Assembly: GCF_000284015.1 (NCBI RefSeq)
Contig: NC_016943.1
Span: 1,839,541-1,903,540 of the forward strand
Direction of reading: 5' to 3'
Origin: Blastococcus saxobsidens DD2
GTDB lineage: Bacteria; Actinomycetota; Actinomycetes; Mycobacteriales; Geodermatophilaceae
DNA: 64,000 nucleotides
Shown piece by piece: positions 1-64,000 of the stretch. The position numbers were made by a program, and so were the translations under genes. How positions within the stretch are numbered: the stretch's first letter is position 1; the number at the start of each line of letters is the position of its first letter. The notes under the pieces are model-generated. The model saw nothing but the letters and a program-made list of their open reading frames with translations. It was not told the DNA's origin and made no database searches.

Positions 1-182
1 ACCGCCTCGATGAGGTTCCCCAGGGCGAGGTCTGGGTCTACTGCGGGTCGGGCTACCGGGCTTCCATCGCCGCCTCGGTCCTCGACCGACCCGGCCGCCA
101 GGTCGTGCTGGTCGACGACGACTACGGCAGCGCCAAGGAGCTCGGTCTGGAGGACGAACCCCGTGGTGGAGACCGACGGTGA
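1..182 (+). CDS. Rhodanese-like domain protein, C-terminal end (partial)
   Basis: Only the last 60 or so codons are in the window; the reading frame is open from the left edge and stops at TGA 180-182. The visible part contains Val-Tyr-Cys-Gly-Ser-Gly-Tyr-Arg, the active-site loop of a rhodanese (sulfurtransferase) domain with its persulfide-forming cysteine, followed by the usual helix and a strand ending in a short hydrophilic tail. Rhodaneses transfer sulfane sulfur. Many actinobacterial copies are the C-terminal half of a metallo-beta-lactamase/rhodanese protein, but the N-terminal part cannot be seen here. A metal-resistance gene follows 115 bp downstream, so a role in thiol or metal stress is possible but inferred only from position. 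Confidence 0.75.
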   Translation, partial: RLDEVPQGEVWVYCGSGYRASIAASVLDRPGRQVVLVDDDYGSAKELGLEDEPRGGDRR

Positions 183-297
183 TGACGGCGGACTCACGGG
201 CTACCGGGATTGCATCGTCCCGTCTGGGAGTTCGCGGCAGTGAGCACGGGCGAGCAGGACGCCGCACCTGTCTCGCGGGCTCGGCAAGGAGGAGAGC

Positions 298-3171
298 GTG
301 ACCACCACTGAGCTGCTCGTCGTCGCCGGGGGCGTCGCCCTGATGGGCGTTCTGGCCTGGTACTTCTTCGCCCCACGCAAGGCCACGCACGCCCAGGTCC
401 AAGGCGGGCGTCAGGTCGTCGACATCACGGTCAAGGGCGGATACTCACCGAGCCTCATCCGGGTCCAGGCCGGCACCCCGGTGCAGCTGCGGTTCCATCG
501 CCAGGAGAACAGCGATTGCACAGCCCGGGTGGTGTTCCCCGACCTGCGCAAGAGCGCCTCGCTGGCCGCCTTCGGCACGACGACGCTGGATCTCGCCATC
601 GACCAACCCGGTGAATACGGCTGGGCGTGCGGGATGAACATGCTGCACGGCACCCTCATCGCCGAGGAAGGCGGCGACGGTGACGGGCTCCGCGCCAAGG
701 CCGAGCGGGCCGAGACGCCCTTGGCGTCGCCAGACCAAGGCGGCGACGAGGTTGTCGAGGCCGCCCGGGGCGTCACGCAGGAGAACCGGGAAACCGCTCG
801 CGCCGTCGGCGTCGGGCCCCGGGTGGACGACGTCGCGACGTGTGAACGGGCCGAATTCCTGCTGCCCGGCGCGCTCCGCAGCCTGCCCACCGACGTGGCA
901 CGCGCGGAAGCCCAGCTGCGAGCTGTCGGGGGTGTCGACTCCGCCCAGGTGAACTTCGGCGCGGAACGCGCGGTGATCATGTACTACCCGACGCTGGTCG
1001 ACGTGGAGGGGCTGACGGAGGCGGTCGCGGCCGCCACCGGCTTCCCGGCCCGGCTCCGGGCCGAACCCGGAGCCGCCTCGACCGAGGACGCCGAGGCGGA
1101 GGCGCGCCGAGAGGAGGTCCGCGACCTGACCCGGCGCGTCGCCGTCGGTGCAGTTCTGAGCCTGCCGGTGGTGTACGCGACGATGGTCGGGCACTTCATC
1201 GGCGGCCAGTACGTGCCCGATCTCCTCGAGAATCCGTACATCCAGCTGCTGCTGACCCTGCCGGTGTTCTTCTGGGTCGGCTGGCCGATCCACACCACCG
1301 GATGGCGGGCACTGCTCAACCGCAGTGCCGAGATGAACAGCCTCATCACGCTGGGGACGATCGCCGCGTTCGGCTACAGCCTCGTGGTCACTGTCGTGCC
1401 AGGGGTTCTGCCCGAGGACGTGCGCGAGGTCTACTACGAGGTCGTCTCGGTCATCATCACGCTGATCCTCCTCGGCCGGCTGGTCGAGGCCCGCGCCCGA
1501 GCCGGCACCGGTGACGCCATTCGTGCCCTGGTCGAGCTCACCCCGGCCACGGCGCGCGTGCTCCGTGACGGCCAGGAGGTCGAGGTCGGCGTCGACGAGG
1601 TCGAGGTCGGCGACGACGTGCGCGTTCGACCTGGCGAGAAGATCCCGGTGGATGGCGAGATCGTCGACGGCGGCTCCACGATCGACGAGTCGATGGTCAC
1701 CGGTGAGAGCGTCCCGGTCAGCAAGGCGGCCGGCGACGAGGTCATCGGTGCCACGGTGAACCAGACCGGCGCCTTCACGATGCGGGCGACCAGGGTGGGC
1801 TCGGAGACCGCCCTTGCCCAGATCATCAAGCTGGTCCAGGAGGCGCAGTCCTCCAAGGCACCGATCCAGCGGCTCGTCGATGCCGTCGCGAGCTACTTCG
1901 TGCCGGCGGTGGTCTTCATCGCCATCGCCACGTTCGTGTTGTGGTTCGTGTTCGGCCCGGCCCTGACCCTCGCAGTGATCGCTACGGTCAGCGTGCTGAT
2001 CATCGCCTGCCCGTGTGCTCTGGGGCTGGCCACCCCCCTGTCGATCATGGTCGCTACCGGCAAGGGCGCCCACGCGGGGGTTCTGATCAAGAGCGCCGAG
2101 GCGTTGGAGACCGCCCACAAGCTCGACACGGTGGTGCTCGACAAGACCGGCACGATCACCCGGGGCGCACCGGCGCTGACCGACGTGATCGCTGTCGCCG
2201 GGCAGGACGAGGGAGAGCTGCTCGGTCTGGTGGCTTCCGCCGAGGCGGACAGCGAGCACCCGCTGGCCAGTGCGATCGTGGCGGGGGCACGTGAGCGCGG
2301 ACTCGACCTCGTGCGACCGACCGCCTTCGACTCCGTCACCGGCAAGGGTGTTCGGGCGACGGTGGGCGGACAGGAGGTGCTGATCGGCAACGCACGCCTG
2401 CTGCGGGACGCCGGCATGGGGACCGGCGAGCTCGAAGACCACGCCCATCGGCTGGCTGATGACGGGAAGACCCCGATGTTCGTCGCCGTGGCGGGACGCC
2501 CCGCCGGTCTCATCGCCGTCGCCGACACGATCAAGCCCGACTCGGTCGCGGCCATCCGGGCCCTGCACGACCTGGGACTCGAGGTCGCGATGATCACCGG
2601 CGACAACGAGCGGACGGCACACGCGGTCGCCCGCCAGGTCGGCATCGACCGCGTCCTCGCCGAGGTGCTGCCGGAGCAGAAGGCCGCCGAGGTCCGCAGC
2701 CTCCAGGACGAGGGCAAGCTCGTGGCGATGGTCGGCGACGGCATCAACGACAGCCCGGCACTGGCTCAGTCCGACGTCGGTATCGCTATCGGCACCGGTA
2801 CCGACGTCGCCATCGAGGCCGCCGACGTCACGCTCATGTCCGGCGAGCTGAGAGGTCTGGTCACTGCGATCGCGCTGTCCAAGGGGACCATGCGCAACAT
2901 CCGGCAGAACCTGTTCCTGGCGTTCGGGTACAACACCGCCGCAATCCCCATCGCCGCCGGCCTGCTCTACCCGGTCACCGGTGCACTGCTCTCGCCGATG
3001 ATCGCTGCCGCTGCCATGGCCCTGTCGAGCATCAGCGTCGTGGTCAACGCCGCTCGGCTCAACCGGTTCACCCCACCGCGGGTCGTCGCCACCGTCCACG
3101 AAGAGCGCGGGACGACGACGGCTCCGTCCACCGGTGCTGCGCTCGCTCCGCCGGAAGCGAAACAACGGTGA
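298..3171 (+). CDS. copA: Copper-transporting P1B-type ATPase with N-terminal cupredoxin domain
   Basis: This is a 957-residue heavy-metal ATPase that should export Cu+ from the cytoplasm. It starts at GTG behind an AGGAGG ribosome site. Order of parts: a membrane helix (about residues 4-25), a cupredoxin-like domain (about 40-125) ending in Cys-Gly-Met-Asn-Met-Leu-His-Gly, an HMA-like fold (about 180-255) whose CxxC metal site is replaced by Gly-Ala-Leu-Arg-Ser-Leu-Pro, then the ATPase core. The core shows TGES, the Cu-type CPC membrane motif (about residue 571), the DKTGT phosphorylation site (about 615), the SEHP motif and [10 protein letters not shown]. The usual CopA is about 700-800 residues without a cupredoxin. 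The extra domain could pass copper to or from the pump, which is inference. No CsoR regulator is seen nearby. Confidence 0.93.
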
Positions 3172-3245
3172 CCTGACGTGCTCCCGATCTCTACCGCAAC
3201 GGTGTTCGGGATGCAGCCCTCACCGGGGAGGGCCCGGTAGCTCTG

Positions 3246-4292
3246 ATGCCACGGAACGACCGTAGAAGAGCGGCGATTACGATTCTCCGACGTTCCGCCG
3301 AGCCTGTCGTCACACCGGGGCCCGGGGCCGGCCCTCCAGCGTCCAAGCAGGGCTTTCTCGAGAGGTTCGAGAAGCGCGTCGCGCAGCACCGTCTCCGGTT
3401 CCGTGGACGTCCGCTGGGGCTGCTGAGCGTGCGCGTCGCCCGTCGCTTCGTGGAGGTGCGCGTCACCGGCCTCGCCGCGGAGATGACCTATTACCTCATC
3501 CTGTCCCTTGTACCTCTGGTGACCGCGCTAGGAGCCGCGCTGGGCCTCCTGGGCGACGTGCTGGGACCCTCCTCGGTCCGCAGCATGGAGACCGCCCTGA
3601 TCTCCGCTGTCGAGGCGGTGCTCAGCCCGGAACTCGCTGCGGAGGTCGCCGTTCCGTTGGTCGAGCAGTTGCTGCGCCAAGAGCGGGTCGGGGTGGCGAT
3701 CGGCAGCGTCGCCGGGGCGCTCTGGCTGGGCAGTCGGGTGTTCCGGGCAGCCATGCGTGCTCTCGGGGATGCCTACCAGGTCGACGAGCGCCGCAGACTC
3801 CCCGTGCTGTGGGGGCTGTCCCTCGTGTTCACGTTGGCAGCCGTCGTCGTCGTCGCGCTGCTGCTGAGCCTGATCGTGGTGGGTCCGCTTCTCGGCGGCG
3901 GGCGGTGGCTGGCCGACGTCCTCGGTACCGGGGAGCAGTTCGAGCAGGCCTGGAATCTCGGTCGCTGGCCACTGGTCCTGTTCGTGGGCGTCATCTTCCT
4001 GGCCTGGCTGTACCGGGTCGGCCAGACGGCGGACGACTCGTGGCGCGACGCGCTGCCAGGCGCTCTGTTGGCAACCGTCACGCTGGTCACCCTCGCTGCG
4101 GCCTTCCGGCTGTACGTGGACGTTGCGGGTCCGCAGGGTCCGGACATCAGCGGCGGGTCCGATGCCGTGGCCGTCGTGGGCCGGTTCATCGGCACGGCAC
4201 TGGCCACGATGCTCTTCGGCTGGCTGGCAAGCATCGTCGTCCTCACGGGGGGCGTGTTCAACGCCGAATGGAACCGACTCAACAGGTCCTGA
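3246..4292 (+). CDS. YihY/BrkB family membrane protein
   Basis: The 348-residue product has a polar N-terminus of about 55 residues and then six hydrophobic segments. The family signature lies near residues 70-90, where Gly-Leu-Ala-Ala-Glu-Met-Thr-Tyr-Tyr matches the YihY/BrkB (UPF0761) motif. The family are inner-membrane proteins of uncertain function, once mis-named ribonuclease BN. The start at ATG 3246 is supported by a GGAGGG stretch about 15 bp upstream. The gene follows the copper ATPase by 75 bp on the same strand and may be cotranscribed; nothing in the protein itself points to metals. Confidence 0.85.
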   Translation: MPRNDRRRAAITILRRSAEPVVTPGPGAGPPASKQGFLERFEKRVAQHRLRFRGRPLGLLSVRVARRFVEVRVTGLAAEMTYYLILSLVPLVTALGAALGLLGDVLGPSSVRSMETALISAVEAVLSPELAAEVAVPLVEQLLRQERVGVAIGSVAGALWLGSRVFRAAMRALGDAYQVDERRRLPVLWGLSLVFTLAAVVVVALLLSLIVVGPLLGGGRWLADVLGTGEQFEQAWNLGRWPLVLFVGVIFLAWLYRVGQTADDSWRDALPGALLATVTLVTLAAAFRLYVDVAGPQGPDISGGSDAVAVVGRFIGTALATMLFGWLASIVVLTGGVFNAEWNRLNRS

Positions 4293-4643
4293 TGCACGTG
4301 CACCCACCAGCGAACACCCAACCGACCGGCCCGATGCCCGGCGACTGAACGGGGTGGGGACCGGGGCGCTGCGACAACGACGGACAACCCGCCGAGACCG
4401 CGTCATCCGGCCATGTCAGAACGATGCCAACTATGCGCTATCGTAGATCGGTCGCACGCAGGGCTTCGCCGGGCGACCCACCACGTTGTCGGCCGGCCTC
4501 TCGGGCGGCTGTCTCCAGGGCCTCCCTGGGCGGGAGTGCCTCCGGTGGAAGGCAGCGACCACGTCGCGAACTGGCAGCGCGCTGTTGGCTGAGTTGGCAA
4601 CCGGCGCCTCCGCGCGGCCTCGGATACACGTAGAAGGAGAGCC
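4293..4643. other. Gene-free stretch after the BrkB gene
   Basis: No coding region could be supported here. It ends in an AGAAGGAG ribosome site that serves the DUF3105 gene at 4644, and probably holds the promoter of that gene; no clear -35/-10 pair stands out. Confidence 0.4.
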
Positions 4644-5375
4644 GTGGGCAAGGACCAGGAACCTCGCCAGGACCGTCGGGGTAGTGGATCAAGCCGATCC
4701 GGGGGCCGTTCCGGAGGACGCGGCCGTCCGCAGGCGAACGTTGTCACTGCGCAGCGACCGTGGGGACTGATCGCTGCGGCGATCGCCGTGGTGGTCTTTG
4801 CCGCGGCCGTCATCAGCTATGCCGTGGTACAGGTCGACAACGCCGAGGCCATGCGTGCCGATTCCGTCGAGGAGATCGACGGCATCGAGGTGTTCGACTA
4901 CGCCGCCGGCCAGGAGCACGTGAGCAGCGAGGTCGACTACGACCAGACGCCTCCGGTGGCCGGGCCGCACGACGGGGTGTGGGCCGACTGCACCGGGACC
5001 GTGTACGACGTCGACATCCGGCACGAGAACGCCGTGCACAGCCTCGAGCACGGTGCCGTATGGATCACCTACGACCCGGAGGCAGTCTCCGAGGACGACA
5101 TCGCCCTGCTCGCCGAGGTCGCTGACGAGTCCGGCCGGATGCTGTCGCCCTACGTTGGCCTGGATTCGCCGATCAGTGTCCAGTCCTGGAACCACCAGCT
5201 GAAGGTCGACTCTGCCACCGATCCACGCATCAAGCAGTACGCCGATTTCATGACCTTCAACGCCGAACTCTTCCCCGAGCCGGGGGCCACCTGTCAGAGC
5301 CCGCAGTTCCTGGCCGACCCGTTCGTGGAGGACGGCGCCGCCCTCGACCCCGACTCCGGGACGTCGGCACCGTGA
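4644..5375 (+). CDS. DUF3105 membrane-anchored protein
   Basis: The 243-residue protein has a Gly/Arg/Ser-rich cytoplasmic start, one membrane helix at about 45-67 and an extracytoplasmic domain. That domain carries the DUF3105 signature: a Trp-Ala-Asp-Cys-Thr-Gly box, then Asn-Ala-Val-His-Ser-Leu-Glu-His-Gly-Ala-Val-Trp. The function of DUF3105 is not known. In actinobacteria such genes often sit beside DUF305 genes and copper transporters, as here, and the conserved histidines could bind metal (inference). The start is GTG 4644 with AGAAGGAG directly upstream. The DUF305 gene follows about 130 bp downstream. Confidence 0.85.
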   Translation: MGKDQEPRQDRRGSGSSRSGGRSGGRGRPQANVVTAQRPWGLIAAAIAVVVFAAAVISYAVVQVDNAEAMRADSVEEIDGIEVFDYAAGQEHVSSEVDYDQTPPVAGPHDGVWADCTGTVYDVDIRHENAVHSLEHGAVWITYDPEAVSEDDIALLAEVADESGRMLSPYVGLDSPISVQSWNHQLKVDSATDPRIKQYADFMTFNAELFPEPGATCQSPQFLADPFVEDGAALDPDSGTSAP

Positions 5376-5508
5376 TGAGGTCGGCGTCCCGCGCACGCAC
5401 CGCCGGATGGATTCGCCGGCGCGTCAGCGGGAGCGATCGACAGGTCATCCAGTTCCGGATGAGTTCCGTGCCGGGCGAGCGAATCGGAGATCAGACCGGT
5501 GGGGAGGG

Positions 5509-6177
5509 ATGGTGACGGGAGAGACGACCGCTCGGTCGGGGTATCGCCGGCTGCGGGCCCTTTTGGGCGTGGTCATCGCAGTCGGGCTGCTGTTGCTCGG
5601 CGGCGGAGCGGCCGTGACGCTCGGTCTGGGTCGGGACGAGGCGCCCGGCGCGGATTCCGTGGACGCCGGCTTCTCGCGAGACATGTCCCGCCATCATCTG
5701 CAGGCAGTGGAGATAGCCAACCTGGCGTTCGAACGCACCGATGATCCAGAGATCGGCCAGATGGCGTTCGACATCTCGGCCACGCAGACCAATCAGGCCG
5801 GTCGCATGCAGGGCTGGTTGTCACTCTGGGGGATCCCACCCACTGGTGGTGAGACGATGGCCTGGATGGCGACCGACGAGCACGCCGGCCACGACGCGGC
5901 CATGGGGGCCGACGGCCTGATGCCGGGCATGGCCACCGAAGAGGAGTTGGCCGAGCTGCGCGACTCGTCGGGCACGGCATTCGACAGGCGCTTCCTGCAG
6001 CTGCTGATTCGTCACCACCAGGGTGGCCTGGAGATGGCGGAGGCGGCTGCGGATCGTGCCGAGGAGCAGGCGGTACGCAGTCTCGCGGGCACGATCGCCG
6101 AGACGCAGACGGCCGAGACCGCCACGATGACGAAGATGCTGAGTGCCCGCGGAGCAGCGCCGCTACCCGCACCCTGA
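5509..6177 (+). CDS. DUF305 family protein, membrane anchored
   Basis: The product is 222 residues, with one N-terminal membrane helix (about residues 14-37) and an outside domain holding two copies of the DUF305 motif: Phe-Ser-Arg-Asp-Met-Ser-Arg-His-His-Leu-Gln-Ala and Leu-Leu-Ile-Arg-His-His-Gln-Gly-Gly. DUF305 is a ferritin-like four-helix fold often found with copper-resistance genes; its paired histidines are likely metal ligands. I chose ATG 5509 over an in-frame start at 5407 because GGGGAGGG lies just before 5509 and the membrane helix then falls near the N-terminus. A Met/His-rich stretch between the motifs (Glu-His-Ala-Gly-His-Asp) also suggests metal binding. Confidence 0.85.
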   Translation: MVTGETTARSGYRRLRALLGVVIAVGLLLLGGGAAVTLGLGRDEAPGADSVDAGFSRDMSRHHLQAVEIANLAFERTDDPEIGQMAFDISATQTNQAGRMQGWLSLWGIPPTGGETMAWMATDEHAGHDAAMGADGLMPGMATEEELAELRDSSGTAFDRRFLQLLIRHHQGGLEMAEAAADRAEEQAVRSLAGTIAETQTAETATMTKMLSARGAAPLPAP

Positions 6178-6419
6178 GGGTCGGGCCGAGCGACCGCTGA
6201 ACCACGGAAGGGGGCCCGTTGGACAGGGGCAGGCTCGGTCCGTGAACGATCTATCACCGATCATTCGACTGGGAGGTCGGGGACTTGACCAGGCCCTGAC
6301 CGGCGAACCCCCTGTGCAGGACGGACATCCATGCTCCTAGCCCGTCCGATCGCCCTCGTCATCGCTGCTCGATTGCCCGCGGCCGGCTGGAGAAGCACAT
6401 CCTCGACGGCGGCGACGTC

Positions 6420-7502
6420 GTGAGCCTGCCAGCGGAGCGAGCGGGCTGGCCTACCGCGCCTGATGATCCCGGCGCTGAGCCCACGTCCGGGATCGGCCGC
6501 GCCGTGAAATTCGGCGAACGCCACCAGGTGGCCATCTACCTTCTGACCCTGGCCGGTGCCGTGCTGTTCGGCGTGGCGGCCCCCACCACGGGGCCGGCGC
6601 TGGAGCATGGGATCGAGCCCGTGCTCGCGACTCTGCTCTACGCCACGTTTCTGCAGGTTCCGTTCACGTCGCTGAACCGCAGCTTTCGGGACGGCCGCTT
6701 CTTGTCGGCCGTCCTGGTAGTGAACTTCCTGGTGGTTCCCCTCGTCGTGTGGGGCCTGACCCTCGCGCTGCCGGATGACCGCGCGGTTCTGCTGGGCGTG
6801 CTGCTGGTGCTGCTCGCGCCGTGCGTCGACTACGTGATCGTTTTCGCGGGCCTGGCCGGAGGGTCGGCGCAGCGTCTGCTCGCTGCCGCGCCGCTGCTCA
6901 TGCTCGCCCAGATGGTCCTGCTACCGCTCTATCTGCTCTTGTTCCTGGGCTCGGACCTCGCCGCCATCGTCGATCCCGCTCCGTTCGTCGAGGCGTTCGT
7001 CGTCCTGATCGCGATACCGCTGACTCTGGCCCTGTGCACCGAGCTGCTCGCCAGACGACACCGCGCTGGTGTGATGATCACGCGGGTGATGACCGCACTG
7101 ATGGTCCCGCTGATGGCCGCCACGCTGTTCACCGTGGTGGCCTCCCAGATTCCCCAGGTCAGCGACAGCCTCGGAACCGTCGCCCGGGTCATCCCGATCT
7201 ATGCAGCGTTTCCGGTCATCATGGCCGTGGTTGGACGGGTGGCCACGCAGGTGTTCCGTCTCGACGTTTCCGCAGGCCGGGCACTGAGCTTCAGCGGCGC
7301 CACCCGCAACTCCCTCGTGGTGCTACCCCTCGCGCTCGCTCTGCCTGAGCCGTACGCAATCGGTGCGGTCATCGTGGTGAGCCAGACTCTCGTCGAGTTG
7401 GTCGCCATGGTCGTCTACGTGCGGGTCATCCCACGCCTGCAGCCGGCAATACCGGGGCGTTCGAAGGGACGGCGGCTGAGGTGCTGGGCGTCATCGTCAT
7501 GA
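6420..7502 (+). CDS. ACR3/BASS-superfamily permease, arsenic-resistance type
   Basis: The 360-residue protein has about ten membrane segments typical of the bile acid:sodium symporter (BASS) superfamily. In the fourth segment the sequence Leu-Ala-Pro-Cys-Val-Asp-Tyr resembles the Ala-Pro-Cys motif of arsenite exporters of the ACR3 branch, whose cysteine is essential for As(III) transport. That makes metalloid efflux the best guess, but related proteins carry organic anions, so the substrate is inferred. The GTG 6420 start has only a weak ribosome site, and the true start may lie further in, near the first helix (about residue 35). No arsenate reductase is visible nearby. Confidence 0.75.
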   Translation: MSLPAERAGWPTAPDDPGAEPTSGIGRAVKFGERHQVAIYLLTLAGAVLFGVAAPTTGPALEHGIEPVLATLLYATFLQVPFTSLNRSFRDGRFLSAVLVVNFLVVPLVVWGLTLALPDDRAVLLGVLLVLLAPCVDYVIVFAGLAGGSAQRLLAAAPLLMLAQMVLLPLYLLLFLGSDLAAIVDPAPFVEAFVVLIAIPLTLALCTELLARRHRAGVMITRVMTALMVPLMAATLFTVVASQIPQVSDSLGTVARVIPIYAAFPVIMAVVGRVATQVFRLDVSAGRALSFSGATRNSLVVLPLALALPEPYAIGAVIVVSQTLVELVAMVVYVRVIPRLQPAIPGRSKGRRLRCWASSS

Positions 7503-7621
7503 ACCGCACTTGGCGAGGGATCGGGTCAAGGTGACGCTAAGGGCTCTGCAGTCGAGCCGGCCGGTCGTGAGGCGGGCGCGGATCATCGGGCGCCCTCTGT
7601 TGAGCGGCGCCGCGCGTCAGT

Positions 7622-7649
7622 TTGTCGCACTGTCCCGGCGCGCTATCAT
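7622..7649 (+). promoter_or_regulatory. Promoter of the ArsR/CtpG-like/lspA unit
   Basis: TTGTCG (7622-7627) and TATCAT (7644-7649) are separated by 16 bp, a good -35/-10 pair. The GTG start at 7656 lies only 6 bp past the -10 box, so the message is probably leaderless. The paralogous regulator at 16833 has the same layout, which supports the call. Confidence 0.5.
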
Positions 7650-7655
7650 CGTCCG

Positions 7656-8068
7656 GTGACGATTGCTGAGGCGCCGACGGAAGCCGTCCCGCGAGCAGCT
7701 CTGGCGTCGGCGGGGACGCTGTTCCACGGTCTCGGTGACTCCGCCCGCCTCGCGTTGCTGCGTCGCCTCGCCGAGGGCGAGGCCCGAGTCGTCGACCTTG
7801 TAGCGGAGCTCGGCATGGCGCAGTTCACGGTGTCGGCACACCTGGCTCGCCTGCGGGACTGCGTCCTGGTCGACTTCCGATCCCGAGGCCGCGCCTGGTG
7901 TACTCCCTGACCCACCCTCAGTTGATGGACCTGCTCGCCACGGCGGAAACGCTGCTCGCCGCCACCGGCAATGCGGTCGCCGTCTGTCCCGGCTTCGGCG
8001 CCCCTCGACCGCAGCTCCGACCCACCACCCCGGCCGAGACCACCCACGACGAGGAGAGCACCCGATGA
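7656..8068 (+). pseudogene. ArsR/SmtB (CmtR-like) regulator broken by a frameshift
   Basis: The first frame encodes a winged-helix ArsR protein from GTG 7656 but stops at 7910 after Arg-Gly-Arg-Ala-Trp-Cys-Thr-Pro. The rest of the domain continues in the next frame (Val-Tyr-Ser-Leu-Thr-His-Pro...) to TGA 8066-8068. One missing base near 7898, probably a C, explains it. Compared with the intact paralogue at 16438-16833, the fold matches along the whole length. CmtR senses Cd/Pb through three cysteines. Here the second (Leu-Arg-Asp-Cys) and a C-terminal one (Ala-Val-Cys-Pro) remain, but the first position is Arg. The stop overlaps the ATPase start (ATGA). If not a sequencing error, the ATPase would have lost its local repressor. 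Confidence 0.8.
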
Positions 8069-10029
8069 GCGACGCCTGCGGCTGCAGCGACGACGAGACG
8101 ACCTCGGCCGGCAAGGAGGCCGAGGAGCACGAAGCCGAACGGCTCTGGCAGGTCCGGGAACTGCAAGCCGCGGCGGTCGCCGGGGTGCTGCTCGTCGCCA
8201 GCCTGGTCGCCGGAGGCGCCGACCGTCCCGGACTGCAGCTCGGCCTCGAGGTGGCCGCCCTGGCGGTCGGCGCCTGGACCTTCGTCCCGTCCACGCTGCG
8301 CCGGCTGGCGAAGGGCAAGATCGGCGTCGGCACGCTGATGACGATCGCCGCCGTCGGGGCAGTGCTACTCGGCGAGGTCGGCGAGGCCGCGACGCTGGCC
8401 TTCCTGTACTCGATCAGCGAGGGCCTGGAGGAGTACTCGCTGGCCAAGACCCGCCGCGGGCTCCGCGCGCTGCTGTCCCTGGTGCCCGAGCAGGCGACCG
8501 TTCTGCGCGGTGGGGTCGAGCAGGTAGTGGCTCCCGCCGAGCTGCGGGTCGACGACGTCATGGTGGTCAAGCCCGGCGAGCGGATCGCCACCGACGGCGT
8601 CATCGGCAGCGGGCGCACCGCCCTCGACGTCTCGGCGATCACCGGCGAATCGGTGCCGGTGGAGGCCGGGCCGGGCGACGAGGTCTTCGCCGGGTCCATC
8701 AACGGCACCGGTGTGCTCGAGGTGCGGGTCACCACCACCGCCGCCGACAACTCCCTGGCCCGGATCGTGCGGATCGTGGAGGCCGAGCAGTCCCGCAAGG
8801 GCGAGGCCCAGCGCCTCGCCGACCGGATCGCCAAGCCGCTGGTGCCCGGCGTGATGATCGCCGCGGTCGTCATCGCCGGCATCGGCAGCCTGCTCGGCGA
8901 CCCCCTCGTCTGGATCGAGCGCGCCCTCGTCGTGCTCGTCGCAGCCTCTCCCTGCGCTCTGGCCATCTCCGTGCCGGTCACCGTCGTCGCCGCGGTGGGC
9001 GCAGCCAGCCGCCTCGGCGTGCTGGTCAAGGGCGGCGCCGCCCTGGAGGCCCTCGGCGCGATCCGCGGGGTCGCGCTGGACAAGACCGGCACGCTGACCC
9101 GCAACCGGCCCGCGGTGGTGGAGGTCGCCACCGTCCCGGGCGTACCCCGCGAGCAGGTGCTGGACGTCGCCGCGGCGCTGGAGGCCCGCAGCGAGCATCC
9201 CCTTGCCCGGGCGATCCTGGCCTCCGTTCCCGGCGCCGAACTGGCCGACGACGTCGAGGCCGTCGTCGGAGCCGGGCTGGTCGGACGGGTGGCCGGCCGC
9301 CCGGCACGGCTGGGCCGTCCCGGCTGGATCGAGGCCGGCGTACTCGCCGGCGACGTGCAGCGGATGCAGCATGCCGGCGCCACCGCGGTGCTGATCGAGC
9401 TCGACGGGCAGCTCATCGGGGCGGTCGCCGTGCGCGACGAGCTGCGCCCGGAGGCGGCGGAGGTCGTCGCCCGGCTGCGCCGCGACGGCTACACCGTGGC
9501 CATGCTGACCGGCGACAACACCGCCACCGCCACGGCCCTGGCCCGGGAGGTGGGCATCGAGCAGGTGCACGCGGAGCTGCGCCCGGAGGACAAGGCCCGG
9601 CTGGTCGCCGACCTGCGTGGACAGCGGCGCACCGCGATGGTCGGTGACGGCGTCAACGACGCCCCGGCGCTCGCCACCGCCGACCTGGGCATCGCCATGG
9701 GCGCGATGGGCAGCGACGTCGCGATCGAGACCGCCGACGTGGCGCTCATGGGCGAGGACCTGCGGCACCTGCCGGAGGCCTTCAGCCACGCCCGCCGCGC
9801 GCGCCGGATCATGCTGCAGAACGTCGCCCTGTCCCTGGCGATCGTGATCGGTCTGATGCCGCTGGCGCTGTTCGGCGTCCTCGGCCTGGCCGCCGTCGTG
9901 CTCGTGCACGAGGTCGCCGAGGTCTTCGTCATCGCCAACGGCGTGCGCGCCGGCCGGACGAAGCCGCTGGCGCCGGTGTCCATTGCCCCGGCGTCGGCGC
10001 CCGGCGAGTTGACCGGCGCCGTCCGGTGA
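8065..10029 (+). CDS. Heavy-metal P1B-type ATPase (CtpG/Cd-Pb-Zn type)
   Basis: This 654-residue metal exporter has a short N-terminus with Cys-Gly-Cys instead of an HMA domain, then six to eight membrane helices and the ATPase core. TGES, DKTGT (about residue 339), SEHP and GDGVNDAPAL are all present. The sixth-helix motif is Ser-Pro-Cys (about residue 295), not CPC, and the last helix contains His-Glu-Val-Ala-Glu-Val. The set resembles mycobacterial CtpG, which works with a CmtR repressor, so Cd/Pb/Zn or a similar divalent ion is more likely than Cu+. It overlaps the broken ArsR gene upstream and the lspA gene downstream by 4 bp each, so the three form one unit. Confidence 0.92.
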   Translation: MSDACGCSDDETTSAGKEAEEHEAERLWQVRELQAAAVAGVLLVASLVAGGADRPGLQLGLEVAALAVGAWTFVPSTLRRLAKGKIGVGTLMTIAAVGAVLLGEVGEAATLAFLYSISEGLEEYSLAKTRRGLRALLSLVPEQATVLRGGVEQVVAPAELRVDDVMVVKPGERIATDGVIGSGRTALDVSAITGESVPVEAGPGDEVFAGSINGTGVLEVRVTTTAADNSLARIVRIVEAEQSRKGEAQRLADRIAKPLVPGVMIAAVVIAGIGSLLGDPLVWIERALVVLVAASPCALAISVPVTVVAAVGAASRLGVLVKGGAALEALGAIRGVALDKTGTLTRNRPAVVEVATVPGVPREQVLDVAAALEARSEHPLARAILASVPGAELADDVEAVVGAGLVGRVAGRPARLGRPGWIEAGVLAGDVQRMQHAGATAVLIELDGQLIGAVAVRDELRPEAAEVVARLRRDGYTVAMLTGDNTATATALAREVGIEQVHAELRPEDKARLVADLRGQRRTAMVGDGVNDAPALATADLGIAMGAMGSDVAIETADVALMGEDLRHLPEAFSHARRARRIMLQNVALSLAIVIGLMPLALFGVLGLAAVVLVHEVAEVFVIANGVRAGRTKPLAPVSIAPASAPGELTGAVR

Positions 10030-10619
10030 CCGGGGCCGGGGGCTCCGGTCCAGGGCGGGTCCGGCCGGTCCGTCGGCGACTGTGGGCGGCGGCGACCGCG
10101 GCAGCAGTTGCGGCGGTGGACCTCACCGCGAAGGCCTGGGCGCAGAATCATCTGTCGGGGACCGGGGTGGAGCTCGGGCCGGTGGATCTGCGGCTGGGCT
10201 ACAACCCGGGTGTTGCGTTCTCCGTCGGCGCGGAGGCCCCGGCCTGGCTGGTCATCGCCGTCACCGCCGCGATCACCGCCGGCGTGGCCGTGTTCGCGTG
10301 GCGCACGGCTTCCCGGGGGAGCCGCGGCCAGCTGGCTGCGCTGGCCCTCATCCTCGGCGGTGCGGTGGCCAACCTGGCCGACCGCGCCGCGGACGGTGTG
10401 GTCACCGATTACCTGCACACCGGTTGGTGGCCGACGTTCAACCTCGCCGACACGGCGATCGTCACCGGCGGCCTGCTGTTCGCGATCACCACCTGGCGCA
10501 GCGACGAGGGCGAGTCTCGCGCTGCCGCTGGACACGGGACTGAGGGATCGGCCGTCGAGTCAGGGCCGGCGTCCGCCCCACCCAACAGCCCCCGCGGCTC
10601 GACGTCGAGCGGCGAATAA
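10026..10619 (+). CDS. lspA: Lipoprotein signal peptidase (signal peptidase II)
   Basis: This 197-residue membrane aspartyl protease cleaves prolipoproteins before the lipid-modified cysteine. It has four hydrophobic segments and the family boxes: Asp-Leu-Thr-Ala-Lys early on, Tyr-Asn-Pro-Gly-Val-Ala-Phe-Ser, Gly-Gly-Ala-Val-Ala-Asn-Leu-Ala-Asp-Arg with the first catalytic Asp region, and Phe-Asn-Leu-Ala-Asp-Thr-Ala with the second catalytic Asp. GTG 10026 overlaps the ATPase stop (GTGA). A second LspA paired with a Cd/Pb ATPase is known from lead-resistance (pbr) operons. A lipoprotein substrate is available on the island, the DUF305 lipoprotein at 20684. Confidence 0.9.
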   Translation: MTGAGGSGPGRVRPVRRRLWAAATAAAVAAVDLTAKAWAQNHLSGTGVELGPVDLRLGYNPGVAFSVGAEAPAWLVIAVTAAITAGVAVFAWRTASRGSRGQLAALALILGGAVANLADRAADGVVTDYLHTGWWPTFNLADTAIVTGGLLFAITTWRSDEGESRAAAGHGTEGSAVESGPASAPPNSPRGSTSSGE

Positions 10620-10749
10620 GCCGCGCCCGAAAAACGACGGACCCGGGGCCGGCGGCGCAGCCCATACCGAGAAGTCCAAGGCATGGCCAGCACGCCGAGG
10701 ACCTGGAGAAGCTCCTTCACCGTCCTCCAGGGGCTCAACGGACAGCCGG

Positions 10750-11742
10750 CTACGAGACCACGAGCATGAACCCGACCACTGCGATGTAGACCACAACGGC
10801 CGCCCCGAAGACGAGTACGTCCCGAAAGAGCAGGGAGTACTGATCACCCAGCTTGTGGCGCCGGCTGAGGACGGCGAACAGGATGGGCATGAGTGCGACG
10901 AAGCCCATGACGACGAGGACGATCGGATAGTTGTCCACGGACACGCCGACGATCGCGAGCGGGAGCACAGCGAGCGTGAAGGTCATGGCGTGGTCCGCGA
11001 ACACGCTGGTGACTCCACTGGTCACCTGACCGCTGCGGACCACCGACCAGGTGGTGAACACCTGCGGCAGCGCGGTCATGAATGCCGTGATGAAGAGACC
11101 GCTGACCAGGGGCTGCAGCCCGAGGGTGGACCCGATCTGCCGCGTTCCGGTCACCAGGATGTAGGAGCCCACCGCGAGGACGGCAACGCCGGCGACCGCG
11201 CGCAGCGTTTGCTTCGTCGACCAGGAGACCTCGCCACGCTGACCGCCACGCCCGCGTAGCAGGGCCTGGGTGAGGAAGGCGACGTACACCAGAACCGCGA
11301 TGACGCCATCGATGAGCTGCAGGCCCCGCCACGGAGCGGGCAGGACCAGCAGCGCAAATACGGCCACGGTGGCCAGGTAGGGCAGGGCGTCGACGAGCAC
11401 CGAGTCCTTCTCCACCGTCAGGCCGCCCGACTGAGCATCTCTGTCCTGGTCGCGGCGGTTCTTTCGGCTGGCAGCGAAGGCGACTGCCACGGTGATCGGA
11501 ATAGAGACGACCGTCGAACCGAGCATGCTGCCCAAGCCGATCGAGGCGGTCCCGGTCACGGCGCTCACGGTGTTGATCCCGACATCGGGGCTGGCGCTGC
11601 CCAGGGCGACGAGCGGCCCACCGGCCGCGCCGGTGAAGCCATACCGGCGGCGCACTGCCTTGAGTGGCGCAGCAAGCTGCTCGGCGCCCCATCGCGTGGC
11701 GAATGCAGCGACGATCAACCCGGGCACCCAAAGCCAGACCAC
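10750..11742 (-). CDS. Sodium/calcium exchanger-like cation antiporter
   Basis: The 330-residue protein has about ten membrane helices in two halves, the CaCA superfamily plan. The first alpha repeat reads Gly-Ser-Ala-Ser-Pro-Asp-Val-Gly-Ile-Asn, followed by Gly-Ser-Met-Leu-Gly-Ser-Thr. The second contains Ala-Leu-Pro-Gln-Val-Phe-Thr-Thr. Canonical exchangers have Pro-Glu at both sites; here they are Pro-Asp and Pro-Gln, so ion choice may differ. A charged loop between the halves (about residues 90-115) is rich in Arg and Asp. The GTG start at 11742 has GGAGAC upstream. It converges with lspA, 130 bp away. Its presence in a metal-resistance island suggests cation efflux, by inference. Confidence 0.75.
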   Translation of the reverse strand: MVWLWVPGLIVAAFATRWGAEQLAAPLKAVRRRYGFTGAAGGPLVALGSASPDVGINTVSAVTGTASIGLGSMLGSTVVSIPITVAVAFAASRKNRRDQDRDAQSGGLTVEKDSVLVDALPYLATVAVFALLVLPAPWRGLQLIDGVIAVLVYVAFLTQALLRGRGGQRGEVSWSTKQTLRAVAGVAVLAVGSYILVTGTRQIGSTLGLQPLVSGLFITAFMTALPQVFTTWSVVRSGQVTSGVTSVFADHAMTFTLAVLPLAIVGVSVDNYPIVLVVMGFVALMPILFAVLSRRHKLGDQYSLLFRDVLVFGAAVVVYIAVVGFMLVVS

Positions 11743-12237
11743 TTTGTCTCCGTTCGTTGTCCCACCAGGGGCGGACCATCAGCTGCTACGAGGCGTCACG
11801 GTCGACGCAAGGCGGGTGAAGGCGTGGCGATTGGTGACCCGCGCCGACCAGCGGTCGTCGCAACACCCGGGTCGCTGATTCGGAGAGCCAATTTTCATGG
11901 TGTGACCCGGGCGCCGGTGATGTGGCTCGTGGCTGACGCCTGCAGGACAATGCCGACCTGCCGCTGCCCACGCGGGGTGCTCTCCCACCGGCCAGTCCGA
12001 CCTTTGCAGCCTTCAACAGCCGCGCGAGCGCGTCATGGCCATCCGCGGTCTCATCAATTCCGGTTCGGGGAGGTTGATGACTGCCACACCGTCGGCCACG
12101 CCGGATGGACGCCCAGCGAGTACAGCCGACCGCCGTCGTTGCCGGCGACTGCCCCGGCCGAGGTTCGCGACCCCGTTCTCCATGGTTCCCGCCCAGGGAG
12201 CCGGCCTTGCGGCGCCTTCATGATCCTGCGGTGGCGC
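11743..12237. other. Gene-free stretch of about 0.5 kb
   Basis: I see no gene with a plausible start, ribosome site or recognisable protein here; open frames are long only because of high GC. It must hold the promoter of the antiporter gene that begins at 11742 on the minus strand. Confidence 0.4.
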
Positions 12238-12594
12238 TCAGCCTTCTCCAACCGCAGAAGTGCCGAACATCAGGGTCCGCCGGCCGATGTCGTACTGCAC
12301 ATGTTTTCTCGACGACAGCAGGTCCTGCAGAACATCAGCGTCATCGGCGTCCACGGTGAGGACCTCCTCCCAGGCTCCCGGGTCGAGCACCAGCTGCAAT
12401 GTGAACACGCCCTCCTCGCCCGGCTCCTGCGCGACCCAGGAAAACTGGTAGTGGCTGACCTGACGGACCCGGATGCTGTCGTCGGTCACCGGCTGTCGCA
12501 CCAACGGCGGCTGCGGGACCTGACCCTGCTGCCCGCTCTCCTGCTGCGGGGACTGGCCCTGCTGTACGGACGGCGACTGTGGCGACTCGCTCAT
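12238..12594 (-). CDS. Hypothetical protein with Gln-rich N-terminus
   Basis: I do not recognise this 118-residue protein. Its first 35 residues are a low-complexity Gln/Pro/Ser stretch, and the rest looks like a small compact domain with several aromatic and acidic residues (Ser-His-Tyr-Gln-Phe-Ser-Trp, then Leu-Val-Leu-Asp-Pro-Gly). There is no signal peptide or membrane helix. ATG 12594 was chosen over an upstream in-frame start at 12750 because GAGGAG lies just before it. It stands alone between two gene-free stretches. No function is proposed. Confidence 0.6.
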   Translation of the reverse strand: MSESPQSPSVQQGQSPQQESGQQGQVPQPPLVRQPVTDDSIRVRQVSHYQFSWVAQEPGEEGVFTLQLVLDPGAWEEVLTVDADDADVLQDLLSSRKHVQYDIGRRTLMFGTSAVGEG

Positions 12595-12917
12595 CGGTTC
12601 TCCTCGGTTGTACGGGTCGAAGTTCCGGACGGTGCTACCAGAGCCGTAGGCGTGAGATCGGTGGGACAAACCTTGCCGTGGAAGTCCGTCTCCGAACCTC
12701 ACAAGGTGGACGGAGGACGCGGCTCGTGGGTCGGCGCGGTGGAGTTTCACCGCACGTGGGGGCGTAGTCCTGCAGGACGGCGCCGCTACGTGGCCGGGTG
12801 AGATCGTGCCGCCGAGGCAGCCGGTAGCGATCCCGCCCGAGTTTCAGCTATGGCCCGCCCGCCAGGGGGCGATCGCCCGCGACGGCTGACAGACCGAGCG
12901 GTTGTCGGCATGGACCC
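12595..12917. other. Gene-free stretch before nadE end
   Basis: No supported gene. It separates the 3' end of nadE from the start of the hypothetical gene at 12594 and probably contains that gene's promoter. Nothing else recognised. Confidence 0.35.
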
Positions 12918-13766
12918 TCAACCCGCGCAGCCTGGCGGCCGCGGCGGTGGAACGAGCGGCCCGCTCCGTTTGTGGGCGGTGGCGGTGTAGTGGCGTGTCA
13001 TCGCTGCGTGGACCTCTGGGCTGACCGGTAGCCCTTCGAGGAAGTCGTCGATCTCGGCATAGCGGAGGCCGAGGACCTCCTCGTCGGGCAGCTGGGGACG
13101 CTGGGACTCCAGGTCAGCGGTGGGAACCTTCGTGATGATGCGCGCAGGCACACCCAGGTGTTCGGCGAGAGCCCGTACCCGGCGCTTGGTCAGCCCGGCG
13201 AGCGGATTGGCGTCAACTCCGCCGTCTCCGAACTTGGTGAAGAAGCCGGTGACGGCCTCGGCGGCGTGGTCGGTGCCGATCACCAGGCCGTCGAGCGCCG
13301 CGGCGATGGCGTACTGGGCGACCATGCGCTGGCGTGCCTTGATGTTGCCCAGGGCATGGTCCTCTTTCTCGGCGGAAGGAAACCGCAGTCCCGCCGCCGA
13401 CAGGCTGACCAGGGCAGCATCGCTGGCCGGCTGGATGTCGACGGTGAAGAGGCAATCGGGTTCGATGGTGTCGAGGACCAGCCGGGCGTCTGCGTCGTCC
13501 TGCTGCTGTCCGTACGGAAGACGCACCGCCGCCAGCGCGGCCGATCCGGCTGGGCGACGGCGGACGGCTCGGCGACAGAGCATGCCGACCGTCGCCGAAT
13601 CGACGCCACCGCTGATGCCCAGCACAAGGGTGCGCAGACCGGTCGCGGTCAGCAGCTCGGCCAGGAATTGGCTGCGGCGGTCCGCTTCCTCGGCCACATC
13701 GAACTCGAGGCGCACTCCGAGTTCTCGGGCGATGCGTCGCTGGGCATCCGTCGCGTCGTCGGTCAC
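12918..13766 (-). CDS. nadE: NAD(+) synthetase, ammonia-dependent type
   Basis: The enzyme amidates nicotinic acid adenine dinucleotide to NAD using ATP and ammonia. The 282-residue sequence has the N-type ATP pyrophosphatase loop Ser-Gly-Gly-Val-Asp-Ser, then Gly-Asn-Ile-Lys-Ala-Arg-Gln-Arg-Met and Gly-Thr-Asp-His-Ala-Ala-Glu followed by Lys-Phe-Gly-Asp-Gly-Gly-Val-Asp, all typical of NadE. There is no glutaminase domain, so it uses free ammonia. GTG 13766 has GAAGGG at a suitable distance. It lies about 95 bp downstream of the unknown gene at 13862 on the same strand and may share its message. A copy on the island may be extra to a chromosomal one. Confidence 0.93.
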   Translation of the reverse strand: MTDDATDAQRRIARELGVRLEFDVAEEADRRSQFLAELLTATGLRTLVLGISGGVDSATVGMLCRRAVRRRPAGSAALAAVRLPYGQQQDDADARLVLDTIEPDCLFTVDIQPASDAALVSLSAAGLRFPSAEKEDHALGNIKARQRMVAQYAIAAALDGLVIGTDHAAEAVTGFFTKFGDGGVDANPLAGLTKRRVRALAEHLGVPARIITKVPTADLESQRPQLPDEEVLGLRYAEIDDFLEGLPVSPEVHAAMTRHYTATAHKRSGPLVPPPRPPGCAG

Positions 13767-13861
13767 GCGGTAATCCCTTCTGCAAGTGGAATGAGCCCGG
13801 TCGCCGGGATCGCTGCAACCCAACCCGGCTGCGACCGGCGGTTGTCGGCCAGGTTCGGCCG

Positions 13862-15238
13862 TCACGGACCGGCGGGATCGCCGTCCGGACGCGCTACTGC
13901 CATAGGAGGCGCGGCTTCGAGCCCGGTGAGCATGTCTGCCACGCCCAGTGGCGGCCACGAAGCGGCGGCCGTCGGCAGCGACCGGAGCGCGGACGTGTAG
14001 CGGACGAAGGCGGTGAAGTCGGCGGGAAAGGCGTCGGCGTCGACGCCGAGCAGCCGTCCGCGTCGCTGCGCACGCCCGGCCAGGGCTTCCCATGACCGGG
14101 CGTCGACCTGTCCGCGCGATGGAACGCCGTTGCTGAACAGCAGGATGTCGACGTCTTCGTAGGTTGCGCGGTCGAGATACTCGGCGAGGTCCGCCGCGGC
14201 GCTGCGCACCGGGAAGAAGGTCCAGAACGGTACCGAGGCCGTGGTGAGGGTCCGCCAGGGATCGTGCACGATGAAGGAGCTCACCAGCAGCCGCTGCGCC
14301 GGCTGCCCCCGCTGCCGCAGCCAGTCGCGGAAGATGTCGGCGACCCCCGCCGCAGGGTCCTGCGGGTGGCCGTAGCTCACCTCGACCACCGGATGCCCGT
14401 TCCGCGTCGCCCAACCGCGGATAGCCTCACCGAGCGCCTCGGCGAACCCCCACTCGGCCTCGGCGGCGACCTCATCGGTGCCGGGCGCCCCGGGCTCGGC
14501 CGAATACTCCTCGGCGGACATGCCGCCCTGCGCGCCGTACTGGAAGACGTGCCGCGGTCCCACCCGGGTGACCGGCCACGAGGACCGGTCACGCACGACG
14601 ATCACCGGCGCGCCCGGCTCCAGCGTCTCGGCCAGAAAGGCCTGGTACGCCTGCGGAAGGACATGCCACTTCACCCGGAAGTACGCCATCTGGGAGGCGC
14701 TGAGCGCGTCCTGGTTCGCGTCGTGCATGTGGTGCAACTCGATCGTCGGGTTGCCTTCCAACAGCGCCGGCGCGTGCCGGGCGCCGAAATCGAGCGCCGC
14801 GGCGGCGTCGCGCGGATCGGCCCGGGGCCTGCGGACGGGCACGAGCAGGGTCTGTGGGAGCCAGGGCAGGCCGGCGGCGGCCGCCAAGTGGGCCAGCGCC
14901 CCGTTGGACGAGCCGAGCAGCACGCCCGGATAGCGGCGCGCCGGATAGTGCGCGGTGATCCACGCCGCGACCCGCTCGAGGTCGACCTGGTCGAGTCGGT
15001 CGGGCGGAACACCTTCCTGACCGCTGGCGATCGCGTAGACCCGGCGGCGCAGGCTCAACGGCAGTAGCGCGCTGGCGCGCACCAGCGGGACCTTGAGGCT
15101 GGACTGCCCGAGGTAGGGAAAGTCTCGTCCGTCGAGGGCTCGTGCCAGAGCCGTCAGGAAAGCGCTGGAGGAGTCGAAGGAGGCGATGGCCTTCTCCGGC
15201 GGTACGCCGGTCACCGGAGACCCCGGTAGCAGGCACAC
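13862..15238 (-). CDS. Unrecognised 458-residue cytoplasmic protein
   Basis: I cannot assign this protein. It is long, soluble and lacks a signal peptide. Near residue 110 it has Leu-Leu-Gly-Ser-Ser-Asn-Gly-Ala-Leu-Ala-His, reminiscent of a nucleophile elbow (Gly-x-Ser-x-Gly). Further on come a His-His-Met-His-Asp-Ala-Asn cluster and several Trp/Phe-rich segments. The start is uncertain: GTG 15238 has no good ribosome site and GTG 15214 is an alternative. It precedes nadE and follows an alpha/beta hydrolase on the same strand, so the three may be cotranscribed. A role linked to NAD or ester chemistry would be speculation. Confidence 0.7.
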   Translation of the reverse strand: MCLLPGSPVTGVPPEKAIASFDSSSAFLTALARALDGRDFPYLGQSSLKVPLVRASALLPLSLRRRVYAIASGQEGVPPDRLDQVDLERVAAWITAHYPARRYPGVLLGSSNGALAHLAAAAGLPWLPQTLLVPVRRPRADPRDAAAALDFGARHAPALLEGNPTIELHHMHDANQDALSASQMAYFRVKWHVLPQAYQAFLAETLEPGAPVIVVRDRSSWPVTRVGPRHVFQYGAQGGMSAEEYSAEPGAPGTDEVAAEAEWGFAEALGEAIRGWATRNGHPVVEVSYGHPQDPAAGVADIFRDWLRQRGQPAQRLLVSSFIVHDPWRTLTTASVPFWTFFPVRSAAADLAEYLDRATYEDVDILLFSNGVPSRGQVDARSWEALAGRAQRRGRLLGVDADAFPADFTAFVRYTSALRSLPTAAASWPPLGVADMLTGLEAAPPMAVARPDGDPAGP

Positions 15239-15337
15239 GCGTCGCCGGCTCCACCACGGTTGCCGGTCACCGCCTGCGGGCTGCCCTGTGGCGCGGTTGC
15301 GCGTCTCATCGTTTCTTGGCTCCGTTCCTGACGCAAT

Positions 15338-16120
15338 TCAGGAGACCGCTGAGGAGGCTCGAGTGGCGAGACGGTGCAGCGGGTCTGACCACGCGTGCGG
15401 ATCGAGCCAGACGAAGGCGTGCGCGCCGGGCACCGTGACGTGATCGCCGTTCGGCGTGGAGCCGGCCAGGTCCCGCATCCAGCGCTCGGTGCTGAGCCGG
15501 TCCTGCTCGCCGCGGATGGCCAACACCGGCACGTGCAGGCGCGTGACCTGCTCCTCGAGCCGGTCGGCGAGATGGACCCTGATCAGGTGAACGATCCCGC
15601 GCGGTCGGGCGCGCTTCCACTCCGGGATGTGGTTGGCCTCCAGGCCGGGCGAGGGCGCTCGCGCGTCCAGGCGCCAGCGAAACAGCAACCTGGGCAGGGA
15701 CCGCGCCATCGGGTCGACGGTGGGGCTGACCAAGCCGACGGCGGCCACCCGCTCAGGGCACAGCACCCCGGTCCACGCCGCCACCTGCGTGCCACTCGAA
15801 TGTCCCACGACCACGGCGCGGTCGAGCCCCGCGGCCTCGAGCCAGTGCGCGACAGTGTCCGCGTAGCCGCGAACGTCCAGGTAGCGCGTCGGCTCGCCGC
15901 TGCCGGCGTAGCCGGGCAGGTCGAGCAGGTGTACTTCCGTCCAGTCGCCGAGGACGGCACAGGCCGGAAGTAGATGGTCGGAGACCGCCATGCCCTGCAC
16001 GACGACGACTGGGAGGACGCCGGGAGACCGATGGCCCAGCACCCGCGTGCGGATGCGCCCCTCGGGCACGTCGGTGTAGCGGAGCAGCATCTCTCGCGGC
16101 AGCGGGGGAGGGGTCGGCAT
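15338..16120 (-). CDS. Alpha/beta hydrolase
   Basis: The 260-residue protein has the alpha/beta-hydrolase layout: an early Val-Val-Val-Gln-Gly-Met oxyanion strand, Leu-Asp-Leu-Pro-Gly-Tyr, the nucleophile elbow Gly-His-Ser-Ser-Gly (serine near residue 114), an acid in Arg-Gly-Glu-Gln-Asp and the final His in Pro-Gly-Ala-His-Ala. The catalytic triad looks complete, but the substrate cannot be read from sequence. ATG 16120 is preceded by TAGGA. It is followed about 100 bp downstream by the unknown gene at 15238, possibly in one operon. Confidence 0.88.
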   Translation of the reverse strand: MPTPPPLPREMLLRYTDVPEGRIRTRVLGHRSPGVLPVVVVQGMAVSDHLLPACAVLGDWTEVHLLDLPGYAGSGEPTRYLDVRGYADTVAHWLEAAGLDRAVVVGHSSGTQVAAWTGVLCPERVAAVGLVSPTVDPMARSLPRLLFRWRLDARAPSPGLEANHIPEWKRARPRGIVHLIRVHLADRLEEQVTRLHVPVLAIRGEQDRLSTERWMRDLAGSTPNGDHVTVPGAHAFVWLDPHAWSDPLHRLATRASSAVS

Positions 16121-16437
16121 GCGCCGGTCCTACCCGGCAATCTCGGAGACGGGCGCGCATGACACCTGTCGGCTGTGGCGAGATCGACACGCGGTCGGCG
16201 ACGGGGCGGGGCTGGCCCAGGACACCAGCCGGCGGGGCTTGCCACGCCACCGGTTAGCGTCCGCCCGGAGACGTGCGGGGCGCGGTCCGATCTCCACGTT
16301 GCCGCGATGGTCTCGCTGGGCGATCGACGAGAGGCCAGCTGCGAACCGTCTCGATGCCGGCAACCCGTCCGACACGCCTGCCCGGCGACTGTGCCCGCTC
16401 GGCCAGCCCCGGGGCGGCGTGCTGGCGGACGGCACTG
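16121..16437. other. Gene-free stretch between hydrolase and CmtR-like gene
   Basis: No gene supported. It includes the likely promoter of the hydrolase gene at 16120 and the 3' end of the ArsR transcript. Nothing else recognised. Confidence 0.35.
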
Positions 16438-16833
16438 TCATTCCCCGCGCTCGGTGCGGGCGGCGGAGCCGTGGTTGGGGCAGAGGTCGACGGCGTCGCC
16501 GGTCTCGGCGAGCAGCCGCTCTGCGGCGGCCAGCAGCTCCATCAACCGCGGCTCGGCCGCGAGAGAGAACATCGACGCGCGGCCCTGGGGTCGGGAGGTG
16601 ACCAGTCCACAGTCGCGTAGGCAGGCCAGATGCGCGGAGACGGTGGACTGGGCCAAGCCCAGGTGCGTCGTCAGGTCCACGACCCGGTGTTCGCCGACGG
16701 CCAGATGGCGCAGGATCGCCAGCCGGGTCGGGTCGGACAGGCTGTGGAACAGGGACGCCGCCGGGGACAGCGCCTGCGCCTCGTTGACCGTCGGCGGCGA
16801 CGCGTCAACATTGCTGCGCGCTTTCATCGTCAC
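16438..16833 (-). CDS. ArsR/SmtB metal sensor, CmtR-like (Cd/Pb)
   Basis: This 131-residue winged-helix repressor has the ArsR fold (Leu-Ser-Asp-Pro-Thr-Arg, then the recognition helix Gln-Ser-Thr-Val-Ser-Ala-His). Two cysteines four residues apart lie in the recognition region (His-Leu-Ala-Cys-Leu-Arg-Asp-Cys), with a third near the C-terminus (Asp-Leu-Cys-Pro). In M. tuberculosis CmtR the equivalent Cys57, Cys61 and Cys102 bind Cd2+ or Pb2+ and release DNA, so the same ligand set is likely. GTG 16833 appears leaderless. Unlike CmtR it is not next to an ATPase. Its frameshifted paralogue at 7656 is, so this copy could regulate that ATPase in trans (inference). Confidence 0.88.
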   Translation of the reverse strand: MTMKARSNVDASPPTVNEAQALSPAASLFHSLSDPTRLAILRHLAVGEHRVVDLTTHLGLAQSTVSAHLACLRDCGLVTSRPQGRASMFSLAAEPRLMELLAAAERLLAETGDAVDLCPNHGSAARTERGE

Positions 16834-16839
16834 AGAGCG

Positions 16840-16869
16840 ATGTTAGGTGCTGCCCGGGGCCGGTGGCAA
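16840..16869 (-). promoter_or_regulatory. Leaderless promoter of the CmtR-like gene
   Basis: Read on the minus strand, TTGCCA (16869-16864) and TAACAT (16845-16840) are 18 bp apart, and the GTG start at 16833 follows the -10 box by 6 bp. This mirrors the promoter of the paralogue at 7622-7649. Confidence 0.5.
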
Positions 16870-16915
16870 CCGGGTCGCCAACGCCTGACCCGCGGGGTGC
16901 AGTTCGGCAACCGGT

Positions 16916-17673
16916 TCACTGCAGCGGTTCGACCAGCCGGGACTTGCCGCCGGGGGAGGGCCGCGGTGGCTCGTTATCGAGCACGACGGCGACGTCCAGG
17001 CCGTGGCTGCGCAGCAGCGGGGTCATCCCGCCGACAGGGTGCGCCACACCGCGGTGCGGTCGGCTCCCGGAGTCGACCGGAGCCGCACGCTGACCGTGGC
17101 CGGTGCCGTCTGCCGGATCTGGGCAAGCCCGATGCCGGGCACCCGGTCGAGGACGGCGGAGAGGGTGAGCGGGGTGTCGGTCAACGGGGTTCCGTGGGCG
17201 GCCGGGAAGATGAGTACGTCGGCGGTGCGGCCGTGCACCTGGATCGTCGGCAGGGGCCTGCCGCAGGGGCAGGGGTCGGGGCGGACGAGCACGCCGTCGC
17301 CGAGGTCGTAGCGCAGGATCGGCTCTACCCGGTTGGCCAGGTTGGCCAGGTTGGTCAGGTTGGTCAGGTTGGTCAGCAGCACGGTGTGGGACTGCTGACC
17401 GGGCGGAACAGAACGGTATTGGGGGTCGACCGGCTCGAGGATCGCCCAGTCGCTGTTGACGTGCAGCCGACCGTGGCGGCAGCGGCCAGCGGCTGCGGGC
17501 GAAGGCGACCGTGCCGGCCAGCCGGGTGCTCTGACGGGCCGTACCCGCGGCCGGGCCGCCGCGGTACGCACGGCGTGCGCCGAGCGGAGGGGGAGGACAT
17601 GCGGGTCGGCCGACGCGTCCGGCGCGGAGGCGAAATAGCGGGGGAGCGGAATGAGCATGGCCGGCCCACTCAA
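16916..17673 (-). pseudogene. Phenylacetate-CoA ligase-like (PaaK/CapK) remnant
   Basis: A truncated and frameshifted piece of an AMP-forming acyl-CoA ligase relative. The middle frame (stop near 17023) contains Val-Asn-Ser-Asp-Trp-Ala-Ile-Leu-Glu-Pro-Val-Asp and Glu-Pro-Ile-Leu-Arg-Tyr-Asp-Leu-Gly-Asp, hallmarks of the PaaK C-terminal half. The final helix (Ser-His-Gly-Leu-Asp-Val-Ala...) continues in another frame to 16916. The N-terminal half, with the main ATP-binding loops, is missing or unreadable. A 9-bp tandem repeat inserts Thr-Asn-Leu units before the Arg-Tyr-Asp-Leu-Gly-Asp box. The remnant overlaps the methyltransferase gene stop by 4 bp, so they were once one operon. Confidence 0.7.
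17332..17376. repeat. Tandem repeat, five 9-bp units
   Basis: GTTGG(C/T)CAG is repeated five times head to tail, two units with C then three with T. On the minus strand it encodes alternating Asn-Leu-Thr/Ala triplets inside the ligase remnant. The unit length keeps the frame, so slippage expansion is the likely origin. Confidence 0.9.
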
Positions 17674-18299
17674 CCGGGTGAAGGAGCCGGCCGGTCAGCG
17701 ACGCCGAGAAGGTAGTGGCCGCGGACACGGGTCAGCCACCGCTGACCTACGACCAGGTCCTGCCGCTCGAGCTCGGCGATGAACCCTGCGGCGGTGAACC
17801 GGTCGCGTGTCGGGTGGTCGAACAGCCACCGGTAGCCCCGGGTGGCCAGCGCATCGGCGGTGACCTCGTCGAAGTAGAAGCGGCCACCCGGCCGCAGCAC
17901 TCGAGCGACTTCACCCACGGCCGCGCGCCAATCTTCGACGTGGTGCAGGATCCCGAACTCGAACACCGCGTCATAGCTGCCGTCGGCCGCCCCCAGCGCC
18001 TGCCGCAGGTCGGTCACGTCCCCGGTGACGAGCCGAACCCTGTCGCCATAGCCGCTCACCCGTCGGCGCGCACGATCGACCATCTGAGGATCGAGATCGA
18101 CAGCGTCCACCTTCTCGGCGCCGAACTGTTCGAGAACCAGTTCGGTGCCGTAGCCGGCGCCGCAGCCCAGTTCCAGAACCCGTGCCTTCGGTGGCAGCTT
18201 GCCGCCGAGTCGCAGCAGCGCCGGAGTCTCGTACCAGCGCTGCAGCGCCCGTCGGGGCCGACTGTCCACGAGTGCGGTCTCTATCCGGTTCATCAGCAT
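17670..18299 (-). CDS. Class I SAM-dependent methyltransferase
   Basis: This is a soluble methyltransferase of about 209 residues. Motif I reads Leu-Glu-Leu-Gly-Cys-Gly-Ala-Gly, motif II has Ala-Val-Asp-Leu-Asp-Pro, and the motif IV region has Val-Phe-Glu-Phe-Gly-Ile-Leu-His-His, followed by Arg-Pro-Gly-Gly-Arg. These bind S-adenosylmethionine; the methyl acceptor is unknown. The start is unsure. In-frame starts exist at 18428, 18314, 18299 and 18293. I prefer 18299 because homologous domains begin near Met-Asn-Arg-Ile-Glu and no upstream ribosome site is convincing. It is followed directly by the ligase remnant (ATGA overlap). Confidence 0.82.
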   Translation of the reverse strand: MLMNRIETALVDSRPRRALQRWYETPALLRLGGKLPPKARVLELGCGAGYGTELVLEQFGAEKVDAVDLDPQMVDRARRRVSGYGDRVRLVTGDVTDLRQALGAADGSYDAVFEFGILHHVEDWRAAVGEVARVLRPGGRFYFDEVTADALATRGYRWLFDHPTRDRFTAAGFIAELERQDLVVGQRWLTRVRGHYLLGVADRPAPSPG

Positions 18300-18732
18300 G
18301 TCGCAGTCGCCCATCGCTGGATCGCAGTAGCATCGTCTTGAAGCGATGAATAGCAGGGTGCCTCTGCTCTGTCCAGCCCCTCGCCGACTGGCGCCACGGC
18401 GAGGCGCGCCGTCGTCGGCCACGCCCATGGTCGGTCTGCGATAGCCCCGGCGTTATTCGCACGCACCGTGGCCGCATCATCGGATAGAACTGCTAGCATC
18501 GCCGCATGGCGATGACTCCGCGGCGCTGCGTGGGTGGATGGCCCGTGCTGGCACCAGCCCTTGTGGTGGCTCGAAGCCCCGCTTCTTCGTTTCACATCCA
18601 AGCGGTAGCTGACGAGTCGGTGCCGCAGCACGGTGGCTGCTCCTTTCCCAGAGGGCCCAGCGACAGGCCACTTTTCCGAGCGCCAACCTCTCGCCGGCCG
18701 GCCGATGCCGGTGCCCTACACAGAAGGCAGTG
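18300..18732. other. Divergent promoter region before cadD
   Basis: No gene supported, although a short plus-strand frame from ATG 18506 ends exactly at the cadD start. A TAGCAT hexamer at 18494-18499 lies 6 bp before that ATG, like the leaderless layout of the two ArsR genes, but no -35 box fits and the 75-residue product matches nothing I know. Confidence 0.35.
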
Positions 18733-19338
18733 ATGGAACTCCTCACCTGGACCCTGCAGGCCATCGGCCTGTTCTTGGCCACCAACATCGACGACATCAT
18801 CGTGCTGTCGCTGTTCTATGCCCGGGGCGCCGGCCAGCGCGGCACCACCGCGAAGATCCTCGTCGGCCAGTACCTCGGATTCGGCGCCATCCTGGCCGCG
18901 GCGGTGCTCGTCGCCCTGGGCGCGCGCAGCTTCCTGCCCGAGGAAGCCATCCCGTACTTCGGACTCATCCCGCTGGGCCTCGGCCTGCTCGCGGCCTGGC
19001 GGGTCTGGCGCAGTGATGACGATGACGATGACGACGAGGGCAAGGTCAGCGGCAAGACGCTCAGCGCGCTGACCATCGCCGCAGTCACCTTCGCCAACGG
19101 CGGGGACAACATCGGCGTGTACGTGCCGGTCTTCGCCACCGTCGGCACGGCGGGGATCCTCGCCTACTCGGTCGTCTTCCTCGCCCTGGTGGCCGTGCTG
19201 GTCGCCGCGGCGCGCTTCGTCGCCACCCGCAAGCCGATCGCGGAAGTGCTGGAGCGTTGGGAGCACGTGCTGTTCCCGATCGTCCTGATCGGCCTGGGCG
19301 TCGTCATCCTGGTCGAGGGCAGAGCCTTCGGCCTGTAG
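18733..19338 (+). CDS. cadD: CadD-family cadmium resistance transporter
   Basis: This 201-residue membrane protein has five to six helices. The pattern Ala-Thr-Asn-Ile-Asp-Asp-Ile-Ile-Val-Leu-Ser in the first helix and Thr-Phe-Ala-Asn-Gly-Gly-Asp-Asn-Ile-Gly-Val-Tyr-Val-Pro in the middle are the two repeated Asn-x-x-Asp/Asp-Asn boxes of the CadD (LysE-superfamily) family. The family gives cadmium resistance, probably by export. The cytoplasmic loop between helices holds a run of seven aspartates (about residues 94-100), which may bind divalent ions. ATG 18733 follows an AGAAGG ribosome site; GTG 18730 is an equal alternative. A strong terminator follows. Confidence 0.9.
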   Translation: MELLTWTLQAIGLFLATNIDDIIVLSLFYARGAGQRGTTAKILVGQYLGFGAILAAAVLVALGARSFLPEEAIPYFGLIPLGLGLLAAWRVWRSDDDDDDDEGKVSGKTLSALTIAAVTFANGGDNIGVYVPVFATVGTAGILAYSVVFLALVAVLVAAARFVATRKPIAEVLERWEHVLFPIVLIGLGVVILVEGRAFGL

Positions 19339-19347
19339 CCCGCGCCC

Positions 19348-19387
19348 GCGGAGCCGCATCGGCCTCCGATACCCGATGCGGCTCCGC
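19348..19387 (+). terminator. Terminator hairpin after cadD
   Basis: Perfect 15-bp arms (GCGGAGCCGCATCGG and its complement) surround a 10-base loop, 10 bp after the cadD stop. No T run follows, which is common in high-GC actinobacteria. Confidence 0.75.
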
Positions 19388-19895
19388 GACCGGCGTCTCG
19401 GCTCAGCCGCCACGCCTGCCCAGCAGCGCCACGCTTAAGTAGCCTTACCAACGCGCCGTGCCGGGCACGGGACTGGACCGTCCCCGGTTCTCCGGACACA
19501 GCCGGCCGGAACTGGAACCGATCGCCGCCGATGCCAAGGCCCGGCTCCAGGAGGCACTGCGCACTGTCGCTGACCGAAGCGCTTGACTGCACCGGACAAG
19601 CGGGCCCTCCGACCGGCTCGGTATCGACGCCGGAATCGGTACGGCCCCGGGCGCGCACAAGCAGGCCGGAGGACGACGGGGGTCCGCTGCCAACCACGGG
19701 GCTCTGCACCTGGTCGGCCTTGCCGTCAGAGGCTGCTGTCCGGCGGCTGGTTGGTGTCACGTTGGTGGGGGTCAGTCCGCAAGGCTGAGAACCGAGTTGG
19801 GCCGCCAGGTCGCGCCGGCGGCTACTTCCTGCTCCAGCGGCGGCCCCTTGGCAGGGTGCTCACTCACTGGCCCGGGTGCGCCGGCCATGCCGTGG
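19388..19895. other. Gene-free stretch between cadD and a DUF305 gene
   Basis: No complete gene supported. A short plus-strand frame at about 19457-19585 reads like the tail of a helical protein (Leu-Glu-Pro-Ile-Ala-Ala-Asp-Ala-Lys-Ala-Arg) and may be a gene fragment, but I cannot name it. Confidence 0.3.
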
Positions 19896-20405
19896 TCAGT
19901 CCGAGGGCGGGCAGTCCCGTGACGCGGAGGCGTCGAACTCGGGAACCGGTCGGGCCTCGGCTTCCTCAACCGTGTCGGCGATCCCGTTCTCAGCGATGTC
20001 CTCGATCAGCCAATCCATCTCGTCGATCTCCCGCATCTGCGCCTCGCTGATCTCCACGGCCAGCTGGCACACGCGCACGTCCGAGAGTTCAGACCGCTCG
20101 GAGCGGGTGATCGCCATCGAGTGGTGCGGGATCATCGCACGCATCCAGGCGGTGTCCTGCACGGTCGTCTGAGTGCGGTCGAGAAGCACCCCGAACCCCA
20201 GGAGCAGCAAGCTCGCCGCGACGATGGCGACGTTGGCCTTCATGTTCTTGTACATGTTCAGCATCCAGCCGAGCATCACCAGCCCCATGACCCCGCCCAT
20301 GGTGATCGCCATGAACACGCGGCTCTGGCTGAAGCGGATGTGGCTCCACTCGACGCGGACGCGACCACACCACTCCACCCCGCTTCGGACGGCATCCCAG
20401 CCCAT
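19896..20405 (-). CDS. DUF305 family membrane protein
   Basis: The 169-residue product has two membrane helices (about residues 30-50 and 57-75) joined by a short loop, then a DUF305-type helical domain with Met-Arg-Ala-Met-Ile-Pro-His-His-Ser-Met-Ala-Ile. Helix one is Met-rich. Only one His-His motif is present; full DUF305 domains usually have two, so this is the short membrane-linked subtype. The start at ATG 20405 was chosen because the upstream in-frame extension to 20684 is Arg/Gln-rich and lacks features. It is divergent from the DUF305 lipoprotein at 20684. A copper-related envelope role is inferred from the family and neighbours. Confidence 0.75.
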   Translation of the reverse strand: MGWDAVRSGVEWCGRVRVEWSHIRFSQSRVFMAITMGGVMGLVMLGWMLNMYKNMKANVAIVAASLLLLGFGVLLDRTQTTVQDTAWMRAMIPHHSMAITRSERSELSDVRVCQLAVEISEAQMREIDEMDWLIEDIAENGIADTVEEAEARPVPEFDASASRDCPPSD

Positions 20406-20683
20406 GGACCGGAGCTCTGGGTCATCTGCCTGGCTGTGCTGTTTGCGGCGCTGGCGCTGGCGCTGGTGAGCGTCGCGACGCTGTTCCGTGGGCGAGCCGC
20501 CCTCGTCGTGCGAGGCCCGCCTCCTTCGCTGCGTGGGCTCCGGCAGCGCTTCCGCCTGCCCCCTGCGCCGGATCTCTCCGCTCTCTGCCTCCTGCGGATC
20601 TAGGCCGAACGCCCCGACCCCGCCAGCGCCTGCTGCACGGGGTCGATCAGGCACGCCCAGATCCCAATGACAGGAGACTTGCA

Positions 20684-21298
20684 ATGACCCGTAGGACAGC
20701 TCGACTCGTCCGTATCGCCGGTGGCCTGCTCGCCGGCGCAGTCCTTCTCGGCGGCTGCTCCAGTACCGTCGACGGCACTGCCGTTGACAGCAACACTTCC
20801 GCCGACAGCTCGGCGACCGTGTCCGAAGAGTTCAACGACGCCGACGTCGCCTTCGCGCAGGGGATGATCCCGCATCACGAAGGTGCCCTGGGGATGGCTG
20901 AGATGGCTCTGGAGCGCGCCAGCGATCCTCGCGTGCTCGACCTGGCCGAGCGCATCCAGGCCGGTCAGGATCCGGAGATCGATCTGATGACCGGCTGGCT
21001 GGAGGAGTGGGGAGAGCCGGTGGAGACCGGTGGCACGGGGGGTATGGATCATGGGTCCGGCGGCGGCATGGATCATGGCTCGGACGGCATGGGGGACATG
21101 CCGGCCGCCGGTCCCGACTTCGACGTCATGTGGCTGCAGTCGATGATCGAGCACCACGACGGCGCGGTGATCATGGCGCAGATCGAGATCGACGACGGTG
21201 CGAACGAGGAAGCGATCGACCTGGCTCGGGTCATCGTCGAGACGCAGAACGACGAGATCAACGAGATGCAGCAGCTGCTGAACGAACTCGGCGGCTGA
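20684..21298 (+). CDS. DUF305 lipoprotein with MDHG repeats
   Basis: This 204-residue secreted lipoprotein has an Arg-rich N-terminus, a hydrophobic stretch and the lipobox Leu-Leu-Gly-Gly-Cys (cysteine near residue 25). Two DUF305 motifs follow: Phe-Ala-Gln-Gly-Met-Ile-Pro-His-His-Glu-Gly-Ala and Leu-Gln-Ser-Met-Ile-Glu-His-His-Asp-Gly-Ala. Between them (about residues 116-135) lies a flexible Gly-rich linker with Met-Asp-His-Gly repeats, a likely Cu ligand set. CAGGAGA precedes ATG 20684. The signal peptidase II gene at 10026 could process it. The next genes are the copper-storage protein and the Nuo-like operon, whose 22938 product has the same repeat. Confidence 0.9.
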   Translation: MTRRTARLVRIAGGLLAGAVLLGGCSSTVDGTAVDSNTSADSSATVSEEFNDADVAFAQGMIPHHEGALGMAEMALERASDPRVLDLAERIQAGQDPEIDLMTGWLEEWGEPVETGGTGGMDHGSGGGMDHGSDGMGDMPAAGPDFDVMWLQSMIEHHDGAVIMAQIEIDDGANEEAIDLARVIVETQNDEINEMQQLLNELGG

Positions 21299-21301
21299 GT
21301 C

Positions 21302-21353
21302 GAGGGCCGCGGGGTGCGGCTTCTTGTGCCGCCCCCGCGCTCCCCGCGGCCTC
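21302..21353 (+). terminator. Terminator hairpin after the DUF305 lipoprotein
   Basis: Arms GAGG-g-CCGCGGGG (21302-21314) and CCCCGCGGCCTC (21342-21353) form a strong stem with one bulge, starting 3 bp past the stop. Confidence 0.65.
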
Positions 21354-21524
21354 TATCCGTCGGATGTACTCACGCCAGAAGACGGCGGCTTTCGGTGCGG
21401 GGGGAAGACCTGCGTAGTCGGCCCGACGCCGATGACTCATGAGACATCAGGGCCGGGCGCCCAACCCGCATATCCTTGGCTGGGCGTCCGGCAGCCGGTC
21501 GGGGCTGTGGATCAACGGACGGGG

Positions 21525-21932
21525 TCAGCTCAGCGACGTGATGAGGTCTCGGCAGGCCTTCTCGCAGCGCCGGCAGGCCTCGGCGCAGACGCGGCAGTGC
21601 TCGTGCATCGAGGCGTGGCTTTCGCACTCGTCACCGCAGGCCTTGCAGGCGGCGGCGCAGGCCTCGAGGACGGCCCGGGTGAGGTTGGCGTCGTAGCCGG
21701 TGTGCCGGGAGAGCACCCGGCCGGTCGTGTCGCAGATGTCGGCGCAGTCGGTGTTGGTGCGGATGCACTTGGTCAGCTCGGCGACCTTGTCCTCGCTGAG
21801 GCAGGCGTCGGCGCAGGCGGTGCAGGCCTGGGCGCACTCGAAGCAGGCCTCGATGCACTCGAGGAGCTTCGGCTTGTCGACTCCGCCGAGGTCCTTGGGG
21901 TAGGTGTCGAGCATCTGGGCTGCCACGGTCAT
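21525..21932 (-). CDS. Csp3-like cytosolic copper-storage protein (four-helix, DUF326)
   Basis: The 135-residue protein is Cys-rich, with 18 cysteines in repeated Cys-x-x-x-Cys or Cys-x-x-Cys spacing along predicted helices (Glu-Cys-Ile-Glu-Ala-Cys-Phe-Glu-Cys, later Cys-Lys-Ala-Cys-Gly-Asp-Glu-Cys). This is the pattern of copper storage proteins, where cysteines line the core of a four-helix bundle and hold many Cu+ ions. There is no signal peptide, which places it with the cytosolic Csp3 type. ATG 21932 has GAGGAGA in front; a longer frame upstream to 22100 lacks support. It is divergent from an ArsR regulator across a 117-bp region with a palindrome. Confidence 0.9.
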   Translation of the reverse strand: MTVAAQMLDTYPKDLGGVDKPKLLECIEACFECAQACTACADACLSEDKVAELTKCIRTNTDCADICDTTGRVLSRHTGYDANLTRAVLEACAAACKACGDECESHASMHEHCRVCAEACRRCEKACRDLITSLS

Positions 21933-22010
21933 GGTTGTCTCCTCGGATTCTCGGCCCGGACGGCTCGGCTGTCGCCCGGATCTGGCGCCGACGAATCCGG
22001 CGGTACCCGC

Positions 22011-22026
22011 AGACCCGTACGGGTAT
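22011..22026. promoter_or_regulatory. Palindromic operator candidate between csp and arsR
   Basis: ACCCGTACGGGT at 22013-22024 is a perfect 12-bp palindrome, and TACCCG...CGGGTA forms a wider imperfect one around it. It sits 26 bp before the ArsR start and about 80 bp before the copper-storage gene. Copper repressors of the CsoR type bind similar ACCC...GGGT sites, but the adjacent ArsR could also use it. Confidence 0.5.
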
Positions 22027-22049
22027 GAGCGGCCTGGAGGTGTTTCTCG

Positions 22050-22427
22050 ATGTCCGAACCCGATCACGCGCATCCGGTCGATCCCGTGCGTGTCGCCCAC
22101 GCCCGAGCCCGGCTGCCCAGCCGCGACGAAGCGGCCCAGCTGACCAGCGTGCTGAGCCTGATGGCCGACCCGACCCGAGCCCGAGTCCTGTTCGCGCTCG
22201 ACATGGTCGAGGAGCTCTGCGTCGGCGACCTCGCGCTGGCCCTGGAGTCCAACGAGGACGCCGTCGGCTACGCCCTGCGGCTGCTGCGCACGGCGGGACT
22301 GGTGACCAACCGGAAGCAGGGGCGCGTCGTGTTCTACCGCCTGGCCGAAGGATTCCCCGAGCCGCTACGGGAGCACTGCCTCCGCCAGTTGGTCGTCCTC
22401 TCAGACGCGGCGCCGGACGACGACTGA
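22050..22427 (+). CDS. ArsR/SmtB family metal-responsive regulator
   Basis: This 125-residue winged-helix repressor has Leu-Met-Ala-Asp-Pro-Thr-Arg-Ala-Arg-Val-Leu, then Glu-Glu-Leu-Cys-Val-Gly-Asp-Leu, the alpha-3 box that carries metal-binding cysteine in CadC/ArsR-type sensors. The box here has one Cys. More possible ligands are His residues at the N-terminus (Asp-His-Ala-His) and His/Cys in Arg-Glu-His-Cys-Leu-Arg near the end. The metal cannot be fixed from this. GGAGG precedes ATG 22050. It could control the divergent copper-storage gene and, 180 bp downstream, the Nuo-like operon. Confidence 0.88.
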   Translation: MSEPDHAHPVDPVRVAHARARLPSRDEAAQLTSVLSLMADPTRARVLFALDMVEELCVGDLALALESNEDAVGYALRLLRTAGLVTNRKQGRVVFYRLAEGFPEPLREHCLRQLVVLSDAAPDDD

Positions 22428-22516
22428 GAGTGTGTGTGTCAAGGGCCGGCGCGGGGCCGAGGCGGGGTGATCGTCGCCGCGCGAACATCTCCGACCGCCC
22501 CTACAGTCGGCCATAT

Positions 22517-22532
22517 CCGGACGGTCGTCCGG
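22517..22532. promoter_or_regulatory. Palindrome upstream of the Nuo-like operon
   Basis: CCGGACG-GT-CGTCCGG is an inverted repeat with perfect 7-bp arms, 73 bp before the first gene of the operon. A related hexamer CATATCCG occurs just before it and again at about 22580. It may be an operator, but no regulator is known. Confidence 0.35.
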
Positions 22533-22605
22533 GTGATCGCTGTCGTTTCCCCGGCTAGTACCGGCCGTTTCCCAGCGGCATATCCGTTGACGCGAGGAGG
22601 GCGCC

Positions 22606-22947
22606 ATGGTTGCGCTGCTGTCGCTGGCTGCCCTGGTCGCGGCCGGCATCGTCGGGCTGTACGGGCTGTCGTCGGCGTTGCGCACCGCCCGGGAGCCCGC
22701 CGCCGTCCTGTCGTACGAGTCGGGCCTGCTCCCGCAGCAGCACGCCGTCTCTCGCTACCACGCGCGGTGGTACGCGGTCACGGTCCTCTTTCTTGCCTTC
22801 GACATGGAGATGATCTTCATGTACCCGTGGGTGGTCGTGGTCGCGGACATGGGGGCGGCGGCGGTCGTCGAGATGTTCGGCTTCCTCGCCGTTCTGCTTG
22901 TCGGTGTCACCTACGTCTGGCGTGAGGGTGCGCTGCGATGGACCTGA
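22606..22947 (+). CDS. NuoA-like membrane subunit (complex I subunit A relative)
   Basis: The 113-residue protein has three membrane helices and the NuoA/ND3 landmarks: Tyr-Glu-Ser-Gly-Leu in the first loop, Arg-Tyr-His-Ala-Arg-Trp-Tyr-Ala-Val, then Leu-Phe-Leu-Ala-Phe-Asp-Met-Glu-Met-Ile-Phe-Met-Tyr-Pro-Trp. NuoA normally helps form the quinone cavity at the interface with NuoB and NuoD. The loop cysteine of typical NuoA/ND3 (Tyr-Glu-Cys-Gly) is Ser here. GAGGAGG precedes ATG 22606. The gene overlaps the next by 10 bp and opens an eight-gene operon. Confidence 0.88.
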   Translation: MVALLSLAALVAAGIVGLYGLSSALRTAREPAAVLSYESGLLPQQHAVSRYHARWYAVTVLFLAFDMEMIFMYPWVVVVADMGAAAVVEMFGFLAVLLVGVTYVWREGALRWT

Positions 22948-24086
22948 TCGCCCGCCTGCGGAACTGGGCGCTGGCGAGGCCGCGGGTGCTGCTCGTCGAT
23001 GCCCCGGGTGCGACGACGTTCCGGTGGTCCGTCGAGGCCGAGTTGGACCGGCGCGGCTGGCGGCGCGCCGTGTCACCCGCGGACACCGATCTGCTGGTCG
23101 TCCTTGGCGGGCCCGGTCCGGCGCTCGCAGAAGCCGTCGACGTGCTGTGGAAGCAGATCCCGGAGCCGCGCCACCGGATGGACGTGCCCGACCACGGCGA
23201 CGCCGTCGTCGCTCTGGACGCGGGTCGAGACGCACTGGTCCGCCGGATCGGCTCAGGTCCAGATGGCGACGACCGGCCGTCGCCGGCCTCGTTGCTCGGC
23301 AAGACCGAGGACGAGGACGCCGACGACGAGGGCATGGACCACGGCGGTGGCCGCGGGGGCATGGACGACGACGCCGGTCATGAGGACGAGGAGAGCGAGG
23401 AGGGCGAGGGCGTAGATCACGGGGCCGATGACGAAGGCATGGGTCACGAGAGCATGGACCACGGTGGTGAGGTGGCCGGGCTGCCGATGGCCTCGACCGG
23501 CCCGGACCGGGACGGGCTCGAACTCGACGTTCTGAAGGTGGCGCTCGGGCCGGTACTGCCGGGCTGGCCGACGGGTCTGGTGTTGCGGGCGGATCTGCAG
23601 GGTGACGTCCTCACCTCCGCAGAACTGGCCTGGCTCGACGCCGGCACCGCCCCACCCGCCCAGCAGCAGTCCGACTCCCAGCGGGCCGCACTCGACCGGC
23701 TCGCCCGCTTCCTGGACGTGGCCGGCTGGCCGACGGCTGCCCGAGACGCACGCCGTGCCCGGGACGGGGCGGCCGAGGGGGCCAATCGAGATGAGGCACA
23801 ACGGCTTGCCGAGGGCCTGGCGCGGCGGGTGAGCCGGTCGCGGACCTTGGCGTGGACGGCCGGCGGCATCGGGAGGCGCGGGTCTGGGGGAGACGCCCTG
23901 GACCGGGTCAGGCGTTGGTGCGACATGGCGTCGGGGCAGTCGGTCGAGGACGTGCCCGCGATGTCACTGGACGACGTCGCAGCCTTGGTGGAGGGCGCGG
24001 AGATCGGGAGCGCCCGGCTGATCGTGGCCAGCCTCGAGCTCCGCCCCGTGTCCGCGGTGTCGGCTCCGGAGCACCTGCATGCCTGA
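22938..24086 (+). CDS. Unusual acidic/His-rich protein in the NuoB-NuoCD position
   Basis: This 382-residue soluble protein has no confident family match. Residues 1-90 recall a degenerate NuoB: Thr-Asp-Leu-Leu-Val-Val-Leu-Gly-Gly, then Leu-Trp-Lys-Gln-Ile-Pro-Glu-Pro-Arg, close to the NuoB segment ending in Met-Pro-Glu-Pro. None of the four iron-sulfur cysteines is present; only one Cys (about 328) occurs in the whole protein. Residues about 120-175 are an Asp/Glu/Gly linker with repeated Met-Asp-His-Gly-type units, probably metal-binding. From about 190 on, Leu-Lys-Val-Ala-Leu-Gly-Pro...Leu-Val-Leu and a later Gly-Gly-Ile-Gly-Arg-Arg weakly recall NuoD. If so, it is a redox-dead B/CD fusion. 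It overlaps nuoA-like and nuoH-like genes. Confidence 0.8.
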   Translation: MDLIARLRNWALARPRVLLVDAPGATTFRWSVEAELDRRGWRRAVSPADTDLLVVLGGPGPALAEAVDVLWKQIPEPRHRMDVPDHGDAVVALDAGRDALVRRIGSGPDGDDRPSPASLLGKTEDEDADDEGMDHGGGRGGMDDDAGHEDEESEEGEGVDHGADDEGMGHESMDHGGEVAGLPMASTGPDRDGLELDVLKVALGPVLPGWPTGLVLRADLQGDVLTSAELAWLDAGTAPPAQQQSDSQRAALDRLARFLDVAGWPTAARDARRARDGAAEGANRDEAQRLAEGLARRVSRSRTLAWTAGGIGRRGSGGDALDRVRRWCDMASGQSVEDVPAMSLDDVAALVEGAEIGSARLIVASLELRPVSAVSAPEHLHA

Positions 24087-25017
24087 GCAGACTCTGGCGG
24101 AGGTGTGGGGGCTGGTCCCGGCAGTCCTCGGGATCGTGGCGGTCGGTCTGGTCCTGGGCGTCGTGGTGGCGGCGGTCGACCGCGTCGTCGTCTTCGGCGC
24201 GGCGGGGGCCGCTGTCGGGCCGATCCGCTCGAGCGCGCGTCTGCTGGTCGAGCAGCGGCGGACGACTCTGGCGCCGGACCGACTGCTGTGGCGGATCGGA
24301 TGCGTCGCCGTGCTGACACTGGCGCTGCTGTCTCTGGCGGTGGTGCCCGTGGGCGGTCGGACGCTGTGGTCGACCAGCGCCGATCTCGTGTGGTTCAACG
24401 CCATGGAGGCGTTGCTGTGGGCGGCGGTGTGGCTGGTCGGGTGGGGTCCGAACGCGGTCCATGCCCTGACCGGTGGATACCGGTTCCTCGCCCAGGGCCT
24501 GGCCTACGAGTTGCCGCTGATGTTCGCGCTCATCACGGCTGGCCTGGGGGCCGGCTCACTGCGCACGACGGACGTCGTGGCCGCGCAGGAGAGCCTGTGG
24601 TTCGTGGTCACGATGCCGGTCGCCTTCCTGGTCTTCGTGGCCAGCGCCGCGGCCTTCGCCTTCTGGGGGCCGTTCGCCGCACCGGCCGCAGCTGACATCG
24701 CCGGCGGCGTCACCTCGGAACTGTCCGGGGTGGACCGGCTGCTGGTGGAGGCCGGTCGCGCCGTCTTCCTCGGCGCGAGCGCGGCCATGGCGGCCGCACT
24801 GTTCCTCGGCGGCGACTCCGGCCCCTGGTTGCCCGGCCCGCTGTGGCACCTGCTGAAGACGCTGGCCGTCGTCGCTGCTCTGGTCTGGGTGGGACGACGG
24901 ATGCCGGTGCTGCGGCCCGATCGCACGGTGGAGGTCGGGTGGATGGTCCTGGTCCCGCTGACGCTATTGCAGGCGCTGGTCGTCGCTGTGCTGGTCCTGA
25001 ACGGGTTCTACGCGTGA
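24079..25017 (+). CDS. NuoH-like membrane subunit
   Basis: This 312-residue membrane protein has about eight helices and is recognisable as NuoH/ND1 from Gly-Pro-Asn-Ala-Val-His-Ala-Leu-Thr-Gly-Gly-Tyr-Arg-Phe-Leu-Ala-Gln-Gly, then Ala-Tyr-Glu-Leu-Pro. The latter holds the glutamate at the start of the proton path. The usual cytoplasmic Glu-Arg-Lys motif that contacts NuoB/D is replaced by Val-Asp-Arg-Val. In complex I this subunit frames the quinone channel. Loss of the contact motif while keeping the in-membrane Glu fits a membrane arm without the usual redox partner. ATG 24079 overlaps the preceding stop by 8 bp. Confidence 0.85.
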   Translation: MPEQTLAEVWGLVPAVLGIVAVGLVLGVVVAAVDRVVVFGAAGAAVGPIRSSARLLVEQRRTTLAPDRLLWRIGCVAVLTLALLSLAVVPVGGRTLWSTSADLVWFNAMEALLWAAVWLVGWGPNAVHALTGGYRFLAQGLAYELPLMFALITAGLGAGSLRTTDVVAAQESLWFVVTMPVAFLVFVASAAAFAFWGPFAAPAAADIAGGVTSELSGVDRLLVEAGRAVFLGASAAMAAALFLGGDSGPWLPGPLWHLLKTLAVVAALVWVGRRMPVLRPDRTVEVGWMVLVPLTLLQALVVAVLVLNGFYA

Positions 25018-25030
25018 GGAGGAGGAGACG

Positions 25031-25612
25031 ATGCTGAGCGAGCTCTCCGGCTGGGCGGTCACGGCCGTCGCCGTCCTCGGGGTTCTGTCGGTTGCCGCGG
25101 GAGTCGCCGTGTTCGTCGTCGACTCGATGGCGCGGGCGACCTTCGCCCTGCTGGCGTCGTTCCTCGCCGTGGCGGGCATCCTGCTCGCCCTCGACCTGGT
25201 CTACCTGGCCGTCGTGACGGCGCTGATGATGACGATCGAGATGGCGATCATGGCCGTCTTCATGATCATGTTCATGATGAACCCGGCCGGGCTCATGCCG
25301 ATGACGATGGTGCACAACGCCAAAGGTTCGGCCGGAACGGGTGCGGGTGCGTTCGTCGTCCTCGTCGTCGGCATCTGGACGATCGACTGGCCGATGCCGG
25401 ACCCGGAGCGCCCGGCTGACAGCACCCGCCAGCTCGGGGAGGCGATCATGGGCAGCCACATGCTCGTCATGCTGGTGATCGGCATCGGGCTGTTCGCCAC
25501 GATCCTGGCCGGCACCGTCCTGGCCACCGCGCGCGGCCGCTACGACCGCTTCGGCGCCGGCCTGACGGCGAAGCGCCCGGACGACCCGGTGCCCGGGGGA
25601 CTGCGCCGATGA
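25031..25612 (+). CDS. NuoJ-like membrane subunit
   Basis: The 193-residue protein has five hydrophobic segments. Phe-Ala-Leu-Leu-Ala-Ser-Phe-Leu-Ala-Val-Ala-Gly-Ile-Leu and the Met-rich Leu-Met-Met-Thr-Ile-Glu-Met-Ala-Ile-Met-Ala-Val-Phe-Met-Ile-Met-Phe-Met segment fit NuoJ/ND6 helices 2-3, where typical NuoJ has Tyr-x-Gly-Ala-Val/Ile. That region is unusually rich in Met (about ten in 30 residues), with Glu at position 72 or so. Normally NuoJ couples the quinone site to the antiporter units through a pi-bulge helix. GAGGAGGAGA precedes ATG 25031. It overlaps the nuoK-like gene by 4 bp. Confidence 0.82.
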   Translation: MLSELSGWAVTAVAVLGVLSVAAGVAVFVVDSMARATFALLASFLAVAGILLALDLVYLAVVTALMMTIEMAIMAVFMIMFMMNPAGLMPMTMVHNAKGSAGTGAGAFVVLVVGIWTIDWPMPDPERPADSTRQLGEAIMGSHMLVMLVIGIGLFATILAGTVLATARGRYDRFGAGLTAKRPDDPVPGGLRR

Positions 25613-25926
25613 CCGCCGAGATGGTCCTGCAGATCGTACTGACCGTCGCCGCGGGTCTGATCGGTGTCGGGCTTTTCGGGGCGTTGTCCCAGCAGACGAT
25701 CGTCATGGTGATGATGGGCCTCGAGCTCGTCCTCAACGGTGTGCTGCTGGCCGGGGGAGCGGCCTGGTACTTCCTCGCGCCGGAGCTGCCCGACGCCCAG
25801 GTGCTGGTCGTCGTGGCGCTGGTGGTCATGGCGGTGGAGATGGCCATGGGCTTCGCCGTCACCGTCGCCTTCTATCGAGCTCGGCAGCTCGACATGATCG
25901 ACATGGCGTCGGACCTGCGCGGATGA
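25609..25926 (+). CDS. NuoK-like membrane subunit
   Basis: The 105-residue, three-helix NuoK/ND4L-type protein keeps both key glutamates of the proton path: Met-Gly-Leu-Glu-Leu-Val-Leu-Asn in helix 2 and Ala-Val-Glu-Met-Ala-Met-Gly-Phe in helix 3. These link NuoH/J to the NuoN half-channel. Its length is normal. ATG 25609 sits in an ATGA overlap with the nuoJ-like stop, and its own stop overlaps the nuoL-like start in the same way, so translation is coupled. Confidence 0.87.
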   Translation: MTAEMVLQIVLTVAAGLIGVGLFGALSQQTIVMVMMGLELVLNGVLLAGGAAWYFLAPELPDAQVLVVVALVVMAVEMAMGFAVTVAFYRARQLDMIDMASDLRG

Positions 25927-27860
25927 GCGCCGTCCTCGGCGCCCTGGTGCTGCTCCCCGCCCTGACCGGTGCGGGGCTGCTGGTTACCGGTCGGCGGGCC
26001 GATCGCGTCGCCGGAGCGCTGGCCGTGGCCGTCACCGCGGCAGGTGTGGTGGTGGCTGCGCTGGTGGCCGGGACCCGGCCGCGGCTGTCTGTGCCGTTCC
26101 TCGGGATCGTCGAGGGCGGGGATCTGCGCCTGGTCGTCGACGGGCTCTCCGCCGTGCTCGTCGTCCTGGTGGCCGGCATCGCCCTGCTGGTCACCGTGTT
26201 CGCCGTCGTGGACCTGTCGGCGGATGCCGCTCGGGGGCGGTTCTTCGGCTACCTGCTGCTGTTCGTCGCGGCCATGCTGGCGACGGTCACCGCGGCAACC
26301 TTGCCCACGCTCCTCCTGGCCTGGGAGGTCATGGGCGCGACCTCCTACGCGCTCATCGGCTACCACTGGGAGGAGCCGGGCAAGCTGGCCGCCGGCACCC
26401 GGGCGTTCATGACCACCCGGGCCGGTGACCTCGGCCTATACGTCGCCGCCGGGGCGGCGCTGGCGGCGACCGGGAGCCTGGTGCTGACTGACCTGGAGAG
26501 CGCGGACGGCGGCTGGGCGGACGTGGCCGCCGCCGGCGTGCTGGTCGCCGCGCTGGGCAAGTCGGCGCAGCTGCCCTTCTCGGCCTGGCTCTCGGCCGCG
26601 ATGCAGGGGCCGAGCCCGGTGAGCGCGCTGCTGCACTCGGCCACGATGGTGGCCGCCGGCGGGTACCTGCTCATCCGGATGCAGCCGCTGCTCGCGGCGA
26701 CCGGCTGGGCCGCGACGGCGGCGGCGTGGACCGGGGCGCTGACCGCCCTGGTCCTGGGCGCGGTGGCCGTGGCGCAAACTGACCTCAAGCAGCTGCTCGC
26801 GGCCAGCACCGCCGCGCAGATCGGCTTCGTCGTCCTCGCCGCCGGGGTGGGCGCCACCGCAGGCGGCACCGCCCAGCTGGTCGCGCACGCCGCGGTCAAG
26901 GCCGGGCTGTTCGTCGCCGCCGGGGCCTGGCTCACCGCGCTCGGCACCAAGAATCTGGCTGACCTGCGTGGCGCCGCCCGTCGGTATCCAGGAATGGGAG
27001 CAGCGGCCACCGTCGCTGCCCTCGCTCTGGCCGGTGTACCGCCGCTGTCGCTGTGGGCCACCAAGGACGAGGTACTCGCCGGTGTCGACGGAACGGCCCT
27101 GCGGGTGGTGGGCCTTGCCGCCGCCGCGGTCTCGGCGGTCTACGCCGGTCGGATCCTGGCCGTCGTCCTCGCCCGGCCGACGGGGGACGAGGCGTTCGAC
27201 GAGGAGGAGCCGGGCACCCGGCGCGTCCCGGCCCTGACCACGGTAGTCGCCGGCGTGCTGGCCGTTCTCGCCGCCGGGCTGGGTGTGCTCGCGCTGCCGG
27301 CCGTGGCCGAGAAACTCAAGGCGGTCCTGGACGTGGAGGGGGAGCCGTCCCCGGGGCTGGGGGAGCTGCTGCTCTCCGGGACGCTCGCGCTGGTGGCCCT
27401 GGGGCTGACCGTCGCCGTGGTCCGGGCCCGCCCTGCCGTCATGGAGCAGCTCTCCCGGGGTCCGCTGGCCTCGTGGGCCGGGCTGGGACGGCTGTTGTCG
27501 CCCCGGCCGGCCATGGCTGTCGGCCGCGCTCTGGCAGTCGTCGACGACAAGCTGATCGACCGGGCCGTCATGGGGGTGGCCCTTGGCGCCCGTCGGCTCG
27601 CCGGTATGGCGTCCCGGGCGGACGACAGCGTCCTGGACGGCGCGGTGTCCGGCGTCGCCGCGGCGACCCGCCGCACCGCGGCCGGCTCCGCGCGGATCGA
27701 CACGGGCGTGGTGGACGGCCTCGTCCGTGCCACGGCGAGGGCGTTCCGCCGCGCGGGGAGCGCCGCCCGCCGTCCGCAGACCGGGCTGCTGCACCAGTAC
27801 TACGCCCAGGCCGTCGTCGGTCTGGGGTTCCTGCTCGTCCTGCTGCTCGTGGTGAGGTAG
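25923..27860 (+). CDS. NuoL-like proton/cation antiporter subunit
   Basis: The 645-residue, 14-16-helix member of the Mrp/NuoL family keeps channel residues that matter in complex I: Leu-Ala-Trp-Glu-Val-Met in helix 5, Ala-Leu-Gly-Lys-Ser-Ala-Gln-Leu-Pro-Phe in helix 7, His in Ala-Leu-Leu-His-Ser-Ala-Thr-Met-Val, and Thr-Asp-Leu-Lys-Gln-Leu-Leu-Ala-Ala-Ser. The C-terminal portion after residue 480 is long and Arg/Ala-rich and includes the lateral-helix region. An ion-pumping function therefore looks possible. It starts at ATG 25923 inside an ATGA overlap. The length is near that of standard NuoL (about 610-640). Confidence 0.9.
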   Translation: MSAVLGALVLLPALTGAGLLVTGRRADRVAGALAVAVTAAGVVVAALVAGTRPRLSVPFLGIVEGGDLRLVVDGLSAVLVVLVAGIALLVTVFAVVDLSADAARGRFFGYLLLFVAAMLATVTAATLPTLLLAWEVMGATSYALIGYHWEEPGKLAAGTRAFMTTRAGDLGLYVAAGAALAATGSLVLTDLESADGGWADVAAAGVLVAALGKSAQLPFSAWLSAAMQGPSPVSALLHSATMVAAGGYLLIRMQPLLAATGWAATAAAWTGALTALVLGAVAVAQTDLKQLLAASTAAQIGFVVLAAGVGATAGGTAQLVAHAAVKAGLFVAAGAWLTALGTKNLADLRGAARRYPGMGAAATVAALALAGVPPLSLWATKDEVLAGVDGTALRVVGLAAAAVSAVYAGRILAVVLARPTGDEAFDEEEPGTRRVPALTTVVAGVLAVLAAGLGVLALPAVAEKLKAVLDVEGEPSPGLGELLLSGTLALVALGLTVAVVRARPAVMEQLSRGPLASWAGLGRLLSPRPAMAVGRALAVVDDKLIDRAVMGVALGARRLAGMASRADDSVLDGAVSGVAAATRRTAAGSARIDTGVVDGLVRATARAFRRAGSAARRPQTGLLHQYYAQAVVGLGFLLVLLLVVR

Positions 27861-27862
27861 TC

Positions 27863-29461
27863 GTGCTGCTGACCGTCGTGATCTTCCTGCCGTTGCTGGC
27901 TGCTGCTGTGCTGCTGGCAGTCCCGAGGATTCCCGGTCGCGCGGCGATCGGGGTGTGGGTGGCTGCCTCCGCCGTCGACCTGGCGCTGGTCGGCTGGATG
28001 TGGTGGCGCTTCGAGCCCGGCGAGGGAGCCTCGGGCGTCGTCGACGGCCTGGCGTACGAGGCCGACCTGCAGTGGATCCCCACCGTCGATGCGGGCTACC
28101 ACGTCGGCGTCGACGGGCTCTCCCTGCCGCTGCTGGCCCTGACCGGGGTGCTGTTCCTGGCCTGCGCCATCTACTCACTGCGGGAGCCTGACCGGCCGCA
28201 CACCTACGCCGCGCTGTTCCTCTTCCTCCAGACCGCCTGCCTGGGCACGTTCGCCTCACTCGACCTGATCCTGTTCTTCGTCTTCTTCGACCTGTCGATC
28301 GTCGGGATGTACTTCGTCATCGCCGGCTGGGGGCACGGCAACGCCCGGCGCAGCGCGCTCAAGTTCTTCCTCTACACCTTCATCGGGTCGCTGGCACTGC
28401 TCGTGGGCTTCATCGGGCTGTTCCTCGGCAGCGAGGAGCGCACCTTCGACATGGTGGCGCTCGCGGAGAACCCGCCGCTCGCGGACTCCCCGGTCGCCGG
28501 CGGACTGGTCCTACTGGCGATCGGCCTGGGGCTGGCGGTGAAGACGCCGCTGTTCCCGTTCCACACCTGGCTGCCCGACGCGCACACCGACGCCCCGGCC
28601 GCCGGGTCGGCTGTGCTCGCCGGGATCCTGTTGAAGCTCGGGACCTACGGGTTCGTGCGGATCGCCATGCCGATCCTTCCCGAGGCCTGGCAGCGGTGGG
28701 CCATGGTGGCCGTCGTCGTCGGGGTGATCAGCGTGCTGTGGGGCGCCTTCGTGGCGCTTGCCCAGACCGACGTCAAGCGGATGATCGCCTACACCTCGGT
28801 CAACCACATGGGTTACGTGCTGCTCGGCCTGGGCGCGGCCGGCCTGGTCGCCTCCGCCGACGAGGGGGCGCGAACCGTGGCCACGGTGGGGGCGATGTAC
28901 CAGATGGTCAGCCACGGCCTGCTCACCGGCGCGCTCTTCCTGCTCAGCGGCGTCCTGTGGTCTCGCGGACACACTTACGCCTTCGACCGCTGGGGCGGCC
29001 TGGCGCGGCCGGCGCCGGTCTTTGCCGCCTGCTTCGCGATCGCTGCATTCGGCTCCCTGGGGCTACCCGGCTTCTCCGGGTTCATCGCCGAGTTCCAGGT
29101 GTTCACCGGCGCCCTACAGGCCGCGCCGGTGGCCACGGTGAGCGCCGTCGTCGGCATCCTGGTCACCGCCGGACTGTTCCTGCTGGCCCTGCAACGGCTG
29201 CTCACCGGCGACACCGTCGTCCCATCCGAGGCAGACCCCGACAAGCCGGGGGAGGGCCCGGGTCTGGACCGTGCGGACGGCACGACGGCGACCGCCACCC
29301 GGCCGCGGACAGCGACCCGGATGCAGGACCTGCGTGGTCACGAAGTGGCCGCGATCGCCCCACTCCTCCTACTCGCCCTGGTCCTGGGGCTCCTTCCGCG
29401 TGCCCTGCTGGACGTGCTGGAGCCGGCCGCCATGGCGGTGGTGGAGCTGGTGAGCCGGTGA
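27863..29461 (+). CDS. NuoM-like antiporter subunit
   Basis: The 532-residue antiporter-type membrane subunit (complex I subunit M/ND4 type) is clearly identified by Leu-Lys-Phe-Phe-Leu-Tyr-Thr-Phe-Ile-Gly-Ser, Phe-Pro-Phe-His-Thr-Trp-Leu-Pro-Asp-Ala-His-Thr, and Tyr-Thr-Ser-Val-Asn-His-Met-Gly-Tyr. The helix-7 lysine (Ala-Val-Lys-Thr-Pro-Leu) and helix-8 lysine are kept. The helix-5 glutamate of normal NuoM (Trp-Glu) is Asp here (Phe-Phe-Asp-Leu-Ser). GTG 27863 was chosen because it lies 2 bp after the nuoL-like stop with GAGG upstream; the open frame extends further only within the neighbour. Confidence 0.9.
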   Translation: MLLTVVIFLPLLAAAVLLAVPRIPGRAAIGVWVAASAVDLALVGWMWWRFEPGEGASGVVDGLAYEADLQWIPTVDAGYHVGVDGLSLPLLALTGVLFLACAIYSLREPDRPHTYAALFLFLQTACLGTFASLDLILFFVFFDLSIVGMYFVIAGWGHGNARRSALKFFLYTFIGSLALLVGFIGLFLGSEERTFDMVALAENPPLADSPVAGGLVLLAIGLGLAVKTPLFPFHTWLPDAHTDAPAAGSAVLAGILLKLGTYGFVRIAMPILPEAWQRWAMVAVVVGVISVLWGAFVALAQTDVKRMIAYTSVNHMGYVLLGLGAAGLVASADEGARTVATVGAMYQMVSHGLLTGALFLLSGVLWSRGHTYAFDRWGGLARPAPVFAACFAIAAFGSLGLPGFSGFIAEFQVFTGALQAAPVATVSAVVGILVTAGLFLLALQRLLTGDTVVPSEADPDKPGEGPGLDRADGTTATATRPRTATRMQDLRGHEVAAIAPLLLLALVLGLLPRALLDVLEPAAMAVVELVSR

Positions 29462-30927
29462 CCGGCATGTCCGTGGGCGGCGAGCGGGTGCTCGCACTGC
29501 TTCCCGAACTGCTCCTGCTTCTCGGCGCCGTCGGCGGCCTGCTGCTGGGCCTCTGGACGCCGCAGCACCGGCAGTGGCGGGTCCGGCTCCTGGTCACCGC
29601 CGCCTGTCTGGCCAGCGCGATCGCCGCTGCTGTCGCGCTGTCCGAGCCTGCGGAGCGGGTGTTCGAGGGCACCTGGGTCATCGACACCACCACCGGCGTC
29701 GTCCGGATCGTGGTCGCTCTCGGTGTGGCAGTCCTGGTCTGGTTGGCGTCGGCCTCGCTGGCCGGGCACCCGCGGGAGACCGAGGCCTACGTCCTCATGC
29801 TGCTCGGTGGGCTCGGCAGCATCGCGCTGGCCGCCAGCGGCGACCTGCTGCTGCTCGTCGCCGGCTACCTGCTGGCCAGCGTCCCGCTGTATGCGCTGGC
29901 CGGCTTCGCCAAGGACTCCGCGGGTGTCGAGGCGACGATGAAGTACTACCTGATGGGTGCCTTCGTCGGCGTGCTGATGCTCGTCGGCGTCGCCGCCCTG
30001 GTGCTCGCCGCCGGTACGACCAGCTACTTCGACCTCGCCGCGCAGCTCCCGGACGCCTCCCCGGCCCTCCTCGCGGTGGGCATCCTCGGCGTGCTCGCCG
30101 GGGTCGCCTTCAAGGCCGGCGCCGTGCCGGTGCACTTCTGGGTACCCGACGTCACGGCCGGCACCACACCGCCGATGGCCGCCTACCTCACCACGATCCC
30201 GAAGATCGGCGCGGTCGCCGCCGCCTTCCGCCTGCTGGCCGAGCCGTTCGCCGACGTCCCGCTCGACGTGCCCTTGCTGGTCGCCGTCATCGCCGCAGCC
30301 AGCATGACCCTGGGCAACCTGGCCGCCTTCAACCAGACCGACGTCCTGCGGCTGCTGGCCTACTCCACGGTCAGCCAGGTGGGCTACCTGTTCATGGTCG
30401 TCGCCGTCGCCGCCCGCACCGATCTCGCCGTCCCGGCCTTGGCGATCTACCTGGCCGGCTATGCCGTCACCAACATCGGCGCGTTCGCCGCCGTCGCGGC
30501 GGTCCCGGCCGCGCGCACGATCAACGACTGGGCGACCGCGGTCGGGCGCCACCGATGGCTCGTCGTCGGCCTCGTCGTCTGCCTGCTCGGCCTGGTCGGA
30601 ACACCACCGACCGCCGTCTTCGTCGGCAAGCTCGCCGTCTTCACCGCCGCGTGGGACGGTGCGCTGGCGTGGTTGGTCGTCGTAGCAGCCATCAACACGG
30701 TGGCGAGCCTCTTCTACTACCTTCGCTGGATCGCCCCCGCGTTCGCCGGGGTGCCGGCAGCACCGTCTATGCAGGAGGGGGCGGGCAGAGGTCCACGGAC
30801 CGCGGCGGGCACGGCGCAGCGGACCCGGCGTGGCGTCCCGACCGGATTGCTGCACGGAGCCGCGGTCATGTCCCTGCTCCTCGGTCTGGGATCGGGGTGG
30901 TGGCTCGCCTTCGCCTTGTCAACCTGA
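29458..30927 (+). CDS. NuoN-like antiporter subunit
   Basis: The 489-residue NuoN/ND2-type subunit is identified by Thr-Met-Lys-Tyr-Tyr-Leu-Met-Gly-Ala-Phe, Phe-Lys-Ala-Gly-Ala-Val-Pro-Val-His-Phe-Trp-Val-Pro-Asp-Val, and Leu-Ala-Tyr-Ser-Thr-Val-Ser-Gln-Val-Gly-Tyr. The helix-7 lysine remains, but the helix-5 glutamate normally found in Leu-Glu-Leu-Leu-Ser-Leu-Pro-Leu-Tyr is absent (Gly-Tyr-Leu-Leu-Ala-Ser-Val-Pro-Leu-Tyr). The helix-8 lysine is Arg (Asp-Val-Leu-Arg-Leu-Leu). The C-terminal tail has a basic loop before the final helix. GTG 29458 overlaps the previous stop; ATG 29467 is possible. It ends the operon. Confidence 0.9.
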   Translation: MTGMSVGGERVLALLPELLLLLGAVGGLLLGLWTPQHRQWRVRLLVTAACLASAIAAAVALSEPAERVFEGTWVIDTTTGVVRIVVALGVAVLVWLASASLAGHPRETEAYVLMLLGGLGSIALAASGDLLLLVAGYLLASVPLYALAGFAKDSAGVEATMKYYLMGAFVGVLMLVGVAALVLAAGTTSYFDLAAQLPDASPALLAVGILGVLAGVAFKAGAVPVHFWVPDVTAGTTPPMAAYLTTIPKIGAVAAAFRLLAEPFADVPLDVPLLVAVIAAASMTLGNLAAFNQTDVLRLLAYSTVSQVGYLFMVVAVAARTDLAVPALAIYLAGYAVTNIGAFAAVAAVPAARTINDWATAVGRHRWLVVGLVVCLLGLVGTPPTAVFVGKLAVFTAAWDGALAWLVVVAAINTVASLFYYLRWIAPAFAGVPAAPSMQEGAGRGPRTAAGTAQRTRRGVPTGLLHGAAVMSLLLGLGSGWWLAFALST

Positions 30928-31298
30928 CCGAGGACGACGACCCCGGACGTCGGTGCATCAACTCGGCGAAAGAAGTGGAGTGCAAAGCGATGCCCGCGTC
31001 GACCTGCCGTCGGTCGGTGGCGCGACTGACGGCGATGTCGCGGCGAGCAGCAGTCATGCGGCTTGCAGGCAGACAGCACGGACGCCGAGGGCGTCGGCCA
31101 GCAGCCCGCCGACGCCGGGGCCGACTGCGGCCACTCCCGCCAGAGCGGTCCACGCGGAACGCATCGCCCGTGGGTGCGGTCGGTGACGTGTGACTGGAGC
31201 AGGTTGGGTGGACCTCAACGGCGTCGCAATTTCGCAGCGTTCCGCGACGAACTGACTCTGGCTAGCGGGCGACTGCGCCGCCCCGCGGTCTGAGGAAC
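30928..31298. other. Gene-poor stretch after the Nuo-like operon
   Basis: No intact gene. On the minus strand around 31054-31165 a frame reads Leu-Ala-Gly-Val-Ala-Ala-Val-Gly-Pro-Gly-Val-Gly-Gly-Leu-Leu-Ala-Asp-Ala-Leu-Gly, like the conserved helix 5 region of a drug-type major facilitator transporter. It is probably a gene scrap. No terminator for the operon was clear. Confidence 0.35.
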
Positions 31299-31502
31299 TC
31301 AGACCTGACGAAGATTGGCGGGACCGACCGCGGCCAGCAGGGCGACCACCTTTGCCAGCTCGCTCAATTCGCCGCGGCAGGCAGCGCACTTGTTCAAGTG
31401 CGACCTGACGGTGGCCCGCTCCTCGGCGTCGCCGTGGCCTAATGCGAAGACGCCGAGCTGCTCTCGCAGCTCACGATGGGTCTCGCGAGGTGAGTACCTC
31501 AC
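31299..31502 (-). CDS. Small zinc-finger anti-sigma-like protein (zf-HC2)
   Basis: The 67-residue protein has His-Leu-Asn-Lys-Cys-Ala-Ala-Cys-Arg-Gly-Glu-Leu near residues 35-46. This is the His-x3-Cys-x2-Cys zinc motif of anti-sigma factors of the zf-HC2/ZAS type, followed by a short helix. Such proteins bind ECF sigma factors. No sigma-factor gene is next to it, and it lacks a membrane anchor, so it is either a stand-alone anti-sigma domain or a truncated leftover. The GTG 31502 start has GGGAGG at a good distance. Confidence 0.75.
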   Translation of the reverse strand: MRYSPRETHRELREQLGVFALGHGDAEERATVRSHLNKCAACRGELSELAKVVALLAAVGPANLRQV

Positions 31503-31866
31503 GGTGCCACCTCCCGGACTCCGTTGAGGTCTTCCACGTTGCGGTCTTGAGCAGCTCTATTAAGCAGGATAGTAGCGGGGGTTGAGCCGCCTCGGCCAAT
31601 CCGGCACACGCGACTGTCAAGCAGATTCGCGGGCGTCCGCTGGTGGCCCCGTCCCGGGAGCAGGACTCGAGAGGGTCGAGGTATGCGGTTTTGCCGTGTT
31701 GCAGGCAAGCCGGTCCACGGTCCCAGGAACGAAGTCCGCTCCATCCCGGTCGAGGTCACCCCCGATCGGTAGGTCGGGACGGTGGGCAGTCAGCAGGGAG
31801 GCTCCCGGTTCCTCGGATTCCTGCGGCCCGGGGGCCAATTGCGGAGGGCACGGCGAAGGTGCCGGT
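31503..31866. other. Gene-free stretch
   Basis: No supported gene; it should hold the promoter of the small zinc-finger gene. I looked for a sigma-factor gene partner here and did not find one on either strand. Confidence 0.35.
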
Positions 31867-33234
31867 CTATCCGTCGCCGTCGTCACCGAGGGCCGAAGGG
31901 CTGTGGGCTGGCCCGATTCTCTCTGATCCAGCGATCCCTGACATCAGCAATCCAGCGGTGAGCTGTGGACGGTCGAAGGGCAGCGCGTGGGTGCCCTCCA
32001 CACGGGTGGTCTCTATTCCGGCCGCGAGTTCGAGGTCGAGGACATCCCCGGGCAGCACCGCCTCGTCCTGCTCGGCGACAATCACGTGCACCGGGTGGCG
32101 CGGGCTTCGCAGCAGGGCAGGCAGCGGGTTGTCCTCCCAGATGCTCCGCAGGGCATCGCGGTAGGCCGGGTAGGAGTGCTGCACCCCCTCACGGGCGACC
32201 TCCTCGGGGACGTCCGGTTCCAGCCGCGGAGCGAGTCGGGCAAACGCTGGACGGAGCAAGCACATGGTTCCGCAGACGAGTCCGCCGAGACCGGAGTCGT
32301 CGACTGTGGCCCGTGCCAGCCATGAGCGGCGAGCGAATCGCGCCCGGGCCGTATCAGGGTCGGCGAAGACAGCAGGTTCAACCAAGGTCAGACGGGACAC
32401 CTGCTCGGGCCCTCTCTCGGCGACCGCGGCGGCGACGAGGCACCCCCAGCTGTGCCCGACGAGATGTACCCGGTCGAGTCCGTGGTGCTGGAGCAGCCTC
32501 AGGACGGCGTCGGCCTGGTCGGCGAGACCGAACCTGGTGCCGAGCCGCATCGAGGAGCCGAAGCCGAGCAGGTCGGGCAGAAGCACCTTGTGACCGGCCT
32601 GCGCCAGCAGTCGGGCGGCCGGCCGCCACGTCGCGGCCGTCGCTCCCAACCCATGCAACAAGACCAGTGGGTCGCTCGCGGACGTGCCGAAATGCTCGTG
32701 CGCCAGCGAGCGCGTGCGCGGATCTATCTGGGGCCGGATGATTCCGGCGCCGCCGATCCCCAGGGCCGGCGGCAGTCCGGCGGTGGCCTCGGCGTGTCGG
32801 GCGGCCAGCCATCGCTGCAGTAAGACGGCGTAGCCCCCCACCGCGGTCAGGGCGAGGACGAGCCAGGTCGTGTCCCCGCCCGGCATGTAATGCGCACTGA
32901 CATGCCCGAGGGCCAACACGTCCATCCATCGGAAATGCGGCACACCGAGCCGGAAGATCAGATCGGGCCACATCGCCCAGAGGTGGAACAGCAGGACAGT
33001 GATGAGTTGCCCGCGGGCGGGCCGTGCGGCCACCAGTAGGTGCAGGCTCTGCCAGAGTGCTGTGGCCAGCAGCGCGACCAGGAAGTGGGTGGCCCAATGG
33101 AAATGGGCGTCATGAGCGGAGTAGGAGGTGTAGAGGGCCACCTCCGCGCCGACCAGTACCACGGCCTGGACGAGGAGCGTCTGCAGACGAAGTGGCCGGT
33201 AGGCCCGCGGCCACTGTCCTCGAGCCCGCCTCAT
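31867..33234 (-). CDS. Alpha/beta hydrolase with N-terminal membrane domain
   Basis: This is a 455-residue two-part protein. Residues 1-150 contain four or five membrane helices with Trp/His-rich loops. Residues about 190-440 form an alpha/beta hydrolase with Leu-Leu-His-Gly-Leu-Gly-Ala-Thr (oxyanion region), Asp-Leu-Leu-Gly-Phe-Gly-Ser-Ser, the nucleophile elbow Gly-His-Ser-Trp-Gly, and late Glu-Gly-Thr-His-Ala. The triad looks complete. A membrane-embedded hydrolase might act on lipids or lipid-linked esters (inference). ATG 33234 gives an ATGA overlap with the upstream gene, a better start than ATG 33243. Confidence 0.82.
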   Translation of the reverse strand: MRRARGQWPRAYRPLRLQTLLVQAVVLVGAEVALYTSYSAHDAHFHWATHFLVALLATALWQSLHLLVAARPARGQLITVLLFHLWAMWPDLIFRLGVPHFRWMDVLALGHVSAHYMPGGDTTWLVLALTAVGGYAVLLQRWLAARHAEATAGLPPALGIGGAGIIRPQIDPRTRSLAHEHFGTSASDPLVLLHGLGATAATWRPAARLLAQAGHKVLLPDLLGFGSSMRLGTRFGLADQADAVLRLLQHHGLDRVHLVGHSWGCLVAAAVAERGPEQVSRLTLVEPAVFADPDTARARFARRSWLARATVDDSGLGGLVCGTMCLLRPAFARLAPRLEPDVPEEVAREGVQHSYPAYRDALRSIWEDNPLPALLRSPRHPVHVIVAEQDEAVLPGDVLDLELAAGIETTRVEGTHALPFDRPQLTAGLLMSGIAGSERIGPAHSPSALGDDGDG

Positions 33235-33818
33235 GGCACCCACTTCAGGATCGTCGTGACCTCGAAGGCGTTGACCAGGTAGGCGGGGTCAAGGGTGGAG
33301 TAACGCACCTGCCGCTGGCTGTCGACGACGGCGTAGCCGATGCCCGGACCGCCGTCGACGGGGGTGGGCAGGGCAACCGCATCGGCAAGGCGTCCGTCCG
33401 GATCGACGACGACCTCGACGAGTCCGGGGTCGACCGCAGCGGCAGGCGGCTCCGGAAGCATGAGTCGCACCTCGACGCGGCGCGGCAACTCGCCGAGCCA
33501 GCCCGCCAGCTCCTGCCGGTCGGGTGGCTCTCGGTCGAACAGGAGCACCACGGGACTGCCGCCAAACTCAACACCCGCAACGGTCGACGGCACCAGCGGC
33601 CCGTCGAGCAACAGCCCGTCGCGCTGGCGTGCCGGATCGGGTTGATCCTGCGGCCCGGGCGGACGCACCAGGACCACGACCACGAAGATCAGGGTGACGG
33701 CTAGAGCGGCCCACCACGCCAACGGGGCCCAGGACGGCAGTGGGGGCCGTCGGCCCGGTGTGCGACCCCAGTCGTCGTCCGTTGAGGACGAGCGGTCGGA
33801 TTGCGTCGGAGTCATCAT
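33231..33818 (-). CDS. Single-pass membrane protein with thioredoxin-like domain lacking cysteines
   Basis: The 195-residue protein has a polar N-terminus, one membrane helix (about residues 32-52) and an outside domain. Its strand Pro-Val-Val-Leu-Leu-Phe-Asp-Arg and the pattern Val-Asp-Pro-Asp-Gly-Arg-Leu-Ala-Asp-Ala-Val...Tyr-Ala-Val-Val-Asp resemble a thioredoxin/AhpC-TSA fold. No cysteine is present, so it cannot be a classical redox enzyme. Function unknown. It is translationally coupled to the hydrolase downstream. ATG 33818 or 33815 could be the start. Confidence 0.68.
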   Translation of the reverse strand: MMTPTQSDRSSSTDDDWGRTPGRRPPLPSWAPLAWWAALAVTLIFVVVVLVRPPGPQDQPDPARQRDGLLLDGPLVPSTVAGVEFGGSPVVLLFDREPPDRQELAGWLGELPRRVEVRLMLPEPPAAAVDPGLVEVVVDPDGRLADAVALPTPVDGGPGIGYAVVDSQRQVRYSTLDPAYLVNAFEVTTILKWVP

Positions 33819-34136
33819 TGCTCAGAGTCGCCGAAATCTGGACCGGCGGCTGCGTGAAGTCGGCCAGCGGCCGTGCGGCATTGTATGCCCATCAGCTTCG
33901 CGGCCTGAGTGTCCGGCCGGACCGGTGATAGCCGGGGTTGCGGTCAACGATGGGATCGAGCCCTGGTGAGGAGGGCTGCTGCGGCCCAGTCCTGCCTGCG
34001 GATGCTGAGGACGGCGACGGCTGCGGGCGCGCAGACACGCTCGGCCAAGTCCCCGCCGACATCCCGAAGGCTTCGCCGACGGAGCCCGGTCCACGCACCG
34101 GGATGCTAGCCACGCCGTCTGCTGCAGACTTCGACG
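33819..34136. other. Gene-free stretch
   Basis: No gene supported between the response-regulator stop and the thioredoxin-like gene; it probably contains the promoter for 33818. Nothing else recognised. Confidence 0.35.
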
Positions 34137-34571
34137 TCAGACGGTCCGCGCCCATGCCGGCCAGGCGCACCGCCCGGCGCTGACCGTCCGAATCGCTCGA
34201 ATGAGGTTCGCCCCCCGTCCGCCCTTGGCGATAAAGCCTGCGGCACCTGCCTCGCGTGCGGCTCGCACGACGTCGCGGCCGACTGCTGCGCTGAAAATCA
34301 GTACACGTGCCCCCGGACGCGCATGATTGAGGCGTCGAGTGGCCTCGATGCCAGACATCCTGGGCATCGTCAGGTCCATGAGAACGACATCGGGATCGAC
34401 GGCTTCAGCGAGGTGAAGTGCCTCCTGCCCGTCGCTGGCCTCCCCCACGGCCACGATGCCGTCGGTCGACTCCAGCAGGTCCAGGACGGCGGCACGCACG
34501 GTTGGGTGGTCGTCGACAACCAACACGCGGATTTCGGCGACTGGGTCGCTTGGGTCGCGGCGAGCGGGCAT
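34137..34571 (-). CDS. Response-regulator receiver domain without output domain
   Basis: The 144-residue protein is a NarL-type receiver domain: Val-Val-Asp-Asp-His-Pro near the start, the phospho-acceptor Asp in Val-Leu-Met-Asp-Leu-Thr-Met-Pro, a conserved Ser/Thr position in Ile-Phe-Ser-Ala, and the Lys in Phe-Ile-Ala-Lys-Gly-Gly. The LuxR DNA-binding helix-turn-helix that normally follows is absent; the frame stops about 20 residues after the receiver. It is therefore a single-domain regulator or a truncated gene. No histidine kinase is nearby. ATG 34571 is chosen; a start at 34598 is possible. Confidence 0.75.
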   Translation of the reverse strand: MPARRDPSDPVAEIRVLVVDDHPTVRAAVLDLLESTDGIVAVGEASDGQEALHLAEAVDPDVVLMDLTMPRMSGIEATRRLNHARPGARVLIFSAAVGRDVVRAAREAGAAGFIAKGGRGANLIRAIRTVSAGRCAWPAWARTV

Positions 34572-34851
34572 GCGGGTCAAGGTACTACTAAAAAGCATCG
34601 TTCTCGCGCGTTGAGCCACGCTCGACTCTCCCAGGTGGAACGACCTGGTGATGCACACACCATCGTGAGCCGAGGGACGCCGGCCAGATCTACCTGGCAC
34701 CGGCGATGTCCTCGTCCCCGACGACGGGCGAAGTCCGGTCCTACCCGGCATCGCGATCTACGCCTGCGGAGCTGGCCGACACGATGGGCCATCAAGGGCG
34801 GGTGGCCGCACCGCGGGGGTACTGCGAGCGCCGTCGACCGTCGGCCGGCGC

Positions 34852-35085
34852 TTAGAAGTGGCGGTAGACGCCGACGGGGGCGCAGGCTTCTGGGTCGACC
34901 GGGGCGGCATGGTGGTGCAGCCCCGGGCATGCTGGCGCGCAATGCAGTGAGCTCGGCGAGCTCTCGGTCGAGATCGGCCAGCGGCCGCTGCACGTGCCGG
35001 CAGGGGCCTTGCCGGCGTCGCGGTTAGCCAGGATCCCGCGGATCTGGACAAGTTCCTGCCTGCCTGCTGGCTGCGGCGTGTGAAG
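34852..35085 (-). pseudogene. MerR-family regulator, C-terminal remnant with two frameshifts
   Basis: Read across frames, this region spells the dimerisation and metal-loop end of a MerR metal regulator: Val-Gln-Ile-Arg-Gly-Ile-Leu-Ala-Asn-Arg-Asp-Ala-Gly-Lys-Ala-Pro, then in the next frame Cys-Arg-His-Val-Gln-Arg-Pro-Leu-Ala-Asp-Leu-Asp, and back in the first frame a His-His-His...Glu-Ala-Cys tail ending at TAA 34852-34854. One lost base near 35010 and one gained base near 34925 fit. The N-terminal DNA-binding half is not seen. The Cys and His cluster suggests it once sensed Pb/Cd/Zn. Confidence 0.6.
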
Positions 35086-35181
35086 GGGGAGGCGAGGTTC
35101 GGGCCGGGACGCCGGGGGGCCTCGTGCCCCGGGAGTGCGGCCTGTAGCAGGACGGCGAAGCCGGTCGCCTGTCGTCACCGG

Positions 35182-36246
35182 TCATGCGGCTTTGATGGAC
35201 GCACGTCGGCGGGAGATCGTTCGTTTGGTGGTGGCGAGCTGCTGGGCGATGTCGCGGATGGACTTCCCCCGTTCGGTGAGGCGTCTGACGACTTCGTCCT
35301 GCTCAGCGGGGGTCAGGTGCTCGAGGCGGACGCCGTCGCCAGCGAGGGCGCGCTCGATGGCGATCTCGTCGAGGTCGTCGTCCTTCTCTACGCGCCCAGC
35401 GTGGTGTTGAGGCTCTGGGTCGGTGTCGATGTCGTCCCAGGCCAGAGGTGGCAGCCATCCGCGTTCGGCGGCGAAGGCACGGGCGGCGTCGGCGGCGGCG
35501 CGCTGATCATCGGTGGACTGCGGTGGGCGCAGGTTCCACAGCTGTTCGTAGAGGTCGTTGACGTCCTGCGCGGTTCGCGCGGTTACGGAGTCGCTGAGCA
35601 TGCTGCGTCGGAGGCCGGCGGAGCTTCGGCCGAGCCGGGCGGCCAGCTCGTCGTGGGGCCATCCGGTGGCGATCAGGGCCTGCAGCCGGCGACGAGTGCC
35701 CGTGGCGACGACGTGGCTGCGCGGCGCCCGGTTGGCCTGGTCCATCCGAATGCGCAAGACCCGATGGGCGGTCCGGGGTCGGACCCACTGGATGCCTGGG
35801 GTGCCGTCGCGTCCGGGGTCGGCCAGTTCGCGGACGTGGCTGGTGGAGATGCCCGCGAGCAGGGCGACCCGCTCGACGCCGATGCCGGCGGCGCGTAGCG
35901 CGCGGATGTGCTCGCGCACCGGCGCCGCGTCTACGAACGGCCGCCATCGGCCGAAGGTCTGCGCGCGGTGCACGGCGCGGCCGGCCGCGGTGTTGGCGGC
36001 GGTGCAGTCGGTGCATCGGCAGCGGTCCTTCACATAGGCGGCGCGGGTTCCGTGCACATGCCCAGCACGCGGATGAGTGCAGTCCCGCTCCACCCGACCC
36101 TGGGCGCGCTGGACACGGCGACGGGCTCGCTCGATGGCCTGCCGGTGCTTCGCGCAGGAATGGCGCGCGTGGTGGACGTCGGCGAGGGCGTCGCTGGCGT
36201 ACGTCCCGCTGTAGCCGCAGGCCGGACAGGTCCGGGTGGCGCTCAT
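35182..36246 (-). CDS. Zinc-ribbon and helix-turn-helix protein of the mobile element
   Basis: The 354-residue protein begins with a Cys-Pro-Ala-Cys zinc ribbon closed by His/Cys (about residues 6-32) and has a second metal cluster around residue 85 (Asp-Arg-Cys-Arg-Cys-Thr-Asp-Cys). The Tyr-Val-Lys-Asp-Arg-Cys-x-Cys...Cys pattern is common in actinophage and integrative-element proteins. Three segments look like helix-turn-helix units: near 130 (Ala-Leu-Leu-Ala-Gly-Ile-Ser-Thr), near 205 (Leu-Ala-Ala-Arg-Leu-Gly-Arg-Ser), and at the end (Ile-Arg-Asp-Ile-Ala-Gln-Gln-Leu). A DNA-binding regulator or replication/excision aid is likely; no family name is certain. Its start overlaps the upstream gene by 4 bp. 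Confidence 0.75.
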   Translation of the reverse strand: MSATRTCPACGYSGTYASDALADVHHARHSCAKHRQAIERARRRVQRAQGRVERDCTHPRAGHVHGTRAAYVKDRCRCTDCTAANTAAGRAVHRAQTFGRWRPFVDAAPVREHIRALRAAGIGVERVALLAGISTSHVRELADPGRDGTPGIQWVRPRTAHRVLRIRMDQANRAPRSHVVATGTRRRLQALIATGWPHDELAARLGRSSAGLRRSMLSDSVTARTAQDVNDLYEQLWNLRPPQSTDDQRAAADAARAFAAERGWLPPLAWDDIDTDPEPQHHAGRVEKDDDLDEIAIERALAGDGVRLEHLTPAEQDEVVRRLTERGKSIRDIAQQLATTKRTISRRRASIKAA

Positions 36247-36695
36247 GCCCCGCCCCATGGGCATCCGGCGACCGGCTGACCGGTGTGGCCCCGACCGGGT
36301 ACGCCGGCCCCGGCCAGAACGTCCTCGATCCAGTCGGTGCGGAAGCTGCCGGCGTCTCCGACGTGGTCGTCGAAGGCCATGGGCGTGAACTGCTGGGCGG
36401 TGGCGGCCCACTCCCGGTCGGACAGGGGCCGCTCGAGGTGGGCCTCGACGGTGGGCCGGTCGACGTAGGCGATGCTGGCGCCGATGACGTCGGACAAGTC
36501 GGTGAGCAGCCGGTGGGTGTTGCCGCCGTAGCTGTCGACGAAGGCCTGCAGCAGGGAGCGGCAAGCAGTCTGCCGCGGCAGATGGGGGAGGGGCGCCGCG
36601 TCGCAGGCCCGGCGGCTGATCGCTCGGTTGCCGCCAGTGGCCGGCGCGTCAACGGGACAGGCGTGCTCCGGCGAGAGGGTGACCTTCCCCTTCAT
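36243..36695 (-). CDS. Hypothetical protein of the integrase-proximal operon
   Basis: The 150-residue protein has a short Cys/Pro N-terminus, then Ser-Leu-Leu-Gln-Ala-Phe-Val-Asp-Ser-Tyr-Gly-Gly-Asn and Val-Ile-Gly-Ala-Ser-Ile-Ala-Tyr-Val-Asp, and an acidic C-terminal half ending in Gly-rich sequence. It is soluble and not recognised. ATG 36695 has GAGGAG in front. It overlaps its two neighbours by 4 bp on each side, so the three proteins are made together. Being next to an integrase suggests a function for the element (inference). Confidence 0.65.
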   Translation of the reverse strand: MKGKVTLSPEHACPVDAPATGGNRAISRRACDAAPLPHLPRQTACRSLLQAFVDSYGGNTHRLLTDLSDVIGASIAYVDRPTVEAHLERPLSDREWAATAQQFTPMAFDDHVGDAGSFRTDWIEDVLAGAGVPGRGHTGQPVAGCPWGGA

Positions 36696-37222
36696 CGAAT
36701 CTCCTCGACGGTGCCGCAGTGACAACCCGAAGACGGCGTCGGTGCGGGGGAGAGGTCGCGGGAGGTGGTCAGCACGTGAATCACTTCGGCGCCGAGGTCG
36801 AGCAGGAAGCTGCCGACACCGGCGGTGTCCTCCAGACCGATCAACCGCCGCTCTCCGCCAAGGTCGGCCACACCGAGCCGGTACAGCCGCGGGTGGGTGC
36901 GTCGGCAGGCGACGGCCTTGACGACCGCACGGGCGGCCGACCCGTCGAGCCCGGGATGCTGAGGTGGACGCTGGGTCCAGCTCATCCGGCCGATCGCGGC
37001 GAGGATCTCGATGCGCTGCGGCTGCTCGCTGGTGAAGCCCATTTGGACGCCCAGGACGGTCCAGGACAGCCCGCTCCCGTGGTCGCCGTCGGCGGTCAGT
37101 CCGTCGTTCCGCGCCTGTTCGCAAGCGATGCCGGGGGCACCGGCCGGCGAGCGCAGCGTTTCGCTGCTGGGGGAATGCGGCGCAACGGTTGCCGCTGCCG
37201 GTTGTCCCGGCCGACTGCACAT
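36692..37222 (-). CDS. Hypothetical protein, first gene of the same operon
   Basis: The product is 176 residues if it starts at ATG 37222 (GGGAG at 5 bp), or 116 from ATG 37042. The C-terminal half has Arg-Ile-Glu-Ile-Leu-Ala-Ala-Ile-Gly-Arg, an Arg/His stretch, and Val-Gly-Ser-Phe-Leu-Leu-Asp-Leu-Gly-Ala-Glu-Val-Ile-His-Val. The protein ends with a Cys-His-Cys motif. No known family is recognised. It leads the three-gene unit toward the zinc-ribbon protein at 35182. Confidence 0.6.
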   Translation of the reverse strand: MCSRPGQPAAATVAPHSPSSETLRSPAGAPGIACEQARNDGLTADGDHGSGLSWTVLGVQMGFTSEQPQRIEILAAIGRMSWTQRPPQHPGLDGSAARAVVKAVACRRTHPRLYRLGVADLGGERRLIGLEDTAGVGSFLLDLGAEVIHVLTTSRDLSPAPTPSSGCHCGTVEEIR

Positions 37223-37562
37223 GGCTGCTCCCGTGGGTGAGGACCGCTCACCGGGAGAAGGCGCTATTCGGAGCCGATTGGTGACACCTGCCGACGAATT
37301 GGGGATGCCGGGTGCCGCGGATCAGTTATGTGCCAAGAGCATCGGTCGCGGCAGTGGGGGTCACCGCGCCGTCCGGTGCAGCCGGTTGCACTCACAGCGA
37401 ACCGGGGCGGGCGATCGTGGCAGGTAGGAACCTGCACAGGAGGCTCAAGTGGTGTCACTAAACGGCCTCGAATCGCGCCTTCTTCTCGTGAAGGCAGCGG
37501 ATGCCGACGAGAGGCGGCTGGGCCGCCACGTTGACGCAACCCGGCGAATCGAAGGAGTTGCC
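37223..37562. other. Promoter region with inverted repeat
   Basis: No gene. Just upstream of the 37222 start lies an interrupted inverted repeat, CTCCC...GGTGAG facing CTCACC-GGGAG (about 37227-37258), which could be an operator or hairpin for the three-gene unit. The right part carries the ribosome site of the gene at 37563. Confidence 0.4.
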
Positions 37563-37961
37563 ATGGCGGGTCATCAGTCATCGCCGCAGGACCGCGGGTG
37601 CCGCCTCCCTGACGCCGGTCGGGCCAAACCCAAGGACTGCGATCCTGCAAGCCCGTCCGCTGTCAGCCAGCGGGCGCTGCGGGCGCGCATGGCAGCGCAT
37701 CAGCTCCATGCAAGGGTGCGGGACGCCGCAGCACATACGGCGCCTGCGCGGGCTGCGTTTATGTCTCGGTTCGAACGGGAGGTGGACCCGGACGGATCTC
37801 TTGATCCTCGTGAGCGAGCTCGTCGGGCTGAGCATGCACGCAAGGCGTACTTCGTCCGTCTCGCGCTCGCCTCGAGCCACGCTCGTGGATTGCGCCGCAG
37901 CGGCCGTGGCGGTGGCGGTGGCGGTGGCGGTCCGAGGCTTTCGGCTGGAGGTGAGGCGTAG
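37563..37961 (+). CDS. Small basic/acidic conserved actinobacterial protein
   Basis: The 132-residue protein has the middle segment Ala-Arg-Ala-Ala-Phe-Met-Ser-Arg-Phe-Glu-Arg-Glu-Val-Asp-Pro-Asp-Gly, followed by Ala-Glu-His-Ala-Arg-Lys-Ala-Tyr-Phe-Val-Arg-Leu-Ala, a pattern I associate with short conserved actinobacterial proteins of unknown function. The C-terminus has a run of eight glycines coded by simple GGC/GGT repeats. ATG 37563 with GGAG before it is favoured over an upstream frame start at 37449. It faces the integrase-side genes. No function is proposed. Confidence 0.65.
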   Translation: MAGHQSSPQDRGCRLPDAGRAKPKDCDPASPSAVSQRALRARMAAHQLHARVRDAAAHTAPARAAFMSRFEREVDPDGSLDPRERARRAEHARKAYFVRLALASSHARGLRRSGRGGGGGGGGPRLSAGGEA

Positions 37962-38066
37962 GTCTCGTGACGCGTCCCTTGCCGAGGGGCTGATCCACAC
38001 CAGCCAGGGGAATCTCCCTCCCGACCCCCGCATCGGGACATGCCCGCTGTATGCCGCTGGTTGCGA

Positions 38067-38294
38067 TCAACTCGGCTGTGGCGTCCAGCGTCGCTTGGCG
38101 TCGGCGAGAGTGGCCTCGTAGCCGTTGCGGTGTCGGACGAACTCCTCCGCCAGCTCGGCGTATTCGTCGTCAACGGCCACTAGCCAACCGGGACAGCCGG
38201 GGCCGTAGGAGGTGGATCGTCGGTAGGTGAGATGCTGACCGTCCTCCGGGTCGAGCCAGTGCTGGTCGACGTAGACGCGGGCGGGAGCGCTCAT
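38067..38294 (-). CDS. Small hypothetical protein
   Basis: The 75-residue product from ATG 38294 has Val-Tyr-Val-Asp-Gln-His-Trp-Leu-Asp-Pro-Glu-Asp-Gly and a Glu-rich helix near the end (Leu-Ala-Glu-Glu-Phe-Val-Arg-His-Arg). It is soluble. The frame could begin at 38369. No strong ribosome site is seen, so it is a modest call. It lies just past the integrase on the same strand. Confidence 0.5.
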   Translation of the reverse strand: MSAPARVYVDQHWLDPEDGQHLTYRRSTSYGPGCPGWLVAVDDEYAELAEEFVRHRNGYEATLADAKRRWTPQPS

Positions 38295-38704
38295 TCGCAC
38301 GAGGAGCCGCAGCAGCGACATGCGCGGACGGTTCGCTTGGGCTGTAGGGCTGTTGGTCCGGTCTCGCATCCTTCAGCCGGCCCGCATCTTCGCCCGGAGG
38401 GCCTTCGTCCGGTAACCGAGTATCGGCTGCCCTTCCGGCCCGAGGCTGTGCGTCCGTCGGCTGGGCCCACCGCGCCAGTGGGGACAATGCGACTCGACTC
38501 GGGGAGTCGCCGCCGCACAGGCCTGCTGCTTGCCGGAGCGGTTCTTGCCGGGGATGTGCGCCTTCCGGACGACGGCGCCCGTTGTCCGGCCAGCGTGACC
38601 CTGCGGACCGCAGGCCACGTAGTGGCCCCCGACTCCAGCGATATGGGGATGCCGCCAGGGCCGCTCCGCTGCGGTGCGACCCGCGGCGCCCAGCGGAACG
38701 TTCG
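38295..38704. other. Gene-free stretch downstream of the integrase
   Basis: I found no gene with a credible start or family match between the integrase stop and the small gene at 38294. A plausible place for element-specific sequence; nothing more can be said. Confidence 0.35.
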
Positions 38705-39631
38705 CTACAGCCGGTCACCGAGGCCGGCGCGATGGAAGGCGGCGCGGGCCCGCTCGTCGGCGGCGCTCGCAGCGTAACGGCCGACCATCTCTCGCGAACG
38801 CCAGCCGGCGAGCCGCATGAGGTCCTGCTCCTGTCCGCCACTGGCCAGCCAGGTGTGGGCGTAGGTGTGCCGGAAGCGGTGCGGGTGCACGTTGGAGACG
38901 TGGGCTTCGGCGGCGCGGCGTTCGAGCATCTGCCGGACGCCGGAGTCGGTCACCCTTCCCTTCTTGCCGAGCCACAGTGCCGGAAGGGTGGCCTGTGGGT
39001 GTGTTGCGCGGGCGCGCAGGTACCGGCGCAAAGCATCGGCGGTCTTGGCGCCGTACGGGACCGCACGGCCACGTCGTCCCTTGCCCATCACCAGGGCCAC
39101 GCTCTGCTCGGAATCCAAGTCGTCGACGTTGAGCCCGGCCAGCTCGCCGGCGCGCATGCCGGTGTCGATGAGCATGCGCAGCATCGCGGTGTCCCGGCGG
39201 TTCTCGAAGGTGTTGCCGCGGGCAGCGTCCAACAGGGCCCGCAGCTCGTCGTCGGTGAGGATGTCGACCGGCTGCTCAGGCACGGCCGGAGGACGCATCC
39301 GCTCCATCGGGGATCGTGGAATCTCGCCGTCCTCGGTCAGCCAGCGGAAGAGCTGCTGCATGGATCGGTAGTGCTTAGCGACGGTCGCGGGGGACACGCG
39401 CTCGACGAGGGCGGCCAAGAAGGCCTCAAGGTGGTCGCGACTGATCGCGCCCGCGGTGGTCGGCATCCCCGCCTCCCGGAGATAGCCGACCAAGTTCTCG
39501 CCAACGCGTAGGTAGCTGGCGATGGTGGACGGGGCGACATTGCGGGCGCGCAGGTGGGTGCGCCAGTCGGGCAGCAGCACCGCCAGGTCATCGACGGCCA
39601 TCGCGACACGTGGAGGCGGGGCTGAGGACAT
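38705..39631 (-). CDS. Tyrosine site-specific integrase (XerC/D type)
   Basis: The 308-residue recombinase has an N-terminal core-binding domain (about residues 15-105) and a catalytic domain (about 125-305). The catalytic set is visible: Arg in Asp-Thr-Gly-Met-Arg-Ala-Gly-Glu-Leu, Lys in Met-Gly-Lys-Gly-Arg-Arg, His-x-x-Arg in His-Arg-Phe-Arg-His-Thr, the Gly-Trp segment, and Tyr in Met-Val-Gly-Arg-Tyr-Ala. ATG 39631 is preferred because an upstream extension runs into the tRNA gene. The gene reads away from the tRNA (39701-39777), 70 bp from its 3' end, typical of integrase genes next to their attachment site. Confidence 0.93.
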   Translation of the reverse strand: MSSAPPPRVAMAVDDLAVLLPDWRTHLRARNVAPSTIASYLRVGENLVGYLREAGMPTTAGAISRDHLEAFLAALVERVSPATVAKHYRSMQQLFRWLTEDGEIPRSPMERMRPPAVPEQPVDILTDDELRALLDAARGNTFENRRDTAMLRMLIDTGMRAGELAGLNVDDLDSEQSVALVMGKGRRGRAVPYGAKTADALRRYLRARATHPQATLPALWLGKKGRVTDSGVRQMLERRAAEAHVSNVHPHRFRHTYAHTWLASGGQEQDLMRLAGWRSREMVGRYAASAADERARAAFHRAGLGDRL

Positions 39632-39700
39632 GCCCACAGCGTAGTCGAATCCCCGTCTCTTGGAGCGCTGTGCGGGATTCAGTACCCGCGTATTGCCTGG

Positions 39701-39777
39701 TGGTGGGGCGGGTGGGGCTCGAACCCACGACCCAGGGATTATGAGTCCCATGCTCTGACCGGCTGAGCTACCGCCCC
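39701..39777 (-). tRNA. tRNA with anticodon CAT (Met or Ile2)
   Basis: A full cloverleaf is visible. The acceptor stem is GGGGCGG/CCGCCCC, with D-arm GCTC/GAGC, anticodon loop CTCATAA, T-loop TTCGAGC, discriminator A and an encoded CCA (39701-39703). The CAT anticodon is shared by elongator Met and by Ile2, in which C34 is modified to lysidine; I cannot separate them by eye. The 3' end points to the integrase, so it is the probable attachment site of the island. Confidence 0.9.
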
Positions 39778-39895
39778 GGTGCGGACAGCCTGCCAGACGC
39801 CGCGCCCGCACCCCCGCCGTGTCGTGGTGCGCGTGGGGCGGACCGAGTAGATCCGTTACCTTGCTGTGACATTCTGGCTCCGCGCTTGTAGCCTT

Positions 39896-40087
39896 CCTCG
39901 CGGTCCACCCGATCCCGCTCCCGAACCCGGGGGCTCGGGCGGACCCCGCCGAACCGCCCGTCCTGATGGCCGGGTGGACCGGGGACCCATGTTCTCTGGG
40001 GTGAATCCCGTCTGCGCTCCCGCAGGCTGACGGGTAGGGCCACGTTCCGGCCCGAACCCGTCAGCTGACCTGGTAGGCGGACCGAGG
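39896..40087 (+). promoter_or_regulatory. c-di-AMP riboswitch (ydaO/yuaA type)
   Basis: The leader before the M23 peptidase gene carries the conserved ydaO blocks: GGGGTGAATCC near 40000, TAGGGCCACG, and CCCGAACCCGTCAGCTGACC followed by GGTAGGCGG at 40050-40080. The ends CCTCG-CGGTCC and GGACCG-AGG pair as P1. In actinobacteria this element senses cyclic di-AMP and controls cell-wall hydrolases, as here. A promoter is likely around 39860-39895. Confidence 0.88.
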
Positions 40088-40103
40088 AACGGAGACCGTC
40101 GCC

Positions 40104-41351
40104 TTGGCGACCCTGCGCCACCCGCATCACCGCACCATGTCCCCCGTCCGCCGCTCCGCCAAACGCGTGGGTCTACGCCGCACCGGTCCCATGGCCGCCG
40201 CGGTCAGCGCCCTCCTGGCGCTGACCATGCTCGGCGCTCCGACGGCGTCGGCCGCGCCGGCCGACGCGCAGAGCGAGCACGATCGCGTGGCCGCGGAGAT
40301 CGCCGGCATCGAGCAGCGCGTCCGTGACGCCGAGGCCCGTCTCGAGCAGATGACGCTCCGGGCCGAGGAGGCCAGCGGTGCCGTGCTGGCCGCGGAGGCG
40401 GCCCTCGTCACCGCCCAGCAGCACGCCGATGCCGTCGCCGCCGAGCTCGCCGCGGTCCGCGCGGCCGTGGAGAGCACGCAGAAGGACGTCGCGACCCTCG
40501 GCCGGGAGGCCTACATGGGTGCCGACGAGACCTTCGGCGAGATGGAGATGGTCCTGCACGCCGACGGCCCCGGAGAGCTGCTCCAGCAGGCCGCCACCCT
40601 CGACATCCTCGGTGAGGAGCGGGCGCAGGTCCTGGAGGAGTTCGAGGTCGCCGAGGCACGAGAGACCCGGCTGGACCGGGAGGCGAAGGCGGCCGTCGCG
40701 GAACGTGACGCGGCCACCCGCGAGGCCCAGGAGGCGCAGGCGGAAGTCGACGCCCTGCTCGCCGGCGCACAGGCGGACTTCGACGCGCTCACCGCGGAGA
40801 AGGCGGCGCTCGACGGCCAGCTGCGCGAGGCGGAGACCCGCCTGCTGGAACTGCGCGGTGCCGAGGACGCCGCCGCCGCGTGGGTGGCGCAGGAGGCGGA
40901 ACAGGAGGCGGCCGAGCAGGCGGTGAGCACGTTGACGGCCGCCGCGGGTGCCATCGCGCCCACGCAGGGCCGGGTCACCTCCTGCTACGGCGCCCGGTGG
41001 GGGACCATGCACCTCGGGGTGGACATCGCGGCCCCGATCGGCACCCCGGTCTTCACGCCCGAGCCGGGCGTCGTGCTCCAGGCCGGGCCGGCCAGCGGCT
41101 TCGGTCTCTCCGTCGCCGTCCAGCACCACGACGGCGCCATCACCGTCTACGGCCACGTCAACCAGTTCTTCGTCCAGCCCGGCCAGGTGGTGACCGCCGG
41201 CCAGCAGATTGCCGAGGTCGGCAACCGCGGCCAGTCCACCGGCCCGCACCTGCACTTCGAGGTGCACCACGGCGGTCTGTACGCCGACCGGTCCAACCCG
41301 GTCCCGTGGCTGGCACAGCGCGGCGTCTCGCTCGGCGGCAGCTGCGGCTGA
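40104..41351 (+). CDS. Secreted M23 (LytM) peptidase with coiled-coil domain
   Basis: The 415-residue cell-wall endopeptidase has a signal peptide that ends near Ala-Ser-Ala-Ala-Pro (about residue 50), a long Ala/Glu-rich coiled coil (about 55-280), and a C-terminal M23 zinc domain. That domain has His-Leu-Gly-Val-Asp-Ile-Ala, Gly-His-Val-Asn and His-Leu-His-Phe-Glu, the zinc and catalytic residues. It should cut peptidoglycan cross-links outside the membrane, or act as an activator if the site is inactive, but the site looks complete. The start may be TTG 40104 or ATG 40137. A c-di-AMP riboswitch precedes it. Confidence 0.9.
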   Translation: MATLRHPHHRTMSPVRRSAKRVGLRRTGPMAAAVSALLALTMLGAPTASAAPADAQSEHDRVAAEIAGIEQRVRDAEARLEQMTLRAEEASGAVLAAEAALVTAQQHADAVAAELAAVRAAVESTQKDVATLGREAYMGADETFGEMEMVLHADGPGELLQQAATLDILGEERAQVLEEFEVAEARETRLDREAKAAVAERDAATREAQEAQAEVDALLAGAQADFDALTAEKAALDGQLREAETRLLELRGAEDAAAAWVAQEAEQEAAEQAVSTLTAAAGAIAPTQGRVTSCYGARWGTMHLGVDIAAPIGTPVFTPEPGVVLQAGPASGFGLSVAVQHHDGAITVYGHVNQFFVQPGQVVTAGQQIAEVGNRGQSTGPHLHFEVHHGGLYADRSNPVPWLAQRGVSLGGSCG

Positions 41352-41391
41352 TCCAGCCCAGCCGTCCCGCCCGCGCGCGCAGGATGGGGGC

Positions 41392-41784
41392 GTGCGGGTG
41401 GCGGGGGAGCGCATCGAACTGCGGGCGGCCGCGCTCGTGGCCGTCCTGCTCGCCGGGGCGGTCCTGGCGCTGACGGTGGACCTGCCGTCGGGAGCGCAGG
41501 TCCGGACGTGGCTGGACGGGCGTGGCCCGGAGGGCTGGCTGCTCCTGGTGGCCGTGCTGGCCGTGGTGCTGGTGGCACCCGTTCCGCGGTCGGTCCTCTC
41601 GGTGCTGGGCGGGGTGGTGCCCAGCACGGTCGTCCAGGTGGGCATCGGGGCCTCGGCCGGCTTCGTGGTCGCGCGGGTCGATGCCCTGGTCGCCGTCCCG
41701 GTCGTCGTCCTCGCGGTGCTCGCGCTCGGTGCGGGCGGCGCGTGCTGGTACCGCCCGCGCGCGGCAGCCGGGGGAGCGGCCTAG
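41392..41784 (+). CDS. Short TVP38/TMEM64-like membrane protein
   Basis: The 130-residue protein has three or four hydrophobic segments. Ala-Pro-Val-Pro-Arg-Ser-Val-Leu-Ser-Val-Leu-Gly-Gly matches the Pro-x-x-Pro-x-(Ser/Thr) box of TVP38/TMEM64 (SNARE-associated) membrane proteins, but the family is normally about 220 residues, so this is a short or reduced version. GTG 41392 or GTG 41398 may be the start. Its stop overlaps the stop of the convergent gene on the other strand. Confidence 0.6.
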   Translation: MRVAGERIELRAAALVAVLLAGAVLALTVDLPSGAQVRTWLDGRGPEGWLLLVAVLAVVLVAPVPRSVLSVLGGVVPSTVVQVGIGASAGFVVARVDALVAVPVVVLAVLALGAGGACWYRPRAAAGGAA

Positions 41785-42674
41785 CCGCGACCGAACAGCC
41801 GGCCCAGTAGCCCGCCGGCGCCGCCGACGGTGCGTGCAGCCAACTGCAGGATCGGCCCGCCGGGGATGCCGGGTACCTCCTTCACGATCGGCGCCAGTTG
41901 CAGCAGTCCGCCGACGTCGTGCACCTTGAGCTTGCGCCGGGCCACGGCGGGCACCGGGTTCACCCGTCCGGACGCCGCGTCGAGCAGCAGATCGGCCGGG
42001 GCCTCGACGGCCGGGCCGTCGACCACCCCCGCCGGGGTGCGCCGCACCTGCCACCCGTCGTCGTCGGCGACGAAGCCCCACCCGCCGTCCGGCGTCACGA
42101 GGGAGACCTGACCACGGGTGCCGGTGGCGGCGGCCAGCGCGCCGGTCACGTCGGCCAGGGCCGCCAGGCCCGACTGCAGCACGGCCGGCGGCGGGGGCTC
42201 GGCTCCGCAGGAGACCAGGTCCAACCCGTGGACGGCGAGCTCGTAGGCCTGTCCCAGGACGACGCTCAGCAGGGGCAGGCGCCCCACCACGGAGACGGCC
42301 GGGGCCGTGTCGAGCGCTTCGGGCTCCTCGCTGAGGTACCGGGCGGTGGCCGCACGGTTGCGGTGCAGCGCCGCCAGCACCTCATCCCGGGAGGCGTCGC
42401 GGTGGGCCCCGGTGACCCGGGCGTTGACAGCGTCGGGGTCCGGGGGCGCCCCCGGCGCACCGGCGCGGGCGGAGACGATCAGGTCGTGCAGGGCGGTGTG
42501 GTCGTCCCAGCACCCGAGGTGCACGCAGATCTCGTGTGCCCGCCAGCCCGGCAGGCGGGAACTCCGGTCGAGGTCGACCGACTCCGCCTGCGCCAGGAAG
42601 GCGTCCCACGCGCCGAGCACCATCCCGGCGATCTCGTCCCGGCCCCTGCCGGCCATGCCCTGGTGTGCACCCAC
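41781..42674 (-). CDS. Maleylpyruvate isomerase family, mycothiol-dependent enzyme
   Basis: The 297-residue protein has the four-helix mycothiol-dependent maleylpyruvate isomerase N-terminal fold: Leu-Pro-Gly-Trp-Arg-Ala-His-Glu-Ile-Cys-Val-His-Leu near residue 42, later Val-His-Gly-Leu-Asp-Leu. The conserved histidines and Glu bind a metal. A C-terminal SCP2/MDMPI-like half and a Gly-rich tail follow. Such enzymes use mycothiol, the actinobacterial thiol, in isomerase or S-transfer reactions; the substrate is unknown. GTG 42674 or ATG 42656 is the start. Confidence 0.85.
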   Translation of the reverse strand: MGAHQGMAGRGRDEIAGMVLGAWDAFLAQAESVDLDRSSRLPGWRAHEICVHLGCWDDHTALHDLIVSARAGAPGAPPDPDAVNARVTGAHRDASRDEVLAALHRNRAATARYLSEEPEALDTAPAVSVVGRLPLLSVVLGQAYELAVHGLDLVSCGAEPPPPAVLQSGLAALADVTGALAAATGTRGQVSLVTPDGGWGFVADDDGWQVRRTPAGVVDGPAVEAPADLLLDAASGRVNPVPAVARRKLKVHDVGGLLQLAPIVKEVPGIPGGPILQLAARTVGGAGGLLGRLFGRG

Positions 42675-43212
42675 GTCCGGCCCCTACCCGGCCTCCCGCT
42701 CGGGCAGGCATGAGTGCCCGCCGGACGTCCGACGGGATGGCCGGGATCGAGCGGGGTGACGCCGTCACGCCCGCCGACTCCACGCCTCGTGCTGTAGCAA
42801 CCACGCCGGGTGATCGGTCTGCGGCGCGATTCATGCAGGTCGCACGCGGCAGTACGGCGTGTCCAACCGCCCAACCGATCACTCTCGGTGACGACGGCCT
42901 CGCACCCGCACGGCAGCAATCGCTCCACACCGTCCGGTCGGGCACCGGCCGGGCGTGCGGTCTCTGAATAGCGTCAGGCGGGTAGACGGCGCCTTTCCGC
43001 CGTGATATGGGTCGCTGACCAGCAACAAGACCGGGTCCGAGTGATCACGGACCACTTTCGTCCCAGGAATCGCACCCGGGCTGGCGCGATGGGGGCACCA
43101 TCGTGCAAACTTGTCGAGGGAGCCCTGCTCCGTCACTGCCGAACACAGCGCGTCACCGAATCGATGGGTCCGTAGGGGAAGACGAGACCGATCGAGTCGA
43201 TGGAGGTGCCCG
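42675..43212. other. Gene-free stretch of about 0.54 kb
   Basis: No gene supported. The right end has TGGAGG before the DUF3145 start at 43213 and must contain its promoter; the left end holds the promoter of the isomerase-like gene. No RNA gene recognised. Confidence 0.4.
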
Positions 43213-43713
43213 GTGCAGCGACGGTCAACCCAGGGTGTCGTCTTCGTGCACGCGTGCCCGAAGGCGCTCTGCCAGCACGTCGAGTGGGCGCTGGAACGCG
43301 TCGTCGGCGCGCCGGTCTCCCTGTCGTGGGCTGAGCAGCCCGCGGCGCACGGTTCCTACCGTGCTGAAGTGGCGTGGACCGGCTCGCCCGGCACCGGCGC
43401 CAAGCTGGTTGCTGCGCTGCGCGCGTGGCCGATGCTGCGCTTCGAGGTGACCGAGGAAGCCAGTCACGGCAACGACGGCGAGCGCATGTCCTACGTGCCC
43501 GGGCACGGGGTGTACCGGGCGCCCACCAGCGCCAACGGCGACCTCATCGTCACCGAGCAGCAGCTGCGGCGCCTGGCGGCCACGGCGACGTCCATCGAGG
43601 CCTTCCGGCACGGCGTCGACCAGCTGCTGGGCGCTGCCTGGGACGCCGACCTCGAGGTCTACCGGCACGCCGGTGACGGCAGCCCGGCGACCTGGTTGCA
43701 CCAGGTCGTCTGA
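43213..43713 (+). CDS. DUF3145 family protein
   Basis: The 166-residue actinobacterial protein matches DUF3145 at Gly-Val-Val-Phe-Val-His-Ala-Cys-Pro-Lys-Ala-Leu-Cys-Gln-His-Val-Glu-Trp and at Trp-Pro-Met-Leu-Arg-Phe-Glu-Val-Thr-Glu-Glu. The function is unknown. In many actinobacteria it lies beside the fatty-acid locus, as here. GTG 43213 has TGGAGGTG just before it. It converges with accD through a shared terminator. Confidence 0.92.
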   Translation: MQRRSTQGVVFVHACPKALCQHVEWALERVVGAPVSLSWAEQPAAHGSYRAEVAWTGSPGTGAKLVAALRAWPMLRFEVTEEASHGNDGERMSYVPGHGVYRAPTSANGDLIVTEQQLRRLAATATSIEAFRHGVDQLLGAAWDADLEVYRHAGDGSPATWLHQVV

Positions 43714-43807
43714 CCGCGGATACCGGTGCCCGCCGCTCGCCGGCGGGTCACGAAACGAACACGACACTTCTGGCCGGACCCGGAAGGCGTCGTAGCCTGA
43801 GACCGGT

Positions 43808-43842
43808 CGTCCGGGCGCCGTCGGGGAAGCGGCGCCCGGACG
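43808..43842 (+). terminator. Strong terminator between DUF3145 gene and accD
   Basis: CGTCCGGGCGCC and its exact complement form a 12-bp stem with an 11-base loop, followed by GCCCCTTT. It lies between convergent genes and may serve both strands. Confidence 0.85.
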
Positions 43843-43884
43843 GCCCCTTTCTGTGCCGGGCAGCGGCGATCGCGCCCGCCAGGC

Positions 43885-45297
43885 TCAGAGTGGGATGTTG
43901 CCGTGCGCCCCGCGACCGAGCGGCGCCGAGGCGAGCGCCTCCACCAGCCGCTGGCGGGTCCGCAGCGGCTCCACCACCTCGTCGACGACGCCGATCTCCA
44001 GTGCCCGGTTGACCCCGCCGGCGATCCGCTCGTGCTCCTCGGCCAGCCGGGCGTGCAGCGCCTCCCGTTCACCGGGAGGCGCTGCGGCCAGCTTCTTCCG
44101 GTGCAGGATGCCCACGGCGGCCTTCGCACCCATGACGGCGACCTCCGCCCCGGGCCAGGCGAAGACGGCGGTGGCGCCCAGCGACCGGGAGTTCATCGCG
44201 ATGTAGGCACCGCCGTAGGACTTGCGCGTCACCAGCGTCACCCGGGGGACGACCGCCTCGGCGAAGGCGTGCAGCAGCTTGGCCCCACGCCGGACGACGC
44301 CGTCCCACTCCTGGCCGACGCCGGGCAGGTAGCCGGGCACGTCGACCAGCACCAGCAGCGGCACCCCGAACGCGTCGCACATCCGCACGAACCGGGCTGC
44401 CTTCTCCGCCGACGCGGAGTCCAGGCAGCCGCCCAGCCGCAGGGGGTTGTTGGCGATGACGCCCACCGTGCGCCCCGCCAGCCGGCCGAGGGTCGTGACG
44501 ACGTTCGGCGCGAACCGCGGGTGCAGCTCCAGGCCCGGCCCGTCCAGCATCGCCGAGACCAGCGGCTTCACGTCGTAGGCGCGGTTGGTCTGTTCCGGCA
44601 GGAAGGCGGCCAGATCGGCGCCGGCGTCCTCGTCGACGGGGGCGAAGCTGCCCTGGGCGGCGAGCAGGTCGACGGCCAGCCGGGCCGTCTCGAGGGCGGC
44701 GGGCTCGGAGTCCGTGACCACGTGCACCACGCCACTGCGCCGGCCGTGGGTGTCCGGCCCGCCGAGGCTCTCCATGTCGACGTTCTCGCCGGTGACCGAG
44801 CGGACCACCTCGGGCCCGGTCACGAACACCCGGCCGGCCGGACCCATGATCACCAGGTCGGTGAGCGCCGGGCCGTACGCGGCGCCGCCGGCGGCCGGGC
44901 CGAGCACCACCGAGATCTGCGGAATCCGCCCCGAGGCGCGGACCATCGCGGCGAACACCTCACCGACGGCGTGCAGGGCGGTGACGCCCTCGGCCAGCCG
45001 CGCGCCACCGGAGTGCCAGATGCCGACCACCGGCACCCGCTCGCGCAGCGCGGTGTCGATCGCATCGACGATGTGCCGGCAGCCGTCGATGCCCATGGCG
45101 CCGCCCATGACCGTCGCGTCGGTGCAGAAGGCGACCGCCGGGGTCCCCGAGACGGTGCCGCGGGCGGCCAGGACCCCTGAGGTGTCCCGGGCCCCGAGCT
45201 GCTGCATCGTGCCCGGGTCGAAGAACCGGCGCAGCCGGTCCTCCGGGTCCCGCGGGTCGGGGCTGGGCAGCGGGGGCGCGGCCTGGGCGGTCGTCAC
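43885..45297 (-). CDS. accD: Acyl-CoA carboxylase beta (carboxyltransferase) subunit
   Basis: The 470-residue enzyme moves the carboxyl group from biotin to acetyl- or propionyl-CoA to make malonyl- or methylmalonyl-CoA. It has two crotonase-like halves. The first has Gly-Gly-Ala-Arg-Leu (about residue 96) and Gly-Pro-Ala-Ala-Gly-Gly-Ala, the second Asp-Val-Pro-Gly-Tyr-Leu-Pro-Gly and Tyr-Gly-Gly-Ala-Tyr-Ile-Ala-Met. No zinc ribbon is present, so it is the acyl-CoA carboxylase type. As the last gene of the fabD-fabH-acpP-fabF-accD run it corresponds to mycobacterial accD6, supplying malonyl-CoA. GTG 45297 has GAGGAGA upstream. Confidence 0.93.
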   Translation of the reverse strand: MTTAQAAPPLPSPDPRDPEDRLRRFFDPGTMQQLGARDTSGVLAARGTVSGTPAVAFCTDATVMGGAMGIDGCRHIVDAIDTALRERVPVVGIWHSGGARLAEGVTALHAVGEVFAAMVRASGRIPQISVVLGPAAGGAAYGPALTDLVIMGPAGRVFVTGPEVVRSVTGENVDMESLGGPDTHGRRSGVVHVVTDSEPAALETARLAVDLLAAQGSFAPVDEDAGADLAAFLPEQTNRAYDVKPLVSAMLDGPGLELHPRFAPNVVTTLGRLAGRTVGVIANNPLRLGGCLDSASAEKAARFVRMCDAFGVPLLVLVDVPGYLPGVGQEWDGVVRRGAKLLHAFAEAVVPRVTLVTRKSYGGAYIAMNSRSLGATAVFAWPGAEVAVMGAKAAVGILHRKKLAAAPPGEREALHARLAEEHERIAGGVNRALEIGVVDEVVEPLRTRQRLVEALASAPLGRGAHGNIPL

Positions 45298-45342
45298 GGC
45301 GTCTCCTCGGGAAGGGGGCCAGGGGCCACGGGGGTGGGGCGC

Positions 45343-46584
45343 TCAGGAGGTCGTGAAGACCAGCGCGATGTTGTGCCCGCCGAAGCCGAAGGAGTCGTTG
45401 ACCGCCGCGCTCAACGTGGCGCGGCGCGGCTCGTGCCGGACGATGTCCAGCGCCTGGACGGCGGCGTCGTCGTCGGGGTCGTCCAGGTTCGCCGTCGCCG
45501 GGACGATCTGCTCGCGCAGCGCCAGGATGGTGAACACCGCCTCCAGTGCGCCGGCGGCGCCGAGCAGGTGGCCGGTCTGGCTCTTCGTGGCGCTGACCAG
45601 CACGTGGTCGCCCAGCGAGGAGCGGATCGCCGCGGCCTCGGCGGTGTCGCCGACCGGGGTCGACGTCGCGTGCGCGTTGACGTGCCCGACGTCGGTGGGG
45701 GAGAGCCCGGCGTCGCGCAGTGCGGCCGTGATCGCCCGGCCGGCACCCTCGCCCTCCGGGTGCGGAGCCACCAGGTCGTAGCCGTCGGCCGTGCCGGCGG
45801 CACCGGCCAGCCGGGCATGCACCCGGGCGCCCCGGGCGGCGGCGGAATCCGCGCGCTCCAGCACGAGCGCGGCCGCGCCCTCGCCGAGGACGAAGCCGTC
45901 ACGTCCCTTGTCGAACGGGCGCGAGGCGCGCTCCGGCTCGTCGTTCCGAGTCGACATGGCCCGCATCGCGGCGAAGCCGGCCATCGGCAGCGGGTGGATG
46001 CACGCCTCCGCACCGCCGACCAGGACGATGTCGGCCCGGTCGAGGCGCAGCAGGTCCAGACCCCAGCGGATGGCCTCGGCGCCCGACGCGCAGGCGCTCA
46101 CGGGTGCGTGCACGCCACCCTTGGCCCCGATCGACAGGCCGACGGCGGCGGCGGGGCCGTTGGGCATGAGCATCGGGATGGTGAACGGGGAGACCCGCTT
46201 GGGGCCCTTCTGCTCCAGGACGTCGTCCTGCCCCAGGAGGGTCAGCGCGCCACCGATGCCGGTACCGAAGACGACGGCGATCCGCTCGGGGGCCACCCCG
46301 GCGTCGGCAGCGCCGGACTCGGCCCAGGCCTGCTCGGCGGCGATGACGGCCACCTGCTGGCTCCGGTCGAGCCGCCGGGCGCGCACCCGGTCGATCTGCT
46401 CGGCGGGGTCGGCGGCCAGGCGGGCCACCAGCTGCGCCGGGAACTCCTGCACCCACTCGTCGGTGATCCGGCTGACGCCCGAGCGCCCGGCGAGCAGGGC
46501 GTCCCAGGTGCTGGCCACGTCGCCGCCGAGCGGCGTGGTGGCACCGAGGCCGGTGACGACGACGTCCGTGGTGGACGGGCTCAT
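45343..46584 (-). CDS. fabF: Beta-ketoacyl-ACP synthase II
   Basis: The 413-residue condensing enzyme extends acyl-ACP with malonyl-ACP. The Cys-His-His triad is visible: Ser-Ala-Cys-Ala-Ser-Gly-Ala-Glu, Asn-Ala-His-Ala-Thr-Ser-Thr-Pro, and Phe-Gly-Phe-Gly-Gly-His-Asn near the end. The length is standard. ATG 46584 has GGAGAG before it. It follows acpP by about 100 bp with a hairpin between them, and leads into accD 45 bp downstream. Confidence 0.95.
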   Translation of the reverse strand: MSPSTTDVVVTGLGATTPLGGDVASTWDALLAGRSGVSRITDEWVQEFPAQLVARLAADPAEQIDRVRARRLDRSQQVAVIAAEQAWAESGAADAGVAPERIAVVFGTGIGGALTLLGQDDVLEQKGPKRVSPFTIPMLMPNGPAAAVGLSIGAKGGVHAPVSACASGAEAIRWGLDLLRLDRADIVLVGGAEACIHPLPMAGFAAMRAMSTRNDEPERASRPFDKGRDGFVLGEGAAALVLERADSAAARGARVHARLAGAAGTADGYDLVAPHPEGEGAGRAITAALRDAGLSPTDVGHVNAHATSTPVGDTAEAAAIRSSLGDHVLVSATKSQTGHLLGAAGALEAVFTILALREQIVPATANLDDPDDDAAVQALDIVRHEPRRATLSAAVNDSFGFGGHNIALVFTTS

Positions 46585-46633
46585 GGGATCTCTCCTCCTG
46601 CTATGTGGCCGAGCGGCACTGTGGGGTCGCCCC

Positions 46634-46675
46634 CCGGTGTGGGAGCACGGTTCAGCCGTTCCGCTCCCACACCGG
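46634..46675 (-). terminator. Hairpin between acpP and fabF
   Basis: Exact 13-bp arms, CCGGTGTGGGAGC and complement, surround a loop that itself contains ACGG/CCGT. It could end part of the acpP transcripts so that carrier protein is made in excess over FabF. No T run is present, so an RNA-stabilising stem is an alternative. Confidence 0.6.
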
Positions 46676-46686
46676 AGGTGCGTGGG

Positions 46687-46932
46687 TCAGCCCTGGTTCT
46701 TCTCGATGAAGCTGATCGCGTCGCCGACCGTCTTGATGTTGGCCAGCTGGTCGTCGGGGATGGCGACGCCGAACTTGTCCTCGACGGCGGTGGCGATCTC
46801 GACCATCGACAGCGAGTCGACGTCGAGGTCCTCGGTGAAGGACTTCTCCGGGGTGGCGTCGGCGGGGCTCACCCCGGCGACCTCCTCCAGGATCTCGGCC
46901 AGACCGGACTGGATCTCCTGGGTGCTGCTCAC
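46687..46932 (-). CDS. acpP: Acyl carrier protein
   Basis: The 81-residue acidic four-helix protein carries growing acyl chains on a phosphopantetheine arm. The attachment serine is in Asp-Val-Asp-Ser-Leu-Ser-Met-Val-Glu (about residue 40). The sequence is typical of the type II fatty-acid ACP of actinobacteria. GTG 46932 has GGAGACGAA upstream. It lies between fabH and fabF in the operon. Confidence 0.96.
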   Translation of the reverse strand: MSSTQEIQSGLAEILEEVAGVSPADATPEKSFTEDLDVDSLSMVEIATAVEDKFGVAIPDDQLANIKTVGDAISFIEKNQG

Positions 46933-47127
46933 TTCGTCTCCTCGCTGGCGCTCGTCGGCTGCGTTCGCAGGGCTGCTGTGCTCATTGGTTCGCTCGCAAG
47001 CTCGCTCACCAGAAGGGTCCTCTCTCTCGGATGGGGCGGGCGATGCCCGCCGTCGTCCGGGACATGGTGTCCCGGCAATCTGGGGTGGGGCTGTTCGTGG
47101 ATAGGTCGCCCACGGAGGTGGTGGCGT

Positions 47128-48096
47128 TCACGGGAGGATGACGACCTGGCCGGCGAAGGTCAGGCCGGCCCCGTAGCCCAGCAGCAGGGCGACGTCCCCG
47201 GTCTTGGCCTCGCCGCTCTCCAGCAGGGCCGACAGCGCCAGCGGCACGGAGGCCGACGAGGTGTTCCCCGCTCGGATCACGTCGCGGGCGATGACCGTGC
47301 GGTCGGGCAGCTTGAGCCGCTTGGCCATGAGCTCGATGATCCGCAGGTTGGCCTGGTGCGGCGCGAAGACGTCGATGTCGTCGGGGCCGACGCCGGCCCG
47401 GCGCATGGCCTCGACCAGGGTGTCGGTGAGCTTCGAGGTGGCCCAGCGGTACACGGCCTGGCCGGCCATGCTCATGCCGGTCTCGTTCGGCGGGATCGCG
47501 ATCGCCTCGTGCAGGTCGCCGTCGCTGCCCCACACCGCCGGGCCGATGGCCGGCTCGTCGGACGCGGTGACGACCGCCGCGCCTGCCCCGTCGGCGAAGA
47601 TGATCGCCGTCGCCCGGTCGTCGAGGTTCGTGTAGTCGGTGAGCCGCTCGCCGCCGATGACCAGGGCGTTGCGCGCCGTGCCGCTGCGGATGGCGTCGGC
47701 TGCCGCGCTGAGCGCGTAGCACCAGCCGGCGCAGCCGGCGTTGATGTCGAAGGCGCCCGGCCGGGGCGCCCCGAGCTGGTGGGCGATCCGCGGCGCGAGG
47801 CCGGGGATCGCCTTCGGGGGGCTCGTGGTCGCGAGCAGCACGAGGTCGATGTCGCTCGCGTCGAGACCGCTCGCTGCCAGTGCCTTGCCGCCGGCCGCGA
47901 CCGACATCTCCACGAGCGTTTCGTCGGGCTCGGCCCAGCGACGCTCGGCGATGCCCACCCGGCTCTGGACCCACTCGTCGCTGGTGTCCATCCGCTGGGC
48001 GAGCTCGTCGTTGGTCACCCGGCGGCGGGGGCGGTAGCTCCCGAAGCCGAGGATGCGGGCGCCGGGGGCGCCGGGCGGCAGCTGCAGCGGGGTCAC
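47128..48096 (-). CDS. fabH: Beta-ketoacyl-ACP synthase III
   Basis: The 322-residue starter enzyme condenses an acyl-CoA primer with malonyl-ACP. Catalytic Cys, His and Asn appear in Ile-Asn-Ala-Gly-Cys-Ala-Gly-Trp, Pro-His-Gln-Ala-Asn-Leu-Arg and Gly-Asn-Thr-Ser-Ser-Ala-Ser. GTG 48096 overlaps the fabD stop (GTGA), so translation is coupled; the open frame upstream belongs to fabD shadow. Primer choice (branched or straight) cannot be read. Confidence 0.95.
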   Translation of the reverse strand: MTPLQLPPGAPGARILGFGSYRPRRRVTNDELAQRMDTSDEWVQSRVGIAERRWAEPDETLVEMSVAAGGKALAASGLDASDIDLVLLATTSPPKAIPGLAPRIAHQLGAPRPGAFDINAGCAGWCYALSAAADAIRSGTARNALVIGGERLTDYTNLDDRATAIIFADGAGAAVVTASDEPAIGPAVWGSDGDLHEAIAIPPNETGMSMAGQAVYRWATSKLTDTLVEAMRRAGVGPDDIDVFAPHQANLRIIELMAKRLKLPDRTVIARDVIRAGNTSSASVPLALSALLESGEAKTGDVALLLGYGAGLTFAGQVVILP

Positions 48097-49295
48097 GCGG
48101 TCACCTCCGGGTAGAGCCGGGCGATCGGGTCGCCGGCGTCGACGAGGTCGCCCTCGTGCACCAGCCACTCGGCCAGCACGCCGTCGTAGGCGGCGGAGAC
48201 GTTGACCTCTTCCCGCCGGCCGCGGATGCAGCCCAGCGGCGTGCCCGCGGGCAGGTGCGTGCCCTCGGCGACGTCGGCCGGGCTGACCGTGCCCCGGGCG
48301 GGGGCGACGACCATCCGCCAGTCGGGCAGGTGCTCGGCCTCGGAGCGGCCGCGCTCGGCCTCGATCAGCGCCCGCGCGTGGCCGAGGTCGGCCGGGCTGC
48401 CGACGGCGAGCACCTCGATGCCCGCCCCCTTCCACTCGCGCTTGGCCAGCCCCGCCAGCGCCCCGGCGGGAGGCAGCTCGATCACGGCGGTGACGCCGAG
48501 CTCGCGCATGGTGGCCAGGCAGGAGTCGAAGCACACCGGGCTGGTGACCTGGCTGACCAGGCGGGCCAGCGCCTCGCTGCCGGAGTCGACGGCGGCGCCG
48601 TCGGCGTTGGAGAGCAGCAGCCGGCTGGGGTCGGCCGGACGTAGTCCACCGACCAGACCCTCGAGCTCCTCGCGCGCCGGGGCCATGTGCTCGGTGTGGA
48701 AGGCGCCGGCGACCGGCAGCGGCATGACGCGGGCCTTGGCCGGTGGGTCGGTTTTGAGCGCATCGAGCCCGTCCAGGGGCCCGGCGGCGACGATCTGGCC
48801 GGCCCCGTTCCTGTTCGCCGGGGTCAGCCCGTGGCGGCCGATGGCGGCGAGGACCTCGTCGGGGTCGCCGCCCAGGACGGCGGACATCCCGGTGGGTGTG
48901 CGGGCGCACGCGGCGGCCATGGCCCGCCCGCGGACGGCGGTGAGCGCGATCGCCGCCTCGACGGACAGCACGCCGGCCAGCGCGGCGGCGGTGAGCTCGC
49001 CGACGCTGTGCCCGGTGATGACGACGTCCCGGCCGGCCTGCGGCGTGTGGGCGACCGGCCCGGGAAGACCGCCCAGCTCGCGAGCGACGAAGAGGCTCAT
49101 CGCGACGACGAGCGGCTGGGTGACGGCGGTGTCCTTGATCGCCTCGGCGTCGCCGGTCGTGCCCAGGGTCAGCAGGTCGGCACCCGCGATGGCCCCGGCC
49201 CACCGGAAGAACGGCTCCGCGCCGGGCAGGTCGAGCCAGTCGGTGAGCATCCCGGGCTTCTGGGCCCCCTGACCAGGGGCGAGGACGGCGAGCAC
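48093..49295 (-). CDS. fabD: Malonyl-CoA:ACP transacylase with C-terminal biotinyl-like domain
   Basis: The first 310 or so residues are FabD: Ala-Pro-Gly-Gln-Gly-Ala-Gln-Lys-Pro-Gly at the start, Gly-His-Ser-Val-Gly-Glu with the active serine, and Gly-Ala-Phe-His-Thr-Glu-His-Met with the histidine. It moves malonyl groups from CoA to ACP. About 70 further residues form a biotinyl/lipoyl-like barrel (Val-Ala-Pro-Ala-Arg-Gly-Thr-Val ... Gly-Asp-Leu-Val-Asp-Ala-Gly-Asp-Pro-Ile), but the usual Met-Lys-Met hairpin is Arg-Arg-Glu-Glu-Val, without lysine. The length of 400 is well above the usual 310. GTG 49295 matches the normal FabD start, though its ribosome site is very close. Confidence 0.9.
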   Translation of the reverse strand: MLAVLAPGQGAQKPGMLTDWLDLPGAEPFFRWAGAIAGADLLTLGTTGDAEAIKDTAVTQPLVVAMSLFVARELGGLPGPVAHTPQAGRDVVITGHSVGELTAAALAGVLSVEAAIALTAVRGRAMAAACARTPTGMSAVLGGDPDEVLAAIGRHGLTPANRNGAGQIVAAGPLDGLDALKTDPPAKARVMPLPVAGAFHTEHMAPAREELEGLVGGLRPADPSRLLLSNADGAAVDSGSEALARLVSQVTSPVCFDSCLATMRELGVTAVIELPPAGALAGLAKREWKGAGIEVLAVGSPADLGHARALIEAERGRSEAEHLPDWRMVVAPARGTVSPADVAEGTHLPAGTPLGCIRGRREEVNVSAAYDGVLAEWLVHEGDLVDAGDPIARLYPEVTA

Positions 49296-49362
49296 CTCCT
49301 CACCGTGCCAGTGATCACCGTGTCCCGCGGCGAGATCGACTACGAAAGGACACCGCTGATCT

Positions 49363-49379
49363 TTGGAGGATTCCTCCAA
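49363..49379. promoter_or_regulatory. Perfect 17-bp palindrome, candidate FasR operator
   Basis: TTGGAGGA-T-TCCTCCAA lies in the 164-bp gap between fasR and fabD, 68 bp before the fabD start. FasR activates the fab operon in other actinobacteria by binding upstream of fabD, so this is the most likely target. Confidence 0.6.
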
Positions 49380-49459
49380 CTCGCGCCCGTGTTCGACGCC
49401 GTCACCGCTCACTCAGTGGTGGGAACCGCACGCCTCGCCCGCGGAGGACGGCCGCCGGC

Positions 49460-50638
49460 TCAGTGCCAGAGCGACCGGTCGCGGTCGAGGGCGGCCAGCA
49501 CGAGGGCGACCTGCAGGGTCCAGCTGCCACGCGGATCGGTCGCCGACAGCCCGGTCAGTTCGGCGGCGCGCTTGAGCCGGTACCGCACGGTGTTGGGGTG
49601 CACGAAGATCGCCCGCGCGCTCGCCTCCAGGTTGCCGCCGCTGTTGAGCACCGCCTGCACGGTCTCCAGCACCCCGCCGCCGGCCGAGCGCAACGGGGCG
49701 GCCACCTGCTCCTGCAGGGCGGCGCGGGCCAGCGGGTCCCCGTCGAGCGCGCGCTCGGCGAGCAACGCGTCGGCGGCGACCGGGCGGGGGGCCTCGGGCC
49801 AGGCGCGCGCCGCCCGCAGCCCGGCGAGCGCCGCCGCCGCCGAGACCGCAGCCCGGCCCAGCCCGTCCACGACCGGGCCGGTGACGACCGGTCCGTCGCC
49901 GAACTCGTCGCTGATCCGCTCCGCCACGACCTCGAGGTCGCCGGTGCCGCCCAGCACCACCACCAGCTGCTCGGCGTGCACGCCGACCAGCACGTCGCAG
50001 CGCAGGCCCCGCGCCGTGCGGCGCACGGGGCCGTGCGGGTCGTCGACCCCGGACGGGGTCGCCCCGACGACGACGAGGGCGAGCGTGCCGGCCGCCCAGC
50101 CGAGCGCCGCCGCCCGCCCGGAGAGCTCGTCGGACCGTTCGCCACGCACCAGGGCGTCGACGACCAGCGCCTCCAGGCGCGCGTCCCAGGCCCCCCGGCT
50201 CTCGGCGAAGCTGGCGTAGACGTGCGCGGTGGCGAAGGCGACCTCCCGGCTGAACTGCAGGACCGCTAGCCGCAGGTCCTCCTCCTCCCCGGGCGCGGCC
50301 ACGGATGCCACGCGCTCCTCGACCACCTCGACGGTGACCTTGATCAGGTCCACCGTCTGCTTGAGGGCCACCGCCCGGACCAGCTCCCGGGGGGCCGCGC
50401 CGAACACCTCGCCGGTGAGCCGGGGCGGACGGCCGGGGCTGCGGCACCACTCGACCAGGGACGCGATGCCGGCCTGCGCCACGAGCGTCACCCACGACCG
50501 CTGGTCGGCCGGCATGGCCCGGAACCAGGGCAGGTCCTCGTCCATCCGGGCGACGGCCTGGGTGGCCAACGACCCGGACGCGCGCTCCAGCCGCCGGAGC
50601 GTGGCATCGCTCGGCGGGCGGTTGGTCACCCGGCTCAC
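49460..50638 (-). CDS. fasR: PucR-family transcriptional regulator of fatty-acid synthesis
   Basis: The 392-residue regulator has a ligand or GGDEF-like middle and a C-terminal PucR helix-turn-helix: Ser-Gly-Gly-Asn-Leu-Glu-Ala-Ser-Ala-Arg, His-Pro-Asn-Thr-Val-Arg-Tyr-Arg-Leu-Lys-Arg. The position directly before fabD-fabH-acpP-fabF matches FasR of Streptomyces and Mycobacterium, which switches on the operon and responds to long-chain acyl-CoA. GTG 50638 is the start. Same strand as the operon, with its own gap and palindrome in between. Confidence 0.92.
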   Translation of the reverse strand: MSRVTNRPPSDATLRRLERASGSLATQAVARMDEDLPWFRAMPADQRSWVTLVAQAGIASLVEWCRSPGRPPRLTGEVFGAAPRELVRAVALKQTVDLIKVTVEVVEERVASVAAPGEEEDLRLAVLQFSREVAFATAHVYASFAESRGAWDARLEALVVDALVRGERSDELSGRAAALGWAAGTLALVVVGATPSGVDDPHGPVRRTARGLRCDVLVGVHAEQLVVVLGGTGDLEVVAERISDEFGDGPVVTGPVVDGLGRAAVSAAAALAGLRAARAWPEAPRPVAADALLAERALDGDPLARAALQEQVAAPLRSAGGGVLETVQAVLNSGGNLEASARAIFVHPNTVRYRLKRAAELTGLSATDPRGSWTLQVALVLAALDRDRSLWH

Positions 50639-50720
50639 CCGGTCAGCGTGTCACGCCGTCCTGGGTCGGGGAGAGTGGAGTGGTGGAGGTTCCCCCGGTC
50701 GGCACCCGCGAGACCACCCG

Positions 50721-51272
50721 GTGACCGGTCTGGAGTCCCGGGTCGTCCTCGCCCCCGAGGACGGCTCCCTGGGTCCGCTGCTGCGGATCGCGGACGACCG
50801 GCTGGCTCCCGGCGCCGGCTACGGCCGGCACGAGCACCGTGCGGTCGACGTGGTCGCGGTCGTGCTCGCCGGGACGCTGATCCACCGGTGGGCGGCCGGC
50901 GCGAAGTTGACCGCGGGCGACGTCGCGGTGCTGCGCGCGGGGGAGGGGCTGGCCCACGACGAGGTGGCCGGCAGCGAGGGCGCGTGGGTGCTGCAGTGCT
51001 ATCTGCGCAGCGCCGCCCCCGGGGCCCCGGCGGCGCACGCCGTGCACCGGGTGGCCGGCGGGTGGGTGGACCTCGGCCGCGCGGACGCCCGCCTGTGGAT
51101 GCAGCGCACCGCGGCCGCCGGCGAGCTGACCCCGCCCCCCGGAACGGTGCTCGTCGCCGACGCCGCCGGGGTGCGCCGGGCCGGCGGCGGGCCGGTGCGC
51201 GTGGACGGGGCGGCGAGCATCCTGGTCTGGCAGCTCGATGCGGAGCGGCCCGACTGGGCGCGGAACTGGTGA
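50721..51272 (+). CDS. Pirin-like cupin protein
   Basis: The 183-residue protein has the pirin/cupin beta-barrel motif: Gly-Arg-His-Glu-His-Arg-Ala-Val-Asp, Val-Leu-Ala-Gly-Thr-Leu, and Leu-Arg-Ala-Gly-Glu-Gly-Leu-Ala-His-Asp-Glu. The His/Glu set normally binds Fe(II). Some pirins have quercetinase activity, others bind regulators. It is divergent from fasR with 82 bp between. The GTG 50721 start lacks a close ribosome site. Confidence 0.82.
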   Translation: MTGLESRVVLAPEDGSLGPLLRIADDRLAPGAGYGRHEHRAVDVVAVVLAGTLIHRWAAGAKLTAGDVAVLRAGEGLAHDEVAGSEGAWVLQCYLRSAAPGAPAAHAVHRVAGGWVDLGRADARLWMQRTAAAGELTPPPGTVLVADAAGVRRAGGGPVRVDGAASILVWQLDAERPDWARNW

Positions 51273-51356
51273 AGGAGTCCTTCCTGCCCACCTTTCGCGG
51301 GCTCGCCGGCGGTGCCCTGGACGGGGCCGGCCGCAGATCCGTGTGACATTGGAGGC

Positions 51357-52562
51357 ATGCCGACCAGCCCCTCCGATCTGCTCGCCGCTGCGTACTCCGA
51401 CGCCGACCGCACCATCGAGCTGCGCCGGCAGCTGCACCGCAACCCGGAGATCGGCCTGCACCTCCCGCGCACCCAGGCCACCGTCCTCGAGGCGTTCGCC
51501 GAGCTGCCGATCGAGGTGACCACCGGCACCACCACCAGCTCCGTCGTCGGGGTGCTGCGGGGTGCCCGCCCGGGGCCCACCTACCTGCTGCGCGGCGACA
51601 TGGACGCCCTCCCCGTGCACGAGGACACCGGCCTGCCCTTCGCCTCGCAGGTGCCGGGGGCGATGCACGCCTGCGGGCACGACACCCACGTGGCGATGCT
51701 GGTGGGCGCAGCCCGATTGCTCGCGGCGCGGCGGGAGGCACTGGCCGGGCAGGTCGTCTTCATGGTCCAGCCGGGGGAGGAGGGCTTCCACGGCGCGCGC
51801 TACATGCTCGAGGAAGGGCTGCTCGACGTCGTCCCGGAGGCGCCGGTCAGCGGGGCGTTCGCGCTGCACGTCTCGTCCACGCTGCCCAGCGGCACGGTCA
51901 ACGTCCGCCCCGGGCCGATGATGGCCGCCGCGGACCAGTGGCGGATGACCCTGCGTGGCCGCGGCGGGCACGCCTCCGAGCCGCACGCGGCCGCCGACCC
52001 GATCCCGGTGGCCGCCGAGATCGTGCTGGCGCTGCAGTCGATGGTCACCCGCCGGGTCGACGTCTTCGACCCGGCCGTGGTCACCGTCGCCCACATCGAG
52101 GCCGGCTCCACCAACAACGTCATCCCCGACACCGCCTACCTGGAGGGAACGATCCGGACCCTGTCACCGGAACGCCGGGCGGACGTCGTCGCCTCGGTGG
52201 AACGGGTGGCCGGTCACGTCGCGGCCGCGCACGAGATGGCGCTGCACTGGGAGCACATCGAGGGCTACCCGGTGACGATGAACGACCCGGGCGTGGCCGC
52301 CCAGGTGCTGGAGACGGCGGCCGAGCTGCTGGGCCGCCAGGCGGCGGTGCTCATGCCCGCCCCGCTGATGGGCGCCGAGGACTTCTCCTACGTGCTGCAG
52401 CGGGTGCCCGGTGTCATGGCGTGGCTCGGTGCCCGGCCGCCCGGCGTCGACCCGGCCACGGCGCCGCCCAATCACTCCAACCTCGTGGTCTTCGACGAGG
52501 AGCCGCTGCCGGCCGGCGTGGCGCTCTACGCGCAGATGGCGCTGCAGGCGCTGTCCGGCTGA
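51357..52562 (+). CDS. M20 family metallopeptidase/amidohydrolase
   Basis: The 401-residue zinc enzyme of the hippurate/N-acyl-amino-acid hydrolase type has Arg-Arg-Gln-Leu-His-Arg-Asn-Pro-Glu near the start, the metal ligands in Arg-Gly-Asp-Met-Asp-Ala-Leu and His-Ala-Cys-Gly-His-Asp-Thr-His, Gln-Pro-Gly-Glu-Glu, and a final His in Pro-Pro-Asn-His-Ser. It should remove acyl groups from amino acids or similar amides. ATG 51357 has TTGGAGG at the right spacing. Confidence 0.92.
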   Translation: MPTSPSDLLAAAYSDADRTIELRRQLHRNPEIGLHLPRTQATVLEAFAELPIEVTTGTTTSSVVGVLRGARPGPTYLLRGDMDALPVHEDTGLPFASQVPGAMHACGHDTHVAMLVGAARLLAARREALAGQVVFMVQPGEEGFHGARYMLEEGLLDVVPEAPVSGAFALHVSSTLPSGTVNVRPGPMMAAADQWRMTLRGRGGHASEPHAAADPIPVAAEIVLALQSMVTRRVDVFDPAVVTVAHIEAGSTNNVIPDTAYLEGTIRTLSPERRADVVASVERVAGHVAAAHEMALHWEHIEGYPVTMNDPGVAAQVLETAAELLGRQAAVLMPAPLMGAEDFSYVLQRVPGVMAWLGARPPGVDPATAPPNHSNLVVFDEEPLPAGVALYAQMALQALSG

Positions 52563-52580
52563 GACACCGGTCCCGCCCAC

Positions 52581-52640
52581 GGCATAGGAAGCTATACCTA
52601 CGGTTCGGGTCCCGATTCCGTAGGCAAAGCCTCCTATGCC
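52581..52640. repeat. 60-bp imperfect inverted repeat between convergent genes
   Basis: GGCATAGGA...CCTACGG faces CCGTAGG...TCCTATGCC with a 14-base loop; the stem has two mismatched patches. It lies between the M20 gene and aceE, both ending here, and is less GC-rich than its surroundings. It may be a two-way terminator or a mobile palindromic repeat. Confidence 0.7.
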
Positions 52641-52652
52641 TGGGGGCGGGGG

Positions 52653-55469
52653 TCAGGTCGCGGGGCTGGGGTCCGACCGCTCCTCGGCCGGCGCCGCCTG
52701 CACGTCCCGCACCTGGTACTTCTCCACGGCCTGACGGACGACGGAACGCTCCACCTGCCCCTCGTCGGCCAGCGACGCCAGCGTGCGGACCACGATGGAC
52801 TCCGCGTCGACGTGGAAGTGCCGGCGCAGGGCCGGGCGGGTGTCGGACAGGCCGAAGCCGTCGGTACCCAGCGTCGACATGCCGCCCGGCACGTACGGCG
52901 CGATCAGGTCGGGGACGGCGCGCATCCAGTCCGACACCGCCACCACCGGGCCCACGGTTTCCTGCAGGCGCGAGGTCACGAACGGGACGCGCGGCTCCTC
53001 CTCCGGGTGCAGGAGGTTCCACTCGGCGCACTCGTCGGCCTGCCGGCGCAGCTCGGTCCACGAGGTCACCGACCAGACATCGGCCGAGACCCCCCAGTCG
53101 TCGGCCAGCAGTTCCTGGGCCCGCAGCGCCCACGGCAGCGCGACGCCGGAGGCCAGCACCTGCGCCTTGACCTCGCCGGCCGCGCCGTCGTCGGCCCGCG
53201 GGCCCTCCGCGTAGCGGTACATGCCGGCGAGGAGCGCCTGCACGTCCAGGCCCTCGGGCTCGGCCGGCTGGTTGAACGGCTCGTTGTAGACGGTCAGGTA
53301 GTACATGACGTCCGGCGACCGGTGGCCGCCCAGGGGCGAGCCGGGGTCCTGGCCGTACATGCGCACCAGGGCGTCCTTGGTGATGTGCGCGACCTCGAAG
53401 GAGAACGCCGGGTCGTAGGAGACCACCGCCGGGTTGGTGTGCGCCAGGAGCAGCGAGTGCCCGTCCTCGTGCTGCAGCCCCTCGCCGTTCAGCGTCGTCC
53501 GCCCGGCCGTGGCACCCAGCAGGAAACCGCGGGCCATCTGGTCACCGGCGGCCCAGATCGAGTCGCCGGTGCGCTGGAACCCGAACATCGAGTAGAAGAT
53601 GTAGATCGGGATCATCGGTTCGCCGTGCGTGGCGTACGAGCTGCCGGCGGCGGTGAACGAGGCCACCGACCCGGCCTCGTTGATCCCCTCGTGCAGGATC
53701 ACGCCCTGCTCGGACTCCTTGTACGTGAGCATCAGTTCGCGGTCGACCGAGGTGTAGCGCTGGCCGGCCGGGTTGTAGATCTTCTGCGTCGGGAACAGGG
53801 AATCCATCCCGAACGTCCGTGCCTCGTCCGGGATGATCGGCACGAAGCGCGGACCCAGCTCGGAGTCCTTGAACAGCTCCTTGAGCAGGCGGACGAACGC
53901 CATCGTCGTCGCCACCTCCTGCTTCCCCGACCCGCGGCGCAGCACCTCGAGCGCCTTGTCGTCGGGCGCCTTGAGCGTCTTGAACTCCGAGCGCCGCCGC
54001 GGCACCGCCCCGCCCAGCGCCCGGCGCCGCTCGAGCATGTACTGCATCTCGTCGGAGTCGGGGTCGGGCTTGTAGTACGGCGGCAGGGTCTTGTCCAGCG
54101 CGTCGTCCGGGATCGGGAGGTAGAGCCGGTCGCGGAAGTCGGCGAGGTCCTCCGCGGTCAGCTTCTTCATCTGGTGGGTGCTGTTGCGGCCCTCGAAGTG
54201 GCTGCCCAGCGTCCAGCCCTTGATGGTCTTGGCGAGGATCACCGTCGGCTGGCCCTTGTGATCGATGGCGGCCTTGTAGGCGGCGTAGACCTTGCGGTAG
54301 TCGTGCCCGCCGCGGGCGAGGTCCCAGACCTCCTTGTCGCTCATCCCCTCCACGAGCTTGCGGGTGCGGGGGTCCCGACCGAAGAAGTGCTCCCGGACGA
54401 AGGCGCCGTCCTCGGCCTTGTAGGTCTGGTAGTCGCCGTCGGGCGTGGTGTTCATCAGGTTGACCAGCGCACCGTCGCGGTCGGCGGCCAGCAGCTTGTC
54501 CCACCCGCGGCCCCAGATCACCTTGATGACGTTCCAGCCGGCGCCCCGGAAGAACGACTCGAGCTCCTGGATGACCTTGCCGTTGCCGCGGACCGGGCCG
54601 TCGAGCCGCTGCAGGTTGCAGTTGACGACGAAGGTGAGGTTGTCCAGCTCCTCACGGGCCGCCAGGCCGATGACGCCCAGCGACTCGGGCTCGTCCATCT
54701 CGCCGTCGCCGAGGAAGGCCCAGACGTGCTGGTCGGAGGTGTCCTTGATGCCGCGGGCGTGCAGGTAGCGGTTGAACCGGGCCTGGTAGACGGCGTTCAT
54801 CGGCCCCAGGCCCATGGAGACGGTGGGGAACTCCCAGAAGTCCGGCATGAGCCGCGGATGCGGATAGGACGACAGCCCGCCGCCGGGGTGGCTGACCTCC
54901 TGGCGGAAGCCGTCGAGCTGGTGCTCGGTCAGCCGGCCCTCGAGGAAGGCGCGGGCGTAGATGCCCGGGGAGGCGTGGCCCTGGAAGTAGATCTGGTCGC
55001 CACCGCCGGGGTGGTCCTTGCCGCGGAAGAAGTGGTTGAAGCCGACCTCGTACAGCGAGGCCGAGGAGGCGTAGGAGGAGATGTGCCCGCCGACGCCGAT
55101 GCCGGGGCGCTGCGCCCGGTGCACCATGATCGCGGCGTTCCAGCGGATGTAGGCGCGGATCCGCCGCTCGACGTGCTCGTCGCCCGGGAACCACGGCTCC
55201 TGCTCGGGCGGGATGGTGTTGATGTAGTCGGTGCTGCGCAGGGCGGGCACGCCCACCTGCTGCTCGCGGCTGCGCTGCAGCATGCGGAGCATCAGGTACC
55301 GGGCCCGGTTCCGGCCGGCGTGGTCGACGACGGCGTCGAGGGACTCCAGCCACTCCTGCGTCTCGTCGGGGTCGGTGTCGACCAGCTGACTGGGGAGCCC
55401 GTCGGTGATGACCGCGCGGGCCTGTCCTGCCCGGGCGGGGTCGCCGTCCGGCTGCTGCGGTGCGCTCAT
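52653..55469 (-). CDS. aceE: Pyruvate dehydrogenase E1 component, homodimeric
   Basis: The 938-residue thiamine-dependent enzyme decarboxylates pyruvate and passes the acetyl group to the E2 lipoyl arm. The thiamine site is seen in [11 protein letters not shown] (about residue 260), with His-Ile-Ser-Ser-Tyr-Ala-Ser and [10 protein letters not shown] early on and the transketolase-type region [11 protein letters not shown]. The length fits the single-chain AceE of proteobacteria and actinobacteria. ATG 55469 is preferred over a longer frame at 55598. Confidence 0.96.
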
Positions 55470-55890
55470 GGCCCTATCGTCTACCGCCGACGTAGCCCCC
55501 GTCACCTCTGCTGCCGCTGGATGGAGAACTCGTGTCGCGCCGTGCCGCTCCCGGCGGCGGGCGCGGTGGCCGTACGAGGCTTGCGCCGTGCCGGTCATGG
55601 CCTACGCTTCCGCCTGCGGCGCCGGAACGGACGGCGCCGCCCCGGATGCCCGGCCCTGACGGCCGGGCGGCGGGCGCGTCGGCGGAGCGAGAGGGGTGAC
55701 ATGACCGGGGTGCGGGTGGTTCTCCCGCTGGTCGTGTCCGTCCCCCGCGCGTGCTGGCCCTGCCCCGCCCCGATCTCGTGGCCCGTACGGTCATCGGCGT
55801 GATGCATCCCCGCGCGGTCACCGGCCCGACAGGGCACCATCCATCGCAGACCAGGTCAGCAGAGGATTCACCCATGGAGGAGCAGCAGGG
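55470..55890. other. Divergent promoter region between aceE and DUF3052 gene
   Basis: No gene supported. It should contain promoters for both flanking genes; AGGAGCAGCAGG lies just before ATG 55891. No riboswitch or clear palindrome was seen. Confidence 0.4.
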
Positions 55891-56310
55891 ATGAGCGTCG
55901 ACAGCGCCGGCATGGCGGCCCGGCTGGGCATCAAGCCGGGCATGGTCGTGCAGGAGCTCGGCTGGAGCGAGGACGCCGACGAGGACCTGCGTGACTCCGT
56001 CGTCGAGGTCTCGGGCAGCGAGATGGTGGACGAGGACACCGACGAGGTGGCCGACGTCGTGATCCTGTGGTGGCGGGAGGACGACGGCGACCTGTTCGAC
56101 GCCCTCACCGACGCGCTCACCTCGCTGGCCGACGAGGGCGTGGTCTGGCTGCTCGTGCCGAAGTCCGGCCGCCCCGGCCACGTCGAGCCCGGTGACGTCA
56201 CCGAGGTCGCGCCCACTGCCGGCCTGTCGCAGACCAGCAGCATCTCCGCGGCCAAGGACTGGTCGGGCATCCGCCTGGTCACGCCCAAGGCGGCACGCAG
56301 CCGCCGCTGA
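55891..56310 (+). CDS. DUF3052 family protein
   Basis: The 139-residue acidic actinobacterial protein matches DUF3052 at Gly-Ile-Lys-Pro-Gly-Met-Val-Val-Gln-Glu-Leu-Gly-Trp and at Asp-Val-Val-Ile-Leu-Trp-Trp-Arg-Glu-Asp-Asp-Gly-Asp-Leu. The function is unknown. It sits next to aceE and a peroxiredoxin gene in many actinobacteria, and the same order occurs here. Confidence 0.92.
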   Translation: MSVDSAGMAARLGIKPGMVVQELGWSEDADEDLRDSVVEVSGSEMVDEDTDEVADVVILWWREDDGDLFDALTDALTSLADEGVVWLLVPKSGRPGHVEPGDVTEVAPTAGLSQTSSISAAKDWSGIRLVTPKAARSRR

Positions 56311-56353
56311 CCCGCTTCCCCGCGCGCGGAACCGGTGGGGCACGATCGATCGA

Positions 56354-56815
56354 ATGAGCCTCTCCGTCGGCGATCGCGCCCCCGAGTTCAGCCTCCCCGA
56401 CCAGGACAAGCAGGTCGTCTCGCTTGCCGGCCTGCGCGGCAGGCCCGTGCTGCTGGTCTTCTACCCTTTCGCCTTCTCCGGCATCTGCACCGGGGAGCTG
56501 TGCCAGCTGCGCGACGATCTGGACACCTACACCGACGCCGGGGTGCAGGTGCTCGCGATCAGCACCGACCCCGTCTTCAGCCTCAAGGCGTTCAAGGCGC
56601 AGGAGAACCTCGACTTCCCGCTGCTCTCGGACTTCTGGCCGCACGGCGTCACGGCCCAGACCTACGGCGTCTTCAACGAGAAGGCCGGCATGGCGCTGCG
56701 CGGCACGTTCCTGATCGACGCGGAAGGCGCCGTCGCCTTCGCCGAGGTCAACGCACCCGGCGACGCCCGCCAGCAGACGGGCTGGAAGGACGCGGTCGCG
56801 AAGCTCGCCACCTGA
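56354..56815 (+). CDS. Peroxiredoxin (AhpE/BCP type)
   Basis: This 153-residue thiol peroxidase reduces H2O2 and organic peroxides. The peroxidatic Cys is in Phe-Ala-Phe-Ser-Gly-Ile-Cys-Thr-Gly-Glu-Leu-Cys (about residue 45), with a second Cys five residues later, and Arg-Gly-Thr-Phe-Leu-Ile near the end. It fits actinobacterial AhpE-like one- or two-Cys enzymes. ATG 56354 is the start; the longer frame upstream has no support. It lies 43 bp behind the DUF3052 gene and may share its message. Confidence 0.93.
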   Translation: MSLSVGDRAPEFSLPDQDKQVVSLAGLRGRPVLLVFYPFAFSGICTGELCQLRDDLDTYTDAGVQVLAISTDPVFSLKAFKAQENLDFPLLSDFWPHGVTAQTYGVFNEKAGMALRGTFLIDAEGAVAFAEVNAPGDARQQTGWKDAVAKLAT

Positions 56816-56859
56816 GCGCCGACCGGCCACAGGGCCCGGGGCAATACCCTGGGCCCGCG

Positions 56860-56931
56860 GGGCGCGTAGCTCAGCGGTAGAGCGCTCGCCTTACAAGCGA
56901 GTGGTCGCAGGTTCGAACCCTGCCGCGCCCA
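56860..56931 (+). tRNA. tRNA-Val (TAC)
   Basis: Cloverleaf with acceptor GGGCGCG/CGCGCCC, D-arm GCTC/GAGC, anticodon stem CTCGC/GCGAG with loop CTTACAA, T-loop TTCGAAC, and discriminator A. Anticodon TAC reads valine codons. The terminal CCA is not encoded. No integrase is next to it. Confidence 0.95.
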
Positions 56932-56946
56932 CCCCGTCTCCGCGCC

Positions 56947-57000
56947 AGATGCGGCTGAAGCCGGCCTCGCCGCCGGTCGAGACCGGCTTTCGCCGCATCT
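56947..57000. terminator. Large inverted repeat after tRNA-Val
   Basis: AGATGCGGC (56947-56955) pairs with GCCGCATCT (56992-57000), with an inner stem AAGCCGG/CCGGCTT. Starting 16 bp after the tRNA, it is a likely terminator for the tRNA and perhaps for the convergent channel gene. Confidence 0.7.
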
Positions 57001-57074
57001 CGGTGCCTGGGTCGAGCAGCCCCGCGGCCTTCCGCGCCGCGGTGGACCCCGGCGTCGGCGGCTGAGCCGCCCGT

Positions 57075-57836
57075 TCAGCCCGGGGGAGCCGCCGCCGACC
57101 GTCGTCCGTCCGCCGTGGCCGACGGCTGACCGAGCTCCTGGCGCAGGGCGGCGATGTCGGCCCGCAGCGCGGCGACGTCGCGGCGGGTGGCCGCCTCGGA
57201 CTCGTCCTCGACCTCCTGCACCTTCTGGACCAGCCAGGACGCGACGGAGGCGGTCACCGTGCCCAGCAGGGCGATCCCGACCAGCATCAGCCCGGCCGCG
57301 ATCGCCCGGCCGGTCGTGGTCACCGGGAACCGGTCGCCGTACCCGACGGTGGTCACCGTCGCGAACGACCACCACACGGCGTCACCGAAGCCGGTGATGT
57401 TCGCGTCGGGATGGTCCCGTTCCGCGTCGAGGACTGCGAGGGCGGCCATGATCATGACCAGCACCGTCGCCGACCCCACGAAGGTGAGCACCCGACCCCG
57501 CAGCGCCGCGCCGGCGTAGCGGTTGAGCACGCTGAGCACCGTGACCAGCCGCAGCAGGCGCAGCGGTCGCAGCATCGGCAGGACCACGACGGCCAGGTCC
57601 AGCAGGTGGGTGCGGACGAACCGCGCCCGGTCGTTCGCGAGCAGCAGCCGGACGACGTAGTCGACGGCGAACGCGGCCCAGGTTGCCCACGCGACGACCT
57701 CGCAGGCGGTCCGCCACGGCCGGGGCAGGTCGGGGTCGAGAATCGGCCATGCGTAGGCGGCGAGGAACAGGAGCGAGGCGGCGGTCAGCGGCCACTCCGC
57801 CGTCCGTTCCCAGCGTTCGAGGCGGGTAGGGGGCAC
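57075..57836 (-). CDS. Potassium channel-like ion transporter
   Basis: The 253-residue membrane protein has six helices. The fourth-helix region is Arg-rich (Leu-Arg-Pro-Leu-Arg-Leu-Leu-Arg-Leu), a voltage-sensor pattern, and the pore loop is Thr-Thr-Val-Gly-Tyr-Gly-Asp, the K+ selectivity filter. A coiled-coil tail follows (about residues 210-240). This is a Kv-type six-helix channel of bacteria. GTG 57836 was chosen; the upstream frame overlaps the lipase gene and has no ribosome site. It lies just downstream of that lipase-like gene. Confidence 0.88.
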   Translation of the reverse strand: MPPTRLERWERTAEWPLTAASLLFLAAYAWPILDPDLPRPWRTACEVVAWATWAAFAVDYVVRLLLANDRARFVRTHLLDLAVVVLPMLRPLRLLRLVTVLSVLNRYAGAALRGRVLTFVGSATVLVMIMAALAVLDAERDHPDANITGFGDAVWWSFATVTTVGYGDRFPVTTTGRAIAAGLMLVGIALLGTVTASVASWLVQKVQEVEDESEAATRRDVAALRADIAALRQELGQPSATADGRRSAAAPPG

Positions 57837-57862
57837 CCGCCGAGGATCCCACCGGCCGTTCG

Positions 57863-58675
57863 TCAGGCGGCCGAGCGGGAGGAGATGGTGTCCGGGCCGG
57901 GGGCCGCCGGCATGGCGGGCTTGGGGAAGGCGGGGCGCAGGAACGCCGGGGCCCTGAACGGCTCCCACTCGCCCTCGGGCTGGGCCAGCCGGTCGGCGAT
58001 CGCCCAGAGCGCCGCCGGGTGGTGGCCGATGCCCAGGTGGCTGGCGGTGACGGCGATGTTCTCGCAGCGCTCGCCGGGCACGTTCAGGCAGGTCTGCCAG
58101 TGCACGATCCCGTCGAAGTGCGAGTAGATGGAGGTCGCGGGCACCGGCAGCGGGCACCCCTCGGACTCCAGCGGGTACGGACGCTGCTCCACGTGCAGGT
58201 GGGCGTAGCGGTCGTACACCTTGCTGGCCCGGGTCTGGCTGTGCCGCTCGATCCGGAACGGGCTGCCGAGCGTGATCACCTGGCGCACCGCGTCGGGGCA
58301 CTGACGGGCGAGGTCGCGGGCGAAGATGCCGCCCAGGCTCCAGCCGATCACCGTGACCTCGCGGCGGTACCGGCCGTGCAGGTAGTCCAGCTTGTCGCGC
58401 AGGCCGTTCACGCACGTGGCGGTCGGGCCGATGTTGCGGCCCAGCCCCCAGCCGTGCACGCGGTAGCCCAGCCGACGGAGCGTCGCGCGGAGCACCCGGG
58501 TGGAGCGGTCGTCGGCCAGCAGCCCGGGCAGGACCAGCACCGGGTGCCCGTCGCCCTTGGGCAGCCGCTGGGCCAGCGGGCGCGCGGCCAGGTAGAGGCC
58601 GTAGTCCGCGACCGCCCGCCCGGGCTCGCTCAGATAGAGCGGGAGCGTCGGACCGTCACCCTGCTGTCGTGCCAC
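57863..58675 (-). CDS. Lipase-like alpha/beta hydrolase
   Basis: The 270-residue protein has Val-Leu-Val-Leu-Pro-Gly-Leu-Leu-Ala-Asp near residue 48, and Val-Ile-Gly-Trp-Ser-Leu-Gly-Gly with the serine nucleophile near residue 113. Asp and His candidates lie in Ser-His-Phe-Asp-Gly-Ile-Val and Ser-His-Leu-Gly-Ile-Gly-His-His. The overall plan resembles triacylglycerol lipase/PGAP1-like proteins without a signal peptide. GTG 58675 has AGGAGG at a good distance. It is divergent from another hydrolase at 58895. Confidence 0.85.
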   Translation of the reverse strand: MARQQGDGPTLPLYLSEPGRAVADYGLYLAARPLAQRLPKGDGHPVLVLPGLLADDRSTRVLRATLRRLGYRVHGWGLGRNIGPTATCVNGLRDKLDYLHGRYRREVTVIGWSLGGIFARDLARQCPDAVRQVITLGSPFRIERHSQTRASKVYDRYAHLHVEQRPYPLESEGCPLPVPATSIYSHFDGIVHWQTCLNVPGERCENIAVTASHLGIGHHPAALWAIADRLAQPEGEWEPFRAPAFLRPAFPKPAMPAAPGPDTISSRSAA

Positions 58676-58894
58676 GTCGTCCTCCTGGCTGCCGTCCGTT
58701 GGTGGAACCGCTGTACCAATGTGCGTCCTGGCTCACACTCGGGGGGCCTCCCGCGCGCACAGATGTTGCCGAACTGTGTCCTGCGTCATATCAGACGTCG
58801 TCGTTCCGCTGGTGGGCGCGCGGAGGGCCGGTGCTGCGGTCGCTGGCAGGACGTGCCACCGTACGGGCGGCCTGACACGGGGAGAGGGGTACCG

Positions 58895-59806
58895 ATGGCG
58901 GAGAGCGGCGTGCCGGGACGCAGCAGCACCGTGGACCTGGACGGGCCGGTGCACTACGTCGACTTCGGCGGCCCGGAGGAGGGGCCGGCGGTCGTGCTCG
59001 TGCACGGGCTGGGTGGCTCGCACCTGAACTGGGACCTCGTCGCGCCGCTGCTGCAGGACCACGCGCGCGTGTGGGCGATCGACCTGCCGGGCTTCGGGCG
59101 CAGCGAGCCGGGGAGCCGCAAGGCCAGCGTGACGGCGAACGTCGGCGTCCTGCACCGCTTCCTCACCGAGGTGGTCGACGAGCCGGCCGTGCTGGTCGGC
59201 AACTCGATGGGCGGGATGATCTCCATCCTCGAGGCGGGGGAGCGCCCGGAGGCGGTGCGCGGCCTGGTGCTGCTCGACCCCGCCGTCCCCGGTCCCCGCC
59301 GTGCCCTCGACCCGCTCGTCGCGGTCACCTTCGCCCTCTACGCGATCCCCTTCGTCGGGGAGCGGTTCCTCTCGTGGCGGCGGCAGCGCCGGACGGCGCT
59401 CGGTCGCGTGCGCGAGATGCTGCACCTGGTGGGCGTCGACCCCGACCAGCTGCCGGCACACGTCATCGACCGCTCGGTCACCCTCCTCGAGGAACGGCGC
59501 GACGTCGCCGGCATGGACCGCGCCTTCCTGGCCGCCGCCCGCTCGTTGCTGCGGGTGCTGGCCGATCCGCGTCGCTACCGCTCGGCGATGGCGTCCATCG
59601 ACGTCCCCGTGCTGCTGGTCCACGGCGACCGCGACCGGCTCGTGTCCGTGCAGGCGGCCCGGGACATCGCCGCCCGTCACCCCGACTGGCGCTACTCCGA
59701 GTGGGCCGGAGTGGGCCACGTACCGCAGCTGCAGGAACCGGAGCGGCTGGCCGACGAGCTGCTCGACTGGATGCGCGGATCCGCGTTGACCCGCGCCCCG
59801 GCCTGA
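58895..59806 (+). CDS. Alpha/beta hydrolase
   Basis: The 303-residue enzyme has the full alpha/beta hydrolase set: Leu-Val-His-Gly-Leu-Gly-Gly-Ser, Asp-Leu-Pro-Gly-Phe-Gly-Arg-Ser, the nucleophile elbow Gly-Asn-Ser-Met-Gly-Gly, Asp in His-Gly-Asp-Arg-Asp-Arg, and His in Gly-Val-Gly-His-Val-Pro. The substrate is unknown. ATG 58895 has GGAGAGGGG upstream. It converges with the epimerase remnant. Confidence 0.9.
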   Translation: MAESGVPGRSSTVDLDGPVHYVDFGGPEEGPAVVLVHGLGGSHLNWDLVAPLLQDHARVWAIDLPGFGRSEPGSRKASVTANVGVLHRFLTEVVDEPAVLVGNSMGGMISILEAGERPEAVRGLVLLDPAVPGPRRALDPLVAVTFALYAIPFVGERFLSWRRQRRTALGRVREMLHLVGVDPDQLPAHVIDRSVTLLEERRDVAGMDRAFLAAARSLLRVLADPRRYRSAMASIDVPVLLVHGDRDRLVSVQAARDIAARHPDWRYSEWAGVGHVPQLQEPERLADELLDWMRGSALTRAPA

Positions 59807-59825
59807 GGTCTAGCCCCGGGGGCGG

Positions 59826-60451
59826 TCAGCCGCCGGGACGGAGCGTGTCCCGCAGTGCCTCCAGCCCGGTGTACCGGGGTGTCCACCCGAGCTCCTCGCG
59901 GGCCCGGGTGGTGTCCATGATCGCCGGCCGGCCGGCGGCCTCGATCCACTCGGCCGCCGGCGGGAGGAACGGCAGCCGCGCGACCGCCCGCGCCGCCGCC
60001 TGTGCGGGCGCGGCGGGGAGGGGGATCGGGATCACACCGAGCTCCCGGGCGACATCGGCGGCGGTCAGCACGCCGTCGCCGGCGATGTTGTACGCCCCGG
60101 GCGGGCCGGCGCCGAGCACGCACAGCAGCAGGGCCTGACCGACGTCGTCCTCGTGGATGAACTGGAGCGGGTGCTGCGGCACGAGCAGCGGCACCGGCAC
60201 CGGCAGCGGGCCGGGCCGGTCGAACAGGCGACGCCCCAGCGGGATCGGGGTCGCGCACGTCGCCCTGCCGGTAGTCCATCTTGGTCCAGCCGCGCTCGGC
60301 CGGGTCGAACGGCCGGCGGGCGATGCCGATGACCCGGGGCCACCCGGTCGTCGTCCTGGAGCAGGGGCACCAGCCCGGCGCCGAACGTGCCCGTCGGCCC
60401 GGTGACGGCGACGGTGAGGCCGCCGTCGTGGCGCTGCTCGGCCGGACTCAC
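59826..60451 (-). pseudogene. NAD-dependent epimerase/dehydratase remnant with internal deletion
   Basis: Three pieces of an SDR-type epimerase are found in three frames. An N-terminal Rossmann strand starts from GTG 60451 (Val-Thr-Gly-Pro-Thr-Gly-Thr-Phe-Gly). Next comes Ile-Gly-Ile-Ala-Arg-Arg-Pro-Phe-Asp-Pro...Asp-Val-Arg-Asp-Pro in a second frame, after an extra C near 60338. The C-terminal part (Phe-Ile-His-Glu-Asp-Asp-Val-Gly-Gln onward) lies in a third. The catalytic Tyr-x-x-x-Lys region, about 150 residues, is missing at a junction near 60245. It overlaps the wax-ester synthase stop by 4 bp, so the pair was once coupled. Confidence 0.8.
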
Positions 60452-61902
60452 CGGGCGCCGGCCCGCGCGGAGCGCCTGCCCTTCGGCTGGGCGACGTCCG
60501 GCGTGGCCTGGTCGGCGCGCGCGTACTCCAGCAGCTCCTCGATGCCCCGCCGGATGCCGCCGGAGAGGACGTCGACGTCGGGGAAGGCGTCGAAGTCGGC
60601 GTTGATGCCGAAGGTCATCCGGTTCAGGTAGCTGAAGATGCCGATGGAGCAGCGGGTGCCACCGGCGATCGGCACGTAGGCGTGTGCGGTGCACATCCGC
60701 CGGCCGAGGACGTACAGCGGCACGCGCGGCCCCGGCACGTTCGTGGTCACCGCCTGGCACCACATCTGGCCGGCCCTGACCGCCGACCGCACGCCCATCG
60801 ACAGCAGCGTGGGCGCCACGAAGTCGCCCATCGAGATGATCGACGGCACGTCGACGGCCTGCATCGCCCGCTTGTACTCGTCCATCTGGCCGCGGACGGC
60901 CTGCAGTCGGGAGACGGGATCGGGGTCGCCGACCGGGAGATCGACGAAGACGCAGGAGACCTGGTTGTCCAGCGATCCGCGCTGCTTCTCCGAGCGCACC
61001 GACACGGGCACCATCGACCGGACCACGAGCCGTTCGGAGGAGAGCTCGCCGCGGCCCTGCAGCAGGTCGCGGAAGCCCCTGGTGATCGCGGTCAGGACGA
61101 CGTCGTTGACGGTGCCGCCCAGCGCGGTCCGGACGGCCTTGAACTCCTCGAACTGCCCGTCCGTCCAGGCCCAGCGCCGGTGCGGCCCGATCGGGCCGTT
61201 CAGCGACCGCGCCGTGGGGGTGGCCGCCTGCTTGGCCAGCGACGGCAGCGTCTGGGCGAGCGTGCGCCCGGACTCGGTGAAGCCGCGCACGCCGCGGACG
61301 GCGGTGCCGACGCTCGGCAGGCTGGTGAGGGTCCGCATCGGCTGGGCGGCCGCCTCGGCGACCGCACCGGCGACGAGGGTCACCGACGACGGGTCGCGGC
61401 GCGGCGTCCAGTCCCGGGGCTCGTCGTGCGTCGCCTCCGGGTCGAGGTCGAACATCAGCTGCATCAGGTCGGTGCCGGCGACGCCGTCGACCATGCAGTG
61501 GTGGACCTTGGAGATGATCGCCCAGCGCCCCTCGGCCAGGCCCTCCACGAGCCACAGCTCCCACAGCGGCTTCGCCATGTCCAGGCGCTGCCCGAGCACC
61601 CGGCCGGCGAGGTTCCGCAGCTGCTCGTCGTTGCCGGGAGAGGGCACCGCGGTGTGCCGGACGTGGTACAGGATCTGGAAGTGCGGGTCGTCGACCCACA
61701 TCGGACGGCCCAGCTGCAGCGGGACCTCGCGCACCCGCTGCCGGTACCGCGGCACGAGGGGCAGCTTGCTCAGCAGCAGGCGCACCACGTCGCCGTAGCT
61801 CGGGGCCGGGCCGTCGAAGACGGCCACCGACCCCACGTGCATGGGGGTGTTCTCGCTCTCCGCGAAGTAGAACCCGCTGTCGAGGGCGCTCATGCGGTCC
61901 AC
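60448..61902 (-). CDS. Wax ester synthase/diacylglycerol acyltransferase (WS/DGAT)
   Basis: The 484-residue acyltransferase joins acyl-CoA to diacylglycerol or long alcohols to make storage lipid. The active-site His-His-Cys-Met-Val-Asp-Gly lies near residue 135, and Asn-Asp-Val-Val-Leu-Thr and Val-Pro-Gly-Pro later on are family marks. The length is normal. GTG 61902 has GAGGAG upstream. Its partner epimerase gene is degraded, and lipases or hydrolases surround it, which suggests a lipid-handling neighbourhood. Confidence 0.92.
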   Translation of the reverse strand: MDRMSALDSGFYFAESENTPMHVGSVAVFDGPAPSYGDVVRLLLSKLPLVPRYRQRVREVPLQLGRPMWVDDPHFQILYHVRHTAVPSPGNDEQLRNLAGRVLGQRLDMAKPLWELWLVEGLAEGRWAIISKVHHCMVDGVAGTDLMQLMFDLDPEATHDEPRDWTPRRDPSSVTLVAGAVAEAAAQPMRTLTSLPSVGTAVRGVRGFTESGRTLAQTLPSLAKQAATPTARSLNGPIGPHRRWAWTDGQFEEFKAVRTALGGTVNDVVLTAITRGFRDLLQGRGELSSERLVVRSMVPVSVRSEKQRGSLDNQVSCVFVDLPVGDPDPVSRLQAVRGQMDEYKRAMQAVDVPSIISMGDFVAPTLLSMGVRSAVRAGQMWCQAVTTNVPGPRVPLYVLGRRMCTAHAYVPIAGGTRCSIGIFSYLNRMTFGINADFDAFPDVDVLSGGIRRGIEELLEYARADQATPDVAQPKGRRSARAGAR

Positions 61903-62045
61903 GTCTCACTCCTCGCCGCCCCGGTCGCCTCTGACCAGAGCCGTCGCACGTCTCGGCCGGCAGCCGAAGTTATGTGTGTCGCGCAGTACGCGCAGACCGG
62001 TCGTGTGGTCGCGACCACATCCTGGGGTGCCCGGGATCCGGGCCG

Positions 62046-64000
62046 TCAACCGGCCTTCCGCGTCCGGTGCTCCACGCGGTCGAGCAGGTCGAGGAGGGCG
62101 CGGTCGACCACGGCCCGGCGGGTGAGGTTGACGCTGTGACCGGCCCCCGGCACCACCACCAGCTCGGCGTCCGCCCCGATCGCCTCGGCGATCCGGCGGC
62201 CGTGGGCGGCGGGAGTGAGCCGGTCGTGGGTCCCGGCCACGACCGTGACCGGCACCCGGCGCAGCACCGGCAGGGCGGCGGTCTCGTCGTGGTCGAGGAA
62301 CGTCGCGTAGAACGCCATCGTCACCGGCAGCGGGGTCTCCTCGAGCAACCGCTGGACCATGCGCACGCTGCGTGGGTCGGCGTCGTCCCGGCCGAACAGC
62401 AGCCGGCGGATGGCCCGGCGGCCGAGCCATGTGTCCCGCCGGCGCCGCCGCTCCAGGAACGGCGCCAGCAGCTGGAGCAGCCGGAGGTACAGCGACAGCA
62501 GACCCAGCCGGCGGCCCGTCTTCACGAGGAACCCGGCCGGGCCGGTGTCGACCAGCCCGCCGGCGGAGGTGGCCAGGAGCAACGCACCGACGACGCGGGT
62601 GCCGAACAGCTCCGGACGCTGCCGGGCGAGCGCCAGGATGCTCATGCCGCCCATGGAGTGCCCGGCGAGCACGACCGGCCCGCTGGGGACGACGGCGTCG
62701 AGCACCTGGCCCAGGTCCTGCCCGGTCCGGTCGATCGTGGCCCGGGTGAGCGGCGTCCAGCCGGAGCGACCGTGGCCGCGCTGGTCCCACAGCACCAGGC
62801 GGGCCCGGCCGCGCAGCGCTTCCCGCTGCACCTCCCACTCCGCCAGCCGGGCGGTGAACCCGTGGCAGAGGACGACGGTCAGCGGTGCATCCGTGTCTCC
62901 GCCCGCCCCACCGCCCCCGGCGGGGCCGTCGAACTCCACGTGCAGGTCGACGCCGTCGTCGGTGGTCACCGTCCGGGACCCGGGTGGGGGCGGCCCGTCG
63001 AGCGGGGGCAGGGTCAGCGGCGGCGGGTCCTTCGGCACGGGGCCATCCCAGAGGGCGGTGCCGCCGGGCGCAACCGGGGGAGCGGCTCGGTGCCCGGTGC
63101 GGCGGCCGGGCGCGGCCTCGCGGACCAGCCGGCGGGCGGCGTCCACCTCGCGGGCCACGGGGGCGAGCACGCCCTCGGCGTGCAGCTCGGCGTCGTCGAC
63201 GGCCCCCGGGGTCCGGACGTCGTCCTCCAACCGGCGGATCGCCCGGCGCAGCACCGCGACCTGCGCCGGGTCGGGGGCCGGCTCGCCGCCGCGGGTGGCG
63301 ATCACCGCCTCGGTGACCGCGTCGGAGGTGCGCTCCAGCTGCACGATCACCGGCCACCAGGCGGCCGCACGGGTGCTGATCGGAGGGGGCTCGGCCAGCC
63401 GCCGCTGCAGCTGGGTCTGCAGTTCGGTGAGCGCGCGGTAGTTCCGCCGGCGGGCGCGGCGGCGCTCGACCGGGCCGCCCGTGAACGCGGCGTCGACGAA
63501 GGCATCGAGGGCCAGCACCGCATCCCGGAGGGCCTCGTCCAGCGGCGCCCGCCAGGTCTGCGGCCAGAGCAGGTAGCCGAACACGAGCACGATCGCGCAG
63601 CCGACCAGCGTGTCCAGCAGGCGCGCAGCGACCAGCCCCGGTTCGCTCGGCAGCGCGAGGTCGAGCAGCAGGATGATCAGCGGCGTCTGGAAGACGGAGA
63701 ACATCCCGAAGTTCGTGTCGCGGGCCCACGGCAGCACGGCCGCCGAGACCGTGAGCGCGGCAAGCACCCAGGCGTCGTGGGGCAGCACGACCAGCAGCGC
63801 CGAGCCCAGCAGCACCCCGAGGAGCGTGCCGACGCCGCGCTGCACGGCCCGGGTGAAGACCGAGCCGAAGTCCGGCTTCAGGATGATGGCGACGGTGAGC
63901 AGCACCCAGTACGGGCGCTCGATGGGCAGGTACTGACGGACGATCTCGGCCACGGTCATGCACAGCGAGAGCCGGACGGCGAAGCTGCGGGTGTCACGGC
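62046..64000 (-). CDS. FUSC-type membrane protein fused to alpha/beta hydrolase (partial)
   Basis: The frame is open through the right edge, so the true start is outside; an internal ATG at 63957-63959 is probably not the start because Phe-Ala-Val-Arg-Leu-Ser-Leu lies before it in frame. The N-terminal part shown has several membrane helices with Pro-Tyr-Trp-Val-Leu-Leu-Thr-Val-Ala-Ile-Ile-Leu-Lys-Pro-Asp-Phe-Gly, a FUSC (fusaric-acid-resistance-like) signature. A linker follows. From about residue 335 there is a hydrolase with Leu-Cys-His-Gly-Phe-Thr, Gly-His-Ser-Met-Gly-Gly and Gly-Ala-Gly-His-Ser. The fusion could couple membrane transport with ester hydrolysis (inference). Confidence 0.85.
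   Translation of the reverse strand, partial: RDTRSFAVRLSLCMTVAEIVRQYLPIERPYWVLLTVAIILKPDFGSVFTRAVQRGVGTLLGVLLGSALLVVLPHDAWVLAALTVSAAVLPWARDTNFGMFSVFQTPLIILLLDLALPSEPGLVAARLLDTLVGCAIVLVFGYLLWPQTWRAPLDEALRDAVLALDAFVDAAFTGGPVERRRARRRNYRALTELQTQLQRRLAEPPPISTRAAAWWPVIVQLERTSDAVTEAVIATRGGEPAPDPAQVAVLRRAIRRLEDDVRTPGAVDDAELHAEGVLAPVAREVDAARRLVREAAPGRRTGHRAAPPVAPGGTALWDGPVPKDPPPLTLPPLDGPPPPGSRTVTTDDGVDLHVEFDGPAGGGGAGGDTDAPLTVVLCHGFTARLAEWEVQREALRGRARLVLWDQRGHGRSGWTPLTRATIDRTGQDLGQVLDAVVPSGPVVLAGHSMGGMSILALARQRPELFGTRVVGALLLATSAGGLVDTGPAGFLVKTGRRLGLLSLYLRLLQLLAPFLERRRRRDTWLGRRAIRRLLFGRDDADPRSVRMVQRLLEETPLPVTMAFYATFLDHDETAALPVLRRVPVTVVAGTHDRLTPAAHGRRIAEAIGADAELVVVPGAGHSVNLTRRAVVDRALLDLLDRVEHRTRKAG

Follow-up and report, generated by a model that had tools for sequence, protein, structure and literature searches.

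A redox-free complex I paralogue with a methionine-rich membrane core: a possible copper/proton antiporter

A long-standing question about respiratory complex I is how its quinone chemistry powers antiporter subunits that lie far away from it. In DabAB/DAB2 CO2-concentrating complexes, a NuoL-like protein is used without NADH chemistry, one antiporter subunit being combined with DabA. Mrp antiporters are devoid of A, B and D parts and possess MrpE, F and G. For Mrp, which lacks NuoH, passages of one study place the cation path at the J-like part and equate Tyr59 of Escherichia coli NuoJ with Mrp E706, a residue on the proposed path (PMC7419157). Passages of two papers (PMC3314556, PMC6676996) report the gene set nuoA-hypothetical-nuoHJKLMN under the name partial NDH-1 and class it as a 'marine adaptation' operon; the excerpts on this 'partial NDH-1 operon 2' (nuoAHJKLMN) name Salinispora, Streptomyces and Kocuria and propose pumping of Na+ or H+. 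Seven genes of the locus studied here are thus in print, and the initial annotation, which took the set to be undescribed, has to be amended. The locus lies in a 64,000-nucleotide stretch of the Blastococcus saxobsidens DD2 genome, hereafter the window.

Gene order and the relict NuoB-NuoD protein

Judged by sequence, the operon encodes a paralogue of respiratory complex I that is free of redox subunits: the complete membrane arm (A, H, J, K, L, M, N) together with one cytosolic protein carrying relicts of NuoB and NuoD. Its eight genes, all on the forward strand, encode a NuoA-like subunit (22606..22947; PF00507, E = 1.9e-27, and conservation), the 382-residue product of gene 2 (22938..24086), a NuoH-like subunit with a degraded quinone-side acidic loop (24079..25017; PF00146, E = 6.5e-41), NuoJ-like (25031..25612; PF00499, E = 5e-12; hhalign against canonical NuoJ, 96.3%) and NuoK-like subunits (25609..25926; PF00420, E = 1.1e-12), and the antiporter-type subunits NuoL (25923..27860; PF00361, E = 7.3e-50), NuoM (27857..29461; TIGR01972, 478.6 bits, above its cut-off) and NuoN (29458..30927; TIGR01770, E = 2.4e-85). 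All seven membrane subunits scored above the Pfam cut-off. Descent from the complex I superfamily is established by homology for every subunit, the B and D parts included. The initial annotation had recognised a membrane arm without redox subunits, which stands; the one gene it left as unknown is gene 2, a cofactor-less fusion that derives from NuoB and NuoD and is devoid of cluster and quinone ligands.

Residues 1–105 of gene 2 (22938..23252, forward strand) constitute the NuoB relict, as indicated by nuoB_fam at residues 32–81, hhalign (94.7%) and PDB NuoB chains (2.7e-6). Alignment and hhalign revealed that the CC ligand pair of cluster N2 is replaced and that the segment with ligands 3 and 4 is absent. 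Full-length proteins were retained for 74 of the 84 gene-2 entries (window, three close relatives and 80 loci); seven of these 74 contain no cysteine whatever, and the window protein has a single one, so that NiFe or cluster cysteine motifs are absent from it. Matches to gene 2 were obtained in 212 of 396 genomes; among the matches listed, most cover residues 43–83 only, as canonical NuoB does, and four are full-length close members of the family. The match in the window's own genome sits at the place of canonical NuoB. Stronger matches to the C-terminal part were taken as distant kin.

The NuoD relict occupies residues 190–373 (23505..24056, forward strand). The histidine of the NuoD motif GPQHPSTHG has a role in quinone chemistry; in the family alignment, GPVLPxWPxG or near variants stand in its place. 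Pfam gave no match for gene 2 of the window, the Pfam NuoD profile reached one of 55 aligned family members (E = 0.34), and hhalign of the C-terminal half against canonical NuoD gave 0.6%; kinship with NuoD therefore rests on fold and distant relatives. The fold matches of the model span residues 189–373, the NuoD half to which the list is confined, and presumably represent NuoD/49-kDa subunits, as taken from entry titles and chain names; formate hydrogenlyase and MBS chains were also matched.

Between the two relicts lies a low-complexity linker rich in His, Met, Asp and Glu (residues about 126–177; 23313..23468, forward strand), evident from the alignment and from low pLDDT (<50 at residues 133–187) and containing MDHG-type repeats in relatives. 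Of 71 family members, 58 have a His-rich element within gene 2; at the C-terminal end of NuoJ, one is present in 7 of the 9 distant loci that could be read, and likewise in all three species of Pseudomonadota. The criterion of 4 His in 20 residues is weak, since 9 of 29 canonical NuoD proteins also reach it. It is missed by 13/71 family members, the window among them, and at the distant locus L220 neither gene 2 nor NuoJ has such an element. One distant gene 2 carries the metal motif CPMHPEV...CPKCGM.

Channel residues and a methionine array in the membrane arm

Every key channel residue is retained in NuoL and nearly all in NuoM, where the TM5 glutamate is replaced by aspartate (E144D). The earlier proposal that ion movement through a redox-free arm is plausible is supported. 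In NuoN the TM5 glutamate (E133) is lost in 72/72 sequences and K217 is replaced by glutamate in 8/72; the third channel may therefore be idle. Distant and plasmid-borne NuoH proteins retain D213 in 8/16 and show E216 as aspartate in 12/16, hence the quinone loop has not been lost to the same degree throughout.

In NuoJ, residues 66–95 (25226..25315, forward strand) form an invariant Met/Glu/His array on transmembrane helix 3 (57–83 in the model) and the following loop. In 93/93 sequences (77 family, 11 distant, 5 plasmid), methionines 33, 66, 67, 71, 74, 78, 82, 83, 91, 93 and 144 are invariant, as are E70 and H95. One of the alignments comprised 40 J proteins. None of the eleven methionine positions has methionine as the usual residue in canonical NuoJ (n = 30). 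The array is centred on helix 3, the coupling site of complex I, where Met67 replaces E. coli Tyr59 and is the residue aligned with Mrp E706, with the invariant Glu70 three residues on. A profile comparison of NuoJ with MrpA-C gave 0.2%, i.e. no significant match. NuoK retains both E-channel glutamates (E39, E77) with invariant Met33, Met35 and Met74 beside them, and the transmembrane motif FDMEMIFMYPW of NuoA contains the family-invariant Met69 and Met72, which are Ile/Leu in canonical NuoA. Methionine contents of family versus canonical proteins were 9.1% versus 3.2% for J, 9.2% versus 4.5% for K and 4.8% versus 2.5% for A. A helical-face test on the J methionines was weak, with p = 0.013 for a core of residues chosen afterwards and p = 0.10 for all eight. 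The methionine array of J, K and A had not been mentioned in the initial annotation.

Copper neighbourhood and possible function

Of 80 related loci, 65 preserve all eight genes in order, contig ends truncate another fourteen, and one (L094) has a gene-2 remnant without any of the other seven genes. The same order extends to other classes of Actinomycetota and to plasmids of Pseudomonadota. A search of the 80 loci for B, D, F, G and I revealed no intact copy next to the operon, so that the first refuting condition named in the initial annotation did not hold for these subunits. Two of the 80 records, labelled 'Acidobacteria' MAG (L088) and 'UNVERIFIED_ORG: Bacillus sp.' (L042), have actinobacterial-like sequence, and their labels were given no weight.

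Copper genes lie beside 48/80 loci as compared to 0/39 control stretches (20 kb each, placed at preset round-number coordinates in the genomes of 8 hosts; Fisher p = 8e-12), an enrichment that is partly by construction because the panel of 16 copper queries was partly drawn from family neighbourhoods. Panel genes were not found in 21 of the 62 loci of at least 18 kb, including S. griseus and one Arthrobacter echini locus, nor in 7 of 12 distant loci. In plasmids of Roseivivax and Acuticoccus, the operon is bordered by cueR together with genes for multicopper oxidases and a heavy-metal P-type ATPase, whereas a Halomonas plasmid has copB and a multicopper oxidase gene upstream of it.

The methionine-rich core and the copper-gene neighbours together suggest conversion to a proton-driven copper transporter. 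We put the probability that the operon product is a cation/H+ antiporter driven by the proton motive force and exporting Cu(I) at roughly one half. Such a machine would run complex I in reverse in the manner of Mrp, the proton motive force driving cation export. The His/Met-rich element, situated either in the B-D linker or at the C-terminal end of J, might capture cytosolic copper. The metal would then pass through the former quinone cavity and the E-channel, along the methionines of K and A and the invariant Met/Glu ladder in helix 3 of J, and exit on the outer face, while protons would enter via L and M. The B-D relict would then be a scaffold and metal gate rather than an electron wire.

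The same Met/His and copper-context data would also fit a copper-linked function other than export, namely a Cu(I)-gated proton channel, an energy-converting copper redox complex or an uptake system that supplies cuproenzymes with copper. The multicopper oxidase adjoining the operon on plasmid 1 of Arthrobacter sp. FB24 and the cytochromes c found together with a multicopper oxidase on the Roseivivax plasmid are in line with this explanation. We consider it unlikely, however, as the cluster and quinone ligands are lost, leaving no electron path, and the islands carry genes for export and detoxification (heavy-metal P-type ATPases, DUF326/Csp-like proteins, cueR).

Rather unlikely, too, is a role in salt or osmotic adaptation, whether as a Na+/H+ or K+/H+ antiporter or as an additional proton pump. 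This reading has already been published for the 'partial NDH-1' of marine actinomycetes on the basis of gene distribution, in passages of PMC3314556, PMC4018334, PMC6002675, PMC6676996 and PMC8622039. The retained L and M residues and the position of the invariant J glutamate close to that of Mrp E706 are compatible with it. The hosts include Serinicoccus, Ornithinimicrobium, Halomonas and Roseivivax, which we take to be marine or salt-loving. However, it leaves the invariant methionine array, the His-rich modules and the copper neighbours unexplained, and Mrp-type genes exist separately elsewhere in the window's genome. One passage of PMC6676996 itself mentions a strain from copper-rich mine fluid.

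Transport of another soft metal (Ag, Cd, Hg) or of several metals by the same machine appears improbable, although the window island points in this direction. It holds cadmium-type genes, namely CadD (PF03596) and one for a P-type ATPase resembling CadA; the location in a metal-resistance island given in the initial annotation is supported. The ArsR/SmtB-type regulator directly upstream (22050..22427, forward strand; NF033788, above its cut-off), a gene type found at this place in 11/80 loci, is not copper-specific and counts against a copper function. The island further contains a Cys-rich DUF326 protein (21525..22100, reverse strand, probably starting from an internal ATG at 21932; PF03860, E = 1.5e-13), by eye of the Csp-like copper storage type, and a DUF305 protein (20684..21298, forward strand; PF03713, E = 7.4e-46). 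Across loci, however, the recurrent neighbours are copper genes, with cueR on the Roseivivax and Acuticoccus plasmids. Finally, the replacement of copies in the ordinary 14-subunit enzyme, considered in the initial annotation, is highly improbable: canonical NuoD is present in the window's genome and in 17/22 tested hosts, but NuoD and NuoF are both absent from 5/22 family-bearing genomes (two of them strains of one species), so that, unless missing contigs hide genes, the operon genes are not spare parts there, and the operon brings its own B-D protein and a NuoM that, in a NuoM tree, forms one group (99/99) apart from canonical NuoM.

Comparison with known systems

With somewhat less confidence than for Cu(I) export as such, we propose that complex I architecture may have evolved into a transition-metal pump, an eight-subunit Cu(I)/H+ antiporter free of redox chemistry. 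Its Met-lined E-channel would take the place of quinone chemistry, and plasmids would have spread it between Actinomycetota and Pseudomonadota.

The 'partial NDH-1 operon 2' agrees in gene content and arrangement, including a gene for a hypothetical protein that separates nuoA from nuoH (passages of PMC6676996); Salinispora and Kocuria are likened by description, and S. griseus is common to both sets (L109 here; passages of PMC4018334). Those passages give the hypothetical gene no identity and contain neither a methionine array nor a copper role. Our searches, which reached few subscription journals, found no paper on the B/D relict, the methionine array or the copper link.

Like Mrp, the operon combines redox-free NuoL/M/N-, K- and J-like subunits, but the residue of its NuoJ that aligns with the key Glu is Met, and its eight genes have other homologies than the mrpA-G set; in six plasmid loci, the annotation shows no Mrp gene next to it. 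It shares the use of a NuoL-like protein without NADH chemistry with DabAB/DAB2, and a membrane arm with a B/D-type cytosolic module with group 4 hydrogenases, Fpo, Mbh and Mbs; unlike group 4 NiFe hydrogenases, the window protein lacks the two CxxC NiFe motifs. Respiratory complex I has the same seven membrane subunits in the order A-(BD)-H-J-K-L-M-N, the key L and M channel residues and both NuoK glutamates; the operon departs from it in lacking adjoining genes for D, F, G and I as well as the ligands for clusters and quinone. Moreover, Tyr59 of NuoJ is changed to Met within a Met-rich core, NuoN has lost its TM5 Glu, and the operon often lies in copper islands.

Here the membrane arm and the B/D cap are kept, redox chemistry is gone, and the coupling site (NuoJ helix 3, NuoK, NuoA) is rebuilt with invariant methionines. 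If Cu(I) is indeed moved against protons, the operon would offer an electron-free model of complex I coupling, in which the E-channel couples a cation to the antiporter modules, and operons that now carry the label NADH dehydrogenase or are interpreted in terms of marine adaptation would represent an unrecognised route of copper detoxification, a copper exporter driven by an ion gradient and unlike P1B ATPases, CusA-type RND pumps and CDF carriers.

Gene content and independence from canonical complex I

The operon consists of eight real ORFs (22606–30927, forward strand) which are tightly packed on one strand and among which Pfam assigns NuoA, H, J, K, L, M and N. Gene 2, located between nuoA and nuoH, is read as a cofactor-less NuoB–NuoD fusion with a His/Met-rich linker. 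The host genome, a single contig of 4.88 Mb, carries a separate canonical nuo operon at about 4.27–4.29 Mb, where A, B, D, F, G, H, I, J, K, L, M and N were found and a motif search identified neither NuoC nor NuoE; Mrp-type genes lie near 0.48 Mb.

A scan of the genome collection yielded 84 relatives, 80 of which were kept as the family. Canonical B, D, F, G and I were queried in these 80 loci and none was found, the sole weak NuoB match falling inside gene 2 of one relative (L103). NuoD and NuoF were present in 17 of the 22 family-bearing genomes searched, and both were absent from the other five, which are mutually related drafts (two Arthrobacter echini strains, Arthrobacter sp. H14, an uncultured Arthrobacter and Paenarthrobacter sp. 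DKR-5). The operon is not a store of spare parts for ordinary complex I; almost certainly, it descends from complex I and has lost the redox function.

Proton channels and the methionine array of NuoJ

Channel residues were mapped onto E. coli numbering. NuoL retains E144, K229, H254, H338, K342 and K399 in 73/73 family and 15/15 distant or plasmid sequences, and NuoK retains E36 and E72 in 77/77. K234, K265 and E407 of NuoM are kept in 73–74 of 74 sequences, with E144 replaced by Asp in 73/74. NuoN has Leu in place of E133 in 72/72, K247 and K395 in 72/72, and K217 in 63/72 (Glu in 8/72). Judged by this conservation, two of the three antiporter modules appear competent.

Eleven Met, one Glu and one His of NuoJ are invariant across 77 family, 11 distant and 5 plasmid sequences, a count which includes some near-copies; the usual residue of 30 canonical NuoJ is Met at 0 of these 11 positions. 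Met content is raised relative to canonical subunits in J (9.1% vs 3.2%), K (9.2% vs 4.5%) and A (4.8% vs 2.5%). Helix 3 of NuoJ spans residues 57–83 in the predicted model (pLDDT 77.7, pTM 0.55), and Met67 aligns with E. coli Tyr59. According to PMC7419157, Tyr59 is located on the helix-3 pi-bulge, which is probably critical in complex I, and takes the place of Mrp E706 on a proposed Na+ path. Coupling-site residues have thus been exchanged for Met in NuoJ, and we infer that the array forms a putative Cu(I) path.

Histidine-rich elements and copper genes

Gene 2 of 58/71 family members contains a His-rich element, defined as four or more His within 20 residues; gene 2 of the window remains below this threshold with 3. 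Nine distant loci have a readable J tail, and in seven of them the tail carries such an element. Distant locus L223 has it in gene 2 (around 7556–9000), where the linker between the NuoB and NuoD relicts holds MDHG repeats and the heavy-metal motif CPMHPEV...CPKCGM. For Halomonas, Roseivivax and Acuticoccus it is the J tail that bears the element, with gene 2 of Halomonas likewise reaching 4; distant locus L220 has it in neither place. The criterion alone is unspecific, since 9/29 canonical NuoD satisfy it (NuoB 0/30, NuoJ 0/30). By Mrp topology, we take both elements to face the cytosol. Gene 2 of Actinomycetospora (L102, 9956–11125) is without the His-rich linker but has a His-rich C-terminal tail.

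A panel of 16 copper gene queries matched 48/80 family loci, against 0/39 stretches of 20 kb taken as controls from eight host genomes (p=8e-12), an enrichment that is only descriptive because the panel was drawn partly from family neighbourhoods. Two or more kinds of copper gene were present at 32 of the 80 loci, and 5/12 distant loci also matched. Among loci of at least 18 kb, 41/62 had a match and 21/62 had none; seven of these 21 were inspected by eye, and some lay amid ordinary genes. Annotation independent of the panel agrees with the copper context: on the Arthrobacter FB24 plasmid, a multicopper oxidase, preceded by DUF305 and a sulfocyanin-like protein, is directly upstream of the operon; a heavy-metal P-type ATPase is annotated on an M. 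avium plasmid; cueR, a heavy-metal ATPase and a multicopper or copper oxidase occur on Roseivivax and Acuticoccus plasmids, and a multicopper oxidase and copB on a Halomonas plasmid. On the latter (L266, 18798–21070), the ergothioneine genes egtB and egtD follow the operon; their thiol/thione product could bind copper.

The metal genes of the window comprise a P-type ATPase fused to an N-terminal cupredoxin domain, a noteworthy combination (298–3171; PF13473 and PF00122), two DUF305 genes, a DUF326 Csp-like gene and cadmium-type genes. The island is multi-metal, as it also encodes a CadD-type transporter (18730–19338) and a CadA-like P-type ATPase, behind which an LspA-like frame was recognised by eye (8065–10619).

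Distribution and relation to published accounts

Gene 2 was matched in 28/97 genomes including that of the window, one match being weak. The 80 loci are labelled Actinomycetota, barring an 'Acidobacteria' MAG (L088) and 'UNVERIFIED_ORG: Bacillus' (L042). The complete set is ordered on a single strand in 65/80; in 14 of the other 15, genes are missing where the contig stops. The last is a remnant in Jiangella muralis (L094, 10001–10621), where part of gene 2 stands alone, the other seven genes being absent from the locus. At twelve more loci, which belong to other classes of the phylum, the order is identical as far as their contigs extend. A tblastn search of plasmids with NuoJ gave 18 records; those of Halomonas, Acuticoccus and Roseivivax (two plasmids) among them are annotated in the order A-hypothetical-H-J-K-L-M-N as in the window. 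Two different plasmids of Roseivivax marinus TCYB24 (L267, L269) each bear cueR and a heavy-metal ATPase beside the operon. A NuoM tree with 42 rows resolves the copper type as a single group (99/99 support) separate from canonical NuoM, of which six actinobacterial sequences group together (99/99). Pseudomonadota sequences are placed within the copper type amid distant actinobacterial ones, which points to movement of the operon between phyla.

We estimate the probability of a copper role at roughly 0.8; for proton-driven export of Cu(I) we put the odds at about even. An osmotic or sodium role, as published in PMC3314556, PMC4018334, PMC6002675, PMC6676996 and PMC8622039, accounts for habitat but leaves the Met array unexplained. 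The gene set is already known: PMC6676996 reports a hypothetical protein between nuoA and nuoH, states that the hypothetical proteins in its figure have no UniProt or PDB homologues, and describes a strain isolated from copper-rich mine fluid that carries the operon. Our literature search found no published account of what gene 2 is, of the Met signature, of the association with copper or of the operon's independence from complex I, and this known gene set may serve a categorically new function.
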